Source: Globomyces pollinis-pini (taxonomy: Eukaryota; Chytridiomycota; Chytridiomycetes; Rhizophydiales; Globomycetaceae). Taken from it: a stretch of 64,000 nucleotides of DNA. A program made the translations under genes and the position numbers. The notes beneath the pieces are model-generated. The model was not told the origin of the DNA, searched no databases, and saw only the letters and a program-made list of their open reading frames with translations. Positions 1 to 64,000 of the stretch are shown here, in pieces (position 1 is the first letter of the stretch; each line of letters starts with the position of its first letter). The stretch spans positions 1 through 64,000 of the forward strand of contig MU621145.1 in the NCBI GenBank assembly GCA_025399215.1, written 5' to 3'.

Positions 1-163
1 CAGGGAATCCTGCTGGTTTCGTCACTAGAAATTCATCTAGCATTAGAAATGGATCTAGGTTTCGTAATTTGGCAGTTCCAATGCTTCGACGGACTGTTGC
101 TCCTACACCTTCACTCTGTGGGATTGATGAAACGATCTTGATTGCACTCTTCAATACAGACAT
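1..163 (-). CDS. Pirin family protein, N-terminal fragment (cut by window edge)
   Basis: The minus strand opens at an ATG at 163 and stays open to the left edge. It encodes an N-terminus with SVLKSAIKIVSSIPQSEGVG, then TVRRSIG and NLDPFLMLDEF, ending at KPAGFP. The order 'QSEGVGA.VRRSIG...LDPF..LDEF' followed by 'PAGFP' is the standard start of pirin, a cupin-fold iron protein acting as a nuclear cofactor or quercetinase-like enzyme. The metal-binding HPH motif should follow just outside the window. About 54 residues are visible, without an intron. Identity is clear; function in this organism is inferred from the family only. Confidence 0.85.
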   Translation of the reverse strand, partial: MSVLKSAIKIVSSIPQSEGVGATVRRSIGTAKLRNLDPFLMLDEFLVTKPAGFP

Positions 164-473
164 TATGATTTGATTTATTGTCAGTTATTCCAATATCTAG
201 TTCATTTTATATTGTTGTGGAAAAATGTGGAAAATTGGAAAGTAGTCTAATTGACCATTTGAGAGGTGTTGGAAAGGGAGAATTGAGTGATAGGAGTGAA
301 TTGGGTAATTCCATGCCATTCAAAGATGCCTTGATGATGAATCATGTGGGATTAATCTCTATGTGGCCTCTAATTTTACATATATGCAGATGTTAGTCAA
401 TCACACCTATCATTTGATGATGTCGCGAGAGATAGAAAAGAAATCAACCGTATTGTAATGTCAAATTTATTAT
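164..473. other. Intergenic spacer (pirin promoter side / RGP1 3' side)
   Basis: This 310-nt stretch separates the pirin start from the RGP1 stop, both on the minus strand. It is AT-rich with short open stretches that match nothing I recognise. It should hold the pirin promoter and the RGP1 3' UTR. Confidence 0.5.
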
Positions 474-2582
474 TTAATTTAAATTAAATTCCAGTACTTG
501 CTTTTGTTGCTTTGACATTTTCAAGGCACCAAATACCTTTAAAGGAATGATACAATCAAACGGCGCAACATCCACTCGAGTCATTACTCGCTGATTGACA
601 TAACCATCTAATGCAGTTGTAGTTGCGAGAATTTTCGAATCTAGACCAGTGATGAATTCAAATCTTAACGACCATTGATGAGACACTAAATTTTAGTTGT
701 AAACTACCTTACCACACGTGGAATTGAAATCTGGAGTGCCTTTTGATGGAATAATTAAAGATATAGCGGTGCGTTTAGAATTAAGAGTTTGCGAATGATA
801 CTCACCAAAACATATTTTTGTGTGATTATTGATGGCTTGCTTCGTTTTAGTGGTAAATGATGGTTCAATAGTTTCATACGATTCTAAAAATACTGATACA
901 TGATAACATGGTATGGAACTTTTGCCAAAGTTTAACACTATTGTTATGGTCTCGCCAAGTCTATAGCCCAATCTTGGTAAAGTAAGCATTGCAACATGTT
1001 CATTGTTTTTGCTAATATCATATGACACTGAAATGTGAAAATTGGGATGTTACCTTTGCCAAGCATTTGCAAAGCATTCGACACGTTATCAACAGTAGAT
1101 GTTGGGAATTCATTTTCTATACGGGAATTCGATGACATATTTGAATTGGACCGCCCAAAAACACCAGGCTGTGGAGTTATGGCTAGTATTAATCGATATT
1201 CAATGTTACGAAATGGAGATGGAATATCGAATTCTTTTGATTTGATTTCAGCTGTTACAATTGCATCATCCTTATTATTTATTACAGGATTTAGAATTTC
1301 ATAAACTGGCCGTGTTCCATCAGCTAATAAATTGTTAGTATTGATTAGACATACTATTGGTTCTATTGAAAAATCTAAAAGGAACTGAGATAACTTGTGT
1401 GGTTCTTGATCTTGCATTTTTCTGAACACCAATCAATAATCGGTATGTGAATCGAATGGCTCGACCTTTATGAGATGGAGGTAAAACAGGGGGTAACAAG
1501 ATTTCATAGGTATCTACAACAAAGTCAGATTTTTATGATGATGAAATTACATGATTTACTTTCTCCCACTGCCAATTCTTCATCACAAAACAAAATTGTT
1601 GGTGGGGTATTATAAACTGGCAGAGCATTTGAATCTTTAAATTATCATATTTTAAAATCATACTTAATTTTTGTGAATCCCCAAAATCGGTTTCGTTGGC
1701 ACTAAGTGTTCCACCACCTCCTAAACCACCTTGTTGTGCTGATCCCGGTGTTCGATACATAATTTTTTGTTTCAATGTATCAAATTGTTCCAATTCAATA
1801 TAATTTGAGTCTACTAGGAACTGACCTGTGATTTGTGCAAAAGCCCACGCGATACTGGATGATTTTGATTTTGGTTTATGTGTTATCTTGGTATCTATTG
1901 GTGTAATTTTTTGATTCATTATCTGTGAAGTTGCATCTGAATTTATTTCTTCTACACCAGATAGAATTGTAGATTGTCTTTTGGTGATTGATTTCCTATT
2001 AGTGTTGGATTCTACCAAGTTTAACTTTCCACCCAATTCCGATGCCAATAAAGGTTCAGTTAATTCTTCTTTTCCATTTTCTGAACCTTCTTCAGATATG
2101 TAATCTTCATTTTCGCCTAGTGTTTCTACTACAGGATTTAGGCCTCCACTCATCGACCTTGTCCTAGTTATTTTATCATTTGGTATTTGTAAGGTTGTAG
2201 TTCGAGTGGGAGATAAAGTTGGTTTTTTGGGACTGGTAGGTAGTGGAGGTTTAACTGGTGAGGTAGTAGCTGAAGTTGGAGATGCTCCCACTAAGCTATT
2301 CATAAAAGATCCAGCTAAATTCTTCAAGTTTTCTATTGAAATTGCATTTTGTAAAGGTTTCTGAACAGCAGCAACTGATTGATTGCCAATATTTGTAGTT
2401 GGATTAATTGTTGATGGAGAAGAATCTTTCAAATCAGGTTGTTTTGATGAATTGATTTTTGTTGGTGATTTTTTAGGAGAATTAATAGATTCTTCATGAG
2501 TAAATGTAACTGTACAGGAAAACAACTCTCCGGCAAAGAAGACTCCATCCTGAGGGACTGTCGCTCTCAATACAATCCCCAT
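474..2582 (-). CDS. RGP1: RGP1 homologue (Rab6-type GEF complex subunit)
   Basis: RGP1 with RIC1 forms the exchange factor for Rab6/Ypt6 at the Golgi. The first exon (ATG at 2582) starts MGIVLRATVPQDGVFFAGEL, the arrestin-like family start, followed by a long Ser/Pro-rich insert and a conserved 'SSIAWAFAQI' segment. Removing 29-47-nt introns gives ILFCDEELAVGE, then TYEILLPPVLPPSHKGRAI and RFTYRLLIGVQ, the RGP1 core. Later exons give GVFGRSNSNM, then YRLGETITIVLNFG, and finally WSLRFEFITGL near the C-terminus. An example intron begins GTATGT and has CTAAC just before TTATTAG. No RIC1 partner was recognised in this window. The identification rests on several ordered motifs. Confidence 0.85.
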
Positions 2583-2728
2583 TTTTCACAATCTTGAAAA
2601 TTAAAAAATACCAATGACAATGACCCTAATGTTGCTCACCAACGAAAGAGATTGAAGTAGTGAGCAATAATTAAGCTGTTTAAAAAAGGAAAGGTCTGAA
2701 TGTAAACTTATATTTATTATACAATAAA

Positions 2729-4776
2729 TCACCACCGAAACGCATTCCTATCGCGATTTTTATGTTCGTCAGAAGGATCATGGGGTGCATTTTTGGATAG
2801 TTTGCTAGCTTTCCGCAGCAATCTGGTTCTCACTGTCGTTTTTGATTTAGGTAAAGGGTCTAGTTTAGGTTTCTTACTATTGGAATCTTCAACATTCAAA
2901 TTCACTTGACTTTCAATCTCTTGCCAAACTGATTTTGGTTTTTTTACAACATCTTTATGGTTTGGATCTAGGGGGGTACCGTAAATATCTCTGGGAATGA
3001 TTGGGCCATGGAATGGGCAGACTTCCATGTCTCTTCGAGGACAGAGCCTCCCATTTCTCACTGGATATCTACACTCGGGATATTCCGGTGCCTCTGTTTG
3101 TTGCTCTACATATATGGTTCGTTTCTTTAAATTCGATACTGATTCAGATGAAAGTTTTTGATCTGACGATCCTTCACCTAAAAATCGGTGATGAAAATCT
3201 ATATGTATAAATTTAAAAATGATTTACCAATTCCTGCGTTACGAGAAACTTCATGGAATTGTATTTCTTCTTTCCCCCAATAGTCTAAATCTTGATCATA
3301 TGGGACTTCTGGTGCCAATCTGACTAAATCCTGATACTCTGCTTTGATTTTTCCTTTCGATTCTTTTAATGTAGGAGTATCCAATATGTCAGTTTCGTTA
3401 GAATCTTGCTTTTTCAAAGTAATGTCATGTTCATATTCATCATGGTCGTGATTTTTGAAAACCATTGCAAGTCCTTTTGTCTTTCGAGTCACCACTGGGT
3501 TGTCATTTATTATCTCTTTAGTGTCCTGATTCAGGTTGCTATTGACATCGGATTCTAAATTTTGAGAGATCGCTTCATTGTCCACTTCCACAAACTCCTC
3601 ATCTTCATCACTATCATCTTCAATTACTAAAAATAAACGTGTAATCCTAATATTTACCAGCCATATTCAATAATTTATCTGATTTTAATAACATGTTTGA
3701 TAAGTTTAGTTTTAGATCAATCAAAGTCTTCAAGAACTTTTCATGTCTGGGCACATCCTAACATCAGACTTCACACTATACCGGATCGTCGGCCTTTGTC
3801 GCAATGGATAACCATTCATCTATTTTAACTTGATACTTCTGTAGCATTTGTCGATTTTCTCGCAGTGAATCAAAAACACTCTTGTTTTCATTATTCTCAA
3901 TGATAGTTTGATTTTTCTCAATTTCAATATTCAGGGTGTAGTCTCGACTTGCCAATCCATAATTTATATGCGACTACAAGTTAGAGCTGCAATATTGGAT
4001 ACATTAACATTGGTTAGTTTTTCATCAACTGCATTAACATTTTCTTCTTCGAGATTAGGGATTAGGATATTCAAACAGTTTCTCTAAAACCATTTAGAAC
4101 TAATTGAATGTACCAATTGTGTCGCATAGCCTTCAATGTCTTGTATAGATGTAGTAAACGTGTCATTCATCAAATCCAGGTATTTTCTGAATCTGATCTC
4201 TTTAGTTCTTTCCTACAATGAAAATCCTAATCCCAAACCTCCTTCATTTGCTTTAAAGTGGATTGTTGTAATTCAAACTCATTATTTCCCTCAACATGAT
4301 TTGTATGATGTAACGATTTGGCATGATCAAGTAAGAAACCCAGTTGTCGATGATTGCTATAAAACTTTACTTTCCATTCATTAAATATTTTCAATCCAGT
4401 ATCTTTCAACTTTTGATTCCAAGATTCTGGTGGAGGTAATGGATTTTTCTCATCGCCCATAATTAAGACTATAAAATCCAGTCCTTGTTTCAATAAGTTG
4501 GTTCTAAACTGAACACTTCGAAGGAATAATTCATTTATAAGCAATAAACAATTGAATCTTATCTGAAGTAAGAATAGAAGTACATTTTACTTGGGCATGA
4601 TTGCTTTTCAGTAACCTTATTGATTCATTTAGAGTAAAATCAACAGCTTGAACTGAATTTTTACAGTGAGATTTCACATCCTTGCCATCAATACATCCGG
4701 AGTACCTTCAGTAAAACGGTATCCAATCCTTCATCTCCAGAATTCATTAATTTTCGAATAATGGTTTTCAACTGCA
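2729..4776 (-). CDS. UVSSA: UVSSA-like transcription-coupled repair scaffold
   Basis: UVSSA binds stalled RNA polymerase II and helps recruit TFIIH and USP7. The N-terminal region (ATG at 4776) has a VHS-like helical domain with LLINELFLRSVQFRTNLLK and GDEKNPLPPP, aligning with the human 'EELFVRSHQFR...LPPP' block. The middle is acidic (EDDSDEDEEFVEVDNE), as in the TFIIH-binding region. Then come EVPYDQDLDYWGKEE and the C-terminal zinc-finger block CRYPVRNGRLCPRRD then CPFHGPIIPRD, the family hallmark. A basic Lys/Arg-rich tail follows. Several short introns interrupt the gene; the central exons between about 3600 and 4230 were not resolved base by base. Its stop lies 147 nt from the RGP1 start, on the same strand. 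Confidence 0.85.
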
Positions 4777-4805
4777 TCCTCAATCACAACCAACTTGCAC
4801 CGTTT

Positions 4806-5048
4806 ATGAGTCAGAGCAAAAAAAGGGCAAGTCACCGTAAACTGGACACATCAACTAATGAGTCATACAGCCCTCAAAAACGTACAAAAAATAAGAGTTC
4901 AATGAATTCTTTAACTATGATGATGAATATTGTAAGTATTTGTGGTCAATCAATTAATTACACGATCAAATTTGATAAGAAATTATCAAACGTTAATACA
5001 ATAAGGCGTTCCATGTTCCAATCTTTAATATGTTCAGTTTCCCACTAA
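4806..5048 (+). CDS. Doubtful small ORF, Ser/Lys-rich
   Basis: An 80-codon frame begins with ATG at 4806 (MSQSKKRASHRKLDTSTNES) and ends at 5048. It sits head-to-head with UVSSA, 30 nt from its start. The second half contains a GTAAGT donor-like site at about 4931, so this could be a 5' exon of an unrecognised transcript, perhaps of the receptor gene downstream, rather than a separate gene. No domain is recognised. It is listed only because the 4777-5238 interval otherwise holds nothing. Confidence 0.2.
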   Translation: MSQSKKRASHRKLDTSTNESYSPQKRTKNKSSMNSLTMMMNIVSICGQSINYTIKFDKKLSNVNTIRRSMFQSLICSVSH

Positions 5049-5238
5049 TTTCTTTGGTGGCCATGCGTCTAAGGTGTCACCAACATCAACTCCCAAAAAC
5101 CACACAAAAATAAGAATTCATGTTACACAACTTCCGTTTCATTCGGATGTTTTAGGCAACGGATAATAGTGACCTGTCAACTTTGTTATACTTAAAAGAT
5201 AGACAAAAATCATACTTTGAAGTACCAAAAGAATTACA

Positions 5239-6257
5239 ATGCTCATCATAAACCAAACAGTGGATGCTACTGTGTTTATAGCATCTGGTTGCCTTAACTC
5301 CTTGGCTGTTCTAGCTACCATTCGTTTATACCCGATTCCTATCAATCCTTTCTCCAAGATACTGCTGTTCATTTTATATACCGACGCCATTGATGCTCGT
5401 AAGACTTTGAACATAACTAACCATATTAGTTTCTGTTGCACTTCGATATCTTGCCAATCTGTATCTAACTACAAATAATGATCAACCTACTGCTTTATTC
5501 TTAAGAAAGTTTGCTGTTTGGATTGGCTATTGGATGTTGGATACCTATTTTTTCCTTGGCATAGCATTGGCTATAATTACATTGAATATTGTAAAGTTTG
5601 GTGGATCAATGTTAAGAATACGCTGGCAATTGATCAGTGTGATTTGTTTACTACTTGGATTACTCATGACCATGTAATTCAAGTGTGTATTAACAGTGTA
5701 GATGGAGTTCTTTGTTTACCTTTACCATCTGGAATGTGATATGGAGATCAGCCTTACTCCTAATTTTATTGGTCTCTTATATCTTGGCACTGGTGGAACT
5801 TCACGTTCAACAAAAACAAAGACTTGGTAGTTTGACAGACGCAACACCATTTCTTCGTCAAAGGAGTGCATCTTCTGTAAATACAATGATGAAGAATATG
5901 ATTGTATCATTTATGATCATAAATTTCACAATGTTCATCCCATGGTTTTTACGAATCTATATGTATAACGTAGAAGATGTCAGAGTGGATATCCTCGGAC
6001 TTATTTATGAACTACTGATCGTCTATCGCGGATTGCTGCACGCATTCTTGTTGTTAAGAGTGTACAAATTCAAACGATCATATTCATCTATGATAGCAGC
6101 TCCATGTCTATCTGACGGACTGTATAGTGAAGACCCACCTACTCAACAATGCAGTTCACATTTCTCTAGTCACTTTGATGTGATTTGTATGTCTAATGGT
6201 AACCATCCTTACGTAGCCCTTCCTAGACTAGATTTGGGTCATTCCATCAGCGGTTAG
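5239..6257 (+). CDS. Orphan seven-transmembrane receptor-like protein
   Basis: Splicing short introns (at about 5400-5429, 5461-5505 and 5676-5702) joins four exons into one frame of about 300 residues with seven hydrophobic helices: DATVFIASGCLNSLAVLATI (TM1, with an Asn as in the GN..V pattern), ILLFILYTDAI (TM2), LDTYFFLGIALAIITLNIV (TM3), LISVICLLLGLLMT (TM4), ALLLILLVSYILALV (TM5), MIVSFMIINFTMFIPWFL (TM6, containing a Pro) and ILGLIYELLIVYRGLLHAF (TM7). Between TM5 and TM6 lies a basic, Ser/Thr-rich loop, and the tail carries Cys and His residues. I see no NPxxY or DRY motif, so it is not a canonical class A receptor; it could be a fungal or cAMP-receptor-like GPCR or an unrelated 7TM protein. 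The ATG at 5239 is the best visible start. Confidence 0.6.
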
Positions 6258-6355
6258 ACTCCACACAAACAAATATCCCCCTTAATAATAGTAATAAAGT
6301 ATTCTGAAAACTTCAAAGTTTTTTTTAGTTTAAATCCCAAACAAATTTGAATAAA

Positions 6356-8416
6356 ATGAACCATGACATAAAGCAACTTCATCAACAGTTAACCGAATCT
6401 ATATCGGAATGCTCAATCTTGAGGGAGTCTCAATTTCTTTACATTTTAAACAATCAAAATGATAAATCAAAATTAGCAAAGAAGAAGATCTTGGTGTTTA
6501 TTCTAACTCATTTAAATTCATCAAAGATCAATTCAACTAATTTATCCAAATATTTATTGGTACTCCTCTATTGCTAAACGTTTTCTTTAGAAATTAGGTA
6601 GTGATTTTGTATTAGATCGGATTTTGATTGATAAAGATTTGTTTCTAAAGACTGTCCGTTTGCTACTAGTAACCTGAATGTATACATTAATGATATCATA
6701 GAATTCTAAAAGAAATATGGACGGGAAATTGAAAAGTCAAAATTCGCAATCAGACTTGGATTTCATATCAAGGAAAGATTCAAATGATGATATGAATCTA
6801 AAATCCTCCTTGGATTTATTACAGATCACCAATGAAAACAAGTTGCCAAAAAAAAGAGTTACCAATTCCATAGATGATTTTACACATATTGGATCACTCA
6901 ACCTCAAACAATCACTCGAACTATATCAATCAACTAATTCAATCACAGAAATTCCTGATTGTGGAGTGAAAAAATCAATGGCAGATAAATACACGAATCT
7001 ACTGGAAAAATACAAAGCAATTCAACAGGAAAACAATGAATTAAAATTGACAGTAAACTTATTCCCTTAACCTAAACCCAGAATGAAAAATCACAGGAGA
7101 GGATTACCAACTTGACTGTGGAATTAAAATCAATCAAAGATCTATACAATCAATTAACATCTGAATTACCAATTGATAAAAACAATTTAAAGTATGATAA
7201 AAAATATCAAATGTTGAATCAACGAAAATCCATGGTCTATCAATCCCAAATTATTCAGTTAAAAAGGCAATTGGATATTTATAAAGAGAAAGTACAACAA
7301 AAGGAAGTGTTTGTCTATGATGTACGAGATCAAATCCAGAAATGTTGTACAATTCTTAAAACTGTAAATATAGAATCTGTAATCTAAACTTGAATATTAA
7401 TATCTAGGATGTAGTATTTAAACAAAACCTAATGTATTAGGGAAAACCAAAACCAACAAAAGTTGGTAAAGTGATTCAATCGAAACCAGAGTCGAAAAGC
7501 AATCACCAAGACAATGTAAAACAAGCAATCAAACTGCTAGAGAGTGTAACAAAACATATCACAAGAGGTGTGCAAGATCGGTTGGAAGTCAATCATGAAG
7601 CCAGTTTTCTATTCATCTCCGAGTTTATTTGCCCACAACGTAGAACTGACCTCCGCCCCGTCACCTTGGCTGATTTAATCACTGGTATATATTGTTTCAT
7701 TGTCATTAATGATGTTAGGAGATTTGAAACATTTGAATTTAAAACATGTATCTAGACTTGAGTGTCAATTGCATTCACTATATTCAAGTTTGTCGTCGTT
7801 GGAAGTTGGTCTGTCAACGGCTATGGAACCAAACATATCACCATTATTCTATGATCGAATCATGGTAAAATTTAATGAAGCGATGGAAAAGTTAGTTTCA
7901 AGTATGAATTCACTGGTATCATTGAGTTGTTTGATACCTGCTGCACCTTTACCATCACTTGATCAAGGTAAATCATTGCTGCATTATTGATTATTAGTCA
8001 AACCAACTGGACCACCGAGCATACCTACAATTACAGAGTTACTCGCCAGTCTCTCAATATCTGACAACATCAAACTGAAATTGAAACCAGCATTAACAAC
8101 CCTCTTGAATGCCTTTGAAAGTTGTCAATCTTACTATATAAAGGAGCGAGCTTCTTTACAAGAAGAACTTGAATTCCATCGCAACATATATAGCAAATAC
8201 AATCAAACTATATCAGGTTTGATGGAACAAACGAAAACAAGTACCGTTAATTTGAAAGATCAATTTAATCCGATAATGGTGGATATTCAGGTCATCATTG
8301 GGGAATTGAGTGAATTGGTTTGGGATGAACAAGTAGTATCGGAATTTTTAATATCAATTGAACAGCGACTGAATCAAATCTTGGCTAAATTCCTTGATTT
8401 GCAATCTAATCATTGA
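6356..8416 (+). CDS. Coiled-coil protein of unknown function
   Basis: ATG at 6356 begins MNHDIKQLHQQLTESISECS. Six or so short introns (for example one ending at 6591 and one at about 7061-7090) join exons into a Gln/Lys/Asn-rich, mostly helical protein of about 600 residues. Coiled-coil stretches include NLLEKYKAIQQENNELKL and QIIQLKRQLDIYKEKVQQKE. The C-terminal third is better ordered: LKHVSRLECQLHSLYSSLSS and, near the end, ERASLQEELEFHRNIYSKYN. The junction near 7370-7445 is uncertain. I do not recognise the family; a cytoskeletal, centriolar or flagellar role would be a guess, prompted only by neighbouring WDR92. Confidence 0.6.
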
Positions 8417-8510
8417 TTATCATGTCAACAATATAATGTTATAATATGTATATTCATAGATTGGAGATCATTCAAATAAAATATTTATTGGGGTTTATAT
8501 ATTGGAATAG

Positions 8511-9820
8511 TTATAATCCACTTAAACGAGTTACCATACCAACCTTGATAGTCTGATCAAAAGCTGTAAAAGCACATAATCCCAATTTATCTGGTGACCA
8601 ATCAAAAGCTCCCACTGGTTGTTCAGCAACTGTCGCTGTCTGAATCAACTCTAAGCGACCCATCACACCCACTTGTAATTTTTCATCTTCAATATCATTC
8701 TGAACGCGATTGGCAGGATAGAAACTATACATTATACGAAAAATATTACTATTTGAATAAGTCTAGTGTACCAGATCCGTTTGAAATCATAAAGATATCA
8801 CGGTTTTGAGGGAGATGGCGTACAGTCCAACCAGTGGTATTATTTGAATTTGATTTCTGTGACATTGAACTGTATCCTTTCTTTGGATGGAATGTACGTA
8901 AATCAAATAAATGACATTTTGATTCCAATCCCACAACCACCAGTTTATTCATTTTAATATCTTTACGATCAAATTCTACTGAACACACCTAAAAGATTAA
9001 TATCAATTTTTGTTGTTTGTTTGTTACTCCATTCTTTAGGTTGGTTTCGTATTGTAATTTCATTGATCTTAAATCAAATAGTTTTAAATCTCCATTTTCG
9101 TATCCCACTGATAACATTCGGTCTTCGTTATTATAGGAATTTCCTTTGGTTTAAGATTTGTTTGTGGGTTACCAAATGCAACTGTCCATGGATCTACTAC
9201 AGGTGCACCTTCTTCAGGTGCTAACGTAGCTACTGGAGTATCACCCTGTCGAACATCCCAAATTTTAACTGTCCCTAGAAAAATTGAGTTTTACATTCTA
9301 CTAGTCATCAATGTACGAGAAAAGGATTTGTAGATAGTGAATACTTACCATCTCTGCTTCCAGTAACTATTTCAGGAGGACCTGAATTCATAGTTTGTCC
9401 TCCAACACCATCAATACAGTTTATGATTTGATCATGACCTTTGAAAGACATTAATGGTTTACTCAATGTTTCCAAATCCCACAATGAAATTCTACCATTA
9501 AAATCCCCAGTTGCAAAATGTCTTGTTGTTAAACTTGATGCTCCAAAAGTTCCACACTTGAATGCTGCTGGTTTTTCAATCTACACGTTAAGATAAAATC
9601 GTTTACCTTTGCTAGTTCTTTAATAGATCCATCCGATAATTTAAAAACTATTGTAAAGTAGATTAATGATAAAGTTAATTGTACTTTGAATGATTCCTTC
9701 ACCTTTAGGTTGTTGACCTAATACAACAAACCTTGGTGAAGAAGGGATCCATTTCACATCAAATGCTGTATAGGTGATTGATTTGGAAGAATGGACGATG
9801 ATTTGTGATTTTTCCAACAT
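8511..9820 (-). CDS. WDR92: WDR92/DNAAF10-like WD40 protein (dynein assembly cofactor)
   Basis: The N-terminus from ATG at 9820 reads [20 protein letters not shown] and then [18 protein letters not shown], matching the WDR92 start. WD40 blades follow across exons at about 9350-9560 and 9150-9290. The C-terminus is diagnostic: [19 protein letters not shown], then [20 protein letters not shown] and [13 protein letters not shown], aligning with human 'DWSPDKRGLC..SSFDQTV'. WDR92 works with R2TP-type chaperones in preassembly of axonemal dyneins and is found almost only in organisms with motile cilia. Its presence is the main sign here of a flagellated zoospore stage. Five or more introns, all short. 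Confidence 0.85.
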
Positions 9821-10138
9821 CTGTTAATAAACAAAAAAGATCTAAACAAACGCGTTGAAGATCAAGCACAAAAATCTGAGCTATTGATATCTTTTTTATT
9901 AGGGAATGTAGTTATTATAAAGATCATTTTTATAAGCTTGATAGACTGTACAAATTCAACTTATTCAAATTCATCAATCAAGAGTATAATTTGTAACACT
10001 ACAGTTCAACAGACATTTTACAAACACGTTTCTAACCATGATGATACAAATTTGTTTGTTTAATGGCCATATGAAACAAGTTTAAGTGTTTGTAATTCGC
10101 CGAGGAGAATTTTTCTTCACACTAAATCCACAGCCGTC
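9821..10138. promoter_or_regulatory. Bidirectional intergenic region, WDR92 (-) / Zn2Cys6 factor (+)
   Basis: This 318-nt AT-rich region lies between two divergently transcribed genes, so it should contain both promoters. I see no open frame of interest and no clear TATA element or binding site. Confidence 0.4.
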
Positions 10139-11478
10139 ATGGAATTTACTTTCCCAACTGACATTCCAGAGGTAAGAAACCAAAACCAGAAAACCATTTT
10201 TGCAACATGAATAGTATGCTTATATTCTGTTGGGTTGACATTCAAATGGATAGTTCATATGAATGAGTTTTTGATACTTTTAGGCACAATATATTGAATT
10301 TCTGAAAACTGCTGCTCAAGTCTTATCAGGAAATGATCCCAATTCTAATTTAAATAAAAATGTTAGTGATCCAGAACCTGCACCCACAGTAAATCAACGC
10401 TTTACTAACATTAGTCTGACAGAAATCCTGATGGAAACAGTTTAGAAACAAAATTGGATAATGTAGAATCAAAAATTATGTCAAAACATTTGATTTCAAT
10501 ACCTGATTCTAAATCAAAAGAGTCTACAGATACAAAAACGAATAAAAAACCAATTGTGAATCGGGCTTGTGTAAACTGTAAAGCTTCACATGTAGCTTGT
10601 GATGTTGTTCGACCTTGCCAGGTAAAATTCAAATATTGATTAGTAGAGATGTATACGGTTGGGTAAAATTGATTCATGTGTGGATGCAGTGTTGAAAAAA
10701 CGAGGGAGACCATTGAATCCAAATGGACCAAAAAAGTCCTCTACTCCTCGAAAGAAGAAACCTAAAATGGCTACTCCCCTTTTGTCTTCTGCTGGTTTAA
10801 GACCCATCAGGCCGTATCATGGCCCTAATGAGTCAAGTTCCAGACCATTCCAATTTCCCCACTTTGATAATTCTACTAAACTGTTTTCCAATACCTCACT
10901 GTTCCCTCAACAGTCATATCACTTGACAGCACTTAAATTACTCCAGTCTAATCCAAATTTACAGCCATTGCAAGCATCAGTGGAAACTGTCATTAAAAAT
11001 GCGGCGGCAGCGGTACAGAGCATTGGAGTTCATGATTTATTAAATACACAATTACAAAACTTGAATAAATTAAATGCGGAAGCAGCAGGTGTTGAAGAAG
11101 CAGTTGCAAAACACGATGTATGTGATATTGAACCAACAGTGGTTCCCATCCCAACTGTGCCGATACCAGAATTACAGAGTGTTGAATTACCACCAGAAGT
11201 GAATCCTGAAGAACCAGCTACTGATATACCACCATCACAGATCATCCAAAAGTTCCTGATGGATCTTCAAAGCCAAGTGACTCCTTCTGTATCTGAAGAT
11301 GGGAAAACAAATGAAGCCACCAGTAGTGAGGATTTGATGGCAGCTATCCATGCCTTGTCACTCCTGATGCCATTGAATGAAAATGGAGGTTTGGTTTTTT
11401 GTATGTTTATATTTAGAGAGTGATTTTTTGGGAATTTTATCACAGTTAAAGGCTGCAGCGTCATTGGGTGACCATTAG
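10139..11478 (+). CDS. Zn(II)2Cys6 (GAL4-type) transcription factor
   Basis: ATG at 10139 gives MEFTFPTDIPE, followed by an unusually long intron (about 10172-10283). Splicing across about 10621-10647 joins RACVNCKASHVACDVVRPCQ to RCIRLGKIDSCVDAV, a complete six-cysteine binuclear cluster (CxxCx6C...CxxCx6C), followed by a basic KKRGRP patch. The spacing and the 'RPCxRCI..G..DSCVDA' wording resemble the AcuK/ERT1-like group that regulates gluconeogenesis, but that assignment is tentative. The rest is low-complexity: a Pro/Ser/Lys segment, an Ala-rich stretch and a Pro/Val/Glu-rich activation-like region. I place the last intron at about 11394-11449, giving the terminus LKAAASLGDH. This family is essentially fungal, which supports the taxonomic call. 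Confidence 0.85.
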
Positions 11479-11683
11479 CTTGTGATTGATATTGATATAC
11501 CTGTGAAACGATGATTTATTTTGAGGATGATGTTATTGAATAAATCCAATCATTTCAATTCTATGAATACCCTTTTTTTAATTTGACGGTGCGTTGATGC
11601 TTATGCACAGATAAGGTACATAGTTATCAGTTAGAGTCTCAGTTTTGTATTTGAAATGTAAATCAGATTCGTTTAATTCTAGT

Positions 11684-12115
11684 TTATTCAATATAATCAG
11701 AATCATCAGATCCTTGATCATCAACCAGAATATGTTTTTTTGAATTAGTTTGAATCAACTTTGGTTTAACATTGTATCTCCCAAGATGGCGATACTTGAA
11801 ATAATTGGTTATTGTCTGAGGCGAAACATGTAGCTGTAGATCTCTAATAAGGTCTTTTCTCGTGAACTCTTTGTGATCATTTATATACTGTTGAATCTCG
11901 AGTTGTTTACGTCCCTGTATCGTTCCTTTGTATCTCTTTACTTTTGGTGGTAAGTTTTTGGTTAATTTGTATGTTCGACAAGCAGACTTGCAAGTGTTTA
12001 TATTAACATCTAATTGCTTGGATATACGTCTGTAACCAATTCCAGCATCGCATAGGGCTTTTAGTTGAAGTAATTTGTCTGGATGCATCATTTTTCTAGT
12101 GAACACCATTTGCAT
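11684..12115 (-). CDS. Transposase-like helix-turn-helix protein (Tc1/mariner N-terminal region only)
   Basis: A 143-residue intronless ORF with its own ATG (12115). It has two consecutive HTH units: PDKLLQLKALCDAGIGYRRI with SKQLDVNINTCKSACRTYK, then a linker GTIQGRKQLEIQQYINDH followed by FTRKDLIRDLQLHVSPQTIT. This is the PAI-RED bipartite DNA-binding arrangement of Tc1/mariner and pogo transposases. The protein ends in an acidic tail (DDQGSDDSDYIE) just where a DDE catalytic domain should begin, and no DDE-like frame is visible nearby on either strand. It is therefore either a decayed element or a domesticated DNA-binding domain. Confidence 0.6.
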   Translation of the reverse strand: MQMVFTRKMMHPDKLLQLKALCDAGIGYRRISKQLDVNINTCKSACRTYKLTKNLPPKVKRYKGTIQGRKQLEIQQYINDHKEFTRKDLIRDLQLHVSPQTITNYFKYRHLGRYNVKPKLIQTNSKKHILVDDQGSDDSDYIE

Positions 12116-12837
12116 TGGATTAAATACTATCAGTGTGAGTCATTGTTCGTAATTTTGTACCAATTGTTACTGGTGAAGATCAGTTCAGTACATACAATGA
12201 ATCATAGTCTTTCAGGCTAGAAGTACTTCATTAGTGCATAAAAGGGCAGAGGTTGAATCGCGACTTGTGCAATATTAGGGTCGAATCAAGCGTGTGTAAA
12301 TCGAAGTATATAAAGTATCGAAAGAGTGATAGATGGATACAATGAGACTAACCTGGAAGTAATCCAGATGAAACGATGACCGGCATAATAATTAGAACAC
12401 TGAGTGGAGAAGATATGTAAAGAATTCTGGATAACTCTTGCAAAGAAACAGAGTGGGTGTTATTATATAATAGCTAGCGAATGGATCTCAACAACTTAGT
12501 ATCAACTTAATAGAAACACGTCAGCAATCAAGGTCTGGGACCGGTGGCGTTTGCTGAGTTAGTCAAAGAAGAAACGGCAGATAAATGAAAGGTCTTTCAA
12601 TAAGAGATACTTTAAGGATTGATACTGATAGAGTGATTCATAAAGACTGTTACCTATAACTAGTAAGGCAGCATCATTAAAAAGTCAAAGTAATGAAATG
12701 GCTTGGTGTTTGTGTCTGACACAAAAGCTTGAAGTGGCTCTTTGTTCTTTCACATTTAGACTAAAACATCAACCATCAACCTCATTAACAAACTAAAAAC
12801 TTTACTAAAAATCAACTATAAACTATTACACTGAACA
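12116..12837. other. Gene-free interval between the transposase-like ORF and PSD1
   Basis: About 720 nt with no convincing reading frame. It contains no tRNA or repeat that I can recognise; the last 100 nt, CA-rich and just before the PSD1 ATG, look like a 5' leader. Decayed remains of the mobile element could lie here, but I see no inverted terminal repeat by eye. Confidence 0.4.
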
Positions 12838-14499
12838 ATGATCTCTCTCGCTCGCTTCACTACTACCTGCTTACACCACTTTCTACTCGCCGTCCTTTTC
12901 TGGCAATTGAAAAATTTTATCAAATTTATTTTTCCTTCCTTCATCATGCTCTCAAAAAGACTGTCGTTTCGTTTCTTACAAAGAATTTCTAGAATTGAAC
13001 CAAACCCAATTCAATATCACACCGTTAGAACTCCACTATCCCTCAGACGTTCTTTTATTTCTCACTCGAACGATAATACTTCTTGTAACTATTTTCTTCT
13101 TACCTGTAGTATTTTCTCAGGCTAAAGCTGCTTGGAATGGCACAAAAACTACCTGGTATCAAATCCCAGTTTCTTTGGGAATCGCTTATATCGCTTTCTA
13201 TCAACTTTATAAAGCTTCCAAGCGTGAATCTACTCCGTTACCTTCCGTTCATGTGCAAGTAGAAGGCCCTCTATATGTATGTTTGTTTTTATGACTTGCT
13301 GGTTTAATTTTTATACCTCCCACGTGTACAACACGTTGTTGATGTGTACTCTTTCATTTATCTTGCATTGTCTGCCAATGTACACTCTTCTATTTATCTA
13401 CTTTGCTGAAATGTCTTTGAATGTTAGTGTTTGCAATCACAAATGACATTCGAGCCATTAAATATCAATTGTCATCTTGTTTCATATACATGTCTCTATA
13501 CTTTTACTTCTCCGGTTACAGTTTGCTCACTCTTATAGATCAGACTATATGCCTCCCTGCCGTTGCGTTATCTATCTCAATTATGGGGACAATTGAATGA
13601 TATTGTCTTGCCAGTGTTCCTCAGAATACCCGTCTACAAAACCTATTCTTGGTTATTTGGATGCCACTTGGATGAAATGGTGGAAACTGATTTGACAAAA
13701 TTTGAAAACTTGGGACAATTCTTTTATAGAGAAATCAGACCCGAAGTTCGTTCAATTGCCGATACTAAATCAGCTGCATTGGTATGATTTGGTAACTTTC
13801 TTATCTTTTAGGTCAGTCCTGCAGATGGAAAAGTGTTGCATTGTGGAAAAGTCGTTCATGATGAAATTGAACAAGTTAAAGGTGTTACATATTCGTTAGA
13901 TGCCCTGCTCGGAAAGAATCCAGCTAATTTGAATGCTGATGAATCATTACCTACTTCATACATCCCAAGTACTGGCAAATCTTTGTTTTTCTGTGTAATT
14001 TATCTATCACCTGGTGATTATCATCGATACCATTCCCCTACTGAATGGAAGATTGATTTGTTAAGACATTTTGCTGGTGAAATGTTTTCTGTATCTCCTT
14101 GGTTGGTTGAAAAATTACGACATTTGTTTGCATTGAACGAACGAGTTTCATTGCTTGGGCATTGGCAACATGGTATGTTTGCCATGGTTCCTGTTGCAGC
14201 CACCAATGTTGGTAAAATTATATTAAACTTTGCTCCAGTAATGAACTATAGTTATTAATAGTTAGAAATTATTCACAAATGTCCCACATGAAGAATTACA
14301 TGTTCCTCTAGGAGTGGCAGTTGAAGAAGAATTAAGTGAATCGATTGGCAAACCATTACGATTCAATCGAGGTGAAGAAATGGGCGGGTTCAAGTTGGGA
14401 AGTACCATTGTTATGGTGTTTGAAGCACCAGATTCTTTCAAGTTTGATATTGAAGGCGGACAAAAAATTAAATTGGGTGAAGCTATTGGACAAGTTTAA
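12838..14499 (+). CDS. PSD1: Phosphatidylserine decarboxylase, mitochondrial type
   Basis: Converts phosphatidylserine to phosphatidylethanolamine at the mitochondrial inner membrane. Two in-frame ATGs exist (12838 and 12946); MLSKRLSFRFLQRISRIEPN from 12946 is a good presequence. After a 25-nt intron (13085-13109) come a membrane segment and an unusually long 264-nt intron (about 13276-13539). The catalytic core reads LPLRYLSQLWGQLNDIVLP, VSPADGKVLHCGKV, VKGVTYSLDALLG, FFCVIYLSPGDYHRYHSPTE, RHFAGEMFSVSPW and NERVSLLGHW. The LGST self-cleavage motif (FKLGSTIVMVFEAP) is intact; its Ser becomes the pyruvoyl group. The terminus IKLGEAIGQV matches the family. The enzyme appears complete and functional. 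Confidence 0.93.
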
Positions 14500-14683
14500 C
14501 TCTTCTATACCTTACCTAAAGATAAATTTATTTATATTAGCTTTGTCTTTCAGATTTCTTTTTTCCAATAAATTTACAAATAATTTCATTATACACGCTT
14601 TCATTACAACATTCTAACCAAACAATTGAAATAATCACAAAGCTGTCAGTCAGTTTAGACGCGAATTGCGATTAAAAATTTCC

Positions 14684-16303
14684 ATGTCAACAAATCAAAT
14701 GTCAGTTCAATTAAATTACGACCATCAACTCTTGTCTGATCTACCGTACGATATCATCATTTTAATCACCAGTCATTTAAATTTAAAAGAGTATCACTTG
14801 TTACGTCAATCCAGTCAACATTTCCAACTCCCATTTCAAGCTTCACTCTCCTGGAATGCCTATCAAGATACAACCGCACTATACCCACATATCCAATGGC
14901 GTTATTTTGCAGTCCCTATCACTGACGCCATCACTCCCCCACGATTAGAACTCTTACTACTGGATGGCCAGCACAAGGTAGTGACAGCCTATGTAACTCA
15001 CCATATCCGTAACATTACCTCCAATATCCAGGTAGATTTATTGATGATGGCATGTATATTTGGAATTCCACAGTTATTAGAGATATTACTTGCTAATGGA
15101 ATTGTAAATCCTTCCATATGTGATTTCAATGCCAAACAACGTGTATCAGAAAGATACCCTGTCAGTTTCCAACAATATTTACAAACGGTTGAACTCGATG
15201 ATATAGAAAACGATGCGATATGTTATGCAGCTCTGGGTGGACACCTTCAGTGTCTAACACTCCTATTCCAAAATCACAGATTGCAATTGGATGGGATTAG
15301 CAATGCATTAGTGTGGGCATGTGTTTTTGGTAGATATTCATGTATTGAATACCTTATCCATGATTCTCGTATTAATATCCATATTCTCAATCATTCCCCA
15401 CTTCAATTAGTTATTATCCACAATCATCCACAATGTCTTCGTTTGCTACTAAGAGATGGAAGATACGATGTCACGTTTGATGATAACTTGTTATTATCGT
15501 TGTGTGTAAATGATACACATATAGAATGTTTGAAGATATTATTGGAATCTGATTTTGATTTGTCGATAGATGATTATGTGGTATTACGACGAGTGGTTGA
15601 TGCGGGGAGTATAGAGTGTTTAAAATTATTGTTGGATGATGGTAGGGTGGATCCTACAATTCGTAATTGTGAAGTTATAGTGAATGCTGCAAGTTTGGGT
15701 CATTTAAAATGTTTACAATTATTATTGACCGATAAACGGATCGATCCTGGTACTTTGTCAAATGCACCATTAAGATATGCAGCTCGAAATGGATATTTAG
15801 ATTGTGTTGATTTACTGTTGAATGATGATCGTGTAGATCCATCGGCTTTCAATAATGATGCTATAGGTGGTGCGGCTGCTGGTGGACATTATCAATGTGT
15901 TCATCGACTATTGATGGATCATCGTGTGGATGCATCTGCGGATAATAATTATGCTATTCGAATGGCGGCATTGAATGGTCATCATCAATGTGTGGAACAG
16001 TTATTGAAAGTTAACCATGTGGATCCATCTGCAAAACAAAATCAGGCAATTTGTTTAGCGGCTGAATTGGGATATACCAAATGTGTAGAGTTATTATTAC
16101 AAAATGATAAAGTTGATCCAAGTGTTGAAAACAATTATCCATTACGGATGGCAACGAAAAATGGACATACCACTGTGGTTCAATTGCTATTGAAGAATTC
16201 TAAAGTTATTGAATTGTTGCACCAATATTTGATGGATAGTACGGATACCAAATCTATTTATTCCTTGAATGTTCAACAAGCTAATATACACAATCAGGAT
16301 TGA
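14684..16303 (+). CDS. F-box-like / ankyrin-repeat protein, intronless
   Basis: A single uninterrupted frame of about 540 codons from ATG at 14684. Residues 15-50 (LLSDLPYDIIILITSHLNLK) look like a degenerate F-box. The C-terminal two-thirds is a run of about nine 33-36-residue ankyrin-type repeats with the consensus 'AIR.AA..GH..CV..LL.D.RVDPS..NN', for example YAIRMAALNGHHQCVEQLL. This wording, with 'hPQC..LLL.D.RVDPS', resembles large ankyrin families of zoosporic fungi and amoebae, and those of giant viruses. It would serve as a substrate adaptor if the F-box is real. The lack of introns contrasts with its neighbours. Confidence 0.8.
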   Translation: MSTNQMSVQLNYDHQLLSDLPYDIIILITSHLNLKEYHLLRQSSQHFQLPFQASLSWNAYQDTTALYPHIQWRYFAVPITDAITPPRLELLLLDGQHKVVTAYVTHHIRNITSNIQVDLLMMACIFGIPQLLEILLANGIVNPSICDFNAKQRVSERYPVSFQQYLQTVELDDIENDAICYAALGGHLQCLTLLFQNHRLQLDGISNALVWACVFGRYSCIEYLIHDSRINIHILNHSPLQLVIIHNHPQCLRLLLRDGRYDVTFDDNLLLSLCVNDTHIECLKILLESDFDLSIDDYVVLRRVVDAGSIECLKLLLDDGRVDPTIRNCEVIVNAASLGHLKCLQLLLTDKRIDPGTLSNAPLRYAARNGYLDCVDLLLNDDRVDPSAFNNDAIGGAAAGGHYQCVHRLLMDHRVDASADNNYAIRMAALNGHHQCVEQLLKVNHVDPSAKQNQAICLAAELGYTKCVELLLQNDKVDPSVENNYPLRMATKNGHTTVVQLLLKNSKVIELLHQYLMDSTDTKSIYSLNVQQANIHNQD

Positions 16304-17193
16304 AAGCATTAATCTATCTAATTTGAAATTTTGTGGTACGCGATGAATAAAATATGAGTATCATGATATGCCATCCTATCAGTACCTGTGCTATACTACA
16401 TTAAAATGTGATAATTCAGATGAAATTTCATTTGCTTAGACAACACGTTTCCGATACAACATTAATCAGCAAAGACAAAACACATAGATATATCTCATTA
16501 AACAGAGCGGTGAAGAGTGGACTAAAATGATTGTAGCGCTTGCTCACAAGAAGGGAAGGGTTGAGGAGGATACTGGAGTCTCAGGGCGGTGGGACCCTCA
16601 CCGAGTTGTAGATGAACTACAATTTCACTTAGCTATTCATCCCGCTTCTATAAATCTTCGATTTTAATGATAAATATCCACATGTTTGCTGGTGATACTA
16701 AGTTATCACATGGTCTTACAGTACCATCCTGAGTATTCGCGACCTTGATGATTATGGATCACTGAACATGTTTGTTACAAAATTGTCTGGATTCTTTACT
16801 TTCTCGCAGTAGTGCGTGATCTACGCTCATCTTCTTGAGTTCCGTCTTTTCGATTCAACCAAGCAAGATCACATAATCGGAAAACGTCTTTACCAGTCTA
16901 AAGCGAAGATAGAGGCGTCTGTACACTTGGGATCCATTGTCCAACGTGGCAATAAATAATTCATCATAGTGATTTTTTAAACCATAATGTTTCGGAAGGT
17001 CAATATCCTTGTTTAAGTATGGCAAAATTCTTTCTATTCTGTATTCTTTATGACAGAATCATATTGCTTTTTGGCAAGTCGGGAACCTTATGTCATTCAT
17101 ACCAATTCAGAGAAACTGAATGGAAATGCCACCCATTGTTTGTTTCATTCAACGTATTTAAACGGGTGCACAATATGGAATCAATAAAGCACA
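16304..17193. other. Long intergenic region with a possible decayed coding fragment
   Basis: About 890 nt. Most holds nothing recognisable. On the minus strand, about 17060 down to 16890, a frame without an ATG stays open for some 55 codons (including RILPYLNKDIDLPKHYGLKN and YDELFIATLDNGSQVYRRLY). It has the composition of real protein and could be a relic exon. A more GC-rich patch lies at about 16540-16610. Confidence 0.35.
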
Positions 17194-17942
17194 ATGACGG
17201 TTAAACTAACAATCAAGATCTATTCAAAGGGCTTGGGCAAGACTATGAATGCTCAAGATGTGACTGTTAAAGAGAAGAAAACCATCAAGGGTGATGATGT
17301 GTCAAAAACGCAAGTTTCTCATGGTTCACTAGAAAAAGAAAGCACAGATGAAGAATCTGCTGTAGAAGAAAATCATATAATAGTGCGTACTCTCGAAGAA
17401 ACTGTAGAAGAAGAAGCAGTTGAAGAAGAAGCAGTTGAAGAAGAAGCAGGTGAAGAATCTGAAGTGGAAGAAGTAGTTGAAGAACTTGAAGAACTTGAAG
17501 CTGACGAGGTAGAGGAACCTGAAGAAGATTCCGTCAATGATGACCCCCTTGACGAAGATGAAGCAGAAGAAGCAGAGGATGAAGAACCTGAAGAGGAAGA
17601 ATCTATAAATGAAGATGCCCTTGAAGGAGATGAAGAACTTGAAGAAGTTCAAGCTGAAGAAATAGAAGAACTTGAAGAACAATCCTTCAATGAAGACCCT
17701 NNNNNNNNNNNNNNNNNNNNNNNNNNNNNNNNNNNNNNNNNNNNNNNNNNNNNNNNNNNNNNNNNNNNNNNNNNNNNNNNNNNNNNNNNNNNNNNNNNNN
17801 NNNNNNNNNNNNNNNNNNNNNNNNNNNNNNNNNNNNNNNNNNNNNNNNNNNNNNNNNNNNNNNNNNNNNNNNNNNNNNNNNNNNNNNNNNNNNNNNAGCC
17901 GAAGAACAAGTAGAGCAATATGAAGCTGAAGAAGAATTATAA
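17194..17942 (+). CDS. Highly acidic Glu-rich repeat protein, broken by an assembly gap
   Basis: ATG at 17194 opens MTVKLTIKIYSKGLGKTMNA, a basic start, then a Thr/Ser/Glu region and long runs of Glu with short imperfect repeats such as 'EELEELEADEVEEPEEDSVN' and 'EEIEELEEQSFNEDP'. The repeat period looks like about 35 residues, with SVNDDP, SINEDA and SFNEDP recurring. The run enters 196 Ns and emerges in a different frame, ending AEEQVEQYEAEEEL at 17942. The N run is not a frame-preserving length, so its size is an estimate. Sequencing probably collapsed a tandem repeat. The protein is presumably disordered; function unknown. Confidence 0.5.
17701..17896. other. Assembly gap (196 N) inside a tandem repeat
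   Basis: A run of N interrupts the Glu-rich coding repeat. The flanking frames do not match across it, so the true length differs from 196 nt. Confidence 0.95.
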
Positions 17943-18249
17943 TCGTATTAATTCTGAATACCTATAGACTTGTTTGGTTTATCTTACAATATACAGTTAT
18001 AATTGCGATTAAATGTTGTATCATTCGGTCTATCTGCTCATTAAGATCCTACAATTTGAACTGACTTTGATAAAATCCAGCTATGAGATTCAAATAGTTC
18101 TTAGTATCCATTAATGAGCTTCGAAACATACAAGATCCGGCATTATTCAACCCAGCATCTCGTCTTTTCATCCTTGATCAACACTTTGGTGACGAGCAAG
18201 AACAAAAAGAAGAATTTGATGCGACTTTTTTGGAAACCAAATTCCAAAC
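17943..18249. other. Intergenic region before the omega-amidase gene
   Basis: About 307 nt, AT-rich, with no convincing gene. A short open frame here (from an ATG at 18114) overlaps the omega-amidase start and looks fortuitous. Confidence 0.4.
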
Positions 18250-19255
18250 ATGACCAAATTCAAACTAGCATTAATTCAATTGATGGTATCATCAAATAAA
18301 CAAAACAATTTGAATAGAGCTGCAAAGTTGGTAAAGGAGGCAGCAACGAAAGGTGCAAACGTGATTGTTTTACCAGAATGCTTCAATAGTCCATATGGAA
18401 CTGGATACTTTGCATCGTATGCAGAAGAATTAAAAGGAGAAACTGCATCTGTACTCAATTCACTTTGAAATTCATGTTTAGGCACTAAGTCAAATGGCTA
18501 AAGAATCAAATGTATACTTGATCGGGTATATCTAATACTGATAACCATATAGTGGGTCTTTCCCAGAAAAACAAACTGGAGAATCAACGAAATACTTCAA
18601 TACATGTACAATCTGGAATAATATTGGGGAATTGATTGGTACACACAGGAAAGTATAGCGTTACAATATTTAACGGTAGGTGCATTTGTTTGATATCAAT
18701 GTACCTGGTAAAATATCATTCCAAGAATCAAAAGTGTTATCACCTGGAAATGAATTAACAATGGTTGATACAGAATATGGTAAACTTGGTATCGGTATAT
18801 GCTATGTATTTTAAATTTTCATTGACTTTCATTAGGATATTCGATTTCCAGAAATGGGTAACTCGTCGTTCAGATTAATTGTTTAGCGATGATTGCTGCC
18901 AGGAAAGGTTGTGTAGCGATGATATATCCAGGCGCTTTCAATATGACAACCGGCCCATTACATGTAATATGAAATTCTATTTAAACTTAAGTGGGAATTA
19001 TTGCAACGAGCGCGTGCTCTTGATAATCAAATGTTTGTCGCTGCTTGTTCCCCTGCAAGAGATGTGAGTGCAGATTACCATGCTTGGGGACATTCAACAA
19101 TTGTGGATCCGTTAGGTAAAGTTTTGGCCACAATGGAAGATGGTGAAGGAATTGTGGAAAGTGTGATTGATGTGGAGGAATTGAAAAATGCCAGATTGAA
19201 TATTCCAATTTATTCTCAACGCCGTTTTGACGTTTACCCTGATGTGTCTGAATAA
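18250..19255 (+). CDS. NIT2: Omega-amidase (nitrilase superfamily, NIT2/NIT3 type)
   Basis: Hydrolyses alpha-ketoglutaramate and alpha-ketosuccinamate, closing the glutamine and asparagine transaminase cycles. ATG at 18250 gives [20 protein letters not shown]. Six short introns (about 27-31 nt) split the gene; splicing restores all family blocks: [17 protein letters not shown] (catalytic Glu), [20 protein letters not shown] (catalytic Lys), [16 protein letters not shown] (catalytic Cys), [38 protein letters not shown] and [15 protein letters not shown]. The Glu-Lys-Cys triad is complete. Length (about 276 residues) is normal. The gene is convergent with AP-3 beta, only about 60 nt away. Confidence 0.93.
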
Positions 19256-19316
19256 AGTGATCTCAATAAATACTTATTGTCACCAATCAGTTGATGTTAT
19301 TAGTAATTTAGATTTA

Positions 19317-21797
19317 TTAATCTTCACCAGCCGAAGAGTCCCCATCAGAGTCTGAGCTGCTGTCAGTTTCACCACTATCAGATTCTTCATCGGTTGGTAC
19401 TGCTTTTGAGGATGATGCATCACCAGTCTCAGCATAGAATTCATCCAAACTAACCACTCTTTTTCTTGTCTTTTCTACTCTTTTTACAACCTTTTCTTCA
19501 TTTGATATTATTCGATTTGGATTCCAACTTTCCTCAGTATCCTAAAAATTTTAATAGACGATGAATTACTGCAACATTCCTTTCCTCGCTGGCCAAAACT
19601 TCTTTTGACCAATCTGGAAATTGTTTATATCCTGGCATTTCGATATTGAATAAATGAGACAATGTACCAATAGTAAACGATGTATCTATATGGATTTAAT
19701 AAATATAAGCTTACGGTGGTCTACTGGTGTTTCGTTCAATGGAGGAGATTGTGACAAAATGAAACAAAGCCTTTTACAATGGTCAATATTGCCCAAAATC
19801 GGTGTCACTGTAGCTTCCAACAATCGCGCTTGATCTCTGATATCATAGTTCAAGTCGTACTTTGCTAATTTTAATGTATAACCATATGCTTTTAGAATAA
19901 AATCTTCAATTCTTTTGTCTTTGAGGGGATTGGCTTGAGAGCTTAAAACTAATAAAGCTGCCAAGGTCAAAATTTGCCTTTTCACAAATACATCTTGAGT
20001 TGTAAAAGTTTTCAAGGATACTCGTAACGCATCAGGAGCCCCATTAAAACTTGATAGATGTTGTCCTATTAACCAAATTATGGATGCCCTTGCCATAGGC
20101 ACAGTAATTGTATCATATATTGACACCAGATAACCTATTAACTTGTCATACGACATTAAATGTTGAGAACTATTTTCTGTATGTAGAATACGACGAATCA
20201 TAATAATAGCCTCTCCAATAATATTATCTTTCTATTAACCAATTAATTGTTTTACCATTTCCGTTAGAGAGCAATGAAATCAGAGTTTCTAAGGTAGGTT
20301 GTGCCATTGCGGGTATCCTAGTAACAAAACGTCCCCAGACCTTCATACTTCTCAACGCAAGGTCTAAATTCGATGATCGAGCATAGCTCTTGAGGTTAGT
20401 TATGCAATAAATTACTTGGAATTCGGATAAAATCCATAGACTATTATCTTCAGTCAACAGTAAATCCAATATGTCCAACTACCGTAAACAATAAAATTAA
20501 ACCTTTAAATTTTGGGTAACTTCAGTTTCTTGGGTATAAACTGCAAAGCTTTTTAAATACGGATGCCAAGGTATAGGGTCGATAGTGATGAAAGACTTGA
20601 TACTTTCTAATATCATGTACTGCTCTTCTTTCGGTCTAGTTAAACAGCGCATGAGTGAACGGCTAGAAAGTATCTTCAAATCCATCATCCCCAAGTCAAA
20701 AAATATGGTAGTAACCATTAGGACAACCTATATTTGAGATATATAAAAAAACAATACCAATGGGTTTTGGCTGTATAGCAAAGGTTTCAAGCTGTGTATA
20801 AAGAGCGCGTGATCCGGATCCATTGTTAATTCATTCAACTCCGATGGATTTACAAAATGACTTTTAACATATCGTGCCAGCATATCCATTATCTGAACTT
20901 GACCCCATTCATCTGTCACACTCAAAACTTTGCACAACTTTCTAAAATGTTTGTGTATCAAATCATATCGATCTGTTGAATCAATACAAATGTATGAAAA
21001 ACCTGGACAAATTTCATTGATTGATGCAATAATTGGTCCCAGCACTAATGTAGACTTATCTTTTAAAATCAATTCAATTATTTCAACCAATTCATTTTTC
21101 TGGGATGGATCCATTCTATCCATTAACAAAACGCTGTTACCGAAACGCTTTTGGTAATGATATTGCAACCGCTTTTCGTACAAAAGGTGATAAATCAACT
21201 GTTGCTCTTTTGAATGCCATTGTTACTAATTGTTATCCAGGTTTACAAATACTGATAGGTACAATTAATGGAACTAAGGTTAGGTACACAAAAACCAATA
21301 CCTTTAATGCTAGATAACACTCTTAAAGATACTGTTCTAATCATTGGATTTGGATCTGATAAATCTAATAAATGTATTAGTGATTTTAACGAGATGCCTT
21401 TTTGAAAAGTGTTTATAGAGAGCAGAGAAAGATCTGGTTCTTGTTCAGCATATCTCAGCAAGTAGATATAAACTAGCTTTCGAACCTCAAAATTTGTTGA
21501 AGCAACATTCTTGATGACAGCAGCAAAGTATGAAGATACATCTTCACCTTTTGATATCGACTGCAAATTAAACTCCTATAAATTATACCGTAATCAACTT
21601 CTTTAATCCATTAATTTTTTCTTTATCAAACTAATCATCAATGTAACTACCATTACATTTGAATTTAATTCCTGGTCAATCGTCATTTCGGTTTGATATG
21701 GAGATTTAAATCCATCAATGAGATTCGATGTTAATTTCGATGATATCCTTGAAGCTTCTGATAATCCAAACGTTGCTTGACTGAATACTTTTTCCAT
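19317..21797 (-). CDS. AP3B: AP-3 complex subunit beta
   Basis: Large adaptin of AP-3, which sorts cargo from endosomes/Golgi to vacuole or lysosome-related organelles. From ATG at 21797: the start [18 protein letters not shown]; then [94 protein letters not shown] and [20 protein letters not shown], all aligning in order with human AP3B1. ARM/HEAT-like helices continue to about 19690. The end is an acidic Ser/Asp-rich hinge ([20 protein letters not shown]) and I see no C-terminal ear domain, so the protein is shorter (about 750 residues) than metazoan versions. Many short introns. Confidence 0.9.
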
Positions 21798-22158
21798 TTA
21801 AATTATGTGCAACGAAATGCTGTATGATGAGAAAAAAATTACAAGATTGGGAGGTTCAATAGGAAGAAAATCACTATGGAGCTAATTACTGATAAATTAT
21901 TTGATTAATGGTTTGGAATCATTACAAAGGACACGGATGGTTGGTGAATTTGTTTAATTCAACACGCTTGTATGGCAGGTATATCTCAATCAATTACATA
22001 AGTGACAATACCAATTATTTCTTTAAATTATATTAAAATGGGTTTTTGAGACGATATAAATCGCGATCTGAATGATTAGTAAATACAAAAGATTACTATA
22101 GCTATTTAAAACATTCCCATTCGAATCTGTACCCGACCAGGCCAGGAACATCTGGAGA
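21798..22158. other. Intergenic region, AP-3 beta start side
   Basis: About 360 nt, AT-rich, no recognisable gene. It should contain the AP-3 beta promoter and the 3' end of the secreted protein gene. Confidence 0.4.
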
Positions 22159-22861
22159 TTAATAGTTACAATTTACCGTTATATTGTAATTACACTTCCC
22201 AAGATTGCAATTATCAGCACAGATAGAATCAAGTTCAAGTGTTGTTGCACTTGCTAAACAAACTGATGGTGCCCAATCACAACCAGCAACAATACCTTAT
22301 TTGTTAAAGCTATCTATCATACCATTTTTTAATGTTATTTGAACTGTACGTGATTTCACGGCATAATCATCACCTCCTCTGTTCAACCACATTCCTCTAG
22401 GAGTCAATCCACATACAATTTTTTTCTGTTTGGTAGTTGCATCTGTTTGATAATACAATAAAGATAAATTTCTGTATGCACCATCATTAGTACGAAGAGT
22501 TGGTCCAACTGGTACTAAATTACCAACACCTGTAATGAACGACATACATTTGATTACTATTAGGTATGGTAAGCTGGCCATAGTCATCAACTTTCACCAC
22601 AAATGGTGAAGTAAAACTCTTTAAATTTCCAAGCAGTGGTCCATCGTATTGAAACCAACGAAGGAAGAACAATTGAGAATCCCCTCTACTTAATACTGCA
22701 CGTCTGGTAGAAACATTAAAGACACTATCAAATGCAGAAGGAGTAAAATCTCCAGGAATTGATGATGCAGCTCCATTTTGGAACATAGTGTCTAAAAATT
22801 GGGAGCTGGATAGTTGAAGTATAAACAGAATAGACCATATTAGAACCCCAGGTTGCTTCAT
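22159..22861 (-). CDS. Secreted protein of unknown family, tandem copy 1
   Basis: ATG at 22861 opens MKQPGVLIWSILFILQLSSS, a clear signal peptide. Removing two introns (28 nt ending near 22522; 27 nt about 22295-22321) gives a protein of about 215 residues. Middle segments include SQLFFLRWFQYDGPLLGNL and VVKVDDYGQLTIPNSVGN. The C-terminus has six or more cysteines: GCDWAPSVCLASATTLELDS and ICADNCNLGKCNYNITVNCN. It shares order and motifs with the next gene (VDDY, PNS, VT/QI..K.G, WAP..C). I recognise no known domain; a cell-wall or secreted effector-like protein is an inference. Confidence 0.65.
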
Positions 22862-23170
22862 TTGTGTGAAAGTTTGTTTTGATCGCGTCGAGCAAACAAG
22901 CAATTTATAACATCCTTTCAACCAAACAATTGCAAATAAATGGCGAAAAACACACCCATTAGACTGAATTATTTTTATTTGATACATTCTATTGTTTTCT
23001 AATTGATGCTTTTCATCCTATATATATCCCTCGCTAAAAATGAGCAATTGATCAGCTTGCCATAACTACTTAGAGTATTACCACTTGCATCGGTCCCTTG
23101 CCAAGCTAGCCTAACCTTTTTATGTTAAACTTATTATGATAGATGGTTACTGTTGCGTTGCATGTTTTTG
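22862..23170. other. Spacer between the two secreted-protein paralogues
   Basis: About 309 nt between the start of copy 1 and the stop of copy 2, both on the minus strand. AT-rich with no frame I recognise; presumably the promoter of copy 1 and the 3' UTR of copy 2. Confidence 0.4.
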
Positions 23171-23857
23171 CTAGGTAATGTTCAACATATTGGGAAACTT
23201 ACATGGACACAGTTCGCTGCAAATGTTATTGACGCAATTACATCCGGATAATATGCATTGTGTTGGTGCCCATTCAAAATTTACAATCTCGCCTAACGTT
23301 TAAATCAACTTTTAAACCTTGTTTAACTGTCACCAATGCGGTTCTCCCTGGAACATAAAATGTCTGGCCAAATCTATTCACTGATAAATGCTGGTATGGT
23401 AGTTCTAAATGCTTCCCTAATTGTAAGCATATTTTGATATTCCATACCTGACACATACCAAATCAAACTTACGTTTGCATAGTTCGCACCAGATGCTAAA
23501 GTATCAAGTATGTCCCAGCCTATTGATAAGATATTATCCAGTTACTGTTTGGAACCGACATTTCCGTGTAATCATCTATCATTATGGAGTTTTAGTATTA
23601 CCAACAGTTGGGTAATATACACCTGTATACCTTCTCTGACCTGTATCCGTGCCCTTTACAAGTCTGAAATACATCATAATTTGATTTCCTCGACTAATGG
23701 ATGGTGCCAATGACTTTGTAGATACACTTGGCCAAAGCGTTCTGACACTCTGTAAATATCCCAAGAATGGTTTTGCAGCTTCGTACATTGAATCATACAA
23801 AGCAAAACTCTGACAGTGTATTATACCCACCCATAACCAGAACTGTAGAACTCTCAT
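23171..23857 (-). CDS. Secreted protein of unknown family, tandem copy 2
   Basis: ATG at 23857 gives MRVLQFWLWVGIIHCQSFAL, a signal peptide. After four short introns (25-26 nt each) the mature chain aligns with copy 1: MMYFRLVKGTDTGQRRYTGV, then VDDYTEMSVPNSWDILDTL, FGQTFYVPGRTALVTVKQG, and VNFEWAPTQCILSGCNCVNN followed by ICSELCPCKFPNMLNIT. The intron within the PNS motif occupies the same position in both genes, so they arose by tandem duplication. Sequence divergence is high outside these anchors, which suggests an old or fast-evolving pair. Function unknown. Confidence 0.65.
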
Positions 23858-23946
23858 TTTTTGGCTAAGAATTGAGAGGGTTAGACGCGTTCTTCCATTC
23901 CTACATACATTATCAAATAACACTTTTATGATGTTTAAATGAATTA

Positions 23947-24969
23947 TTATTTATTGGCCATAGAGTATTCCGGAAATATACTGGTTAACGTTTCATAAAA
24001 CAGTTCAGAAAACATGTCATCTACATTTGTACCATTCAATGCCGAAACTTCAAAAAACCTTTCATTTTGATTATTAAGCAAACTGAATAGTTTACCTCGC
24101 TTTACACATATCTGCCATTTGTTCTCCTTGTTCAAATGTGACTTCACGTTTCTCTTCCAAGTCAGATTTGTTTCCAAGTACATACAAAATTACATCTGTT
24201 GTACAGTATTGTTTAAATTCTTCAATCCTAATTTGAATCCATTAATATACAGCAGGCAAACCATCTCTTTAGCGATGCGTATGTTGATATATCAGATATA
24301 TCGTATACCAAAATAACCTAACATTTAAAAACATGCCATCATACTCCATGTGTATCTTTATAGAACTCATTCCTGATATCAAAATAAACATCGTCCCCAG
24401 CAGTATCCCAAAAATTGACTTTAACTACAAAATATTAAGGCATAAATTTCACCATCTTCCAAGTGTGTTTTAAATGATTTGACACCGTAATCAATTCCTA
24501 TTGTAGATACATATTCTTCCATGAACTACGTGAATATCAACATATTCGAATTACTTTCGATTCACAATATCTTTTTATCAAACAACTTTTGCCAACAGTA
24601 GAATCTCCAATGCTCAATATTTTTATCCTACCAATAAATAACACTGGATTACCTTTTATATTCTGATGGTTCATTTGCTGACGGTGGTGATGGTTTGGTT
24701 TGCTTTGGGGGTAATTGTGGAACAAGTGTCTTTGAAGCGGCTCTATTATTCGGAAGTGGTGGTTTTAAGCGAGTAACAGACTGAGTTCCAGTTTTGTCTT
24801 TCATTGAAATATTATTTGTGGATGAATGTACAGCTTTAGCATTCTTTATATTTCCAGTTGATTTCGTCGTATCATTTGATTTTAGATTTTGTATATGTTT
24901 GTTCTGTACTGTGTTTTTTAATGCTGGTGGGTCTTCTATCAATTCGTCGTCGCTATTATCGCTACTCAT
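23947..24969 (-). CDS. RJL: RJL-family Ras-like GTPase (DNAJC27/RBJ-like, without DnaJ domain)
   Basis: ATG at 24969 begins an acidic, Ser/Pro-rich extension of about 105 residues (MSSDNSDDELIEDPPALKNT). The GTPase starts at IKILSIGDSTVGKSCLIKRY (P-loop GDSTVGKS), then STIGIDYGVKSFKTH, FWDTAGDDVYFDIRNEFYKD (G3 DTAG; RNEFYKDT is an RJL signature), GNKSDLEEKREVTFEQ (G4 NKSD) and EVSALNGTNVDDMF (G5). No J domain follows; the protein ends SIFPEYSMANK with no prenylation cysteine. RJL GTPases are retained mainly in flagellated lineages, which agrees with WDR92 nearby. Introns are short. Confidence 0.75.
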
Positions 24970-25160
24970 TTAAAAGACGTGTCAAAAATAGTCTAATTTT
25001 CTCTCTCATTATTTCGATACAAGCGCTCAATCTTAACTTCAATCTCCTCAACGAAGGAGAATAAAATCAACAAATGCTCAATTCAATTAAAATTCACTCC
25101 ATTATCTTTATAAGTCCAAAACTAATGGAAGCATGTGTTATTAGCACCTACAGTATTAAA

Positions 25161-25985
25161 TCATAAAGTTGAATTACTTTCTTCATGAATTTCCATTTCA
25201 GACTTTTTGAATTGATTCAACTCTTCACGAATTTCTACTTTCATCTGTTGTGTAAGATTTTTGAAAGTTGCAGTAGCATCAGGTTTACGATTGTATTCAG
25301 ATTTACGAAAGGTAGGTAAGACTTCAACAGTTTCAGACCAGATTAATATCTTTGCAGCTTGTAACTCTTCGACTGCTGGTCGATCTCTGATCTTGGCACT
25401 GAGGGTATCCTCTAAGATGGATCGTTTTAATTGTTCTTGTGCATTTAAAAGAGCCGGACTAACGGCGGCATTTCCAGTACCTATAACAATGAATTCATTT
25501 GTACACGTTACTCTTAAGAATATTTTGTTGTTCCAATTGGGCCTTTTCAGGTCTTTTTTTAAGACATCCTTTCAAAACTTTCTTTTTACTTTCAAAACTT
25601 TCTTCTTCTATTGTTTCTTCCATTTCAGATTCTAAAATGAGATTTATGAGTAAATGATTGATACCTCCTTTGAGAATATTTCGATTCTTTAGGTCATCCT
25701 TAGATGGTCGTAAACTGATTTTACGAGCTAATGTATCTTTCTTCTTCTCTTCTTCTAATGCCATTTTCTGTTGTACAATAGCATTGGATATTCCACTATT
25801 CACCTCATCTTCTATACATTGTTAATACTTTAAAAGGTATACCTCGTAATATATTCTTTTGTACCAACTCTTGTGGTGATGCCCTGGTACTAAATCGTTT
25901 CCCCAAATCTATCTTTATCAGATGGTATTGGGTTACCATTGACGATTTTGGATAATCCTCCTTTCTCTGCTGCTACTTCTGCCAT
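25161..25985 (-). CDS. RPEL-repeat protein
   Basis: ATG at 25985 opens MAEVAAEKGGLSKIVN. Splicing shows four RPEL-type units: LGKRFSTRASPQELVQKNIL, RKISLRPSKDDLKNRNILK, LKGCLKKRPEKAQLEQQNIL and AKIRDRPAVEELQAAKIL. The pattern 'L..(K/R).RP...(E/D)L...NIL' matches RPEL, a motif that binds monomeric actin in MRTF and phactr proteins. The tail (SETVEVLPTFRKSEYNRKPD, then an acidic helical end) is typical of small fungal RPEL proteins. About 220 residues, four short introns. Actin binding is inferred from the motif. Confidence 0.75.
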
Positions 25986-26169
25986 TTTGCGTGATTTGAA
26001 AGTCTATTTTTTTCGTGAGTTGGAAAATATAAATGTAGTAAACAATGGAAACTATTTATACAAACTGAATGTGTTGGAGCATATCCAAGATTGATTATAC
26101 AAAGAATACTTATATTCAAAAATTTATATTCATTTGATTAGGTTATAATATAATTGATCAATAACTTAT

Positions 26170-29100
26170 CTATCCCTTATAAAAAGGCCACTTCAATCTT
26201 GTTGGCAATGACTTCTTATCATTGAAATAGCGATGTGCTAGATATACACTTTGAGTATTCATATAATCAGGATGCTTTGCAAATTCCAAATTTGGTTGAC
26301 CATCTGGGTTAAAGAGCCGAAGTTCTTCCAATGGAACAGCAGAACTATTGTTAAATGATTGACAATTACTATTCTAGAGGGGTGTGGAAATATGATATCA
26401 AAGTTTCACCAGGTTGACAAACTGGCATATTATGATCCCGTTCATCTTCAGGAACCATCTAAAGAGTTATTCAACAATAACTTACCAAAGCTGGCCACCA
26501 GAATGGTGCATCTTCTTGTGGATCCACCCAGACCACCCTGGGGACAACATAGCTCATTTTTGGTACCACACCCTTGACAATACCAATGGACATAGAGTTA
26601 TCATCGTCATTTCCAATAGTAAATGAATCCGCAGATACGTCACTTGAAGAATCTGCATAATTTGGTTCTAAAATTAAGTTGAGGGCAGTTACCAGATTGT
26701 CGAGATTTTCTTTTTGATTCATTAATATCTTCCATGACTACATCAATCGACTCTTCTTGGTGTAAAGATGCATTCTGATCTTGCGATGGCATTGAAGAGT
26801 CCAATGGAATCGACTGGTTCTCAGTTATAATTTTATTCGGAGAATCGATCAACATGTTGAGTTCCTGATGACCATCTTTATCTTCATTGACTACCTTTCC
26901 GGGGTTTTCAATATTTTCCATCACAGGAGCAGGCTCGTTGTTGATTTCTGGAGCAATTTCATCCACTATAGAGATTAGGCTCTCTTCCGAATCTCCTTTG
27001 GACAACACAAAACAAGCTAAATATTAAATCAAGATTCTTACAAGGCACAGATGGTGGCTTAATATCTTGTATGTGCTCCTGATCTTCATCCTCAACAACA
27101 TTTGTAGATTTTTGCTTTTTGACCTATGAATAAGACATAATAATCTAACCCTTGGTCTAACTTTTGAAGATTTATGAACAAATTTTCTATCAGGCCATTC
27201 AATATCAAAAATCAATTCATGTCTGTAACATCGACTACAGTGAGTAGCTTGCATGATAGAGGTATCTAAAAAGACCGTAGGTCTAGCGGTTATATCCAAC
27301 ACCGTTTGACAAATTTCGCAATTGCCCTCCGGTGCTTTTCGTTTACGTTTTTCCAACTCCAATTTTGCATCCAATCCAATCAGATCTTTTTTCGTCAAAT
27401 CTCGGTAAGAAAATGTAGACTTTATCCCACGGGTAGGTCTGTTTCTAACCTGTAAAGTTTCACTAATGACACCAGTAGTCCCAAGTTTTGGAGCGAACGC
27501 TCCTGTGGTATATCTAATTTTAGATACATGAAACATTACAATTCGCAACTGGCACATAAGCATTCACAATTGTTCTCGCCGAAATAATTGTCGCCATAGT
27601 AGGTTGTTAATTCCTCTCCAATTTCGATCCGACGTTTGACTTTGAAAAAGATTTCATCAGAGCCATTTCCAGCTGGGATAAACTATAGTTATTAGGCTAT
27701 TAAAATATATACTTGACAATTGGCACGACAATCATGGTTGACAAATCGCGCAGGTCCGGTAAATAAACAATTTGCATCCCGTTTGGAGGAATACATGACT
27801 GAAAAATCGCGATTATCAAGCATTTTTTCTTCCTCTGGTGTCAACTCTACTATAAATCCACACATAAATTTAATTTCATCACCATTCTCCCATACTCTTG
27901 TCGAACGAACTCGAGCTTCCACTTTATCAGTGCTCTTATAACGGAACGTTCGGTCTATTTCATATCCAGCACGTACATGATACATATTGATATACCGCCG
28001 ACAATGACTAATTTTCGTTAATGTAATAAACTTACTCGCCAAATAATTTTAAATCCCTGTCAACATTTGGAGCCAAGCACCCCTTTAACACCAATACAGC
28101 ATTTTCAAGTAAACGAGCATCTTTTTCAGGGTTCAAATAGCGACTTTTATCTATTGGTGTTCCATTGGGAAAAAATAAATCCGTCAATAAAGCCACAAAA
28201 TCATCTGTGGTGATCTTATTGTTAATAATGGCTCTAATATAGTAAGCAATACATTGTGGAAAATAAAGTTCATCAATTTCATCAAAAATAGGATGATGAA
28301 GAAGAGAATCTAAAATATTTAATATATTCAAACTTACAGTTAGTTTCAAAATCTAAATGCATTTTATGGGTTGTAAACGATAGAAAGAATGCATCCAAGA
28401 ATAGGTTTGTTAAAATATCATCATATTCCGAAATGGACTGATACCGAGATTGTATATGTACAGGACCAAATTGAAGAGTGTTCAACACGTCGGATTTTCG
28501 AAGTTCATATTCAACCATTGTTGCCTTTGCAAGATTAACCGAATCTTGTAGTCGGTCAGCATCCTCTTGGAAGCTATATAGACATTCTTCAAGATCAAAA
28601 TCACTTTTAACAGATACAGCCTCACTAATTTCAACTGTCTCCTTTTCCGATTGATCATCAACAATCGTTGGTGTTGAATTTTCGTTCTCCTTTTGTTCTG
28701 AAAGAAGAATATGATTTTTCACCATGCTTATGCCTTGGTTTGTTAAACTACCATCATATTCACTAATAGACTGATGTCGAGATTGGATATGTACAGGACT
28801 AAATTGAACAGCATTCAAAACGTCAGATTTTCGCAATTCATATTCAACCATTGTTGCCTTTGCAAGATTAACCGAATCTTGTAGTCGGTCAGCATCCTTT
28901 TGGAAGCTATATAGACATCCTTCAAGATCAAAATCACTTTTAACAGAAGTAACCTCGCTGATTTCAACTGTTTCCTTTTCCGATTGATCATCTTCAACAG
29001 TTGGTGTTGAATTTTCCTTCTCTGTTTGTTCTTCAGAAACTATATCATTTATGTGTATCTCTTGTGATTGAGACATAATCACTTCACCAGAATCATTTCC

Positions 29101-30949
29101 ATATTCATCTCCTTCAATATCAAGAAATTGATCGTCACCACTAAGGATTTCTTTTTTCCCCTTTTTGACTGCCTTTTTAACCCGTTTTTCAATCTTTTTT
29201 GGCGATTCCGACTTGGTATTACTAGAAGTCAGTTAGTGAAACCTAGTAAATATACTTTTTCAATTGATTCCGTCGTGAACGTGTCATCGTTTTACCATCA
29301 TCAGGTGTTGCCTCTATTTCCAAAAGAAATCTCTCTTCATAGGTTTTGTATTTATCAATTGTCCAAGCCCATTTGCCAGGTTTATAAACCGAACTAGATT
29401 TGCTCTGCTCCAACTCTTCAGAAGTTGGTTCTATAGGTTCCGCCTTTAATGCATTGGTGTGAGCCAATGTATGTCTTCTCTTTGGTCTTTTGCTCTCCTT
29501 GCTTTCCTTATCATTTGCTTTCTGGTCATGGAAAGATTTTCTTCTCGAACTTGAACGAAGATTCTCTGATCTAGTTTGATGAGTGGACTGTCGCCTTGAA
29601 GGTTTTTGATTTTTTGACGCTGACGATACGACTTCTTTTGAGGACAGTTTTTGGAAATCTATGATGTAGTCAGCTGCGATACGATCAAGTTTCTCTACAT
29701 CTAACTCTGGAACGGAGTCTACTGTTTCCTGAACAGTTTGTTCTTCACTCAGTTGTGTTTCGAGTGCTGGAATGGTGTCAACGATCATGTGATCAGCGCT
29801 ATCTTGTGGATTACCCATATCAATTTCAACATCCTTCGTATTTGAATGACCATGCTTGGTGTTTTCCCTTATGATGCAACGTGAATCATTCTTCATTTCT
29901 TCTTCAGTATTTGTCCCATCTATGCTTAAAGTTGATTCTGGAGCTTCAATGATATTATCTACAAAATTTTCAACTTGTTCTGTACAATTCACAATGGAGT
30001 TGTTCTCTACAATATCAGTTTCCAAAAGTGGCGGCACAAGTACTTGCTCATCGTCGATCAATGAAGTTTGAGCATTATTTAAATCATTTCCATTTTCACT
30101 GTGGTCAGAGACTGATGTTTCCATATCAGTTGTTTCGATTATTTCACCATCCATTAATGATGTTTGGATGGATGAACTTTCCAGGGTTTTTTCATCAATC
30201 TTTGTTTCGATATCTATTGCTTCTTTTTCGTCATCCATTAACAAGGTTCGAGTGTCTTGTAAATCATTTTCTCCGTGATCAGAGACTAACCTTTCCACAG
30301 CAGGCATTTTTTCATCACAATTTGTTTCCATATCAATTGCTTCTGAAAAACATTGAATTTTTTTATCATTCGTTAATGAAGTTTGAATGTTTGACACACC
30401 ATTTTCTTTGTAGTCAGAATGAATCATAATTTCGTGATTTCGGACAGAGTCCACAACCTCACCCTCATTCATACTGGTATCAGTGGTATGGTTTTGTAAT
30501 TGATCATCAGTCATGGGATTTTTGTGAAGATCATAGTGAACTGCAGGTTTACAACAGTCAGTATCTGTTTTGGTTTCCGTCATCAGTATCATGTTAGTAA
30601 TAACATCACCGCCCTCTGGTTTAAAGTTTGGGTTCTCTATTAGATTGCCATCTACAGGATCTGAGTGATCATTGGTTTGTCCAGAAGGTTGATCCTGTTT
30701 ATGGTCCAATTCACTGCTTTGAAGTGTGATTTCCTTTAAAGGCCCACTTTCATTCAAATCTGGGATAGTTTGGACATTGGTATATATGTTATGGATATGA
30801 TGATCGTTTCCAGAAGCTGTATTTAACAGTTTATTTTTGATCAACTTGCAATTAAAGAGGGAAATATTTACCAGACATTGATCTACACTACTCTGTAGTA
30901 TATCTTGAGATTGGTTGTTGTTCTCTGTTGATTCAGTGGAATGCAACAT
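26170..30949 (-). CDS. SET9: SUV4-20/Set9-type histone H4-K20 methyltransferase with very long N-terminus and PWWP-like end
   Basis: From the ATG at 30949, about 560 residues of acidic, disordered sequence run to KPGKWAWTIDKYKTYEERFL, a basic patch (RSRRNQLKK), and a 111-residue duplicated segment. The catalytic part begins SISEYDDILTNLFLDAFFLS (Set9 N-domain), continues INMYHVRAGYEIDRTFRY, and contains SET motifs GPARFVNHDCRANCQ and GEELTTYYGDNYFGENNC, with the zinc post-SET ECLCASCEL. Next is a CxxC...CxxC segment (NCEICQTVLDI, HCSRCYRHELIF), an acidic linker, and a PWWP-like end: VWVDPQEDAPFWWPAL then EELRLFNPDGQPNL, finishing LPTRLKWPFYKG. The enzyme methylates H4K20 in chromatin. The long N-terminus may be a separate gene, but the frame crosses an intron near 29220-29254 cleanly. 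Confidence 0.8.
28430..29038 (-). repeat. Tandem 333-nt (111-residue) duplication inside SET9
   Basis: Two coding copies, about 28430-28705 and 28763-29038, are offset by exactly 333 nt. Each encodes a Glu/Ser stretch (DDQSEKETVEIS), then SVKSDFDLExCLYSFQ, DADRLQDSVNLAKATMVEYE and LRKSDVLN, ending QSISEYD. Only the copy nearer the catalytic domain continues into DDILTNLFLDAFF; the other diverges to GSLTNQGISMVK. The DNA is close to identical over long stretches, so the duplication looks recent. Confidence 0.85.
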
Positions 30950-31191
30950 GAAGTAAAGAAATATTTTTTGGTATTTATGAACAACTCGTGCTCTTAGTAG
31001 TTCAGGTCAACTCTTTCTACCAATAAATTCAACTACCTTCAGATTGTTGCTGAGAGTATCTTAAATGTCTCTCATGTCGCGTTTCCTTTTAGTTATATTA
31101 TAAATAGAAGCATTCTACATATAGTTTTTGTGTATCTTTTCTATTACATATCTCATAGCCTCTTATTAATAAATGGGATTTCAGTAGTACT

Positions 31192-31583
31192 GATGGTTCG
31201 TTATGTGCACACTCTTGCAGTAAGTCTTTTTGAAGACTATTATAGTGATGTAACTATTTTTTGTTGCTTTCAAGTTGGTTTTTAAAAATATGGATTGAAA
31301 TCACCAGACTAGGAAATTTTTAAAACAGTAAAGTTCTCTTTCAACTCATAGTTCAATTGGTAGTTGATTTCTATATTTTTGGTTTAGTTTGATTGTTATT
31401 GAATTTCAAATTAAACTCTTTGAATTTGGTTTAAAAGGTGGTATTGAACCTCCCAGTGTATTTATCACTACATGGATTGATTATACAAACAAGTATGGGT
31501 TATCGTATCAACTACGTGATGGTAGTACTGGAGTCTATTTTAATGATGGTACTTCCATTATACTCTTATCCAATCAATTGTAA
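31192..31583 (+). pseudogene. Truncated Polo-box fragment
   Basis: The frame around 31437-31583 encodes GIEPPSVFITTWIDYTNKYG, then LSYQLRDGSTGVYFNDGTSI and ILLSNQL, unmistakably the start of polo box 1 of Polo-like kinases. No kinase domain lies upstream and no second polo box downstream. Upstream there is only a short ATG frame at 31192 (MVRYVHTLAVSLFEDYY). A possible intron at about 31582-31640 would add a non-polo tail. This is probably a duplicated, broken piece of a PLK gene; a tiny expressed single-box protein is the alternative. Confidence 0.6.
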
Positions 31584-31759
31584 CCTTTATTTTTTATCCG
31601 ATTCTACTTTTTTACTTTATTAATCCAAAAACCCCCCAGGTCAACAGCCCCAGAGAATTTGTCTGCGACATTCCCATACAAATTAAATAAAAGTAAAAGT
31701 TTACTAGTGATTTAAATGTCGGGATTCATTCTTGATTGAGATTATAGGGCGAGTAGTGT

Positions 31760-33742
31760 TTATTGTTGTAAAACAAATTGACGCAAGTACAAAAACATAT
31801 TCATCAATACATTAACATCCAGTTCGCACTTCCTACAAACTCCATTTATCATGTTTCCCCATTCATCTGAAGTTTCTACAAAATAGTCAGGACTGTTATT
31901 CTTGTCTTGCAATAAATACTTCCAAATAGTTGGTTGGCATAAGTCAGTGAGATATATCATATGATTTTGGTCTTTGTAATTTGTATGACAGATAAACTTG
32001 ATACAGTCACGATTGAAATCTTTCAATTTGTGTTGGATGCTGGGATACCAAAGAAGGTTGTGCTTGTCGAACAATTCTTTGAGCCTGTTTCTGTCGCATC
32101 CTTTAGGTTCATACGCAAACAAATAATCACAACTGTCAATGAAATTTTTGACCTTGATAGCAGTAGATTCATCCGAGTAATTCGGGTTTAGGATTCTTCT
32201 ATCAGTCCCAGCGTTCGAATCATAACCCACATCATTTAAATATCTTCGTATATGAACCGTTTCATCAGAATCAACCATTTTCAATTTCCATTCACGAGTT
32301 TTGGAAAGTGTGTGAGTACCTCCTCTGCCATCGGATTCTGTATCCCAAATACCCACTCTCTTCCCTCGAATCAAATTCTTAAACTGACACAAAGCCTTCT
32401 GGAAATGTTGTTTGTCTCTTTCGAGACGAAATTCAATAGAAATAACCACTAGAGAACCTTCCTTGACATTGAGTTTCGCTGCTGCTTTCTTTCTGTGATG
32501 CTTCCTGAGTGATTCATAAAATTTAGGGGTGCCGTTATTCTTGGGGTTATTGATTGGGTTGTTCTTTGGATTGTTCTTTGGATTGTTCTTTGGATTGTTC
32601 TTGGGGTTGTTTGTTGTATCGTTCCAAGCTTTGCAACTCCGGCATGACGCATACATTTTACCAGTCTTTTGATTGATATCAAACAACACCAGGACACCGC
32701 TTTTGCGCGTCGTCCCTTCAACACATCTGCAACGGGAACATTTCTTTGGGACCTTTTTCTGGCCAGGAGATTCTTGAATCAGGGTTGATGCATTGGAGAC
32801 AAAAGAAACTTCAGCCGAATTTTCAGACGATTCGATTCTTTCCAAATCTTTTGACAACTCCCTATGATTAGATGCATCGTACGATTCGCCATTGAGCATC
32901 AGTTTTTGAATATTTGGCAAAGAATTGAATGCCGCTGTTGTCCTCTTCGTTTGTGTATATGATATTTGATTGGCTGGAATATTCGTAATGTCCGATAGTG
33001 GTGTTCGAGAGGCTAACGTGTCATAATGAGGGGCTCGTGTTTGCCTGCTCCCAATAACAATACTGCCCTGTCTAATCTGCGTTGAATCCCCGGTATCAAG
33101 GTGCACTTGAATAAATCTTGAAGTGGCAAAGCCTTTAACAGGTTTGAAAGTTTGGGAGGACAACGTTTGTACAGACTTGGTATCAGATGCATGACAATTC
33201 CAGGTAAAAAGTTGAATGGAAACATTTTCTGTAATGCAGCAAGCCATAAGCATCAAGACATCTCCGAATTCAGCATTCTTTGACATTTTGGAACAATATG
33301 CTTCGACAGTGGAGTAACCCAAAAGCTGAATATCAGATAGAAAACAAGAAGCGTTATCACGGATACAAGCAATTGCTCTTTTTCGTAAATCAGCATGGGA
33401 TTCTTGTGAACCAGTCATAGCCAGTAAAATTGAACGTGGCAGGCAATTTCCATCACCAATGACTTGTTTGGAAGGAATAAGACCACCAGGTAAATGGGTT
33501 ATATCTTGAGCATGTGTAATCGAAACAAGCGGATTTTGAAATAGACTGTTTTGCTTTTCAAGTGGTTTAAGAAAAGTAGCAGGGGGTACAGTTTGAGAAC
33601 GAGGAGTCAGGAACCGGGATAAATTAGTCTGTTTCAGTTTCTTGGCAGATGATGATGTAGATACATTGGAAGATTTTCTTTTTCCAAAAGGTTTTTTGAA
33701 TATAGATTCGGCTGTCAATCGTGAGCCCGTGGAATTACCCAC
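31760..33742 (-). CDS. OTU cysteine protease fused to a DEDD exonuclease-like domain, intronless
   Basis: An open frame of 660 codons; it stays open to 33814 and has no good ATG near its start, so it probably continues from the coiled-coil frame upstream. An N-terminal basic Ser-rich region precedes an OTU domain: QVIGDGNCLPRSILLAMTG (Asp/Cys of DGNC), GDVLMLMACCITENVSIQLF and, some 115 residues on, APHYDTL as the candidate His. Then a CxxC-type segment (KKCSRCRCVEGTTRKSGVLV; MYASCRSCKAW) and a low-complexity (NNPK)n run. The C-terminal domain has KRVGIWDTESDGRGGTHTLS (DxE), YLFAYEPKGCDRNRLKELF and KCELDVNVLMNMFLYL, which could supply the four acidic residues of a DEDD exonuclease. OTU enzymes cleave ubiquitin; the exonuclease call is inference. 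Confidence 0.6.
   Translation of the reverse strand: MGNSTGSRLTAESIFKKPFGKRKSSNVSTSSSAKKLKQTNLSRFLTPRSQTVPPATFLKPLEKQNSLFQNPLVSITHAQDITHLPGGLIPSKQVIGDGNCLPRSILLAMTGSQESHADLRKRAIACIRDNASCFLSDIQLLGYSTVEAYCSKMSKNAEFGDVLMLMACCITENVSIQLFTWNCHASDTKSVQTLSSQTFKPVKGFATSRFIQVHLDTGDSTQIRQGSIVIGSRQTRAPHYDTLASRTPLSDITNIPANQISYTQTKRTTAAFNSLPNIQKLMLNGESYDASNHRELSKDLERIESSENSAEVSFVSNASTLIQESPGQKKVPKKCSRCRCVEGTTRKSGVLVLFDINQKTGKMYASCRSCKAWNDTTNNPKNNPKNNPKNNPKNNPINNPKNNGTPKFYESLRKHHRKKAAAKLNVKEGSLVVISIEFRLERDKQHFQKALCQFKNLIRGKRVGIWDTESDGRGGTHTLSKTREWKLKMVDSDETVHIRRYLNDVGYDSNAGTDRRILNPNYSDESTAIKVKNFIDSCDYLFAYEPKGCDRNRLKELFDKHNLLWYPSIQHKLKDFNRDCIKFICHTNYKDQNHMIYLTDLCQPTIWKYLLQDKNNSPDYFVETSDEWGNMINGVCRKCELDVNVLMNMFLYLRQFVLQQ
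32540..32622. repeat. 12-bp tandem repeat encoding NNPK
   Basis: Five or six near-identical 12-bp units (core GGATTGTTCTTT on the plus strand) encode the Asn-Asn-Pro-Lys run inside the OTU protein. It is a minisatellite-like coding repeat likely to vary in copy number. Confidence 0.8.
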
Positions 33743-33780
33743 TGACGGAGTTTCAAATTGACGCCGGGAACTTTGCCCGA

Positions 33781-35152
33781 CTACCAGCCTAGATGAAAAC
33801 CCTGAATTGGATTTTCATCATCATTGACTAGTTTGTCAGGTGGTTCGTTAACCAGTGTCGTATCCTCATCAGTATTGGAACCAGAATCAAGAACCAGATT
33901 TATGGTGGCTTTCCTGGGTATTGGTGTACTCTCTTTAAGTGTCAGCTCCTTGATTTGAGCATCTTTTTCGGCTAGCAACCTTGTCAACTTGTCCGTTTCA
34001 GTGCGATGAAGATCCTTTTCTTCACTTAGTTCCCTATTAAGCCTTTCAACTTCATCTCGGCCAACAATGGCTTGGCGCAATTTCAAGTCAAGTTCGATAA
34101 TCTTGGATCCTTGAGCCTTGTTTTCGAACTTGAGCTTTTCAACTTTGACTTGTTCGTTTTTCTTTGCAAGTTGAAGCTTTACTTGACATTCTTGATGTTC
34201 GCGTTGTAGATTAACCAATTCGGAATGTTGCTTTGTACAGTCTGCTTGAAGTGAATCGAGTTTGTGACATAATTTCTGGCCATTAAGTAGTTCACCTTCG
34301 TTTGATTTCTTGATTAACTCCAGTTCTTTTTCAAGCGTCCCATTATCTGATTGTAGTGATTCCAGCTGGGTTAACAGTTCTTTTTCAGCATTGCTGAATT
34401 TCATTTCTAACATTCTCTTGCTTTTAGACAGCTCTAACACCGAACGTTCAGATTTGCAAAGAGAGGTTTTCGTATTTTCAAGTTGGTCTAACAAACTATC
34501 CGAATGTGACTCAAGTTTTTCAATCCTTGATTTCTTCTGATTCAGCTCGGTGGTTAAAGCAATATTCTGTTTTTGAGCATCTAATAAAGATGATTGGTTT
34601 GATTTTAACTCGGAATTGAAATCAGATTTAACCTTATTTAAAGTACTCTCAAGTTCTTGGATGTGATTATCTTTCTTCGAGATTTGTTCCCTTAATTCTT
34701 TTTTTTGCTTTGCCCATAATGACTGTTCTTTGACTCCAAATTGTTCCATATCGATCAAAGTACTTTTTGTTTCAGTATATTTGAAAGATAGCCTTTCATT
34801 TTCAATTTTCAGTGACTCCAATTGTTGTTCTGTGTCTTTTTTATAAATTTCTTCTTTTTTTGCACGATCACACAATGCCTTCTTCTCATTTTCAAATGCT
34901 ATTTTCTGTTCCAATAGCTCAGCATCATATTTCTGTTTCAATTCCATCAATTCAGCATCCTTTTGTTTTACAGCACCGTTCAAACCATCAACTACATCAC
35001 GAATCTTTTCAAGTTCATTCACAAAAGTTTGATCAGATACAAATTTTTCTGCCTTAAAGTTTTCCGAACTGGATTTTTCATGCTGTAAAGCTTCCTGGAG
35101 ACCCTTGATGGCATTCGAATATGTATGTTCAAGATGTGTGATCTCATTCGTT
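33781..35152 (-). CDS. Long coiled-coil protein, 5' end lost in assembly gap
   Basis: The frame is open from the gap at 35153 to a stop at 33781, over 450 codons with no intron. It is almost entirely coiled coil (for example AVKQKDAELMELKQKYDAEL, ELESTLNKVKSDFNSELKSN, EVERLNRELSEEKDLHRTET) until an acidic end (DSGSNTDEDTTLVNEP). No motor or other domain is visible; the N-terminus is missing. The OTU frame begins within a few codons of this stop in another frame. An 80-nt candidate intron (GTTCCAAT...TTCAG, about 33809-33888) would join the two into one protein. If real, one gene spans 31760 to beyond the gap. Confidence 0.6.
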
Positions 35153-35162
35153 NNNNNNNNNN
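35153..35162. other. Assembly gap (10 N)
   Basis: Ten Ns lie between the coiled-coil frame and the ATG of HMG-CoA lyase. A run this short usually marks a join of unknown size. The coiled-coil gene's start and any spacer are missing. Confidence 0.9.
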
Positions 35163-36214
35163 ATGATTTTACAGAAATTGGTATATTCTGGAAGACGATA
35201 TCTTGCTACAGAGACTCTAAGGAATCCAAATTTCGTAAAAATTGTTGAAGTTGGACCACGAGATGGACTTCAGAACGAAAAAGCAGCATTATCAACAAAT
35301 CTTAAATTACAACTTATCAATAAGTTGATCAATTCTGGTCTTTCTGTTGTAGAAGCTGCTGCATTTGTTTCTCCAAAATGGGTCCCTCAAATGAGTGATG
35401 CATCTGATGTTTGCTCTGCTTTACCATCCTCAACTGGTGTTTCCTTTCCTGTTCTCTGTCCCAACATGCAGGGATTGAAAGCTGCAATGAAGGTAGGGGT
35501 AAAGGAAATTGCAGTCTTTGGAGCTGCATCTGGTACTCGTTTATTATTAATTGGTAGAATCATTCTCAAAAAAGAATATCAATTGCACCATAGAAGAAAG
35601 TCTTCAACGATTTGAACCTGTTATCAAAACTGCTCTTGAAAACAATATTAAAGTACGCGGTTATGTTAGTACTGTTGTTGGTTGTCCATACGAAGGCAAT
35701 ATTGACCCTAAAAAGGTTGCATTTGTTAGTGATACTTTATATAACATGGGTATATCTCTTTTAATTGTTAATTACTCTTATAGGTTGTTACGAAATTTCT
35801 TTAGGGGATACAATCGGTGTTGGTAGATATTGAATATTACTAAATTGTCTAGGAACTCCAGTCAAGTTCTCCAACATGATTGATGCCGTATCAGCAACAG
35901 TTCCTCTAGAAGCATTAGCAGTACATTGTCACGACACTTATGGTCAAGCCATTGGTAACATTGTAGTGTCACTACAAAAAGGAATTAGAGTTGTTGATTC
36001 TTCAGTTGCTGGATTAGGTGGATGTCCTTATGCAAAAGGTGCATCTGGTAATGTTGCAACCGAAGATGTAGTATATCTTCTTCATGGAATGGGATATGAG
36101 ACAGGTGTTGATCTGGAAGCGATTGTTAAAACTGGGCATTGGATATCACAAGAATTACACAGGAACTATATGTCCAAAGCTGGTACAGCTATTGCTGGAG
36201 CATTACATTTATAA
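35163..36214 (+). CDS. HMGCL: Hydroxymethylglutaryl-CoA lyase
   Basis: Cleaves HMG-CoA to acetoacetate and acetyl-CoA at the end of leucine catabolism. ATG at 35163 directly follows the gap; [20 protein letters not shown] looks like a mitochondrial presequence. Three short introns. Conserved blocks: [15 protein letters not shown] (metal-binding Asp, catalytic Arg), [79 protein letters not shown] (metal-binding His pair) and [20 protein letters not shown] with the active-site Cys loop. The chain ends [10 protein letters not shown]. It appears complete and active. Confidence 0.93.
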
Positions 36215-36376
36215 ATGGTGATCATTCAATATATTTCGTGTTTCATTCCGTGATAAGATAAATATCCCATTGATGGGTATTTTTAGGCAACTTTTATAAT
36301 TCTTTTGAGGATCCATTTCCAACATTAAGGGACATGAGGATCCATCACAGATTAGCTTTCAATAATTTTTACCCTG

Positions 36377-38615
36377 ATGTCAAAAACAACACATTTACCT
36401 CTATCACCATCACTATCAAACTCTTTATTCAACCTTACTAAAAAAGTTTCCTTTGAACCGATCAGAGAAGATAACTCTATCTTCATCAATTCTACTCACA
36501 ATAAACCTCATGTTTTAATTCTAAAAAATGATAGAGTTGAGATCATCTCAATTGAAACTGGGTTGGAGATTTCTAGTTGGAGGTTATTGAAATCAATTTA
36601 ATGATTAGAATGACACAAGATGGATTTATTCGTCAATTAAAAGCTTCTACAGATTTCTTGTTTTTGGGAGTTCTTCGTTCAGCTAAAGCTCTAGTATAAC
36701 TATTATATTATTAAAGAAAAGGAAATTAGAACGCTTTATGAAGAGAATGCAATCTGTTCGTTAGTGCGAAATGATAAAAGTTCTGGTATTTTGATGATAT
36801 TAACTTGATGATAGATTCAATCCTAGGATTTGAATGGACATTTTTGGGTGAATTACTATTGTTGACAACAGAAGGAGTTGAATTTTTTCAAGTATCTAAT
36901 ACAATCAATATTCAATCATAGGTTGATTATCATGCAACAAAGTTCACGAAAACAAAATCTATCAAATTACGAATGAATTGGTATCAATATTGGCCAGAAA
37001 CACGATTACTTATTCTATCATCTGGTTCTTTCAACTTATTTATTTATCGATTATCACCTAGTTCACAATACGAAACATTTCCAATTCTTCAATTAGTACT
37101 TCCAAAAATGCGATCTCCAGCATCATCACAATCAAATCTTAATTTTCAAATAACTAGAAAAAATATCTATACCATGAGTTTTTACAGTCATTGTTACGTT
37201 GGATTCTTGAATACTTGGTTAACAGTCCCAACACTTTCACTTTTCAGGATTACAACCAAAACTTGTTACAGGAAAGAGTATGAACTTGATCTTCAACAAC
37301 CTGGTGATTTTTCATTAATTGTAATTGATAACTTATTGGTGATCAATAATTATTCAACAAAGGTGATTCTGTTTGGATTAACCATAGACTTCAATTGTAT
37401 TTGATGTTCGCTCATCAGTTCATTCAAATCCCCTGATTGAACCAAGTTCAGAGATCTTTGATGTTCTTGGTCCCGCTTATGATCATGGTACTTGCCATAT
37501 TATAGCTAAGCATTAGAATTGAATCAGGTCAATTGGTCATGTCACGTTCCAAAATTTCTAATATCTGGAAAGTATGGTTCTGTTTGGAATATATCTTTAA
37601 ACTTGTCCTACTTGCTTGATCAGTTGGATACATTAAAGGAATGGAATTTGGTTAAACAGTCTCAGTTTATTATTCGAAGGAAATCAAATACCGCATACCC
37701 TTTGCGTACACGTCCCATCAAACAGGCAATGCTTTCATTACAAAATTTATCCGATATAAGATCCATTTATGACGTATTATGTGTCAATTATGAACCAACT
37801 AGGTAATTACAATTTTATTTGATCTTTTCTAGATATGTGAGCAGAGCACCATCTTTTGAATCAATGATATCCGAATTATCATCGAAATTTTCTGTTGCAT
37901 CACTCCATTCTCCCGTTTTGCAGCATGAGGATCCAGATTCAAACACAATCTGTTTTCAAGATGATATGTTTTGTCATGTATTTACCCCACTAGCAACTGT
38001 AATTGTTTCTGTTCTAATTTAACTTTAGAAAATCCCATCAGATTACTTTATACAATGTTTGTTAGAGTTTATTGAATGTCAAATGTTTTATGAACAATCA
38101 GTAAAGTCATTTATATATGATTTACTTGTACATTCACTCTTTGAATCAAATTCTTTTGTACAGTTACACCAACTAATTCAATTTCATATCATACCAGATT
38201 CAATTCCACTTGCTCAGAGATTAGTTTCAAATAGCGAAAATTTGAGTAATCTTGAAATGGGGATCAACATGTTGAAACGACTTGAATGTCATAACGACGT
38301 TTTGTCCATTTTAACCGCCAAAGGATCTGTAATACATTATTGATTTACCATTAGTTGTTGGATGCTATTTTATACGCTCAACAATCTCACACCTTGAAAT
38401 TTATCTCCCCTCTACCATTTTTGGAATCAGCGTTGAATACTGGAGATAATACATTGTTTTTGAATGTTTATCGTTGCTTTGAAGAGCATGGATTGATACC
38501 CTTAGCCATGACCATAGATGACGATTCCATCACAGGTCATCGGAATGGAATTGCACGGTATATATCTATATTTAGAGAAATATGGGGAGCATCGATTGAT
38601 ATGGAAAGACTTTAA
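36377..38615 (+). CDS. RMC1: RMC1/Mic1-like protein (Mon1-Ccz1 GEF regulator)
   Basis: RMC1 (C18orf8) is the third subunit of the Mon1-Ccz1 exchange factor for Rab7 in animals. ATG at 36377 begins MSKTTHLPLSPSLSNSLFNL; the N-half is a degenerate beta-propeller (PHVLILKNDRVEIISIETGL; RSSVHSNPLIEP). The C-half is helical, with LQHEDPDSNTICFQDDMFCH, FIECQMFYEQSVKSFIYDLL and the Mic1 end LLDAILYAQQSHTLKFISPL then ALNTGDNTLFLNVYRCFEEH. 'FL..A...GD..LF..V+R.FE' is characteristic. About eight short introns, some joints unresolved around 36600-36960. Family assignment is good; a GEF role is from homologues. Confidence 0.7.
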
Positions 38616-38846
38616 CAACACTCAATAAATACTGTTACCTATACATTTTCTTTTCATATAGTATTGGTTACCATCAGTGAATTAGTGATATTATATTGTC
38701 CATAATTTCTTCCCAACTAAGCAGATATCAAGTACATTTTCTTCCACTCGATTACTTTTTGACTGATCACAAACCTTCATTTAGAGGGTTTGTGAAACAT
38801 TGACCAAACATCGACAAAGTGTGACCAGATCGTCTTTACCAATTCA

Positions 38847-39801
38847 ATGGATTTGGATTCATCAATTAAACCATCATTTTTCCTTGGACCAAAGAATTAT
38901 TGTATTTTAATGAGACTGATGTCTCAATTTGGTCGACGTTTGTTTCTCTGTCGTTTGGGTGTATTCATTGTAGAAATATTCTTGGCCTTGATTTCATTGT
39001 ATATTGATAGAAATGATCCTAAATTGGTCATTTTCATTCCTATTTGTCTTTTTACGATTCTTAGAATCGTTGTCCTTGTATATTGTCCATTATACTTTTC
39101 CATCAGTATCATCAATGGTACTGAAATACGGCATAGAGTTCAGATAGAAGAGAATCGGAAACATTTAAGACTGTAATTTTTGATTTAAATTCATTAACTT
39201 TTTTAGATTGATCGATTTCGCTTTATTTGCTCTCTTCATACCCACTTGTATTGTGTTAGCGTTGACTAAATTCACAAATGAACCTCTTATTTCTTATTAT
39301 GCGTTGATAGTGATCCTTTCAACAACATTTATTACCTTAATATTGCCAATTTTGGCACCTTGGATGATACTTTTGTATGTCATCAGTCAAATGGCTGTAT
39401 ACATGATTGTAGTATTTGCAAAATCAGCAATTCAAGACGTCGAATCGGCAAGACAGAATTCAAGGAGTAAGTATTTTTTGATTAACTTTTTAGTGGAGTT
39501 GATCTATTCATTTCCTGTATTTTCATTCGTACGAAAGGATTCAGTACATTCAATGGAAAAAGAGAATCTCAAACAAAGATCCGATTATCCACCTCATTTA
39601 AGCTCCAATCCATCCATAAAAGTATTAGAATTACACGATGAAGATGCTCTTTGTGCCATCTGTCTAGGAGATTATGAAGAGTTGGAGAATATACGACAGT
39701 TGGGGTGCAGACACCATTTCCATGCTGAATGTGTGGACTCTTGGCTTGAAAAGATGGCAACATGTCCATTATGTATACGAAATATTAGTGATATGAAATA
39801 A
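38847..39801 (+). CDS. Membrane-bound RING-H2 E3 ligase-like protein (copy 1)
   Basis: ATG at 38847. Two introns (about 39174-39206 and 39470-39493) join a membrane domain of about four helices (LGVFIVEIFLALISLYI, VIFIPICLFTILRIVVLVYC, FALFALFIPTCIVLALT, TLILPILAPWMILLYVIS) to a cytosolic linker and a C-terminal RING-H2: DALCAICLGDYEELENIRQL then CRHHFHAECVDSWLEKMATC and PLCIRNISDMK. All eight zinc ligands (C3H2C3) are present. It should act as an E3 ubiquitin ligase in an internal membrane. A paralogue with the same layout lies at 46366-47522. Confidence 0.8.
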
Positions 39802-40008
39802 ATAATTGTACCTATTGGTTTATTCCGTAAAGGATCTGGGAATTCACTGTGAGATCCTAAAGTAGTTGAAAATTTCCACAAAATCTTGAATGGTTTATAA
39901 AAACTAAACGGTTAAATATTACTTTATTTTAGATGATTCAGTACAAGTAGTGGATCTCTGTTAAAATTCCACTTTACCAAAAAATTTCAATAAATCAACA
40001 CACTGGTA

Positions 40009-41638
40009 ATGAATCCAGAGGATATTCAAGTAGAAACATCATCATCTATCAAACAACTCGATGCTAATGATTTGGAAGCTCCAAAAACACCACCATCAGA
40101 TAGATTTGCTCAACGAGCAAATTCACAAAAGGATATTACGATAAATCTAGTTACAGATAATCAAGAATCAAATCCATTTGCAGAAAAAGTAACAACTGAT
40201 GATAAACCATTTGTTTCCGAACCAACTAATGAATCAACAACTGTATCATCGACAATAGATTCAGCTGATAAGTTGAACGACAAGTTGGGTAAATCAGACT
40301 CAGTATCAAATGTGTTTTCTCCAAAGGCAAGATTAAATCCTGTTCCTGCAGTCTTATTACCTATTGTAAGATCATTTGTAGATTTAACCAAAAAAAGCAC
40401 TATCAATTACCAACAAGGCGATGGGTAGATTCTTCCGTATTCTATGATTTGCCTTATTTAGATAATATGGCAAATGTTATTGCTAAAGTTTATCCAAATA
40501 ATTCTCAAAGACCTAAACGTGCCATTAAAACAGTGGAACAAGCAGTAGATACTCCAGATCCTTATGCCACTTTAGTAAATTCAAATAGGTAACAAATTAT
40601 ACTGTATCTAAATATTAGTTGGCGTTCTGTAGCACTTTTAGCTCGTAATGATATAATTGCTTGTCATCCAGCAAATGTAGATGAATTAATGCGCTTATAT
40701 TATATAAGATGGTCTTCGATGATTAAATTAAGATTATATGATATAGTTCAAGGTGAAATGGATAAACTACGAGTGAATGATAGTCAAGATTTGTTTTTTG
40801 AAAAATATCCGGATGTTTTTGAAGGTCGAAAAGGATTGATGATTAGCTTTGATGTTTTAGTATTGATCCACAAACTTCCATCGTACAAGAAGAATATTCA
40901 TGAGAGTATTCATAGGTTTTATAAACTACTATGTCCACAAAAACCAACGGATTTTAGACCAACAAAAGAACAACACATTAGAATTTTATTTCACATTATC
41001 AATTTATTGATTCAAATTCCAGATATTTCTTTGGCCATTCAGGTGATGAAATCAATGCTTGAGGAATTTAAATCAAATCCGGATATGTGGTCAATGTTGG
41101 GGAGATTACAACTTCAAATTGGTGAATTAAGCTCAGCGATACATTCATTTCATCAGGTTAGGTGAAACTTTTTTATTTATTGTAGGTTGAAGTGATTTTG
41201 GGAATTACCTCTCCAGATAGTGAGCCACTTGCACAACCACTTCTTGATCAATTTCCGCGTCCTGATTTAGTATTATTTCAACGAGGTGTCATTTTTTTGG
41301 CCAAGGATTTAACTTCAGAAGCAATTAATATGTTTACACAATTGATTACCATTTTACCAGATTCATCTGCGGCAATGAATAATCTGTCTATCGCTCAGCT
41401 ATATTCTGGAAATGTTAGTCAAGTATAATATCTCTCTGCTAAACCTTAGGCAGCAAGTTTCTTGGAAAGTTTTATAGTTTCAAACCCAGCGGTATCGGCC
41501 AAGTATCCCAACTTGGTATTTAACCTCTCCTCAATGTATGATTTAACAGACTCTTCTTTGTCTAAAAAGAAGGCATTAATACAAGTGATTACAAAGGGAT
41601 GTGGGGATCATTTTGATTCAGATTACTTGAAATTATAA
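40009..41638 (+). CDS. TRAPPC12: TRAPPC12-like TPR protein
   Basis: TRAPPC12 is a TRAPPIII subunit with C-terminal TPRs, acting in ER-Golgi traffic and autophagy. ATG at 40009 (MNPEDIQVETSSSIKQLDAN) starts a disordered acidic region. A 32-nt intron (about 40370-40401) leads into YQLPTRRWVDSSVFYDLPYL. Then come RSVALLARNDIIACHPANVD, ELMRLYYIRWSSMIKLRLYD and IVQGEMDKL, the recognisable core. TPR-like helices follow: DMWSMLGRLQLQIGELSSAI, FQRGVIFLAKDLTSEAINMF, AAMNNLSIAQLYSGN and YPNLVFNLSSMYDL, to the stop at 41638. Introns are short. Confidence 0.75.
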
Positions 41639-41685
41639 CATGGCGGATCTAATTGATTCAATGCTTATAAACTTTTATTGATTAA

Positions 41686-42260
41686 TTATTTTTTTGATTG
41701 AATTCTGGCCTTTCCAGCAGCCAATGATTCGGCTTTTTTGGAACTTGCAGCTTGTTCTGCTTCTTCTTTTTTAGCTTTAGCTTCTTCTCTTTGCTTTCTA
41801 ATTAAAGCGAGTCTGGCTAAATCAGCTCTAGCTTGGTCAGTTTTTCCTTCCATTTGAAGTTTAAAGTAGTGAGCTTGTTTCCTTTCCTTTTCTAAGGCTT
41901 CTCTAAATAGGTAAGTAAATGAATGTACCTTTCTCTTCTGTTTAATTGAGGTTTTTCTTCTTCTTCATCATCATTGATACTTAAATCCTTTAATTTCATA
42001 GTATTCTTTCCAGTTTTCCTATTAGGGTTTGCGATATCGATGAAAGCAGCAGCAGGATTTGATAATTTAGTATCTTCTTCCTCTGATTCCGAGTCAGAAG
42101 GAGGCATTCCTCTGTTAAAGTTCTATAATATTAAAGACAAATGGAATACTCTAGAATTTCTTTCTTCATCTTCTAAATCCTTTGGATTTGTAAAAACTCT
42201 TTCAACTCCTCGTTGAGTTTTATTCATTTTTGTTCCCTTCTTCATTCCCTTTCCTGACAT
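41686..42260 (-). CDS. PDAP1: PDAP1-like (28-kDa heat- and acid-stable phosphoprotein)
   Basis: A small, charged, probably disordered protein of the PAPP/PDAP1 family (casein kinase substrate, PDGF-associated). Exons, read from ATG at 42260: [20 protein letters not shown], an acidic stretch ([11 protein letters not shown]), [20 protein letters not shown] (the family 'IENPNR' block), [20 protein letters not shown], and [20 protein letters not shown] then [12 protein letters not shown], matching human '[23 protein letters not shown]'. The two genes here are convergent: TRAPPC12 stops 48 nt away. Molecular function in fungi is unknown. Confidence 0.85.
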
Positions 42261-42323
42261 GATTAAAAAAACTTCTCATTTGAGCCACCTTTTAAAAACC
42301 CCCATTCACAAATCCTTTCACTA

Positions 42324-43446
42324 ATGAAGGATCTTAAAAAAATTATATTTTTAGGTGAAGAATGTACCGGAAAATCTACATTCTTAAATGTCGGTCTTGG
42401 ACTAAAATTTAATACGGTATTCAATCAATTTCAACTAAAATACTATTAGATTTATAATCCTACAATTCAAGATTATATTACTTCAGATCAATTTCAAAAT
42501 ATTCTATTTATTGATACTGCTGGTAGTCCTGACTTGGATAGACTAAGACCTTCAAATTATTATGATCTCTCTCATATTGTTCTTTGTTTTAGTATACCTT
42601 CTCAACAATCATTCATCAAAGTTGCAGAAAAATGGATGCCAGAGATCTCATATTACATGGATTTAACACCAATCACTTTATTAGGTTTAAAGCAAGATCT
42701 TCGAACAACAAACTCTGTAACGTTTGAACAGGTACAATAATTGATTTAATATCCAGGGAAATGATCTTGCAAAGGAAATAAATGCCACTAGATACATTGA
42801 ATGTAGTGCATTAAATCCCGATGAAACACGTCAGATTTTAGAATCTATTGTAGTGGCAACAAATGATCAACAGTCAAATTGGTGTCATACTAGAAATAAA
42901 TCAAACGTCACTGAAAGTTCAATTGAAGATGGTGATCACAAAACCATTTCAAGTTCAATCACAATGGAATCACTGAACATTATGGACCATCCATCCGTTC
43001 CTCAATTGGATGATATATACAGCCCCAAATTACACCATGTACCTATCAATGACAAAACTCAACCAAATATACTTGATGTAACAAGTTCTGATTTGGATAC
43101 AAGAAACGATAAAGTACAACCTTCGTATTTTACAAGAGGATTACAAAAACAGCAATTATCAAAACCAAATGATTCAACCCCTATTTCAACAGAACAGTCT
43201 ATTTTGCCATTGCGAGCAAATAATTCAAAGTCTACTAAAACTGGATTGAAATCGTGGGGAAACAAGTTATTAAGTGGTACCAAATACGTAGAAACTGGTT
43301 ATAAAAACAATCTTACTGTAAATACAACTACAACAGCTGTAGATCTACATTCACAAGAAGTAGTCAAAATCAAACCATTAGAAACTGTAAATCAAATCAC
43401 TCCAAAAAAAGAAAAGAAAGGATTATTCTTTCGATTATTTCATTGA
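42324..43446 (+). CDS. Divergent Rho-like small GTPase with long C-terminal tail
   Basis: ATG at 42324: KKIIFLGEECTGKSTFLNVG (P-loop GEECTGKS). Splicing at about 42417-42449 gives IYNPTIQDYITSDQF (switch I region), then LFIDTAGSPDLDRLRPSNYY (G3 DTAG), PITLLGLKQDLRTT (G4 LKQD, Rho/Rho3-like rather than NKxD), and INATRYIECSALNPDE (G5). The Rho-specific insert helix between G4 and G5 is not visible. About 190 extra Ser/Thr/Asn-rich residues follow and the chain ends EKKGLFFRLFH, so there is no CaaX box. Prenylation is therefore unlikely; membrane binding could use the basic-aromatic end. The GTPase core is abbreviated. Confidence 0.7.
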
Positions 43447-43531
43447 ACCTTTTTAGTTTGTATATTTTAAAAACCAATTGCATCCAACCTTGTAAAAAAA
43501 TCGTGTTTTTTGATTTGTGCACCATCAATAA

Positions 43532-45292
43532 ATGTTTGATTTTCATGGCGTGTTAAAGAAAGTGAGAAATCTTCGTTTAAGGGCTGAAAATGCCAATTCA
43601 ATTTCTTGTCCAAAGATGAAAAAGATTTGGGAAAAGTTGAAAACAAAAAGGAATGAATTAACGATAAACTTTAACGAAATCAAAAGAGATGAAATGAATT
43701 GTAAGATGATTACAGTAAGAGATCACGTATTGAAACGAGCTTTATTGATAAGTACCATGAATCAAACTCAACATCCTTGGGAAATACAAATATCATCACC
43801 AATTTCAATTTCTATTCAAAAAGGGGATGCATTTGTGATTGAATTATGGATACGTTGTGATACGTTTGCAACAACTACAGTAACATTGGAACAAAATTAT
43901 GCAAGTTATGAAAAATTGATTCATTATACCATTAACAATATGAATTCTATTTGGACTAAATATGAGATACCATTTATAGCTTCTTTTGGAATTGAAAAAG
44001 GTCAATCACAATTGGTATTTTTCCTTGGTTATGGTAAACAAACATTTGAATTGGGACAAGTTCGATTGATTAAACATACAAATAGTAATTCTTTACCTCC
44101 ATTACGATTGGAGTATGATGGAATGCATGAAAGATCTCCTTGGAGATTGGAAGCGGAAATCAATATTGAAAAATATCGGAAATCTAATCTATCAATAGTC
44201 ATCAAAGATCAATTTGGTCAACCTATACCAAATGTGAATATCAAGATTCGAATGAAAAAACATCAATTTCTATTTGGTACTTCAATTCGATCTAAATTGT
44301 TATTACAAGATAAACAATATCAAGATCAAGTCAAAAAATATTTCAATACAATAGTATTTGAAAATGAATTGAAATGGCATCATTGGATTCAACAACAATC
44401 AAACCAAGATGATCATTTCAGACTTGATTGGACTAAACAGGCAATGGAATGGTGTTTAAAGGAAGAGATTGCCATTAGAGGTCATACATTAGTTTGGGGA
44501 AACTGGGATCATACACCGCATCATATTCCCCATGATCAAAGAGTGTACACTTTTTTAAAGGATTTTATTAAAGATATAGTTGGAACATTAAAAGGTCAAA
44601 TTATACATTGGGATGTATTAAACGAACTATTTCAAAATCAAGATTATATCAAATATCTGGGAAAAGAATCAATAATTGAATGGTTAAAATTAACAAAAGA
44701 ATTAGATACAAAAACAAAAATATATTTGAATGATTATCCAGTACCCGATTGGGAGGTTAGTATTAAATCAGTTCAAGATACAATTGAATATATCCAAATG
44801 AATCATGGGGTACTTGATGGATTAGGAATTCAAGGACATGTTAACGAAACTCCATGGTCCATTCCACAATATCTAGTTATGTTGAATAGATTTCATCAAT
44901 ACAATCTATCAATGGTATTATCTGAATTTGATACCATAATTAAAGATCAGGAATTGGAAGCAATGTTTTTAAAAGATATGTTGATTGCTACTTTTAGTCA
45001 TCCTTCCATGATTGGATTCCTAACTTGGGGGTTTTGGGATAATGCTAATTGGAGAAATCAAGGATTGTTTTTTAACCCAGATTGGACTGCAAAACCTGCA
45101 TTGAAAGTTTATGATGATTTGGTGTTCAACAAATGGTGGTCAAATTGCGATGGTTATACCGACTTGAAAGGTGTTTATGATACAAGAGTATTTCAAGGTG
45201 AATTTGAAATACATGTACAAATTGCTAATCAAACGAAAATCTACAAAGCTACTGTTGGTAAAGATGATCTTTCATTAGATATCACATTATAG
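43532..45292 (+). CDS. GH10 endo-beta-1,4-xylanase-like enzyme with CBM4_9-like domain, intronless
   Basis: A single frame of 586 codons. The first 60 residues are basic and helical, with no signal peptide. Residues about 65-190 form a beta-rich region (IQKGDAFVIELWIRCDTFAT ... GQSQLVFFLGYGKQTFELGQ) that resembles a CBM4/9 xylan-binding module. The GH10 barrel follows: QFLFGTSIRSKLLL, NTIVFENELKWHHWIQQQ, IAIRGHTLVWGNWDHTPHHI, IIHWDVLNELFQNQDY (acid/base Glu), GLGIQGHVNETP, LSMVLSEFDTIIKD (nucleophile Glu) and GFLTWGFWDNANWRNQGLFF. All catalytic residues are present. The architecture (CBM4/9 then GH10, cytosolic start) recalls plant and algal GH10 enzymes. Introns are absent, unlike its neighbours. 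Confidence 0.85.
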   Translation: MFDFHGVLKKVRNLRLRAENANSISCPKMKKIWEKLKTKRNELTINFNEIKRDEMNCKMITVRDHVLKRALLISTMNQTQHPWEIQISSPISISIQKGDAFVIELWIRCDTFATTTVTLEQNYASYEKLIHYTINNMNSIWTKYEIPFIASFGIEKGQSQLVFFLGYGKQTFELGQVRLIKHTNSNSLPPLRLEYDGMHERSPWRLEAEINIEKYRKSNLSIVIKDQFGQPIPNVNIKIRMKKHQFLFGTSIRSKLLLQDKQYQDQVKKYFNTIVFENELKWHHWIQQQSNQDDHFRLDWTKQAMEWCLKEEIAIRGHTLVWGNWDHTPHHIPHDQRVYTFLKDFIKDIVGTLKGQIIHWDVLNELFQNQDYIKYLGKESIIEWLKLTKELDTKTKIYLNDYPVPDWEVSIKSVQDTIEYIQMNHGVLDGLGIQGHVNETPWSIPQYLVMLNRFHQYNLSMVLSEFDTIIKDQELEAMFLKDMLIATFSHPSMIGFLTWGFWDNANWRNQGLFFNPDWTAKPALKVYDDLVFNKWWSNCDGYTDLKGVYDTRVFQGEFEIHVQIANQTKIYKATVGKDDLSLDITL

Positions 45293-45349
45293 TGAATAAA
45301 CTAAATTATAAACTACCATATTGGTTGGAAATTGAGTACGAGTTAAATT

Positions 45350-46310
45350 TTATTTCATGTTCAAGAGAATGTTTGACCCAGACTTGCTACTTGGTAAATA
45401 AGTAATGTTTTGAGATGCAGCAAGAGTAGAAGCAATTTCTTTTGAAGTTTCAATTCTTCTTAATTCCAAATGTGCTTGACCACTCTTCTTGTAAGCATCA
45501 GAAACAAGTTGAGCAGCATGGGATTCACCTTCAGCTCTGATGATACCAGCTAATTTTTCTTGTTCTGCACGTTCAACAACAAATCGAGCTCGTTCAGCTT
45601 CTTGTTGTGCTAAGATGTGTTAAATGGGTTGTAAAAACAATAATAAGATGGAATAGTGGAATTCTTCTTTTGATAATTAAAATACTTACCAATAACTTTT
45701 TGTTCAACTGCATCTGTAAAATCTTTTCCAAAAGTTAAATGAGTCTACAATAAGTAAATCGAAATCAAAAATACAATAGAGACATCTTCAAGGATAATGT
45801 TAAATTCTCCAGCACGCTTAAGCAATTCATTTCTGATTCTGGCAGATACTTGTTCACGTTGAGTGATCAATTCACTACATTGTTTAAAAGATTAATAACC
45901 TACCTAGCATCGAATTGAGCAACAACAGCTTTCAATACTTCATTACCAATGGAAGGTAACACTCTTTCTTCATAATCTAAACCTAATTTGGAGTAAATCA
46001 CATTAAGTTTTCCAATATCTGGTTTGTGTAATACTCGAAGAGTCAAAGAGATTGTTTGCATATCCTTTGAACCGGTAGTAGTTGAAATATTTCTTGGTCG
46101 AGTTCGAACATCATAAAAGATCGCTTTATGTAACCAAGGGACAAGGAAATGAGTTCCTTCATCCACTGGTTTTTCTTTCACACCCGACAAACGATCAAAG
46201 ATAACGACTCTCTGACCAGCTTGAACATTGTACATGGAAGATTGAATAACGCTAAATGCAATGGTTGCTGGGACTGCCCATCTTGCAATTCCTTCAAAAA
46301 GTGCTGCCAT
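45350..46310 (-). CDS. PHB1: Prohibitin-1
   Basis: Forms ring-shaped PHB1/PHB2 complexes in the mitochondrial inner membrane that stabilise proteins and shape cristae. ATG at 46310: [20 protein letters not shown], a membrane anchor, then [115 protein letters not shown] and [20 protein letters not shown]. Ends [10 protein letters not shown]. Four short introns. Length (about 275 residues) is normal. Confidence 0.95.
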
Positions 46311-46365
46311 TTGTAAAGAAAAAGTTTAGAAATTTTATACAAAAAATTCAAATGGTTTATTAAGT

Positions 46366-47522
46366 TCATGCCATCTGTGCGATATCTTTGACGCACATAG
46401 GACAACGAGCATGTATATGAAGCCATTTATCTATACAGGCCACTGGTTTGGTTAACGACTAGAATACTTACCATGAAAGTGGTGATTGCATCCAAGTTGA
46501 CGAATCAAGTCATCATCACGATATTCCCCAATGCATATTGCACACATTGCATCTTCTTCGGGGACGCTGAGGTATTGTCGATCTTCACTATTGGTTTTAT
46601 TTCGGGTTTGAAACAATTTAAACATTCGAAATCGTTTAATTGGCTTGCAAGTTAATATGGCAACATCAGTTACCTTTTTTGGATTTACAACAGCGATCAC
46701 TGGTGGTTTATTCTTTTCTTCTGGGGGTTGCGTTCGATACCAAAAAATTGGAAATGATTGTATCAATTCTAACAATTAGTATCGATCGTTATTACCAGCC
46801 AAGTTAGTTTCTGCAAGTTCAGCGGCTCGAGCTTCATATCGATCACGCATATTCTCCACCACCTGATATATTTTAATGCACAATAATGAACAGAACGCAA
46901 GTACAGCAAAGAGAACAGGTGTCGAAATAGTAATGGCTACTACCACTAGGAATATACTTAAACAAATGACTTGTAGACGGGAATGTTCCAAAAGGACACC
47001 CAAACCATATACTTTAAATACAACAATTCCCGTAATAAATAATCCAAATAATACCATATCTACAATACTAACTCATTAAAAAAGATTCAATACAATCTGA
47101 GGATCATTCTCTTTCGTTCTCGTTCCTTCAAAATATAGTGCATCCGCCTAATTCTCTCAGTTCCACAATAACCGACACGAATATAAGGTAATCGAAATGC
47201 AGTAGGGAAAGCCATCAATGTAATGAAATGAACCCCAGTAAATAGTCCTATGTATAATTTTAAAGAGTAGTTGTCCGTTGAATTGACCACTAAACAGATA
47301 AATCCAAAGATAGTCTATCAGTCAATTCAAATTGTTAATTACTTGTAAGATAGTGATAGTAACTCTTGCTAAATACACCCATCTTTCGAATGGGTTTAAT
47401 AACCAAGACCAAACAGTTTTATAATTCCAACAACCGATTGCGTATGAAGGATCCTTTAAATCATTTAAATCATCCAAGTTTTCAGGTTCCACAATATCCT
47501 GATTTAATACTTCATTTTCCAT
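46366..47522 (-). CDS. Membrane-bound RING-H2 E3 ligase-like protein (copy 2)
   Basis: ATG at 47522 opens MENEVLNQDIVEPENLDDLN. Membrane helices include LKLYIGLFTGVHFITLMAFP, MVLFGLFITGIVVFKVYGL and LSIFLVVVAITISTPVLFAV. After a linker (MLELIQSFPIFWYRTQPPEE) the RING-H2 reads DAMCAICIGEYRDDDLIRQL, CNHHFHG, and after a short intron ACIDKWLHIHARCPMC, ending VKDIAQMA. The C3H2C3 ligand set is complete. It shares with 38847-39801 the helix-rich start, the 'IQSFP / IYSFPVF' linker, and the 'ED.(L/M)CAIC.G.Y...... IRQLGC.HHFH' RING, so they are paralogues some 7 kb apart and on opposite strands. Confidence 0.8.
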
Positions 47523-47661
47523 GATGAATTTCAAGTTAAAAATAAACTGCGAGATCAGTGGCGGAAAAGTACAACAAACACATCACTGGCACTCAGGCTT
47601 ATGGTATTAAACTGTGAATTTGTAACTAGAATCCTATAGTAATGAAGAACTAAGTTTATTG

Positions 47662-48195
47662 TTAAGCATTATTGCTGAAAGTTGCTCGAACTCCAGCATT
47701 TACAATCCCTTCTTGACTAATCACATTGGATCTCGCTCCAGTTTCACCTTTAATGATAGCCAATCCTATTACATTCAGTTTTCAATTGAATTACCATAGA
47801 AAAAGAATGCTACAGTTAAAGTGACGGCTGTAACTAGAATAGTATCTGTTTTTTGAATTAAAGATAACCAGATTGAAGTAGCAAATACTCCATAGATCAT
47901 ACATTTGATTCGAATATCTCCACTGATGGCAATAATTCTATCAGTATTTCTAATACATTTTGCAAGAAAAGTGAATTCCAAAAGAATGACAAAAAGACCT
48001 TCACAACTTTTGATTAGCAATTAAAAACTTACAATGCTATGATAGCGAATATTGGAACAGACAATAAAGCACTGATACCAAATATCAATAATACTGACTC
48101 TTAGTAACCAATTTCTTACATAAACCACTCAACATTCCTGCCCATTGACCATAAATAGCACATTTTCCAGCTTTCAATTCGTCCAAGAATGACAT
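47662..48195 (-). CDS. TVP18: TVP18-family Golgi membrane protein, tandem copy 1
   Basis: TVP18 is a small four-helix Golgi membrane protein related to the calcium channel Flower. ATG at 48195 gives MSFLDELKAGKCAIYGQWAG, the family start (F.DEL......IYGQW.G). Introns of about 20-34 nt separate LLIFGISALLSVPIFAIIAL, GLFVILLEFTFLAKCIRNTD, RIIAISGDIRIKCMIYGVFA and SIWLSLIQKTDTILVTAVTL. The end is ETGARSNVISQEGIVNAGVR. About 150 residues, normal size. The neighbour at 48315-48869 has the same exon pattern and matches throughout. Confidence 0.8.
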
Positions 48196-48314
48196 TTTCC
48201 TAAAAAAAAAGCAAAATTTAAACGTCAATCTCCATGCGTACAGCCATTTTCACACCAACTAAAAGGAATCAAAAAAACACCAAAGGAATCATAAAACACC
48301 ATGGAATCTTTTAT

Positions 48315-48869
48315 TCAAACTCGACTATTGATCACTGTACGTGCAATTCCTTCACTAGTCACCACATTGGATTTCACAGATTCTTCCCCTCTTGCTACCG
48401 CAATAACTATCTATTAAATAATATTTCAATTTACTGTAAAAAAACATTCCAGCAGTCAAACTAATGGCAGGAATTAAAATCGTATCAACGGCTTGGATTA
48501 AAGAACACCACAAGGATGCTGCAAAACTATCATAATTATTTAAAATTGATTTACATTGTGTAAATGGCAGCTTTGATTTTAAGATTGGAAGACACGGCAA
48601 TAATTCTATCTGTACCTCGAATGCATTTCGCCAAAAAACTAACTTCCAATAGTATCAAAAACACTCCTTCCCCTCTAGATTTTAATATATCGGATAAACT
48701 ACAATGCGATAGCACCAAAAATTGGAAGTTTAAAAAGGGTAGAAAATCCAAAGATAATCAATACTAGTTGTTTTTAAAAAAAATCAATATTACATAGTGA
48801 AGATAACCAACCGGACCATTGACCATAAATACAGGCTTTCCCAGCTTTAAGTTCATCAATAAATGCCAT
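48315..48869 (-). CDS. TVP18: TVP18-family Golgi membrane protein, tandem copy 2
   Basis: ATG at 48869 gives MAFIDELKAGKACIYGQWSG. After short introns come LIIFGFSTLFKLPIFGAIAL, GEGVFLILLEVSFLAKCIRG, TDRIIAVSSNLKIKAAIYT, SLWCSLIQAVDTILIPAISL and, at the end, EESVKSNVVTSEGIARTVIN. It aligns with the adjacent copy over its whole length (LLE.(S/T)FLAKCIR.TDRIIA; SLIQ..DTIL), with intron positions apparently shared. The 119-nt spacer is the likely promoter of the upstream copy. Tandem duplication with moderate divergence. Confidence 0.8.
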
Positions 48870-48989
48870 CGAGTTGTAAAATAAACAAAAAGACACGAAA
48901 ATTCAGCTTATTTTAATATCGGAGTTTAATGACAACGTGTGGAATTGTTGAAATATATTAATAAAAATGTATTGATAAATAAAATAGGG

Positions 48990-50955
48990 TTACCAAAAGA
49001 ATGATAGATGATTTTCACCTGAATATTCAGACCAACCTCGATCTCCTCGAGCATGTTCCATAATATTCAAAATCTTTTGACTCACTTCGGCTACGGACCA
49101 TAATCCAATCTGTTTCAACCGCTTTGTTTGTTCGTATTCATCATGAACCAATGTCATCAGAGCCCTTCCAACTTCTTCTGACAAAATATCCGTCAGACCA
49201 GCGGCATAAATATCCCAAGCACCATTAAAGTTATCCTGATCGTTAGCAATCAATAATTACAATATCAGTTTGAGCACTTAGTTGAAGTGGTATAGATACT
49301 CTATTATTGTTCATGTATCCAACAACAGGTCTAATCAATGCGTTCGACATGTAACTTAATGACTCGTTCGCCAATGGCACACTCGCCTTCACATCCTGAA
49401 TCTTGACCCTTCCCAAAATAACTATCCTGGATGAAGGATCTAAATCGATCAAAGACGAATCGTCATGTAAAATGGTATCTTCCAGTTGTAAAACCGATTC
49501 TGATGGTGTTGTTGAAGTGTTGTGTTTAAGTCCATAATGTCTGATATCTTTCAACGATCGAACTGATTTTTTTGAGGCCGAAAGTTCATCATCAGGTCGT
49601 TTAATGACTGACCCTAATTTATTCATTGCCACATATCGAAGTCCATCCACCTCATCTAGTATTCTATCAAAGATATCTTCATTATCTGAAGTATGAGGTA
49701 CTAAAAAATGTAAATCCAAATCTATCGTTCCTTTTGTGATCCATCCCAATGGTCCTTGTAATCCAGCATTAAAATGTTCAACTGGAATACCATATAATTT
49801 TAAATTTGACTATTATTTGTAAGAGAGATGTGATTTACTAGTTTAGACCAGTTTGTTTTTAATTCTGCTTGTAGTCTAACATCTTTTGTTTGTGGTTTAT
49901 GTACAGAAAATAAACAGTCATCCAAGGTACCCACTGCAGACTCAGCGCATAACATATCGTATAACCTAGAGATATTGAGAATACTGAAATGGTTACATCC
50001 ATTGCATCCTAAATACAGGCAGTGTTGCGTGAAAAATCGCAAGATCGTAAGGTCTAAAATTCGGATTATTAATAGTGATTAAGGCATCTTCAATTGCAAA
50101 TCCTTCTAATTCAAAGTCTCCATACTGAGGTACTCGAAGTGCTGGTGTCCAGTTATCGTAAACAAGATGTTGTCGATCACAACTTCCCCGAACACCTTTT
50201 AATTTGGCAACTTTAACTAATCCTCTTCCTATAGCAAGTACTCAATCAATATCATCAAATACCATCAAGCCATCTCCATAATGATAGTGAAATATCAATA
50301 CTTTCCACTGTCAAGTCCCAATAAGTCCAATTCACATCCACATCATCTGGATTGAATGGTATACCTAACAAAGCAGCTTCCGCACGTTTGATTTCCCTCC
50401 ATGTTTTATCATTACATACTATTTTCACATTTCCTAATCGAATGGAACCTTCCCTCCAACGTGGTACAATTGCGGATTCAAAAGTCACATTATAACCAGT
50501 CCACATCGTTATGGCATCACTTACTCGAGTTCCAATGTACTCTGTATGTGAATAAATATCGCAATCTACCTTGAACAGAAAGAGAATTTGCTAGAAACAG
50601 CATGACAGAAAAGAAAGTGGTAGTGCCCACCAATACAAATAATGAATGTCCAAGAAAAACCCAAGAAGTAATTGCCATCACATCGTCCAATCGGAGAGGT
50701 CTACAATCAATAAAGTTACTAAACCTTATTTGTCCCATCAAAAACAGACGTAATCGTAATCTCTGTCTAGGAATGAACCCCTCTACATTATTTAGTAACG
50801 CCTGCCTTGCTCTCTTTAATGCCGCCTGTCCTTCCTCTGGTGTCAATAGCGAAGAGAAACGACGGAATACAGGATTCCAACCCCAGGGTAACGACCGAAA
50901 TGCATTACGTCTACCTATAAGGATCCGATATTCATTTACCGGAACAAATTTCTAA
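48990..50955 (-). CDS. MDM31: MDM31/MDM32-like mitochondrial inner-membrane protein
   Basis: Mdm31/32 proteins keep mitochondrial shape, nucleoids and lipid transport. Exons from the 5' side: an N-terminal part NAFRSLPWGWNPVFRRFSSL, then TPEEGQAALKRARQALLNNV, RPLRLDDVMAITSWVFLGHS and FVLVGTTTFFSVMLFLANSL (membrane segment, family signature 'VGTTTFFS'), then MWTGYNVTFESAIVPRWREG, SIRLGNVKIVCND and DDVDVNWTYWDLTVESIDI. C-terminal exons carry LQLSAQTDIVIIDC and ARGDRGWSEYSGENHLSFFW. The true start is not resolved: the first readable exon begins KFVPVNEYRILIGRRN after an acceptor near 50955 and its upstream exon was not found. Several introns. Confidence 0.8.
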
Positions 50956-51046
50956 ATTGAAATATGGGTCTTGTCATGAGAATCAAAATCAATTGGGAAA
51001 CTACAATGACATCACCAAAGATTGAATTTTTTAATTTTTTTTAACC

Positions 51047-51916
51047 ATGAGACCAGATAAACGAGGACCTTCAACTGTACGAGTCATGAACAGGTAAAAT
51101 TTGTAAATAGTCTTTAATATCAGGTATATTTTTATGGGTATGTTGATTATTGCTTAGGTAAGTGTTTGAAACTACTAATTGAATTCAGGTAAATATCAAT
51201 TAGAAAATCTTATTGTAGTGGTTTGGCTGTACTGGGTCGTTCAGATGGGTCTGCAAAGTTCTTGTTTGGTGATTCAGGAGTTTTATGTGGAATCAATGGA
51301 CCAATGACAGTTAAATTCAAGGATGAAATCCTAGATAGAGCAACAATCTCAGTCATCTATACCCCATGTACCGGATCTGGTGGTATGACATACTGGATTT
51401 ACTTTAGGACCTTCTGATCGATTTATTGAGAGTTTTATACGTCAAACTGCTGAAGCTTTGATTCTTTCACAATTACATCCTAGAACTGCCATCAAGTTGA
51501 ATTGTCAAGCATTAGCTGATGATGGGTGTATTTTAGCTGCTGCTGTCAATGCAATGGTTTTGGCTTTATTAGATGCTGGTGTTCCAATGAAATCTACTGG
51601 TGCGGCAGTGACATGTCTTATCAATAAGGATGGTGAATTATTATTAGATCCTACTGCACTAGAGTTGAAGGTATATACAATAAGCGGCTTATTTCAGGAT
51701 GCTCAATCAACCCATACATTTGTATTTGATCAATCGTCTTTATCATGCATTGCCATTCATTCCACTGGACTTTTTACAGAAGAAGAGGTTTGATCAATTA
51801 TTTTTTTTGATTTTCAGTTTAATGGATGTTTTGAATTAGCCAAAGTCGCAACGAAATCTATACACAACTTTATGAAGAGTGGATTTTCAAAAAAGTTGGA
51901 AAAAGAACAATATTAA
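51047..51916 (+). CDS. RRP46: Exosome subunit RRP46 (EXOSC5-like, RNase PH fold)
   Basis: Part of the RNA exosome ring that processes and degrades RNA. ATG at 51047 gives MRPDKRGPSTVRVMN, the RNase PH family start. An intron (about 51093-51219) leads to SGLAVLGRSDGSAKFLFGDS and GVLCGINGPMTVKFKDEILD. Next exons: GPSDRFIESFIRQTAEALIL, HPRTAIKLNCQALADDGCIL, AAAVNAMVLALLDAGVPMKS and LLLDPTALELK, then AIHSTGLFTEEE and the end SGFSKKLEKEQY. The motif order 'RT.I......DDG..L..A.NA...AL.DAG.P' is that of RRP46. It is divergent from MDM31, about 90 nt away. Confidence 0.88.
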
Positions 51917-52165
51917 TCAAATTAATAAACACTTACTTTATACAACATATGATTGAAATAAATGTATTGGGGATAGGAAACTCAATGACTGGACAGTTGA
52001 TTGGCGTTTATGAGGATACTGATGACTGGTTTGACATATTGATGACATCAAACCTCAAATAGATTCATTGGGAAATTCACAATCCAACATATTTGAGATG
52101 ATGTCATGATGTCAAAAGTGTCAAGTATGTTTATAAAGGATTCACAATGACACGTAAGTATTAAA

Positions 52166-53390
52166 ATGATCAACATAATTTTCATTATAATTATACTACT
52201 AATATTAGCATGTTACTATGATAATCAATACAATCATCAGAGAATCAAACATGAATTAAACCGGATTGATCCAAACCATCCCAAATTTATTCAAACTTTA
52301 CAAAAATGTATCCAATGCACTGTATCCGAACCAGGAATTCAAACCCAATCCTACGAATTTTCCTTCCCAAATGAAATTGGTATCGTGAATTTCACAGCAT
52401 ATCAAATTCAACAATTCAACAAATTGAAACAATTACAATCTATCAATCATAAACAGATACAATCTATCATGTCACAAGAATTTCATAAAATTCGGAATCA
52501 AGGAAATTCTGAATCTAGTAATCAGAAATGTAAAAATAACTCATGCTAGTGTTTTATCAATCAAAATGTAAATTCATGTATATAAAATCATTAAAACAAA
52601 ACGAATTACAAAACATGTTGACATTTCTGACAGAATATATGATTTATATGCAACAACATCCCAATACATTTCTACCACGATATCTTGGAATGTACACGAT
52701 AAAGTACAATCCCAATTTGGAAACACAAACCAAATATCATTTCATCATCATGACCAATTGGTTTTATAGTATTCATCAACCGATATTGAAATTTGATTTA
52801 AAAGGATCACAGTTGAATAGATCGAGAATACATCAGGATCATTATACGGCAATAGAGATTTGGAAACGGGTTTGTGAGGGAGATATGGTAGATATTGTAT
52901 TGAAAGAAAATGATTTGATGGAATTGGATTTGAATTCGGATTTTATATTCTTGGATTTCAATATACAAACTACATTACGGATTTTAAATCAATTGAAATC
53001 TGATATTAATTTATTACAATTGTATCGGTTTATGGATTATAGGTAATTCTTTTTGTATCTCATGATAGTTTTGTGATTGGAATCCATTTTATCAATCAAG
53101 GTGATCATAGAGTGACTATAGATTCATCACCAAAAGACCGATCAGAATTCAAAAAGGACGAAGGGGGGTTAAGAAACAAGGATAGAGTTTATTTTTTTGG
53201 ATTGGTGGATATTTTACAAGAGTATGGAGTGGTGAAGAAGGTTGAACGTGGGTTAAAGAGGACTCGATCGTTTATGGGGGAGGTTTTAAATGGGACAGAT
53301 GGTGGATTGGAGGTGAGTGTGGAGGAACCTGTTCGTTATGGATCTAGATTATTTCATTATGTTAAAAATCGATTTTGTTCACATATTTAA
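52166..53390 (+). CDS. Short phosphatidylinositol phosphate kinase with N-terminal membrane anchor
   Basis: ATG at 52166 starts MINIIFIIIILLILACYYDN, a membrane helix. After about 100 residues, a 32-nt intron (about 52518-52549) joins RNQGNSESM to FYQSKCKFMYIKSLKQNE (Lys of the ATP site), then PRYLGMYTIKYNP, FDLKGSQLNRS (PIPK DLKGS motif), LDFNIQTTLRILNQLKSDIN, MDYSFVIGIHF (after a 26-nt intron, catalytic Asp) and VYFFGLVDILQEYGVVKKVE. These are all PIP4K/PIP5K core motifs in order. At about 355 residues it is much shorter than normal, lacks the usual N-terminal regions, and the activation loop is reduced. Substrate (PI4P or PI5P) cannot be told. Confidence 0.8.
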
Positions 53391-53567
53391 AATTACGGTT
53401 GCTTTTATTTATGTAGATTTAATAGTATGATTTCTTGAATGGTTTTGATACGTTCTGTTCACCTTTTTCCGGTTTAATTTTTGAGAGCGCGATTGCAGTG
53501 ATGTTTCTTAGACCATCACCATCTGATCAACACCACAAAAACTCCAACATTTTTTTCAACTCCATCA

Positions 53568-54247
53568 ATGAATTCCATCAAATTAGCAAAAAAACAATTT
53601 CGTAAAGAAATGAAATTGAAATTAAAGGATATGGATTTAAATGTTATTGAACAACAAAGTCTTGACATTACAAATCAATTAATTCATCATCCAATCTATC
53701 AAAAATCAAATACAATCAGTTTGTTTTTAAATATGCCTACAGAATTGAATACCATTCATATACTAAAACATATCTTTGATAACAGTATTGGAAACCATCT
53801 CAATGTTAGATAAAACTTGTTTTATACCTTATTGTACAAAAGATACAATGGATATGTTGCATTTGAAATCATTTGAAGATTTTCAATCTTTAAAATTGAA
53901 TTCTTGGGGAATTCCAGAACCTACTCCATTAGAAGCGCGAATTTCGATATTTGATTATCCAGAAAACTTGGATTTAGTCATTATGCCAGGACTGGCATTC
54001 GATAAACAAGGTGTGATGATATACTAACTTTAGGTAATCGGATCGGATATGGTAAAGGCTACTATGACCGATTTTTGGTGAAATGTAGTGAATATGCTAA
54101 ATCGCGAAATGTGGATGGCCCTAAAACCAGTACTAGAATGATATTGATGTTGTAGTTGCTATTGGGTTATTGAAACAGTTTGTAGATAGTGTCCCAGTTG
54201 AAGAGACGGATATCAAGCCAGATATCATTCTTTCACCCAATCCATGA
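53568..54247 (+). CDS. MTHFS: 5-formyltetrahydrofolate cyclo-ligase
   Basis: Converts 5-formyl-THF to 5,10-methenyl-THF using ATP. ATG at 53568: MNSIKLAKKQFRKEMKLKLK, then ISLFLNMPTELNTIHILKHI. A short intron (about 53784-53811) leads to KTCFIPYCTKDTMDMLHLKS and LNSWGIPEPTPLEA. A 23-nt intron (54011-54033) then joins LVIMPGLAFDKQG to NRIGYGKGYYDRF, the ATP/folate loop (G..GYGKGYYDR). A 26-nt intron follows, then IAIGLLKQFVDSVPVEETD and IILSPNP. All family motifs are present. Confidence 0.9.
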
Positions 54248-54350
54248 TGGATTAATAAAAGGGGTAAGACGTTACCCATTGTAATAAATAGAGTGAAATT
54301 ACTTGAAACAATGTAGTAAGAGGACATGCAGTATATTAAGAATGAAAGGT

Positions 54351-54857
54351 TTACTCTTGTTTTGGTTTTACAGTGATGCCAAGTTTAGCGAATCTAGAGT
54401 CTTCTTCATATTCTTGATAGACCAAGTACAAGAAAGCAACACCGATGGAGAGAGCAAAATGGTTATACCCAACTTGTTGAACAATTTCGGTAGTCTTTTC
54501 ATCCATGTAAGCGACAGCAGAGACAAAGGAAACAATAATTTCCCTAATAGCTCTAAAGACGGGATGTAAATAAGGACCACCAGGCCAAGCGGAAGATTTC
54601 ACATTGACATCAGGAACATAATTACCAACGAGGTAAGAATAACCAAAAGAGAGAGTACCGAAGATGACTCCCACGAAGAACCATAAAGCCGAGTAACAAA
54701 TGAGTACATTATAGTAATTTGTGAGTGATTCGTCAGCAAAGTAAGCGACAATATGAGTGATAATGAAAGGGAAGAAGAAACCGAAGAGGGCAGTAGGAGA
54801 GAGTCTTCCTTCCTTCATAGTAGCTCTACAAGCCAAAATAGCTAAATATTGGAGCAT
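54351..54857 (-). CDS. Small multi-helix membrane protein of unknown family
   Basis: A 168-codon frame from ATG at 54857 (MLQYLAILACRATMKEGRLS) with no intron. Four hydrophobic stretches: ALFGFFFPFIITHIVAYFAD, YYNVLICYSALWFFVGVIFG, AIREIIVSFVSAVAYM and ALSIGVAFLYLVYQEYEEDS. It ends LGITVKPKQE. An acceptor-like site just upstream (ATATTTAG, in plus-strand terms about 54843-54850) means an earlier exon is possible. I do not recognise the family. Codon usage and length look those of an expressed, conserved protein. Confidence 0.6.
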   Translation of the reverse strand: MLQYLAILACRATMKEGRLSPTALFGFFFPFIITHIVAYFADESLTNYYNVLICYSALWFFVGVIFGTLSFGYSYLVGNYVPDVNVKSSAWPGGPYLHPVFRAIREIIVSFVSAVAYMDEKTTEIVQQVGYNHFALSIGVAFLYLVYQEYEEDSRFAKLGITVKPKQE

Positions 54858-55076
54858 GAGTTAATTAGTTAATTTGGATAAGAAAGAGAAGGTAACCCTA
54901 AGAAAGTGAATGCAGCCCTTCCAGTTCCAAACTGACTTGTTACCAAATACCAAATACTATTTACTATCAATCATGAGGAATCCTTTTACCGGTTACTATT
55001 TTAATATTGATGAACTTGGTATTGAACTAACTCTTCATTCCCTTTTCTTTTTTTTTCTCCTCTACAACACACAAGA

Positions 55077-55685
55077 ATGCATTACAAATTAAATAATAAT
55101 TCCCTGCTTAGACTGTTCCATTCATCTCCTTCACTAGCATTCCCTCGTATGCCTTTTAACCCAAAAAAACAACCTTTACCGACTCCAGCTTTCCCAGTTC
55201 CAGAATCTTTATCTCAAAAATCTATCGCTCCTCCTTCTTACCCTACTTTCCCTTCTAGGCGTTACCCTCCAGCTCATATTAGACTCGCTTTACCTAAACC
55301 TGCGAAACGATCCATCGAAGATGTGCTCACTTGTCGACCTTTACCTACGACTTTCCCTCCTGGTGTCGACTTGGACTCCTTTTACTCTCCTCAACCTGTC
55401 GATCCTCTACCTGAAGGTGAATACCACTTTCCGTACAGATACTACCAAATCACCCTTAGAAGAGGTTTAATGGGTTTGCCTGCTACAACCAAACATATCG
55501 TTCAGTCTCTCGGCTTACATAAACGTCATCAAGTTGTTTGGCGTTTGGTCTCACCTCGTTCCGCTGGTCAGATCTTGAAAATTAAAGAACTGGTGCATGT
55601 CTCCCTCGTGAATGAAATTCCTGCAAAAGAAACCAGGCCTTCTGGTTACGCTAAGGCTGGCTCCTCTATTCCCGCTCTTGCCTAA
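55077..55685 (+). CDS. MRPL30: Mitochondrial ribosomal protein uL30m
   Basis: A 202-codon intronless frame. The start MHYKLNNNSLLRLFHSSPSL is a mitochondrial presequence (cleavage likely near FHSSP). After a Pro-rich extension (KKQPLPTPAFPVPESLSQ; RRYPPAHIRLALPKPAKRSI) comes the uL30 core: YYQITLRRGLMGLPATTKHI, VQSLGLHKRHQVVWRLVSPR and SAGQILKIKELVHVSLVN. The 'L.RG..GLP...K.I...LGL.KRHQ.V' pattern is diagnostic. The gene is C-rich at third positions compared with its neighbours, as is the start of PSD1, which may mark high expression. Confidence 0.9.
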   Translation: MHYKLNNNSLLRLFHSSPSLAFPRMPFNPKKQPLPTPAFPVPESLSQKSIAPPSYPTFPSRRYPPAHIRLALPKPAKRSIEDVLTCRPLPTTFPPGVDLDSFYSPQPVDPLPEGEYHFPYRYYQITLRRGLMGLPATTKHIVQSLGLHKRHQVVWRLVSPRSAGQILKIKELVHVSLVNEIPAKETRPSGYAKAGSSIPALA

Positions 55686-56306
55686 TATACTCTTTGATAT
55701 TTACTTTTTTCTATCCCACATATCCGACGTGTTCTTTATCACTTGAACATTATCCTTTGAAAATGCTAATATTCAATTCTGACAAACGCTTCAGCGTTCG
55801 TGTCTCTCGATCGTCAACCTTAAATATGAGACAACATGTTTTTATGCGCGCTTCAAAGCATCATCTTTTTATAAACCTTTCATTCTCGATTCTTTTGGCA
55901 GTTATGTTTTGTGTCATGCAAATAATATTTTACTCTGTAACTTCAAGGTCAATCACTTATATTTGACACTCATACACTTCACCATAGGATAAAGCTACTC
56001 GATCTTATTTAGTCAGTATCGTGACTATCGAATGGACATTCTTAACTGCGGGAATCGAATCGTCCGAAGTACATTTGTGGAAAAATGCGGATTAAAGTAC
56101 AAAATTTAAAATGTATCACGGATAATCATGTGATGAAAGAACATCAAAGTGAGACAATATCATGCAACAACGGGAAATATTATGCAAAAGTTAAAAGTCA
56201 AAAATTACATACATGATCAAAGAAATGATATATTAAATTGATCCAATTACAAATCAAGGGGTAAACTATTCTGCATGAATAAAAAAAAAAGAAACCAAAG
56301 AAAAAA
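55686..56306. other. Intergenic region between uL30m and a small minus-strand gene
   Basis: About 620 nt. No frame with recognisable protein; the first 280 nt show a weak open frame downstream of uL30m with nothing I can name. The rest is AT-rich, including a run of A near 56280. Confidence 0.4.
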
Positions 56307-56699
56307 CTATTGAAAACAAGCTATAAGATGATCATTAAAATCTGATAGTCGTCTTTTAATAGCACGTTGAGTTTTGTGCATTAAACATTGACATTGTAGC
56401 TGTTTTCGAATAGATTTCAATTCAGATCGATAGTTTTCGCGACGTTCAATCCATTCTTCCATATCATGGATGGTGACGGTATCAACAAACGAGACTCTTT
56501 TTGATTCTTGTAGACTGGTGATTGTGGATTCACAAGAGTTTAACGTAGATGGTGAAGATGGTATGGATGATTCTGAATAAACTTTAGTTTTTAGAATCGA
56601 GTTTTTTTGTTCATAGTTATTTTGGGATTCGTATTCCATTTTGTTTTGGGGTTCGTATTCAATCATGGTATTTAATGTGAGATTAGGTTTTATAATCAT
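56307..56699 (-). CDS. Small protein with PP1-binding RVxF motif
   Basis: A 130-codon intronless frame from ATG at 56699. The middle carries KRVSFVDTVTIHDMEEWIER: KRVSF fits the RVxF motif by which regulators dock to protein phosphatase 1, and 'RVSF.(D/E)TVxIHD' is the form seen in many fungal and animal PP1 regulators. The rest is Ser/Asn-rich N-terminally and basic-helical C-terminally (KTQRAIKRRLSDFNDHL). No other domain is recognised. The PP1 link is inferred from the motif alone. Confidence 0.6.
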   Translation of the reverse strand: MIIKPNLTLNTMIEYEPQNKMEYESQNNYEQKNSILKTKVYSESSIPSSPSTLNSCESTITSLQESKRVSFVDTVTIHDMEEWIERRENYRSELKSIRKQLQCQCLMHKTQRAIKRRLSDFNDHLIACFQ

Positions 56700-57137
56700 C
56701 TGTGAAAAATCAAGAGAAAATTTAAAGGTTTATTTATAGATGAGTGGCGGCTGAGTCATACTGATGTCACAAAAAGTGATCTTAATACCCATGAAATGAG
56801 CCTGACCCAGCAGGGCTTTAGGAACCAAGAGGAGAGTGGGTAATTGAGGCCTAAATTATGAAATCGGGGCTTGATTTGTCGTCTGTAAGTTTGATCTTAT
56901 ATCCAATCCATGTTTGAAGTTTTCCCGATTTCATTACGTGATCGTGACTTGCTATTCAATATGTCATGAATCCTTTTAGTATTGAACCCATGGCGTATTC
57001 TTTGGATTAGCCTTTGTGAAACTAGAACTGATTTCCTAAACCGTATTCACATTCATTAAGGTATTTTGTATTCCTGTGCACCTGAGTCTCAAACAATCAC
57101 AACAATATCAATTCAGGTCTTGTTTATTTAAAAAAAA
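56700..57137. other. Intergenic region, no gene seen
   Basis: About 440 nt. A slightly GC-richer patch lies at about 56790-56880. Nothing coding or structured is recognised. Confidence 0.4.
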
Positions 57138-57728
57138 TTAAAATTCATAATGATACATGAGCGCATCCACCAATTTTTCGGAATTAGCCAACCGTCCAGC
57201 ATTAGGTAATCTCCCAATCACCTTAAACCCTAACCGATCCCACAACCTTACACTAGCAACATTATTCTCAAATACCAGATTAAACATGCTAGCCTTATAC
57301 CCCATTGCAGGGGCAAGTTGCAAAAACGCCTGTCCCATAGCCATCCCGACGCCGTTGCCGCGCGATTGCTGAGAGACGATGAATCCGCCGTTGCAGATCT
57401 AGATATTAATGGGGATAATTACATGTGAGCAACGGCCAGGGAAATTGGGTTTGATGTAGAAGCCACCGAGGATTGCATTGGTGGTGGTTGAGATACAGAC
57501 AAATGAAGTAGTGAAGTATTGAGTGAATTGTGTAGCAGTGAGTTCGGATTCTTGTGGGTATGTGGTACCATCTTTGATGATTTCGTTGAGAAGGTTGTGG
57601 AGGAATGGGATGTGGGTAGCATCCACTGGTCTGATTTCACATTCGGTATTGTCTTTAAGGGTCAGTTTTAAAGGAAGAATTCCGGTGGGGTAAGTTGATG
57701 ATGGCATTGATCCGTAAGCGCTTGACAT
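57138..57728 (-). CDS. GNAT-family N-acetyltransferase
   Basis: ATG at 57728 (MSSAYGSMPSSTYPTGILPL), then IRPVDATHIPFLHNLLNEII, a 24-nt intron (57399-57422), and the acetyl-CoA-binding segment CNGGFIVSQQSRGNGVGMAM: the Q/RxxGxG/A loop reads QQSRGNGVG. The C-terminal part is typical: NLVFENNVASVRLWDRLGFK (strand and helix 4 with 'N.A...LW..LGF'), VIGRLPNAGRL and DALMYHYEF. Length about 188 residues. Substrate unknown; it resembles small-molecule or phosphinothricin-like GNATs that also read 'LW..LGF...G.LP.AGR'. Confidence 0.8.
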
Positions 57729-58466
57729 TTCTATCTTTTATTTGTTGGTCAACCCTTTTTTGGGATCTTTTTCATTTTCATTCTGGTCACAGACCAAAAC
57801 CTCTCCAACTTTACTCTAATTACACATGATACAGACACAGACTTATTCTGGAACATTTTCGTGTCAATCGCGTGTGAACATTGTTCCATTAGTTGTCACA
57901 ATACATAGTCACATAGCCAATCATGATTTATCCATACCCGCAAATATGTTTACTCAAATTGAACTGCTCATAATGACATGCTAAATCGGGTACTCTAGGT
58001 CCACCAAATTGATAGTTTTATTGACGTCATCAAGAAATCTTCCGGGTACTTATTTGACACGTCATCAGTGACTGCTTTTGTGGAGTCAATGGACAATGGC
58101 TGAAACTAGACTCTTTCATGTGATGGTCAGGATCTAAAGTGTTTGTGGTGTGAATAATATTGAAAGATTGAATCTTGTAAGGGTTGAGAAATTGATAATT
58201 GCAAGTAAGAACTGAACTCGTCCGTTTTAAACCGAAATTAAAACTATTTACCCGAAAAGGAGAAAGTTTTCTAATTGACTATCAAGACATTTGCAAATTG
58301 ACGGTGTTCACATTGGAAAATGGATGGCGAAGGATAGAAACTCAGATGGGAACTAAATTGTCGTGTAAGGTTTTCACCCTAAAATTTAAGGTATCAGGAA
58401 CGCTTAATACAAACACATCAGCAATTTAACGAAATATCTACAAACAAGATTGGTGAAACATGAATT
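57729..58466. other. Intergenic region with an uncertain coding remnant
   Basis: About 740 nt between the GNAT gene's promoter and the 3' end of the RING gene. A plus-strand frame from about 58199 to 58429, without an ATG near its start, reads KLFTRKGESFLIDYQDICKL and NGWRRIETQMGTKLSCKV. It might be a terminal exon or a relic. Nothing else is seen. Confidence 0.3.
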
Positions 58467-59878
58467 TTATGATCTAAATGTATGAACGATACGAACAATT
58501 CGACTACGACAAATTGGACATTCACCTGTAGTCTTCTGAACTTCAATAGCACATTCCTGACATGTCACCAAGTGACCACATTCTAACAATACACAGTTGA
58601 TGGCTTTATCACAGCATATCTACATTTAAATCATAATACTCATATTACCTTACAAATCAAATCTTCATTGTGAGTTTTCATTTCTAGTTTTACATTTTCG
58701 ACCAACTTCTCTAATCGATCGACTAGTTCCGTTTTTTCAATCAATCCTTGGACTGAGACTCGCTCACTCAAGAGAATCGATTTGATCACTTTGGCAGATA
58801 ATGAATCAATGGAAATTTTTCCTGATACTAGATCGTTGATGGTGGGAATTTGATTGAATGGTCTGCTAGGTGATGTAGATGCTGATGATAACTTTGGGCT
58901 TGATGGGTAGGGAAATTTGGGACCTGTGTATGAATTAGGCACTTCCGTAGGGGTTGTGGTTGACTGTTCACTGTTTTCTACATTAATGGACGGAATATCC
59001 ACTGAATTGGAGGTGGGAATATTGGGTGACGGATTGCTTGGATTTTGGGTTGCAGTGGAATGAGATGTTTCTGTGGAATTATGCGGACTATTATTTGAAT
59101 GTGAGCTACCAAGAGGTGGTTGCGAATTCAATCCATTTACAGTCGGATGATTTGGATTGGAACGGGGTGGTTGGGTTTGAAAAGACGATGGTCCAGACGT
59201 GGTAGGATATGTAGAATTAGACTGGTTAAAGGTTCCGGATGATTGATTGTTACTAGGTGGACTTGTTGATGTGGATGTGAACAATCCTACAAATGTATCT
59301 GCAATTTGGTCCACAAACTTTTCTATTTCCTCTACTGGTGAACTTTGGGGAGCACTATTCACGGGTGAAGAAGTTCCATTAGGCATATTGTTGTTTTGTG
59401 ACGCATTTGATTCCTTCAATCGTGAATCCAAAATATGTAAAAACGTAGTTTTATGAGATTGTTGAATTGGTGACCTTAGAATCAGTGTCACTAGCTCTTT
59501 CTTTTCCAGCAACCCTTTTGAATTAAGTCCATAACAACGAATGAATTCCTTCAATGTTTTTGGGTTCAATAATAACAGTTTTTCCTCATCCATGTTAGTA
59601 ATTAGCATAAACATTGCACAGTATGAACAAGCATTAACAGGACTAAATGGTCAACAAACATTCTTAACCTGCTGAATCCCAATCTTGGAGCTTCTACTTT
59701 TGCTTGATAAATACAAGCGGAACAGTACACTAGTAACATTAAACCAATAACAATTACCCTTCTGACAATTCTGACAAGTTGTTTTCTTACGGAATATGCC
59801 CAAGGATTCCTTGCATCTCATGCATTCTTTGGTTACAAATGGACTTGTCATGGATAAAACTTTGCTTAAATTTTTCAT
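58467..59878 (-). CDS. RNF34/RFFL-like E3 ligase: FYVE-type zinc finger + RING
   Basis: Start at ATG 59878 (or 59851, MTSPFVTKE). Two short introns join a FYVE-like finger: [21 protein letters not shown]...[16 protein letters not shown] and [10 protein letters not shown], eight cysteines. Then come SAP-like helices ([20 protein letters not shown]), a long Ser/Pro/Asn linker, a second helical segment ([20 protein letters not shown]) and the C-terminal RING: CKV then [38 protein letters not shown] and [11 protein letters not shown]. This layout matches RNF34/RFFL (CARP), endosomal or membrane-associated E3 ligases. The start abuts KTI12 on the other strand. Confidence 0.8.
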
Positions 59879-59880
59879 TG

Positions 59881-60931
59881 AAATGCCTTTGGTTATTGTT
59901 TCCGGATTACCATTAGCAGGGAAGACGACTAGGTCAAATCAACTCAAGTCACTATTTGAGAATTACATTGCAAATCATCAGACGAATTTGAGGAATGTGA
60001 TTGTCATTAATGATGAATATTTATCTATTGACAAGAAAACTGCTTATGATGGTGTGCTTTATATTAACAGTAACTGATACTTAGATGCCAATTCAGAAAA
60101 AATAGCTAGAGGTGAACTTTTGACTATCTGGTTAATCAAATTAGGCAATTTGATGTCTGCGGTGGAACGACTTGTATCCAGAGAAGATATTGTTATATGT
60201 GATAGCTTGAACTACATTAAAGGATTTCGATATCAATTGTATTGTATCGCAAGAGCAATGGGTACACCATGTTGTTCAGTAAATTTTTGGAATTGGTTTA
60301 ATTCAGTATAGCTATTATGTGGTATTTCAAAAGAGGAGGCATTAAATAGAAATTTACAAACGAATACATATAAACACGATCAGTGTGATAACTTGTGTAC
60401 ACGATTTGAAGAACCTGGTATGCAACTTTATCCAAACACATATACTCATCATTAGATGGTAGAAATCGATGGGATGCCCCACTATTTATTGTTATATCTG
60501 AAGATGCATCATTAGAAGATATATCCAATAAAATATCCACTGATATTATTGGTAAACGAACACTTTATAGTAATCAAAGATGCCGCTATTCTAAAGAAAC
60601 CACCTGCTCCCAATTTGTCAACTGTCGTGAAACCATTGTTTGAAACTAATTATCTTACGGAATTGGATAAAACCACATCAGATATATTAGATACTGTAAT
60701 CGAAGCTCAAAAAAATGGTACTTTTGTTTTTCTAAATCGTAAGGACGATCTGGAAATATAAAAGTTCCAAAGTCAACAGCACCAGTTGTGCTGCCATCGA
60801 GGAATATCACTTTGGCAGAATTGAGAAGAATCAAACGTCAATACCTTCATATTAACAAAATGCATGCTCAAGCCGACATGAATGCCGTTGGACTCGGATT
60901 TGTTGAATATTTGAACACAAATATTGCATAG
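59881..60931 (+). CDS. KTI12: KTI12 family protein (Elongator-associated P-loop ATPase)
   Basis: Regulates Elongator, which modifies wobble uridines of tRNAs. ATG at 59881 gives MPLVIVSGLPLAGKTTRSNQ, P-loop GLPLAGKTT. After short introns: NVIVINDEYLSIDKKTAYD, RGNLMSAVERLVSREDIVIC (RG.L.SAVER), DSLNYIKGFRYQLYCIARAM, then RFEEP and NRWDAPLF-like text near 60465, and the end LRRIKRQYLHINKMHAQAD to EYLNTNIA. The alternative ATG at 59850 would overlap the RING gene's start. About seven introns, some joints approximate. Identity is secure. Confidence 0.9.
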
Positions 60932-61037
60932 ACTAATAAATTATCTTCATTCAATCGTTTATACAATTTCGTATGTCATTCATAATAGGGATATCTAGAC
61001 TATAAACACGTTTGAAAATGATTCACACTATTGAATT

Positions 61038-62521
<1,484 letters not shown>

Positions 62522-63365
62522 TATGAAAATGAAGTGAAGTCTACTCGCCGACGTGATGTTTTACACATACGCAAACATCCATTGTTTTTGACAAACATAC
62601 AGCTCTGGCCATGGATAACTTTTGCTGGTACTATTCAATTCTAAGTTATTACTGTTTTATGGGATCGTGAAATTGGAGGTATAAATCCCCCACTTATCAT
62701 AATAAACTCTGAAAGTTTTCCACTCTTCACATGTCCAACTATCGTTTGCAATATACAATAATGACTTAATTATTATATTAAAGGGCGATGAATAACAACA
62801 TACGTTTTAGATTCCATTTGTTCATTACCAAATATCACCTGATGTACACTGATTTAGTAGAGTAAAATAATAAATTTCGTTAATCATTGAAATCAAACTA
62901 TTCACATTCAGAGAAACGTTTAGGTAGATGGCCGGATAATATAGCATCAGTTCTCCCATAAACAACGTTTCAATGAAATGGTTCTAAAAGAGTAACACGT
63001 CGTTGCATCTAAACACAACATAAGATGAAACTATCCCATGACAACAACATATCAATCTCCTGTGTTGTACAATGCACTATGAACAGGTGATTATACTAAT
63101 CTGGATAAAAAACATACAACGATACTTAGTTGAACTAACTCTAATCTGTATCTTTGTTTTGTTATGGTTACATTAAAGAATAGCATTTTGCTAAATGATG
63201 CATTCAAAATCTTTTATACACCTCGTAGACCATATGATCAGCATCTAAAAGATGGATATGGCTGATCACTTGTCAATGTATTCTATCTGACGTACTATAA
63301 GTCCCACACATGACCAGCAATATACATTATAAAAACCAGATAGGCCAAAGAACAAATTCATTGAC
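62522..63365. other. Intergenic region between MAP kinase and GH45 genes
   Basis: About 840 nt between divergent genes, so it should hold both promoters. AT-rich, with a TATAAAA-like word near 63327-63333, about 35-40 nt before the GH45 ATG, that is a plausible TATA box. No coding frame is seen. Confidence 0.4.
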
Positions 63366-64000
63366 ATGCAAGCTCTCTTTTACGTGACTCTTTTGGCCTA
63401 TTCTGCTCAATGCGCTGTCCCCAAAGTAGGATCATTTACAACCCGTTATTGGGATTGTTGTAAACCAAGTTGTTCGTGGGAGGGGAAAGCCAAAACTGGC
63501 CAAGTGGTACGTTCCTGCAAAGCTGACGGATTTCAAACCATCAATCCATCAAACACCAATGTTTGCATTCCTTCCAACCCAAATGGGTCTACAAGTCGTG
63601 ACAGTGGTAGTTACATGTGCAACGATCAGCAACCATTCGTTGATTCCAATAATCCGAACTTGGCTTATGGATTTGCAGCTGCCAACTCTGGTTTGGTTCC
63701 TGGAGGCGAAAGAGAATCCTGCTGCTCATGCTATAAACTACAGTTTAATGACCCAAAATTGAGTGGCAAGACGATGATTGTCCAAATCACGAATACTGGT
63801 GGTGATCTTGCTGGACAACAGTTCGATCTGGCTCTACCTGGGGGAGGAGTTGGATATTTCCGCGGTGCTTGTAAAACCCAATGGGGAGTCCAAGACCAAA
63901 ATGGGCAATCAGGCTGGGGTGATACCTATGGAGGGGTCAAGAGTAGAAACCAATGCGAGCAATTACCCAACGAGATTCGAAGAGGGTGTTATTTCCGATT
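63366..64000 (+). CDS. GH45 endoglucanase, secreted (3' end outside window)
   Basis: ATG at 63366 gives MQALFYVTLLAYSAQCAVPK, a signal peptide. The mature enzyme follows without an intron: TTRYWDCCKPSCSWEGKA (family start, catalytic Asp of YWDCCKPSCSW), GGERESCCSCYKLQFND, GKTMIVQITNTGGDL, QQFDLALPGGGVGYFRGACK (second catalytic Asp of FDLxxPGGGVG) and QCEQLPNEIRRGCYFR at the edge. The many cysteines fit the six or seven disulfides of GH45. It hydrolyses beta-1,4-glucan (cellulose). About 211 residues are visible, nearly the full catalytic domain; any CBM1 or linker lies outside. Confidence 0.92.
   Translation, partial: MQALFYVTLLAYSAQCAVPKVGSFTTRYWDCCKPSCSWEGKAKTGQVVRSCKADGFQTINPSNTNVCIPSNPNGSTSRDSGSYMCNDQQPFVDSNNPNLAYGFAAANSGLVPGGERESCCSCYKLQFNDPKLSGKTMIVQITNTGGDLAGQQFDLALPGGGVGYFRGACKTQWGVQDQNGQSGWGDTYGGVKSRNQCEQLPNEIRRGCYFR

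Follow-up and report, generated by a model that had tools for sequence, protein, structure and literature searches.

The locus described here appears to hold two genes, a coiled-coil gene (ORF A) and an overlapping frame (ORF B) that joins an OTU protease domain to a DEDD exonuclease domain, and at somewhat less than an even chance we take them to be the remnant, or the only copy still surviving, of a small cassette that was mobile in chytrid-like fungi. A single ORF was found to carry the OTU-exonuclease fusion. The features of the two frames within the window, by which we mean the whole 64,000-nucleotide stretch analysed, are as follows.

31760..33814, minus strand: ORF B, 684 codons, with OTU protease, zinc-ribbon-like segment, NNPK repeat and DEDD exonuclease domain
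31763..32545, minus strand: DEDD (DnaQ-like) exonuclease domain, 261 aa, acidic residues 491, 493, 574 and 666 of ORF B
32535..32624, minus strand: 12-nt minisatellite coding the NNPK repeats
32633..32740, minus strand: CxxC...CxxC zinc-ribbon-like segment (residues 359-394), CxxC pairs starting at 359 and 391
33026-33028, minus strand: candidate catalytic His (PHYD, residue 263), beyond the Pfam match, kept in 4/4 sequences
33209..33457, minus strand: OTU domain, match to Pfam PF02338 (residues 120-202), E 1.9e-7
33781..33814, minus strand: overlap of ORF A (frame 0) and ORF B (frame -1), 34 nt including the stop, with an in-frame G GGT TTT at 33802-33796
33781..35152, minus strand: ORF A, coiled-coil protein, 5' end lost in the gap, C-terminus and end conserved
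33784..34156, minus strand: C-terminal part of ORF A, P0018-P0020 family, G+C 0.42
34157..35152, minus strand: host-derived part of ORF A, its DNA 94% identical to that of the coiled-coil gene C370:8437-9453, G+C 0.34
35153..35162: assembly gap of 10 N, between ORF A and an HMG-CoA-lyase-like gene

Both frames lie where a first-pass annotation of the bare sequence had placed them; the minus strand is free of stops from 33814 to 31760 (684 aa), and the coiled-coil frame runs from the 10-N gap to a TAG at 33783-33781. The chance probability of a 684-codon open frame at this base composition is about 2e-20. No ATG lies upstream of the catalytic Cys of ORF B (the first Met is residue 133, the Cys residue 124), and the annotated NNPK minisatellite has a 12-nt unit. 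G+C is raised, the block 32001-34000 having 0.407, the top of the 32 two-kb blocks in the window; the same value is reached by one other window ORF (10650-11423). As to the annotation's remark that a lack of introns sets the locus apart, ORF B needs none and the HMG-CoA-lyase-like neighbour has three (25, 34 and 30 nt, each starting GTA), but other long intronless frames are present in the window. Among the best candidates scored in the assembly, no other copy of ORF B was found at E <= 0.001, either with the whole length or with its relative P0002 as query, and none of the nuclease part at E <= 10. The viral contigs and prokaryote genome contigs scanned held no relatives. A viral origin was considered and set aside, as the viral-contig scans gave no relative and the matches in PHROGs (best P0011 at E 0.0015, three others at 0.048-0.086) and in BFVD are weak or mixed.

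The OTU domain stands above the Pfam cut-off (32 bits against 23.3), as do those of the relatives P0001-P0003. Its DGNC motif (residues 121-124) and the PHYD motif (residues 262-265) are identical in all four sequences; the PF02338 match itself ends at profile position 86 of 128, short of the candidate His. The AlphaFold2 model of this domain, on which the Cys/His pairing was to be judged, is poor (pLDDT 43.4, built on 4 sequences). OTUD5 and OTUD1 chains are matched by the OTU family profile at E 2e-5 to 4e-5 and are the closest solved OTU structures to that of ORF B by sequence profile; unlike ORF B, they are not known to carry a nuclease domain. Three more Pfam OTU matches occur in the genome besides ORF B, and the one among them on contig C436 has no significant similarity to it. 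The CxxC-rich segment is present as annotated and recurs in the OTU relative P0001 and, by eye, in the exonuclease relatives P0013 and P0010 (in P0010 the second half only). DUF7837 was rejected as the family of this zinc ribbon, the match being at E 0.61 only.

For the C-terminal domain, the predicted structure is the RNase H-like fold of DEDD (DnaQ-like) 3'-5' exonucleases; the unrelated fold that would have spoken against the first-pass assignment was not what emerged. The motifs DTE, CDRNRL and CELDVNV supply the acidic residues 491/493, 574 and 666, respectively. In an alignment of 15 rows (A2), the four acidic positions of motifs I, II and III are kept as D in 15/15, E in 14/15, D in 13/14 and D in 11/11 of the rows with a residue there; for the last Asp the count is 10/10 when P0016, whose tail is a synaptobrevin, is omitted. 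Foldseek comparison of the domain model with the PDB gave no match at E <= 0.001 (best 0.019). Two of the 50 BFVD matches listed reach E <= 0.001, and the 50 comprise DNA polymerases, exonuclease or RNase H-like proteins, helicases, others and unnamed proteins. DEDD exonucleases are divided into DEDDh and DEDDy by a His five or a Tyr four residues before the last Asp. ORF B has neither residue, with Arg at -5 and Lys at -4, and a Lys-Cys pair occupies the place. This Lys is found at -4 in 11 of the 12 rows with a residue, and in 10/10 without P0012 and P0016, the homology of their tails being doubtful or absent; in the same 10 rows neither His nor Tyr was seen by eye at -4 or -5. The conservation of Lys-Cys where the DEDD His or Tyr would stand poses a clear biochemical question.

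How new is the combination? None of the three OTU relatives has the nuclease in the same predicted ORF, none of the 14 nuclease relatives has the OTU domain, and neither an OTU-exonuclease (OTU-DEDD) fusion nor a chytrid OTU element is described in the titles or abstract openings examined. The PAN2 exonuclease belongs to the DEDD class. In PAN2, the catalytic subunit of the Pan2-Pan3 deadenylase, a single polypeptide carries a ubiquitin-hydrolase fold followed by a C-terminal exonuclease (PMC4158885), the order also seen in ORF B. The first-pass statement that such a combination was not known needs narrowing: a deubiquitinase-type fold and an exonuclease in one polypeptide have a precedent in PAN2, and the OTU version is without one in our searches. 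PAN2 differs in having a WD40 domain and an inactive UCH domain, whereas ORF B has an OTU domain with DGNC kept and a zinc ribbon; PAN2-type WD40 or UCH domains gave no Pfam match, OTU being the only family above cut-off in ORF B and none being so in ORF A. A further comparison is with the Chytridiomycota zinc-ribbon exonuclease-like proteins HDV05_004456, HK100_009128 and HDU68_008254, whose nuclease-like domains carry the acidic motifs of ORF B. The first is 32% identical to the nuclease query over 97% of it and the second 34% over 81%; HDU68_008254 (P0016), which its source marks UNVERIFIED_CONTAM and which contains synaptobrevin, matches 54% of the domain.

An ordinary host gene of RNA surveillance or DNA repair, in which a ubiquitin-protease domain regulates the attached exonuclease by a PAN2-like logic, would account for the intact-looking motifs and the single copy found, and PAN2 is an existing case of such a pairing (PMC4158885). 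We consider it the least probable of the explanations weighed here: the distribution is patchy, the chytrid relative HDV05_004456 (P0013), unlike ORF B, has no OTU domain, the genome holds a relic of the ORF A family, and a host-gene graft lies beside ORF B.

That graft lies in ORF A. Its tail of about 125 residues belongs to a family known from metagenomes, and the DNA for the roughly 330 residues upstream copies a host coiled-coil gene at 94% identity, with a 21-nt deletion relative to the C370 gene; judged from these comparisons, ORF A is a chimera of the two. The match of P0020 to ORF A, at 40%, reaches 34704 and so enters the host-derived part; it may reflect a general likeness of coiled coils, yet it leaves the junction less sharp. 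Elsewhere in the genome lies a decayed piece from the ORF A family. The end of ORF A (...F-x-L-G-W) is kept in 3/4 relatives, as ...FQLGW against ...FHLGW-stop, at about 62% identity, and the fourth, P0021, has a different end. Since the tails of the three are near-identical, this is in effect one independent comparison; the ORF A stop nevertheless looks like a conserved feature, not a break to be bridged.

The first-pass annotation had suggested that this is possibly a single gene. We find it improbable that the two frames form one gene, joined by an intron or broken by an assembly indel. A search for GT-AG pairs that keep the frame, 18-159 nt long and with the 5' site anywhere from 34160 to 33741, did give eight candidates of 20 to 149 nt, and the shared end that argues for two genes depends on three near-identical relatives. 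That end is nonetheless common to 3/4 relatives, no join in the right frame falls within 25-35 nt, and the neighbouring introns are 25-34 nt long and start with GTA, a combination offered by none of the eight. An intron joining the frames was rejected on these grounds.

Rather likelier than an intron, though still unlikely, is that one protein is made by programmed -1 ribosomal frameshifting, Gag-Pol-like, the ribosome slipping from ORF A into ORF B at G GGT TTT. ORF B lies in exactly the -1 frame relative to ORF A, the heptamer is in the correct register within the overlap, and no AUG precedes the catalytic Cys in ORF B; the one stretch folded, 33790-33700, gives a somewhat better fold than its shuffles do (z -2.0, 7/200 as good), its first pair 6 nt past the heptamer. 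Against this, slippery-type heptamers occur at 4/454 ORF A codons, so that one within 11 codons has about a 10% chance. Where the window has Q-G-F, the relatives have S-D-F and are thereby unable to encode the heptamer, which removes the idea of a conserved frameshift site, and the OTU relatives P0002 and P0003 both begin MYDGV, hinting at a start codon of their own.

Downstream of ORF B the flank is made up of short pieces, each with a match at another locus, as follows.

30859..31283: stretch 94% identical to C290:1-449, ending at a breakpoint beyond which C290 continues differently
31284..31432: 149-nt exact copy of C20:108793-108941
31488..31577, plus strand: truncated fragment coding for a polo box, for which the genome gave no other match
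31599..31629: 31-nt exact match to C186:22159-22189

Another reading is that the locus is partly an artefact, the contig joining non-neighbours around 30953-31760 and at the gap through an amplification chimera or mixed haplotypes. The short matches to C290, C20 and C186, the lone polo-box fragment and the first 95 bases of C290, identical to the window and then divergent as at an assembly-graph branch, point that way. ORF B, however, is unbroken and unique in the assembly, and the ORF A graft has diverged from its C370 copy (94%, 21-nt deletion) and so is not a recent laboratory join; we hold an artefact to be unlikely, about as much so as frameshifting. General haplotype duplication was discarded, as 20000-31283 and 35163-47000 match only C290:1-449 and a 66-base stretch of C104.

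A mobile or conflict origin, which the first-pass annotation had suggested, is plausible. Helentron and Helitron elements capture genes. Elements of this kind are described as having an ORF for an OTU protease and also a nuclease domain (PMC4067079), as this locus does. Their nuclease differs in being an AP endonuclease fused to Rep/helicase, and in the four ORFs searched (ORF A, ORF B and two at 28285-31006) no Pfam match to a Rep/helicase, transposase, recombinase or reverse transcriptase was obtained. Neither terminal repeats nor a target-site duplication were identified at the locus, its inverted pairs being imperfect and 14-21 nt long. If ORF A and ORF B do derive from a mobile cassette, the ORF A protein would assemble or tether a complex, the OTU domain would strip ubiquitin from whichever host or element protein is bound, and the exonuclease domain would trim a 3' nucleic-acid end. 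ORF B would be a second cistron whose translation is coupled to termination at the end of ORF A, through reinitiation or a start other than AUG; alternatively, ribosomes would reach it by an occasional -1 frameshift. More tentatively, the sequence features could belong to an undescribed mobile element of chytrid-like fungi, in which a coiled-coil ORF swaps parts with host genes and an overlapping ORF encodes an OTU-zinc ribbon-DEDD effector of a new Lys-Cys subtype. Were the mobile cassette real, early-branching fungi would carry elements that bring their own means of editing ubiquitin and trimming nucleic acids, along with a coiled-coil gene able to renew itself through grafts of host sequence.

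We find that the OTU/exonuclease-like frame described in the first-pass annotation stands. It is one long reading frame, ORF B (33814-31760, minus strand), whose 684 stop-free codons would arise by chance with a probability of about 2e-20 given its base composition. The OTU call is supported by a family match at residues 120-202, above the curated cut-off, and by three relatives, P0001-P0003 (50-72% identity across 37-56% of the query), all of which keep both the DGNC and PHYD motifs; the exonuclease-type (DEDD) call is supported likewise. A profile from the four OTU sequences matches the OTUD5 and OTUD1 structures (E 2e-5 to 4e-5), and an AlphaFold2 model of the OTU domain built from these four sequences only is poor (pLDDT 43.4). 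G+C is 0.409 in the OTU half versus 0.370 in the nuclease part. The genome holds a further OTU gene (C436:1388-1795, minus strand), flanked by long frames without assigned function, and its similarity to ORF B is not significant.

In the database the two halves are separate predicted proteins, and the complete fusion was found in one ORF, ORF B. A nuclease on the same predicted protein was seen in none of the three OTU relatives, and an OTU domain in none of the 14 nuclease relatives, most of these records carrying no gene name and possibly being split at introns. The nuclease relatives with names belong to Chytridiales sp. JEL 0842, Physocladia obscura and Siphonaria sp. JEL0065, of which the Siphonaria record is marked UNVERIFIED_CONTAM by its source; they point to an early-branching, chytrid-like fungus as the probable source of the window. 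By eye, a zinc-ribbon-like segment bridges both halves: P0001 has OTU and ribbon, P0013 ribbon and nuclease, and P0010 begins within the ribbon and continues into the nuclease. P0013, which bears a chytrid name in NCBI and nr, has no OTU, so the simplest reading is that the window/P0001 lineage gained the OTU domain.

The coiled-coil frame, ORF A, had been proposed to form one gene with ORF B, joined by an intron or frameshift. ORF A stops at a TAG (33783-33781), and ORF B opens in the -1 frame, 34 nt ahead of the end of this stop codon. The last 127 residues of ORF A retrieved four relatives (E 8e-35 to 6e-19). P0018-P0020 share both end residue and tail with ORF A at 61-63% identity (DEDTTLV-EPPDK...ENPSDFQLGW versus DEDTTLVNEPPDK...ENPIQGFHLGW-stop), about one independent comparison, as P0018 and P0019 are nearly the same sequence and P0020 has the same tail; P0021, the remaining relative, has another end. 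That the shared end is conserved at this identity makes it look like part of the protein proper, and this speaks against an intron or indel behind the frame change. The single gene is unsupported, and from these alignments ORF A looks like a gene separate from ORF B. The catalytic Cys of ORF B is residue 124, its first Met only residue 133. A slippery-type heptamer sits in the overlap in the correct register, and the one stretch folded downstream of it gave z -2.0; such heptamers occur at 4 of the 454 ORF A codons, and the S-D-F of the relatives cannot encode it. P0002 and P0003 share the start MYDGV; if this Met is real, their counterpart of ORF B would begin just past the ORF A stop, as in stop-coupled reinitiation.

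On sequence comparison, ORF A is a chimera of a host-derived part and a family-specific tail. Positions 34157-35152 align with C370:8437-9453 in a host coiled-coil gene at 94% identity over 1017 columns. The open frame of that gene has 1311 residues, and its end sequences are, in our view, reminiscent of HMMR; Pfam matched nothing in the part scanned. Differences per 150 aligned bases run 1, 2, 5, 3, 8 and 16 from the assembly gap to the junction, and the final 93 bases contain 9; dN is 0.039 and dS 0.074. G+C is 0.344 in the host-derived part versus 0.419 in the tail, and 0.407 is also attained by an unrelated ORF elsewhere in the window. Strong similarity to P0018-P0020 is confined to the tail; a weaker P0020 match (40% overall) extends to 34704 and may be coiled-coil likeness. 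Elsewhere, C16:35749-36237 holds a fragment of the N-terminal region of the ORF A family. It shares 69-70% identity with P0020, contains four stops and lies between frames that look by eye like unrelated genes. Such a decayed, dispersed fragment is the kind of trace that mobile elements leave. About 350 bases upstream of it, 48 bases (C16:35343-35390) match C46:31097-31145 at 92%, which might be a dispersed short repeat.

The window belongs to contig C56 of an 18.5-Mb assembly of 459 contigs. The features bordering ORF A and ORF B are as follows.

30859-31283, matching the start of contig C290 (C290:1-449) at 94% identity, first 95 bases identical
31284-31432, exact 149-base copy of C20:108793-108941, abutting the C290-like sequence
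31488-31577, plus strand, truncated polo-box coding fragment (E 5.6e-12)
after the polo-box fragment, exact 31-base match to contig C186
35163-36214, plus strand, HMG-CoA-lyase-like gene, PF00682 matched in three pieces

The last becomes a single open frame once very short introns (25, 34 and 30 nt) are taken out. Farther off lie an intronless glycosyl hydrolase family 10 (xylanase-like) frame (43532-45292, plus strand, E 6.7e-42) and an ankyrin-repeat protein (14630-16303, plus strand) with an N-terminal F-box match slightly under the cut-off. C290 diverges from the window beyond the shared stretch, the junction falling exactly at 31283/31284. The polo-box fragment is the sole polo-box match found in the 18.5-Mb genome; either it was captured as a scrap, or it signals that the assembly lacks the polo kinase gene or holds it in broken form. 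The patchwork could stem from template-switch repair at insertion or from element-mediated capture, or could be an assembly or amplification chimera. Stretches of 11.3 kb on the left and 11.8 kb on the right have few matches elsewhere (C290 at the edge and 66 bases of C104), so this region of the genome shows no general duplication.

In PAN2, an inactive ubiquitin-hydrolase domain sits in one protein with an exonuclease (PMC4158885), so the principle of a ubiquitin-protease-type domain and an exonuclease in one polypeptide, as in ORF B, is already known; the OTU version is new as far as the literature was searched. Helentrons encode an endonuclease and have ORFs for OTU-like proteases (PMC4067079), whereas Rep/helicase matched in none of the sequence scanned at this locus. 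We assign the locus to neither. On the likeliest reading, ORF A and ORF B would be a pair of overlapping genes from a mobile cassette in chytrid-like fungi, the OTU-zinc ribbon-DEDD protein being its predicted enzyme.
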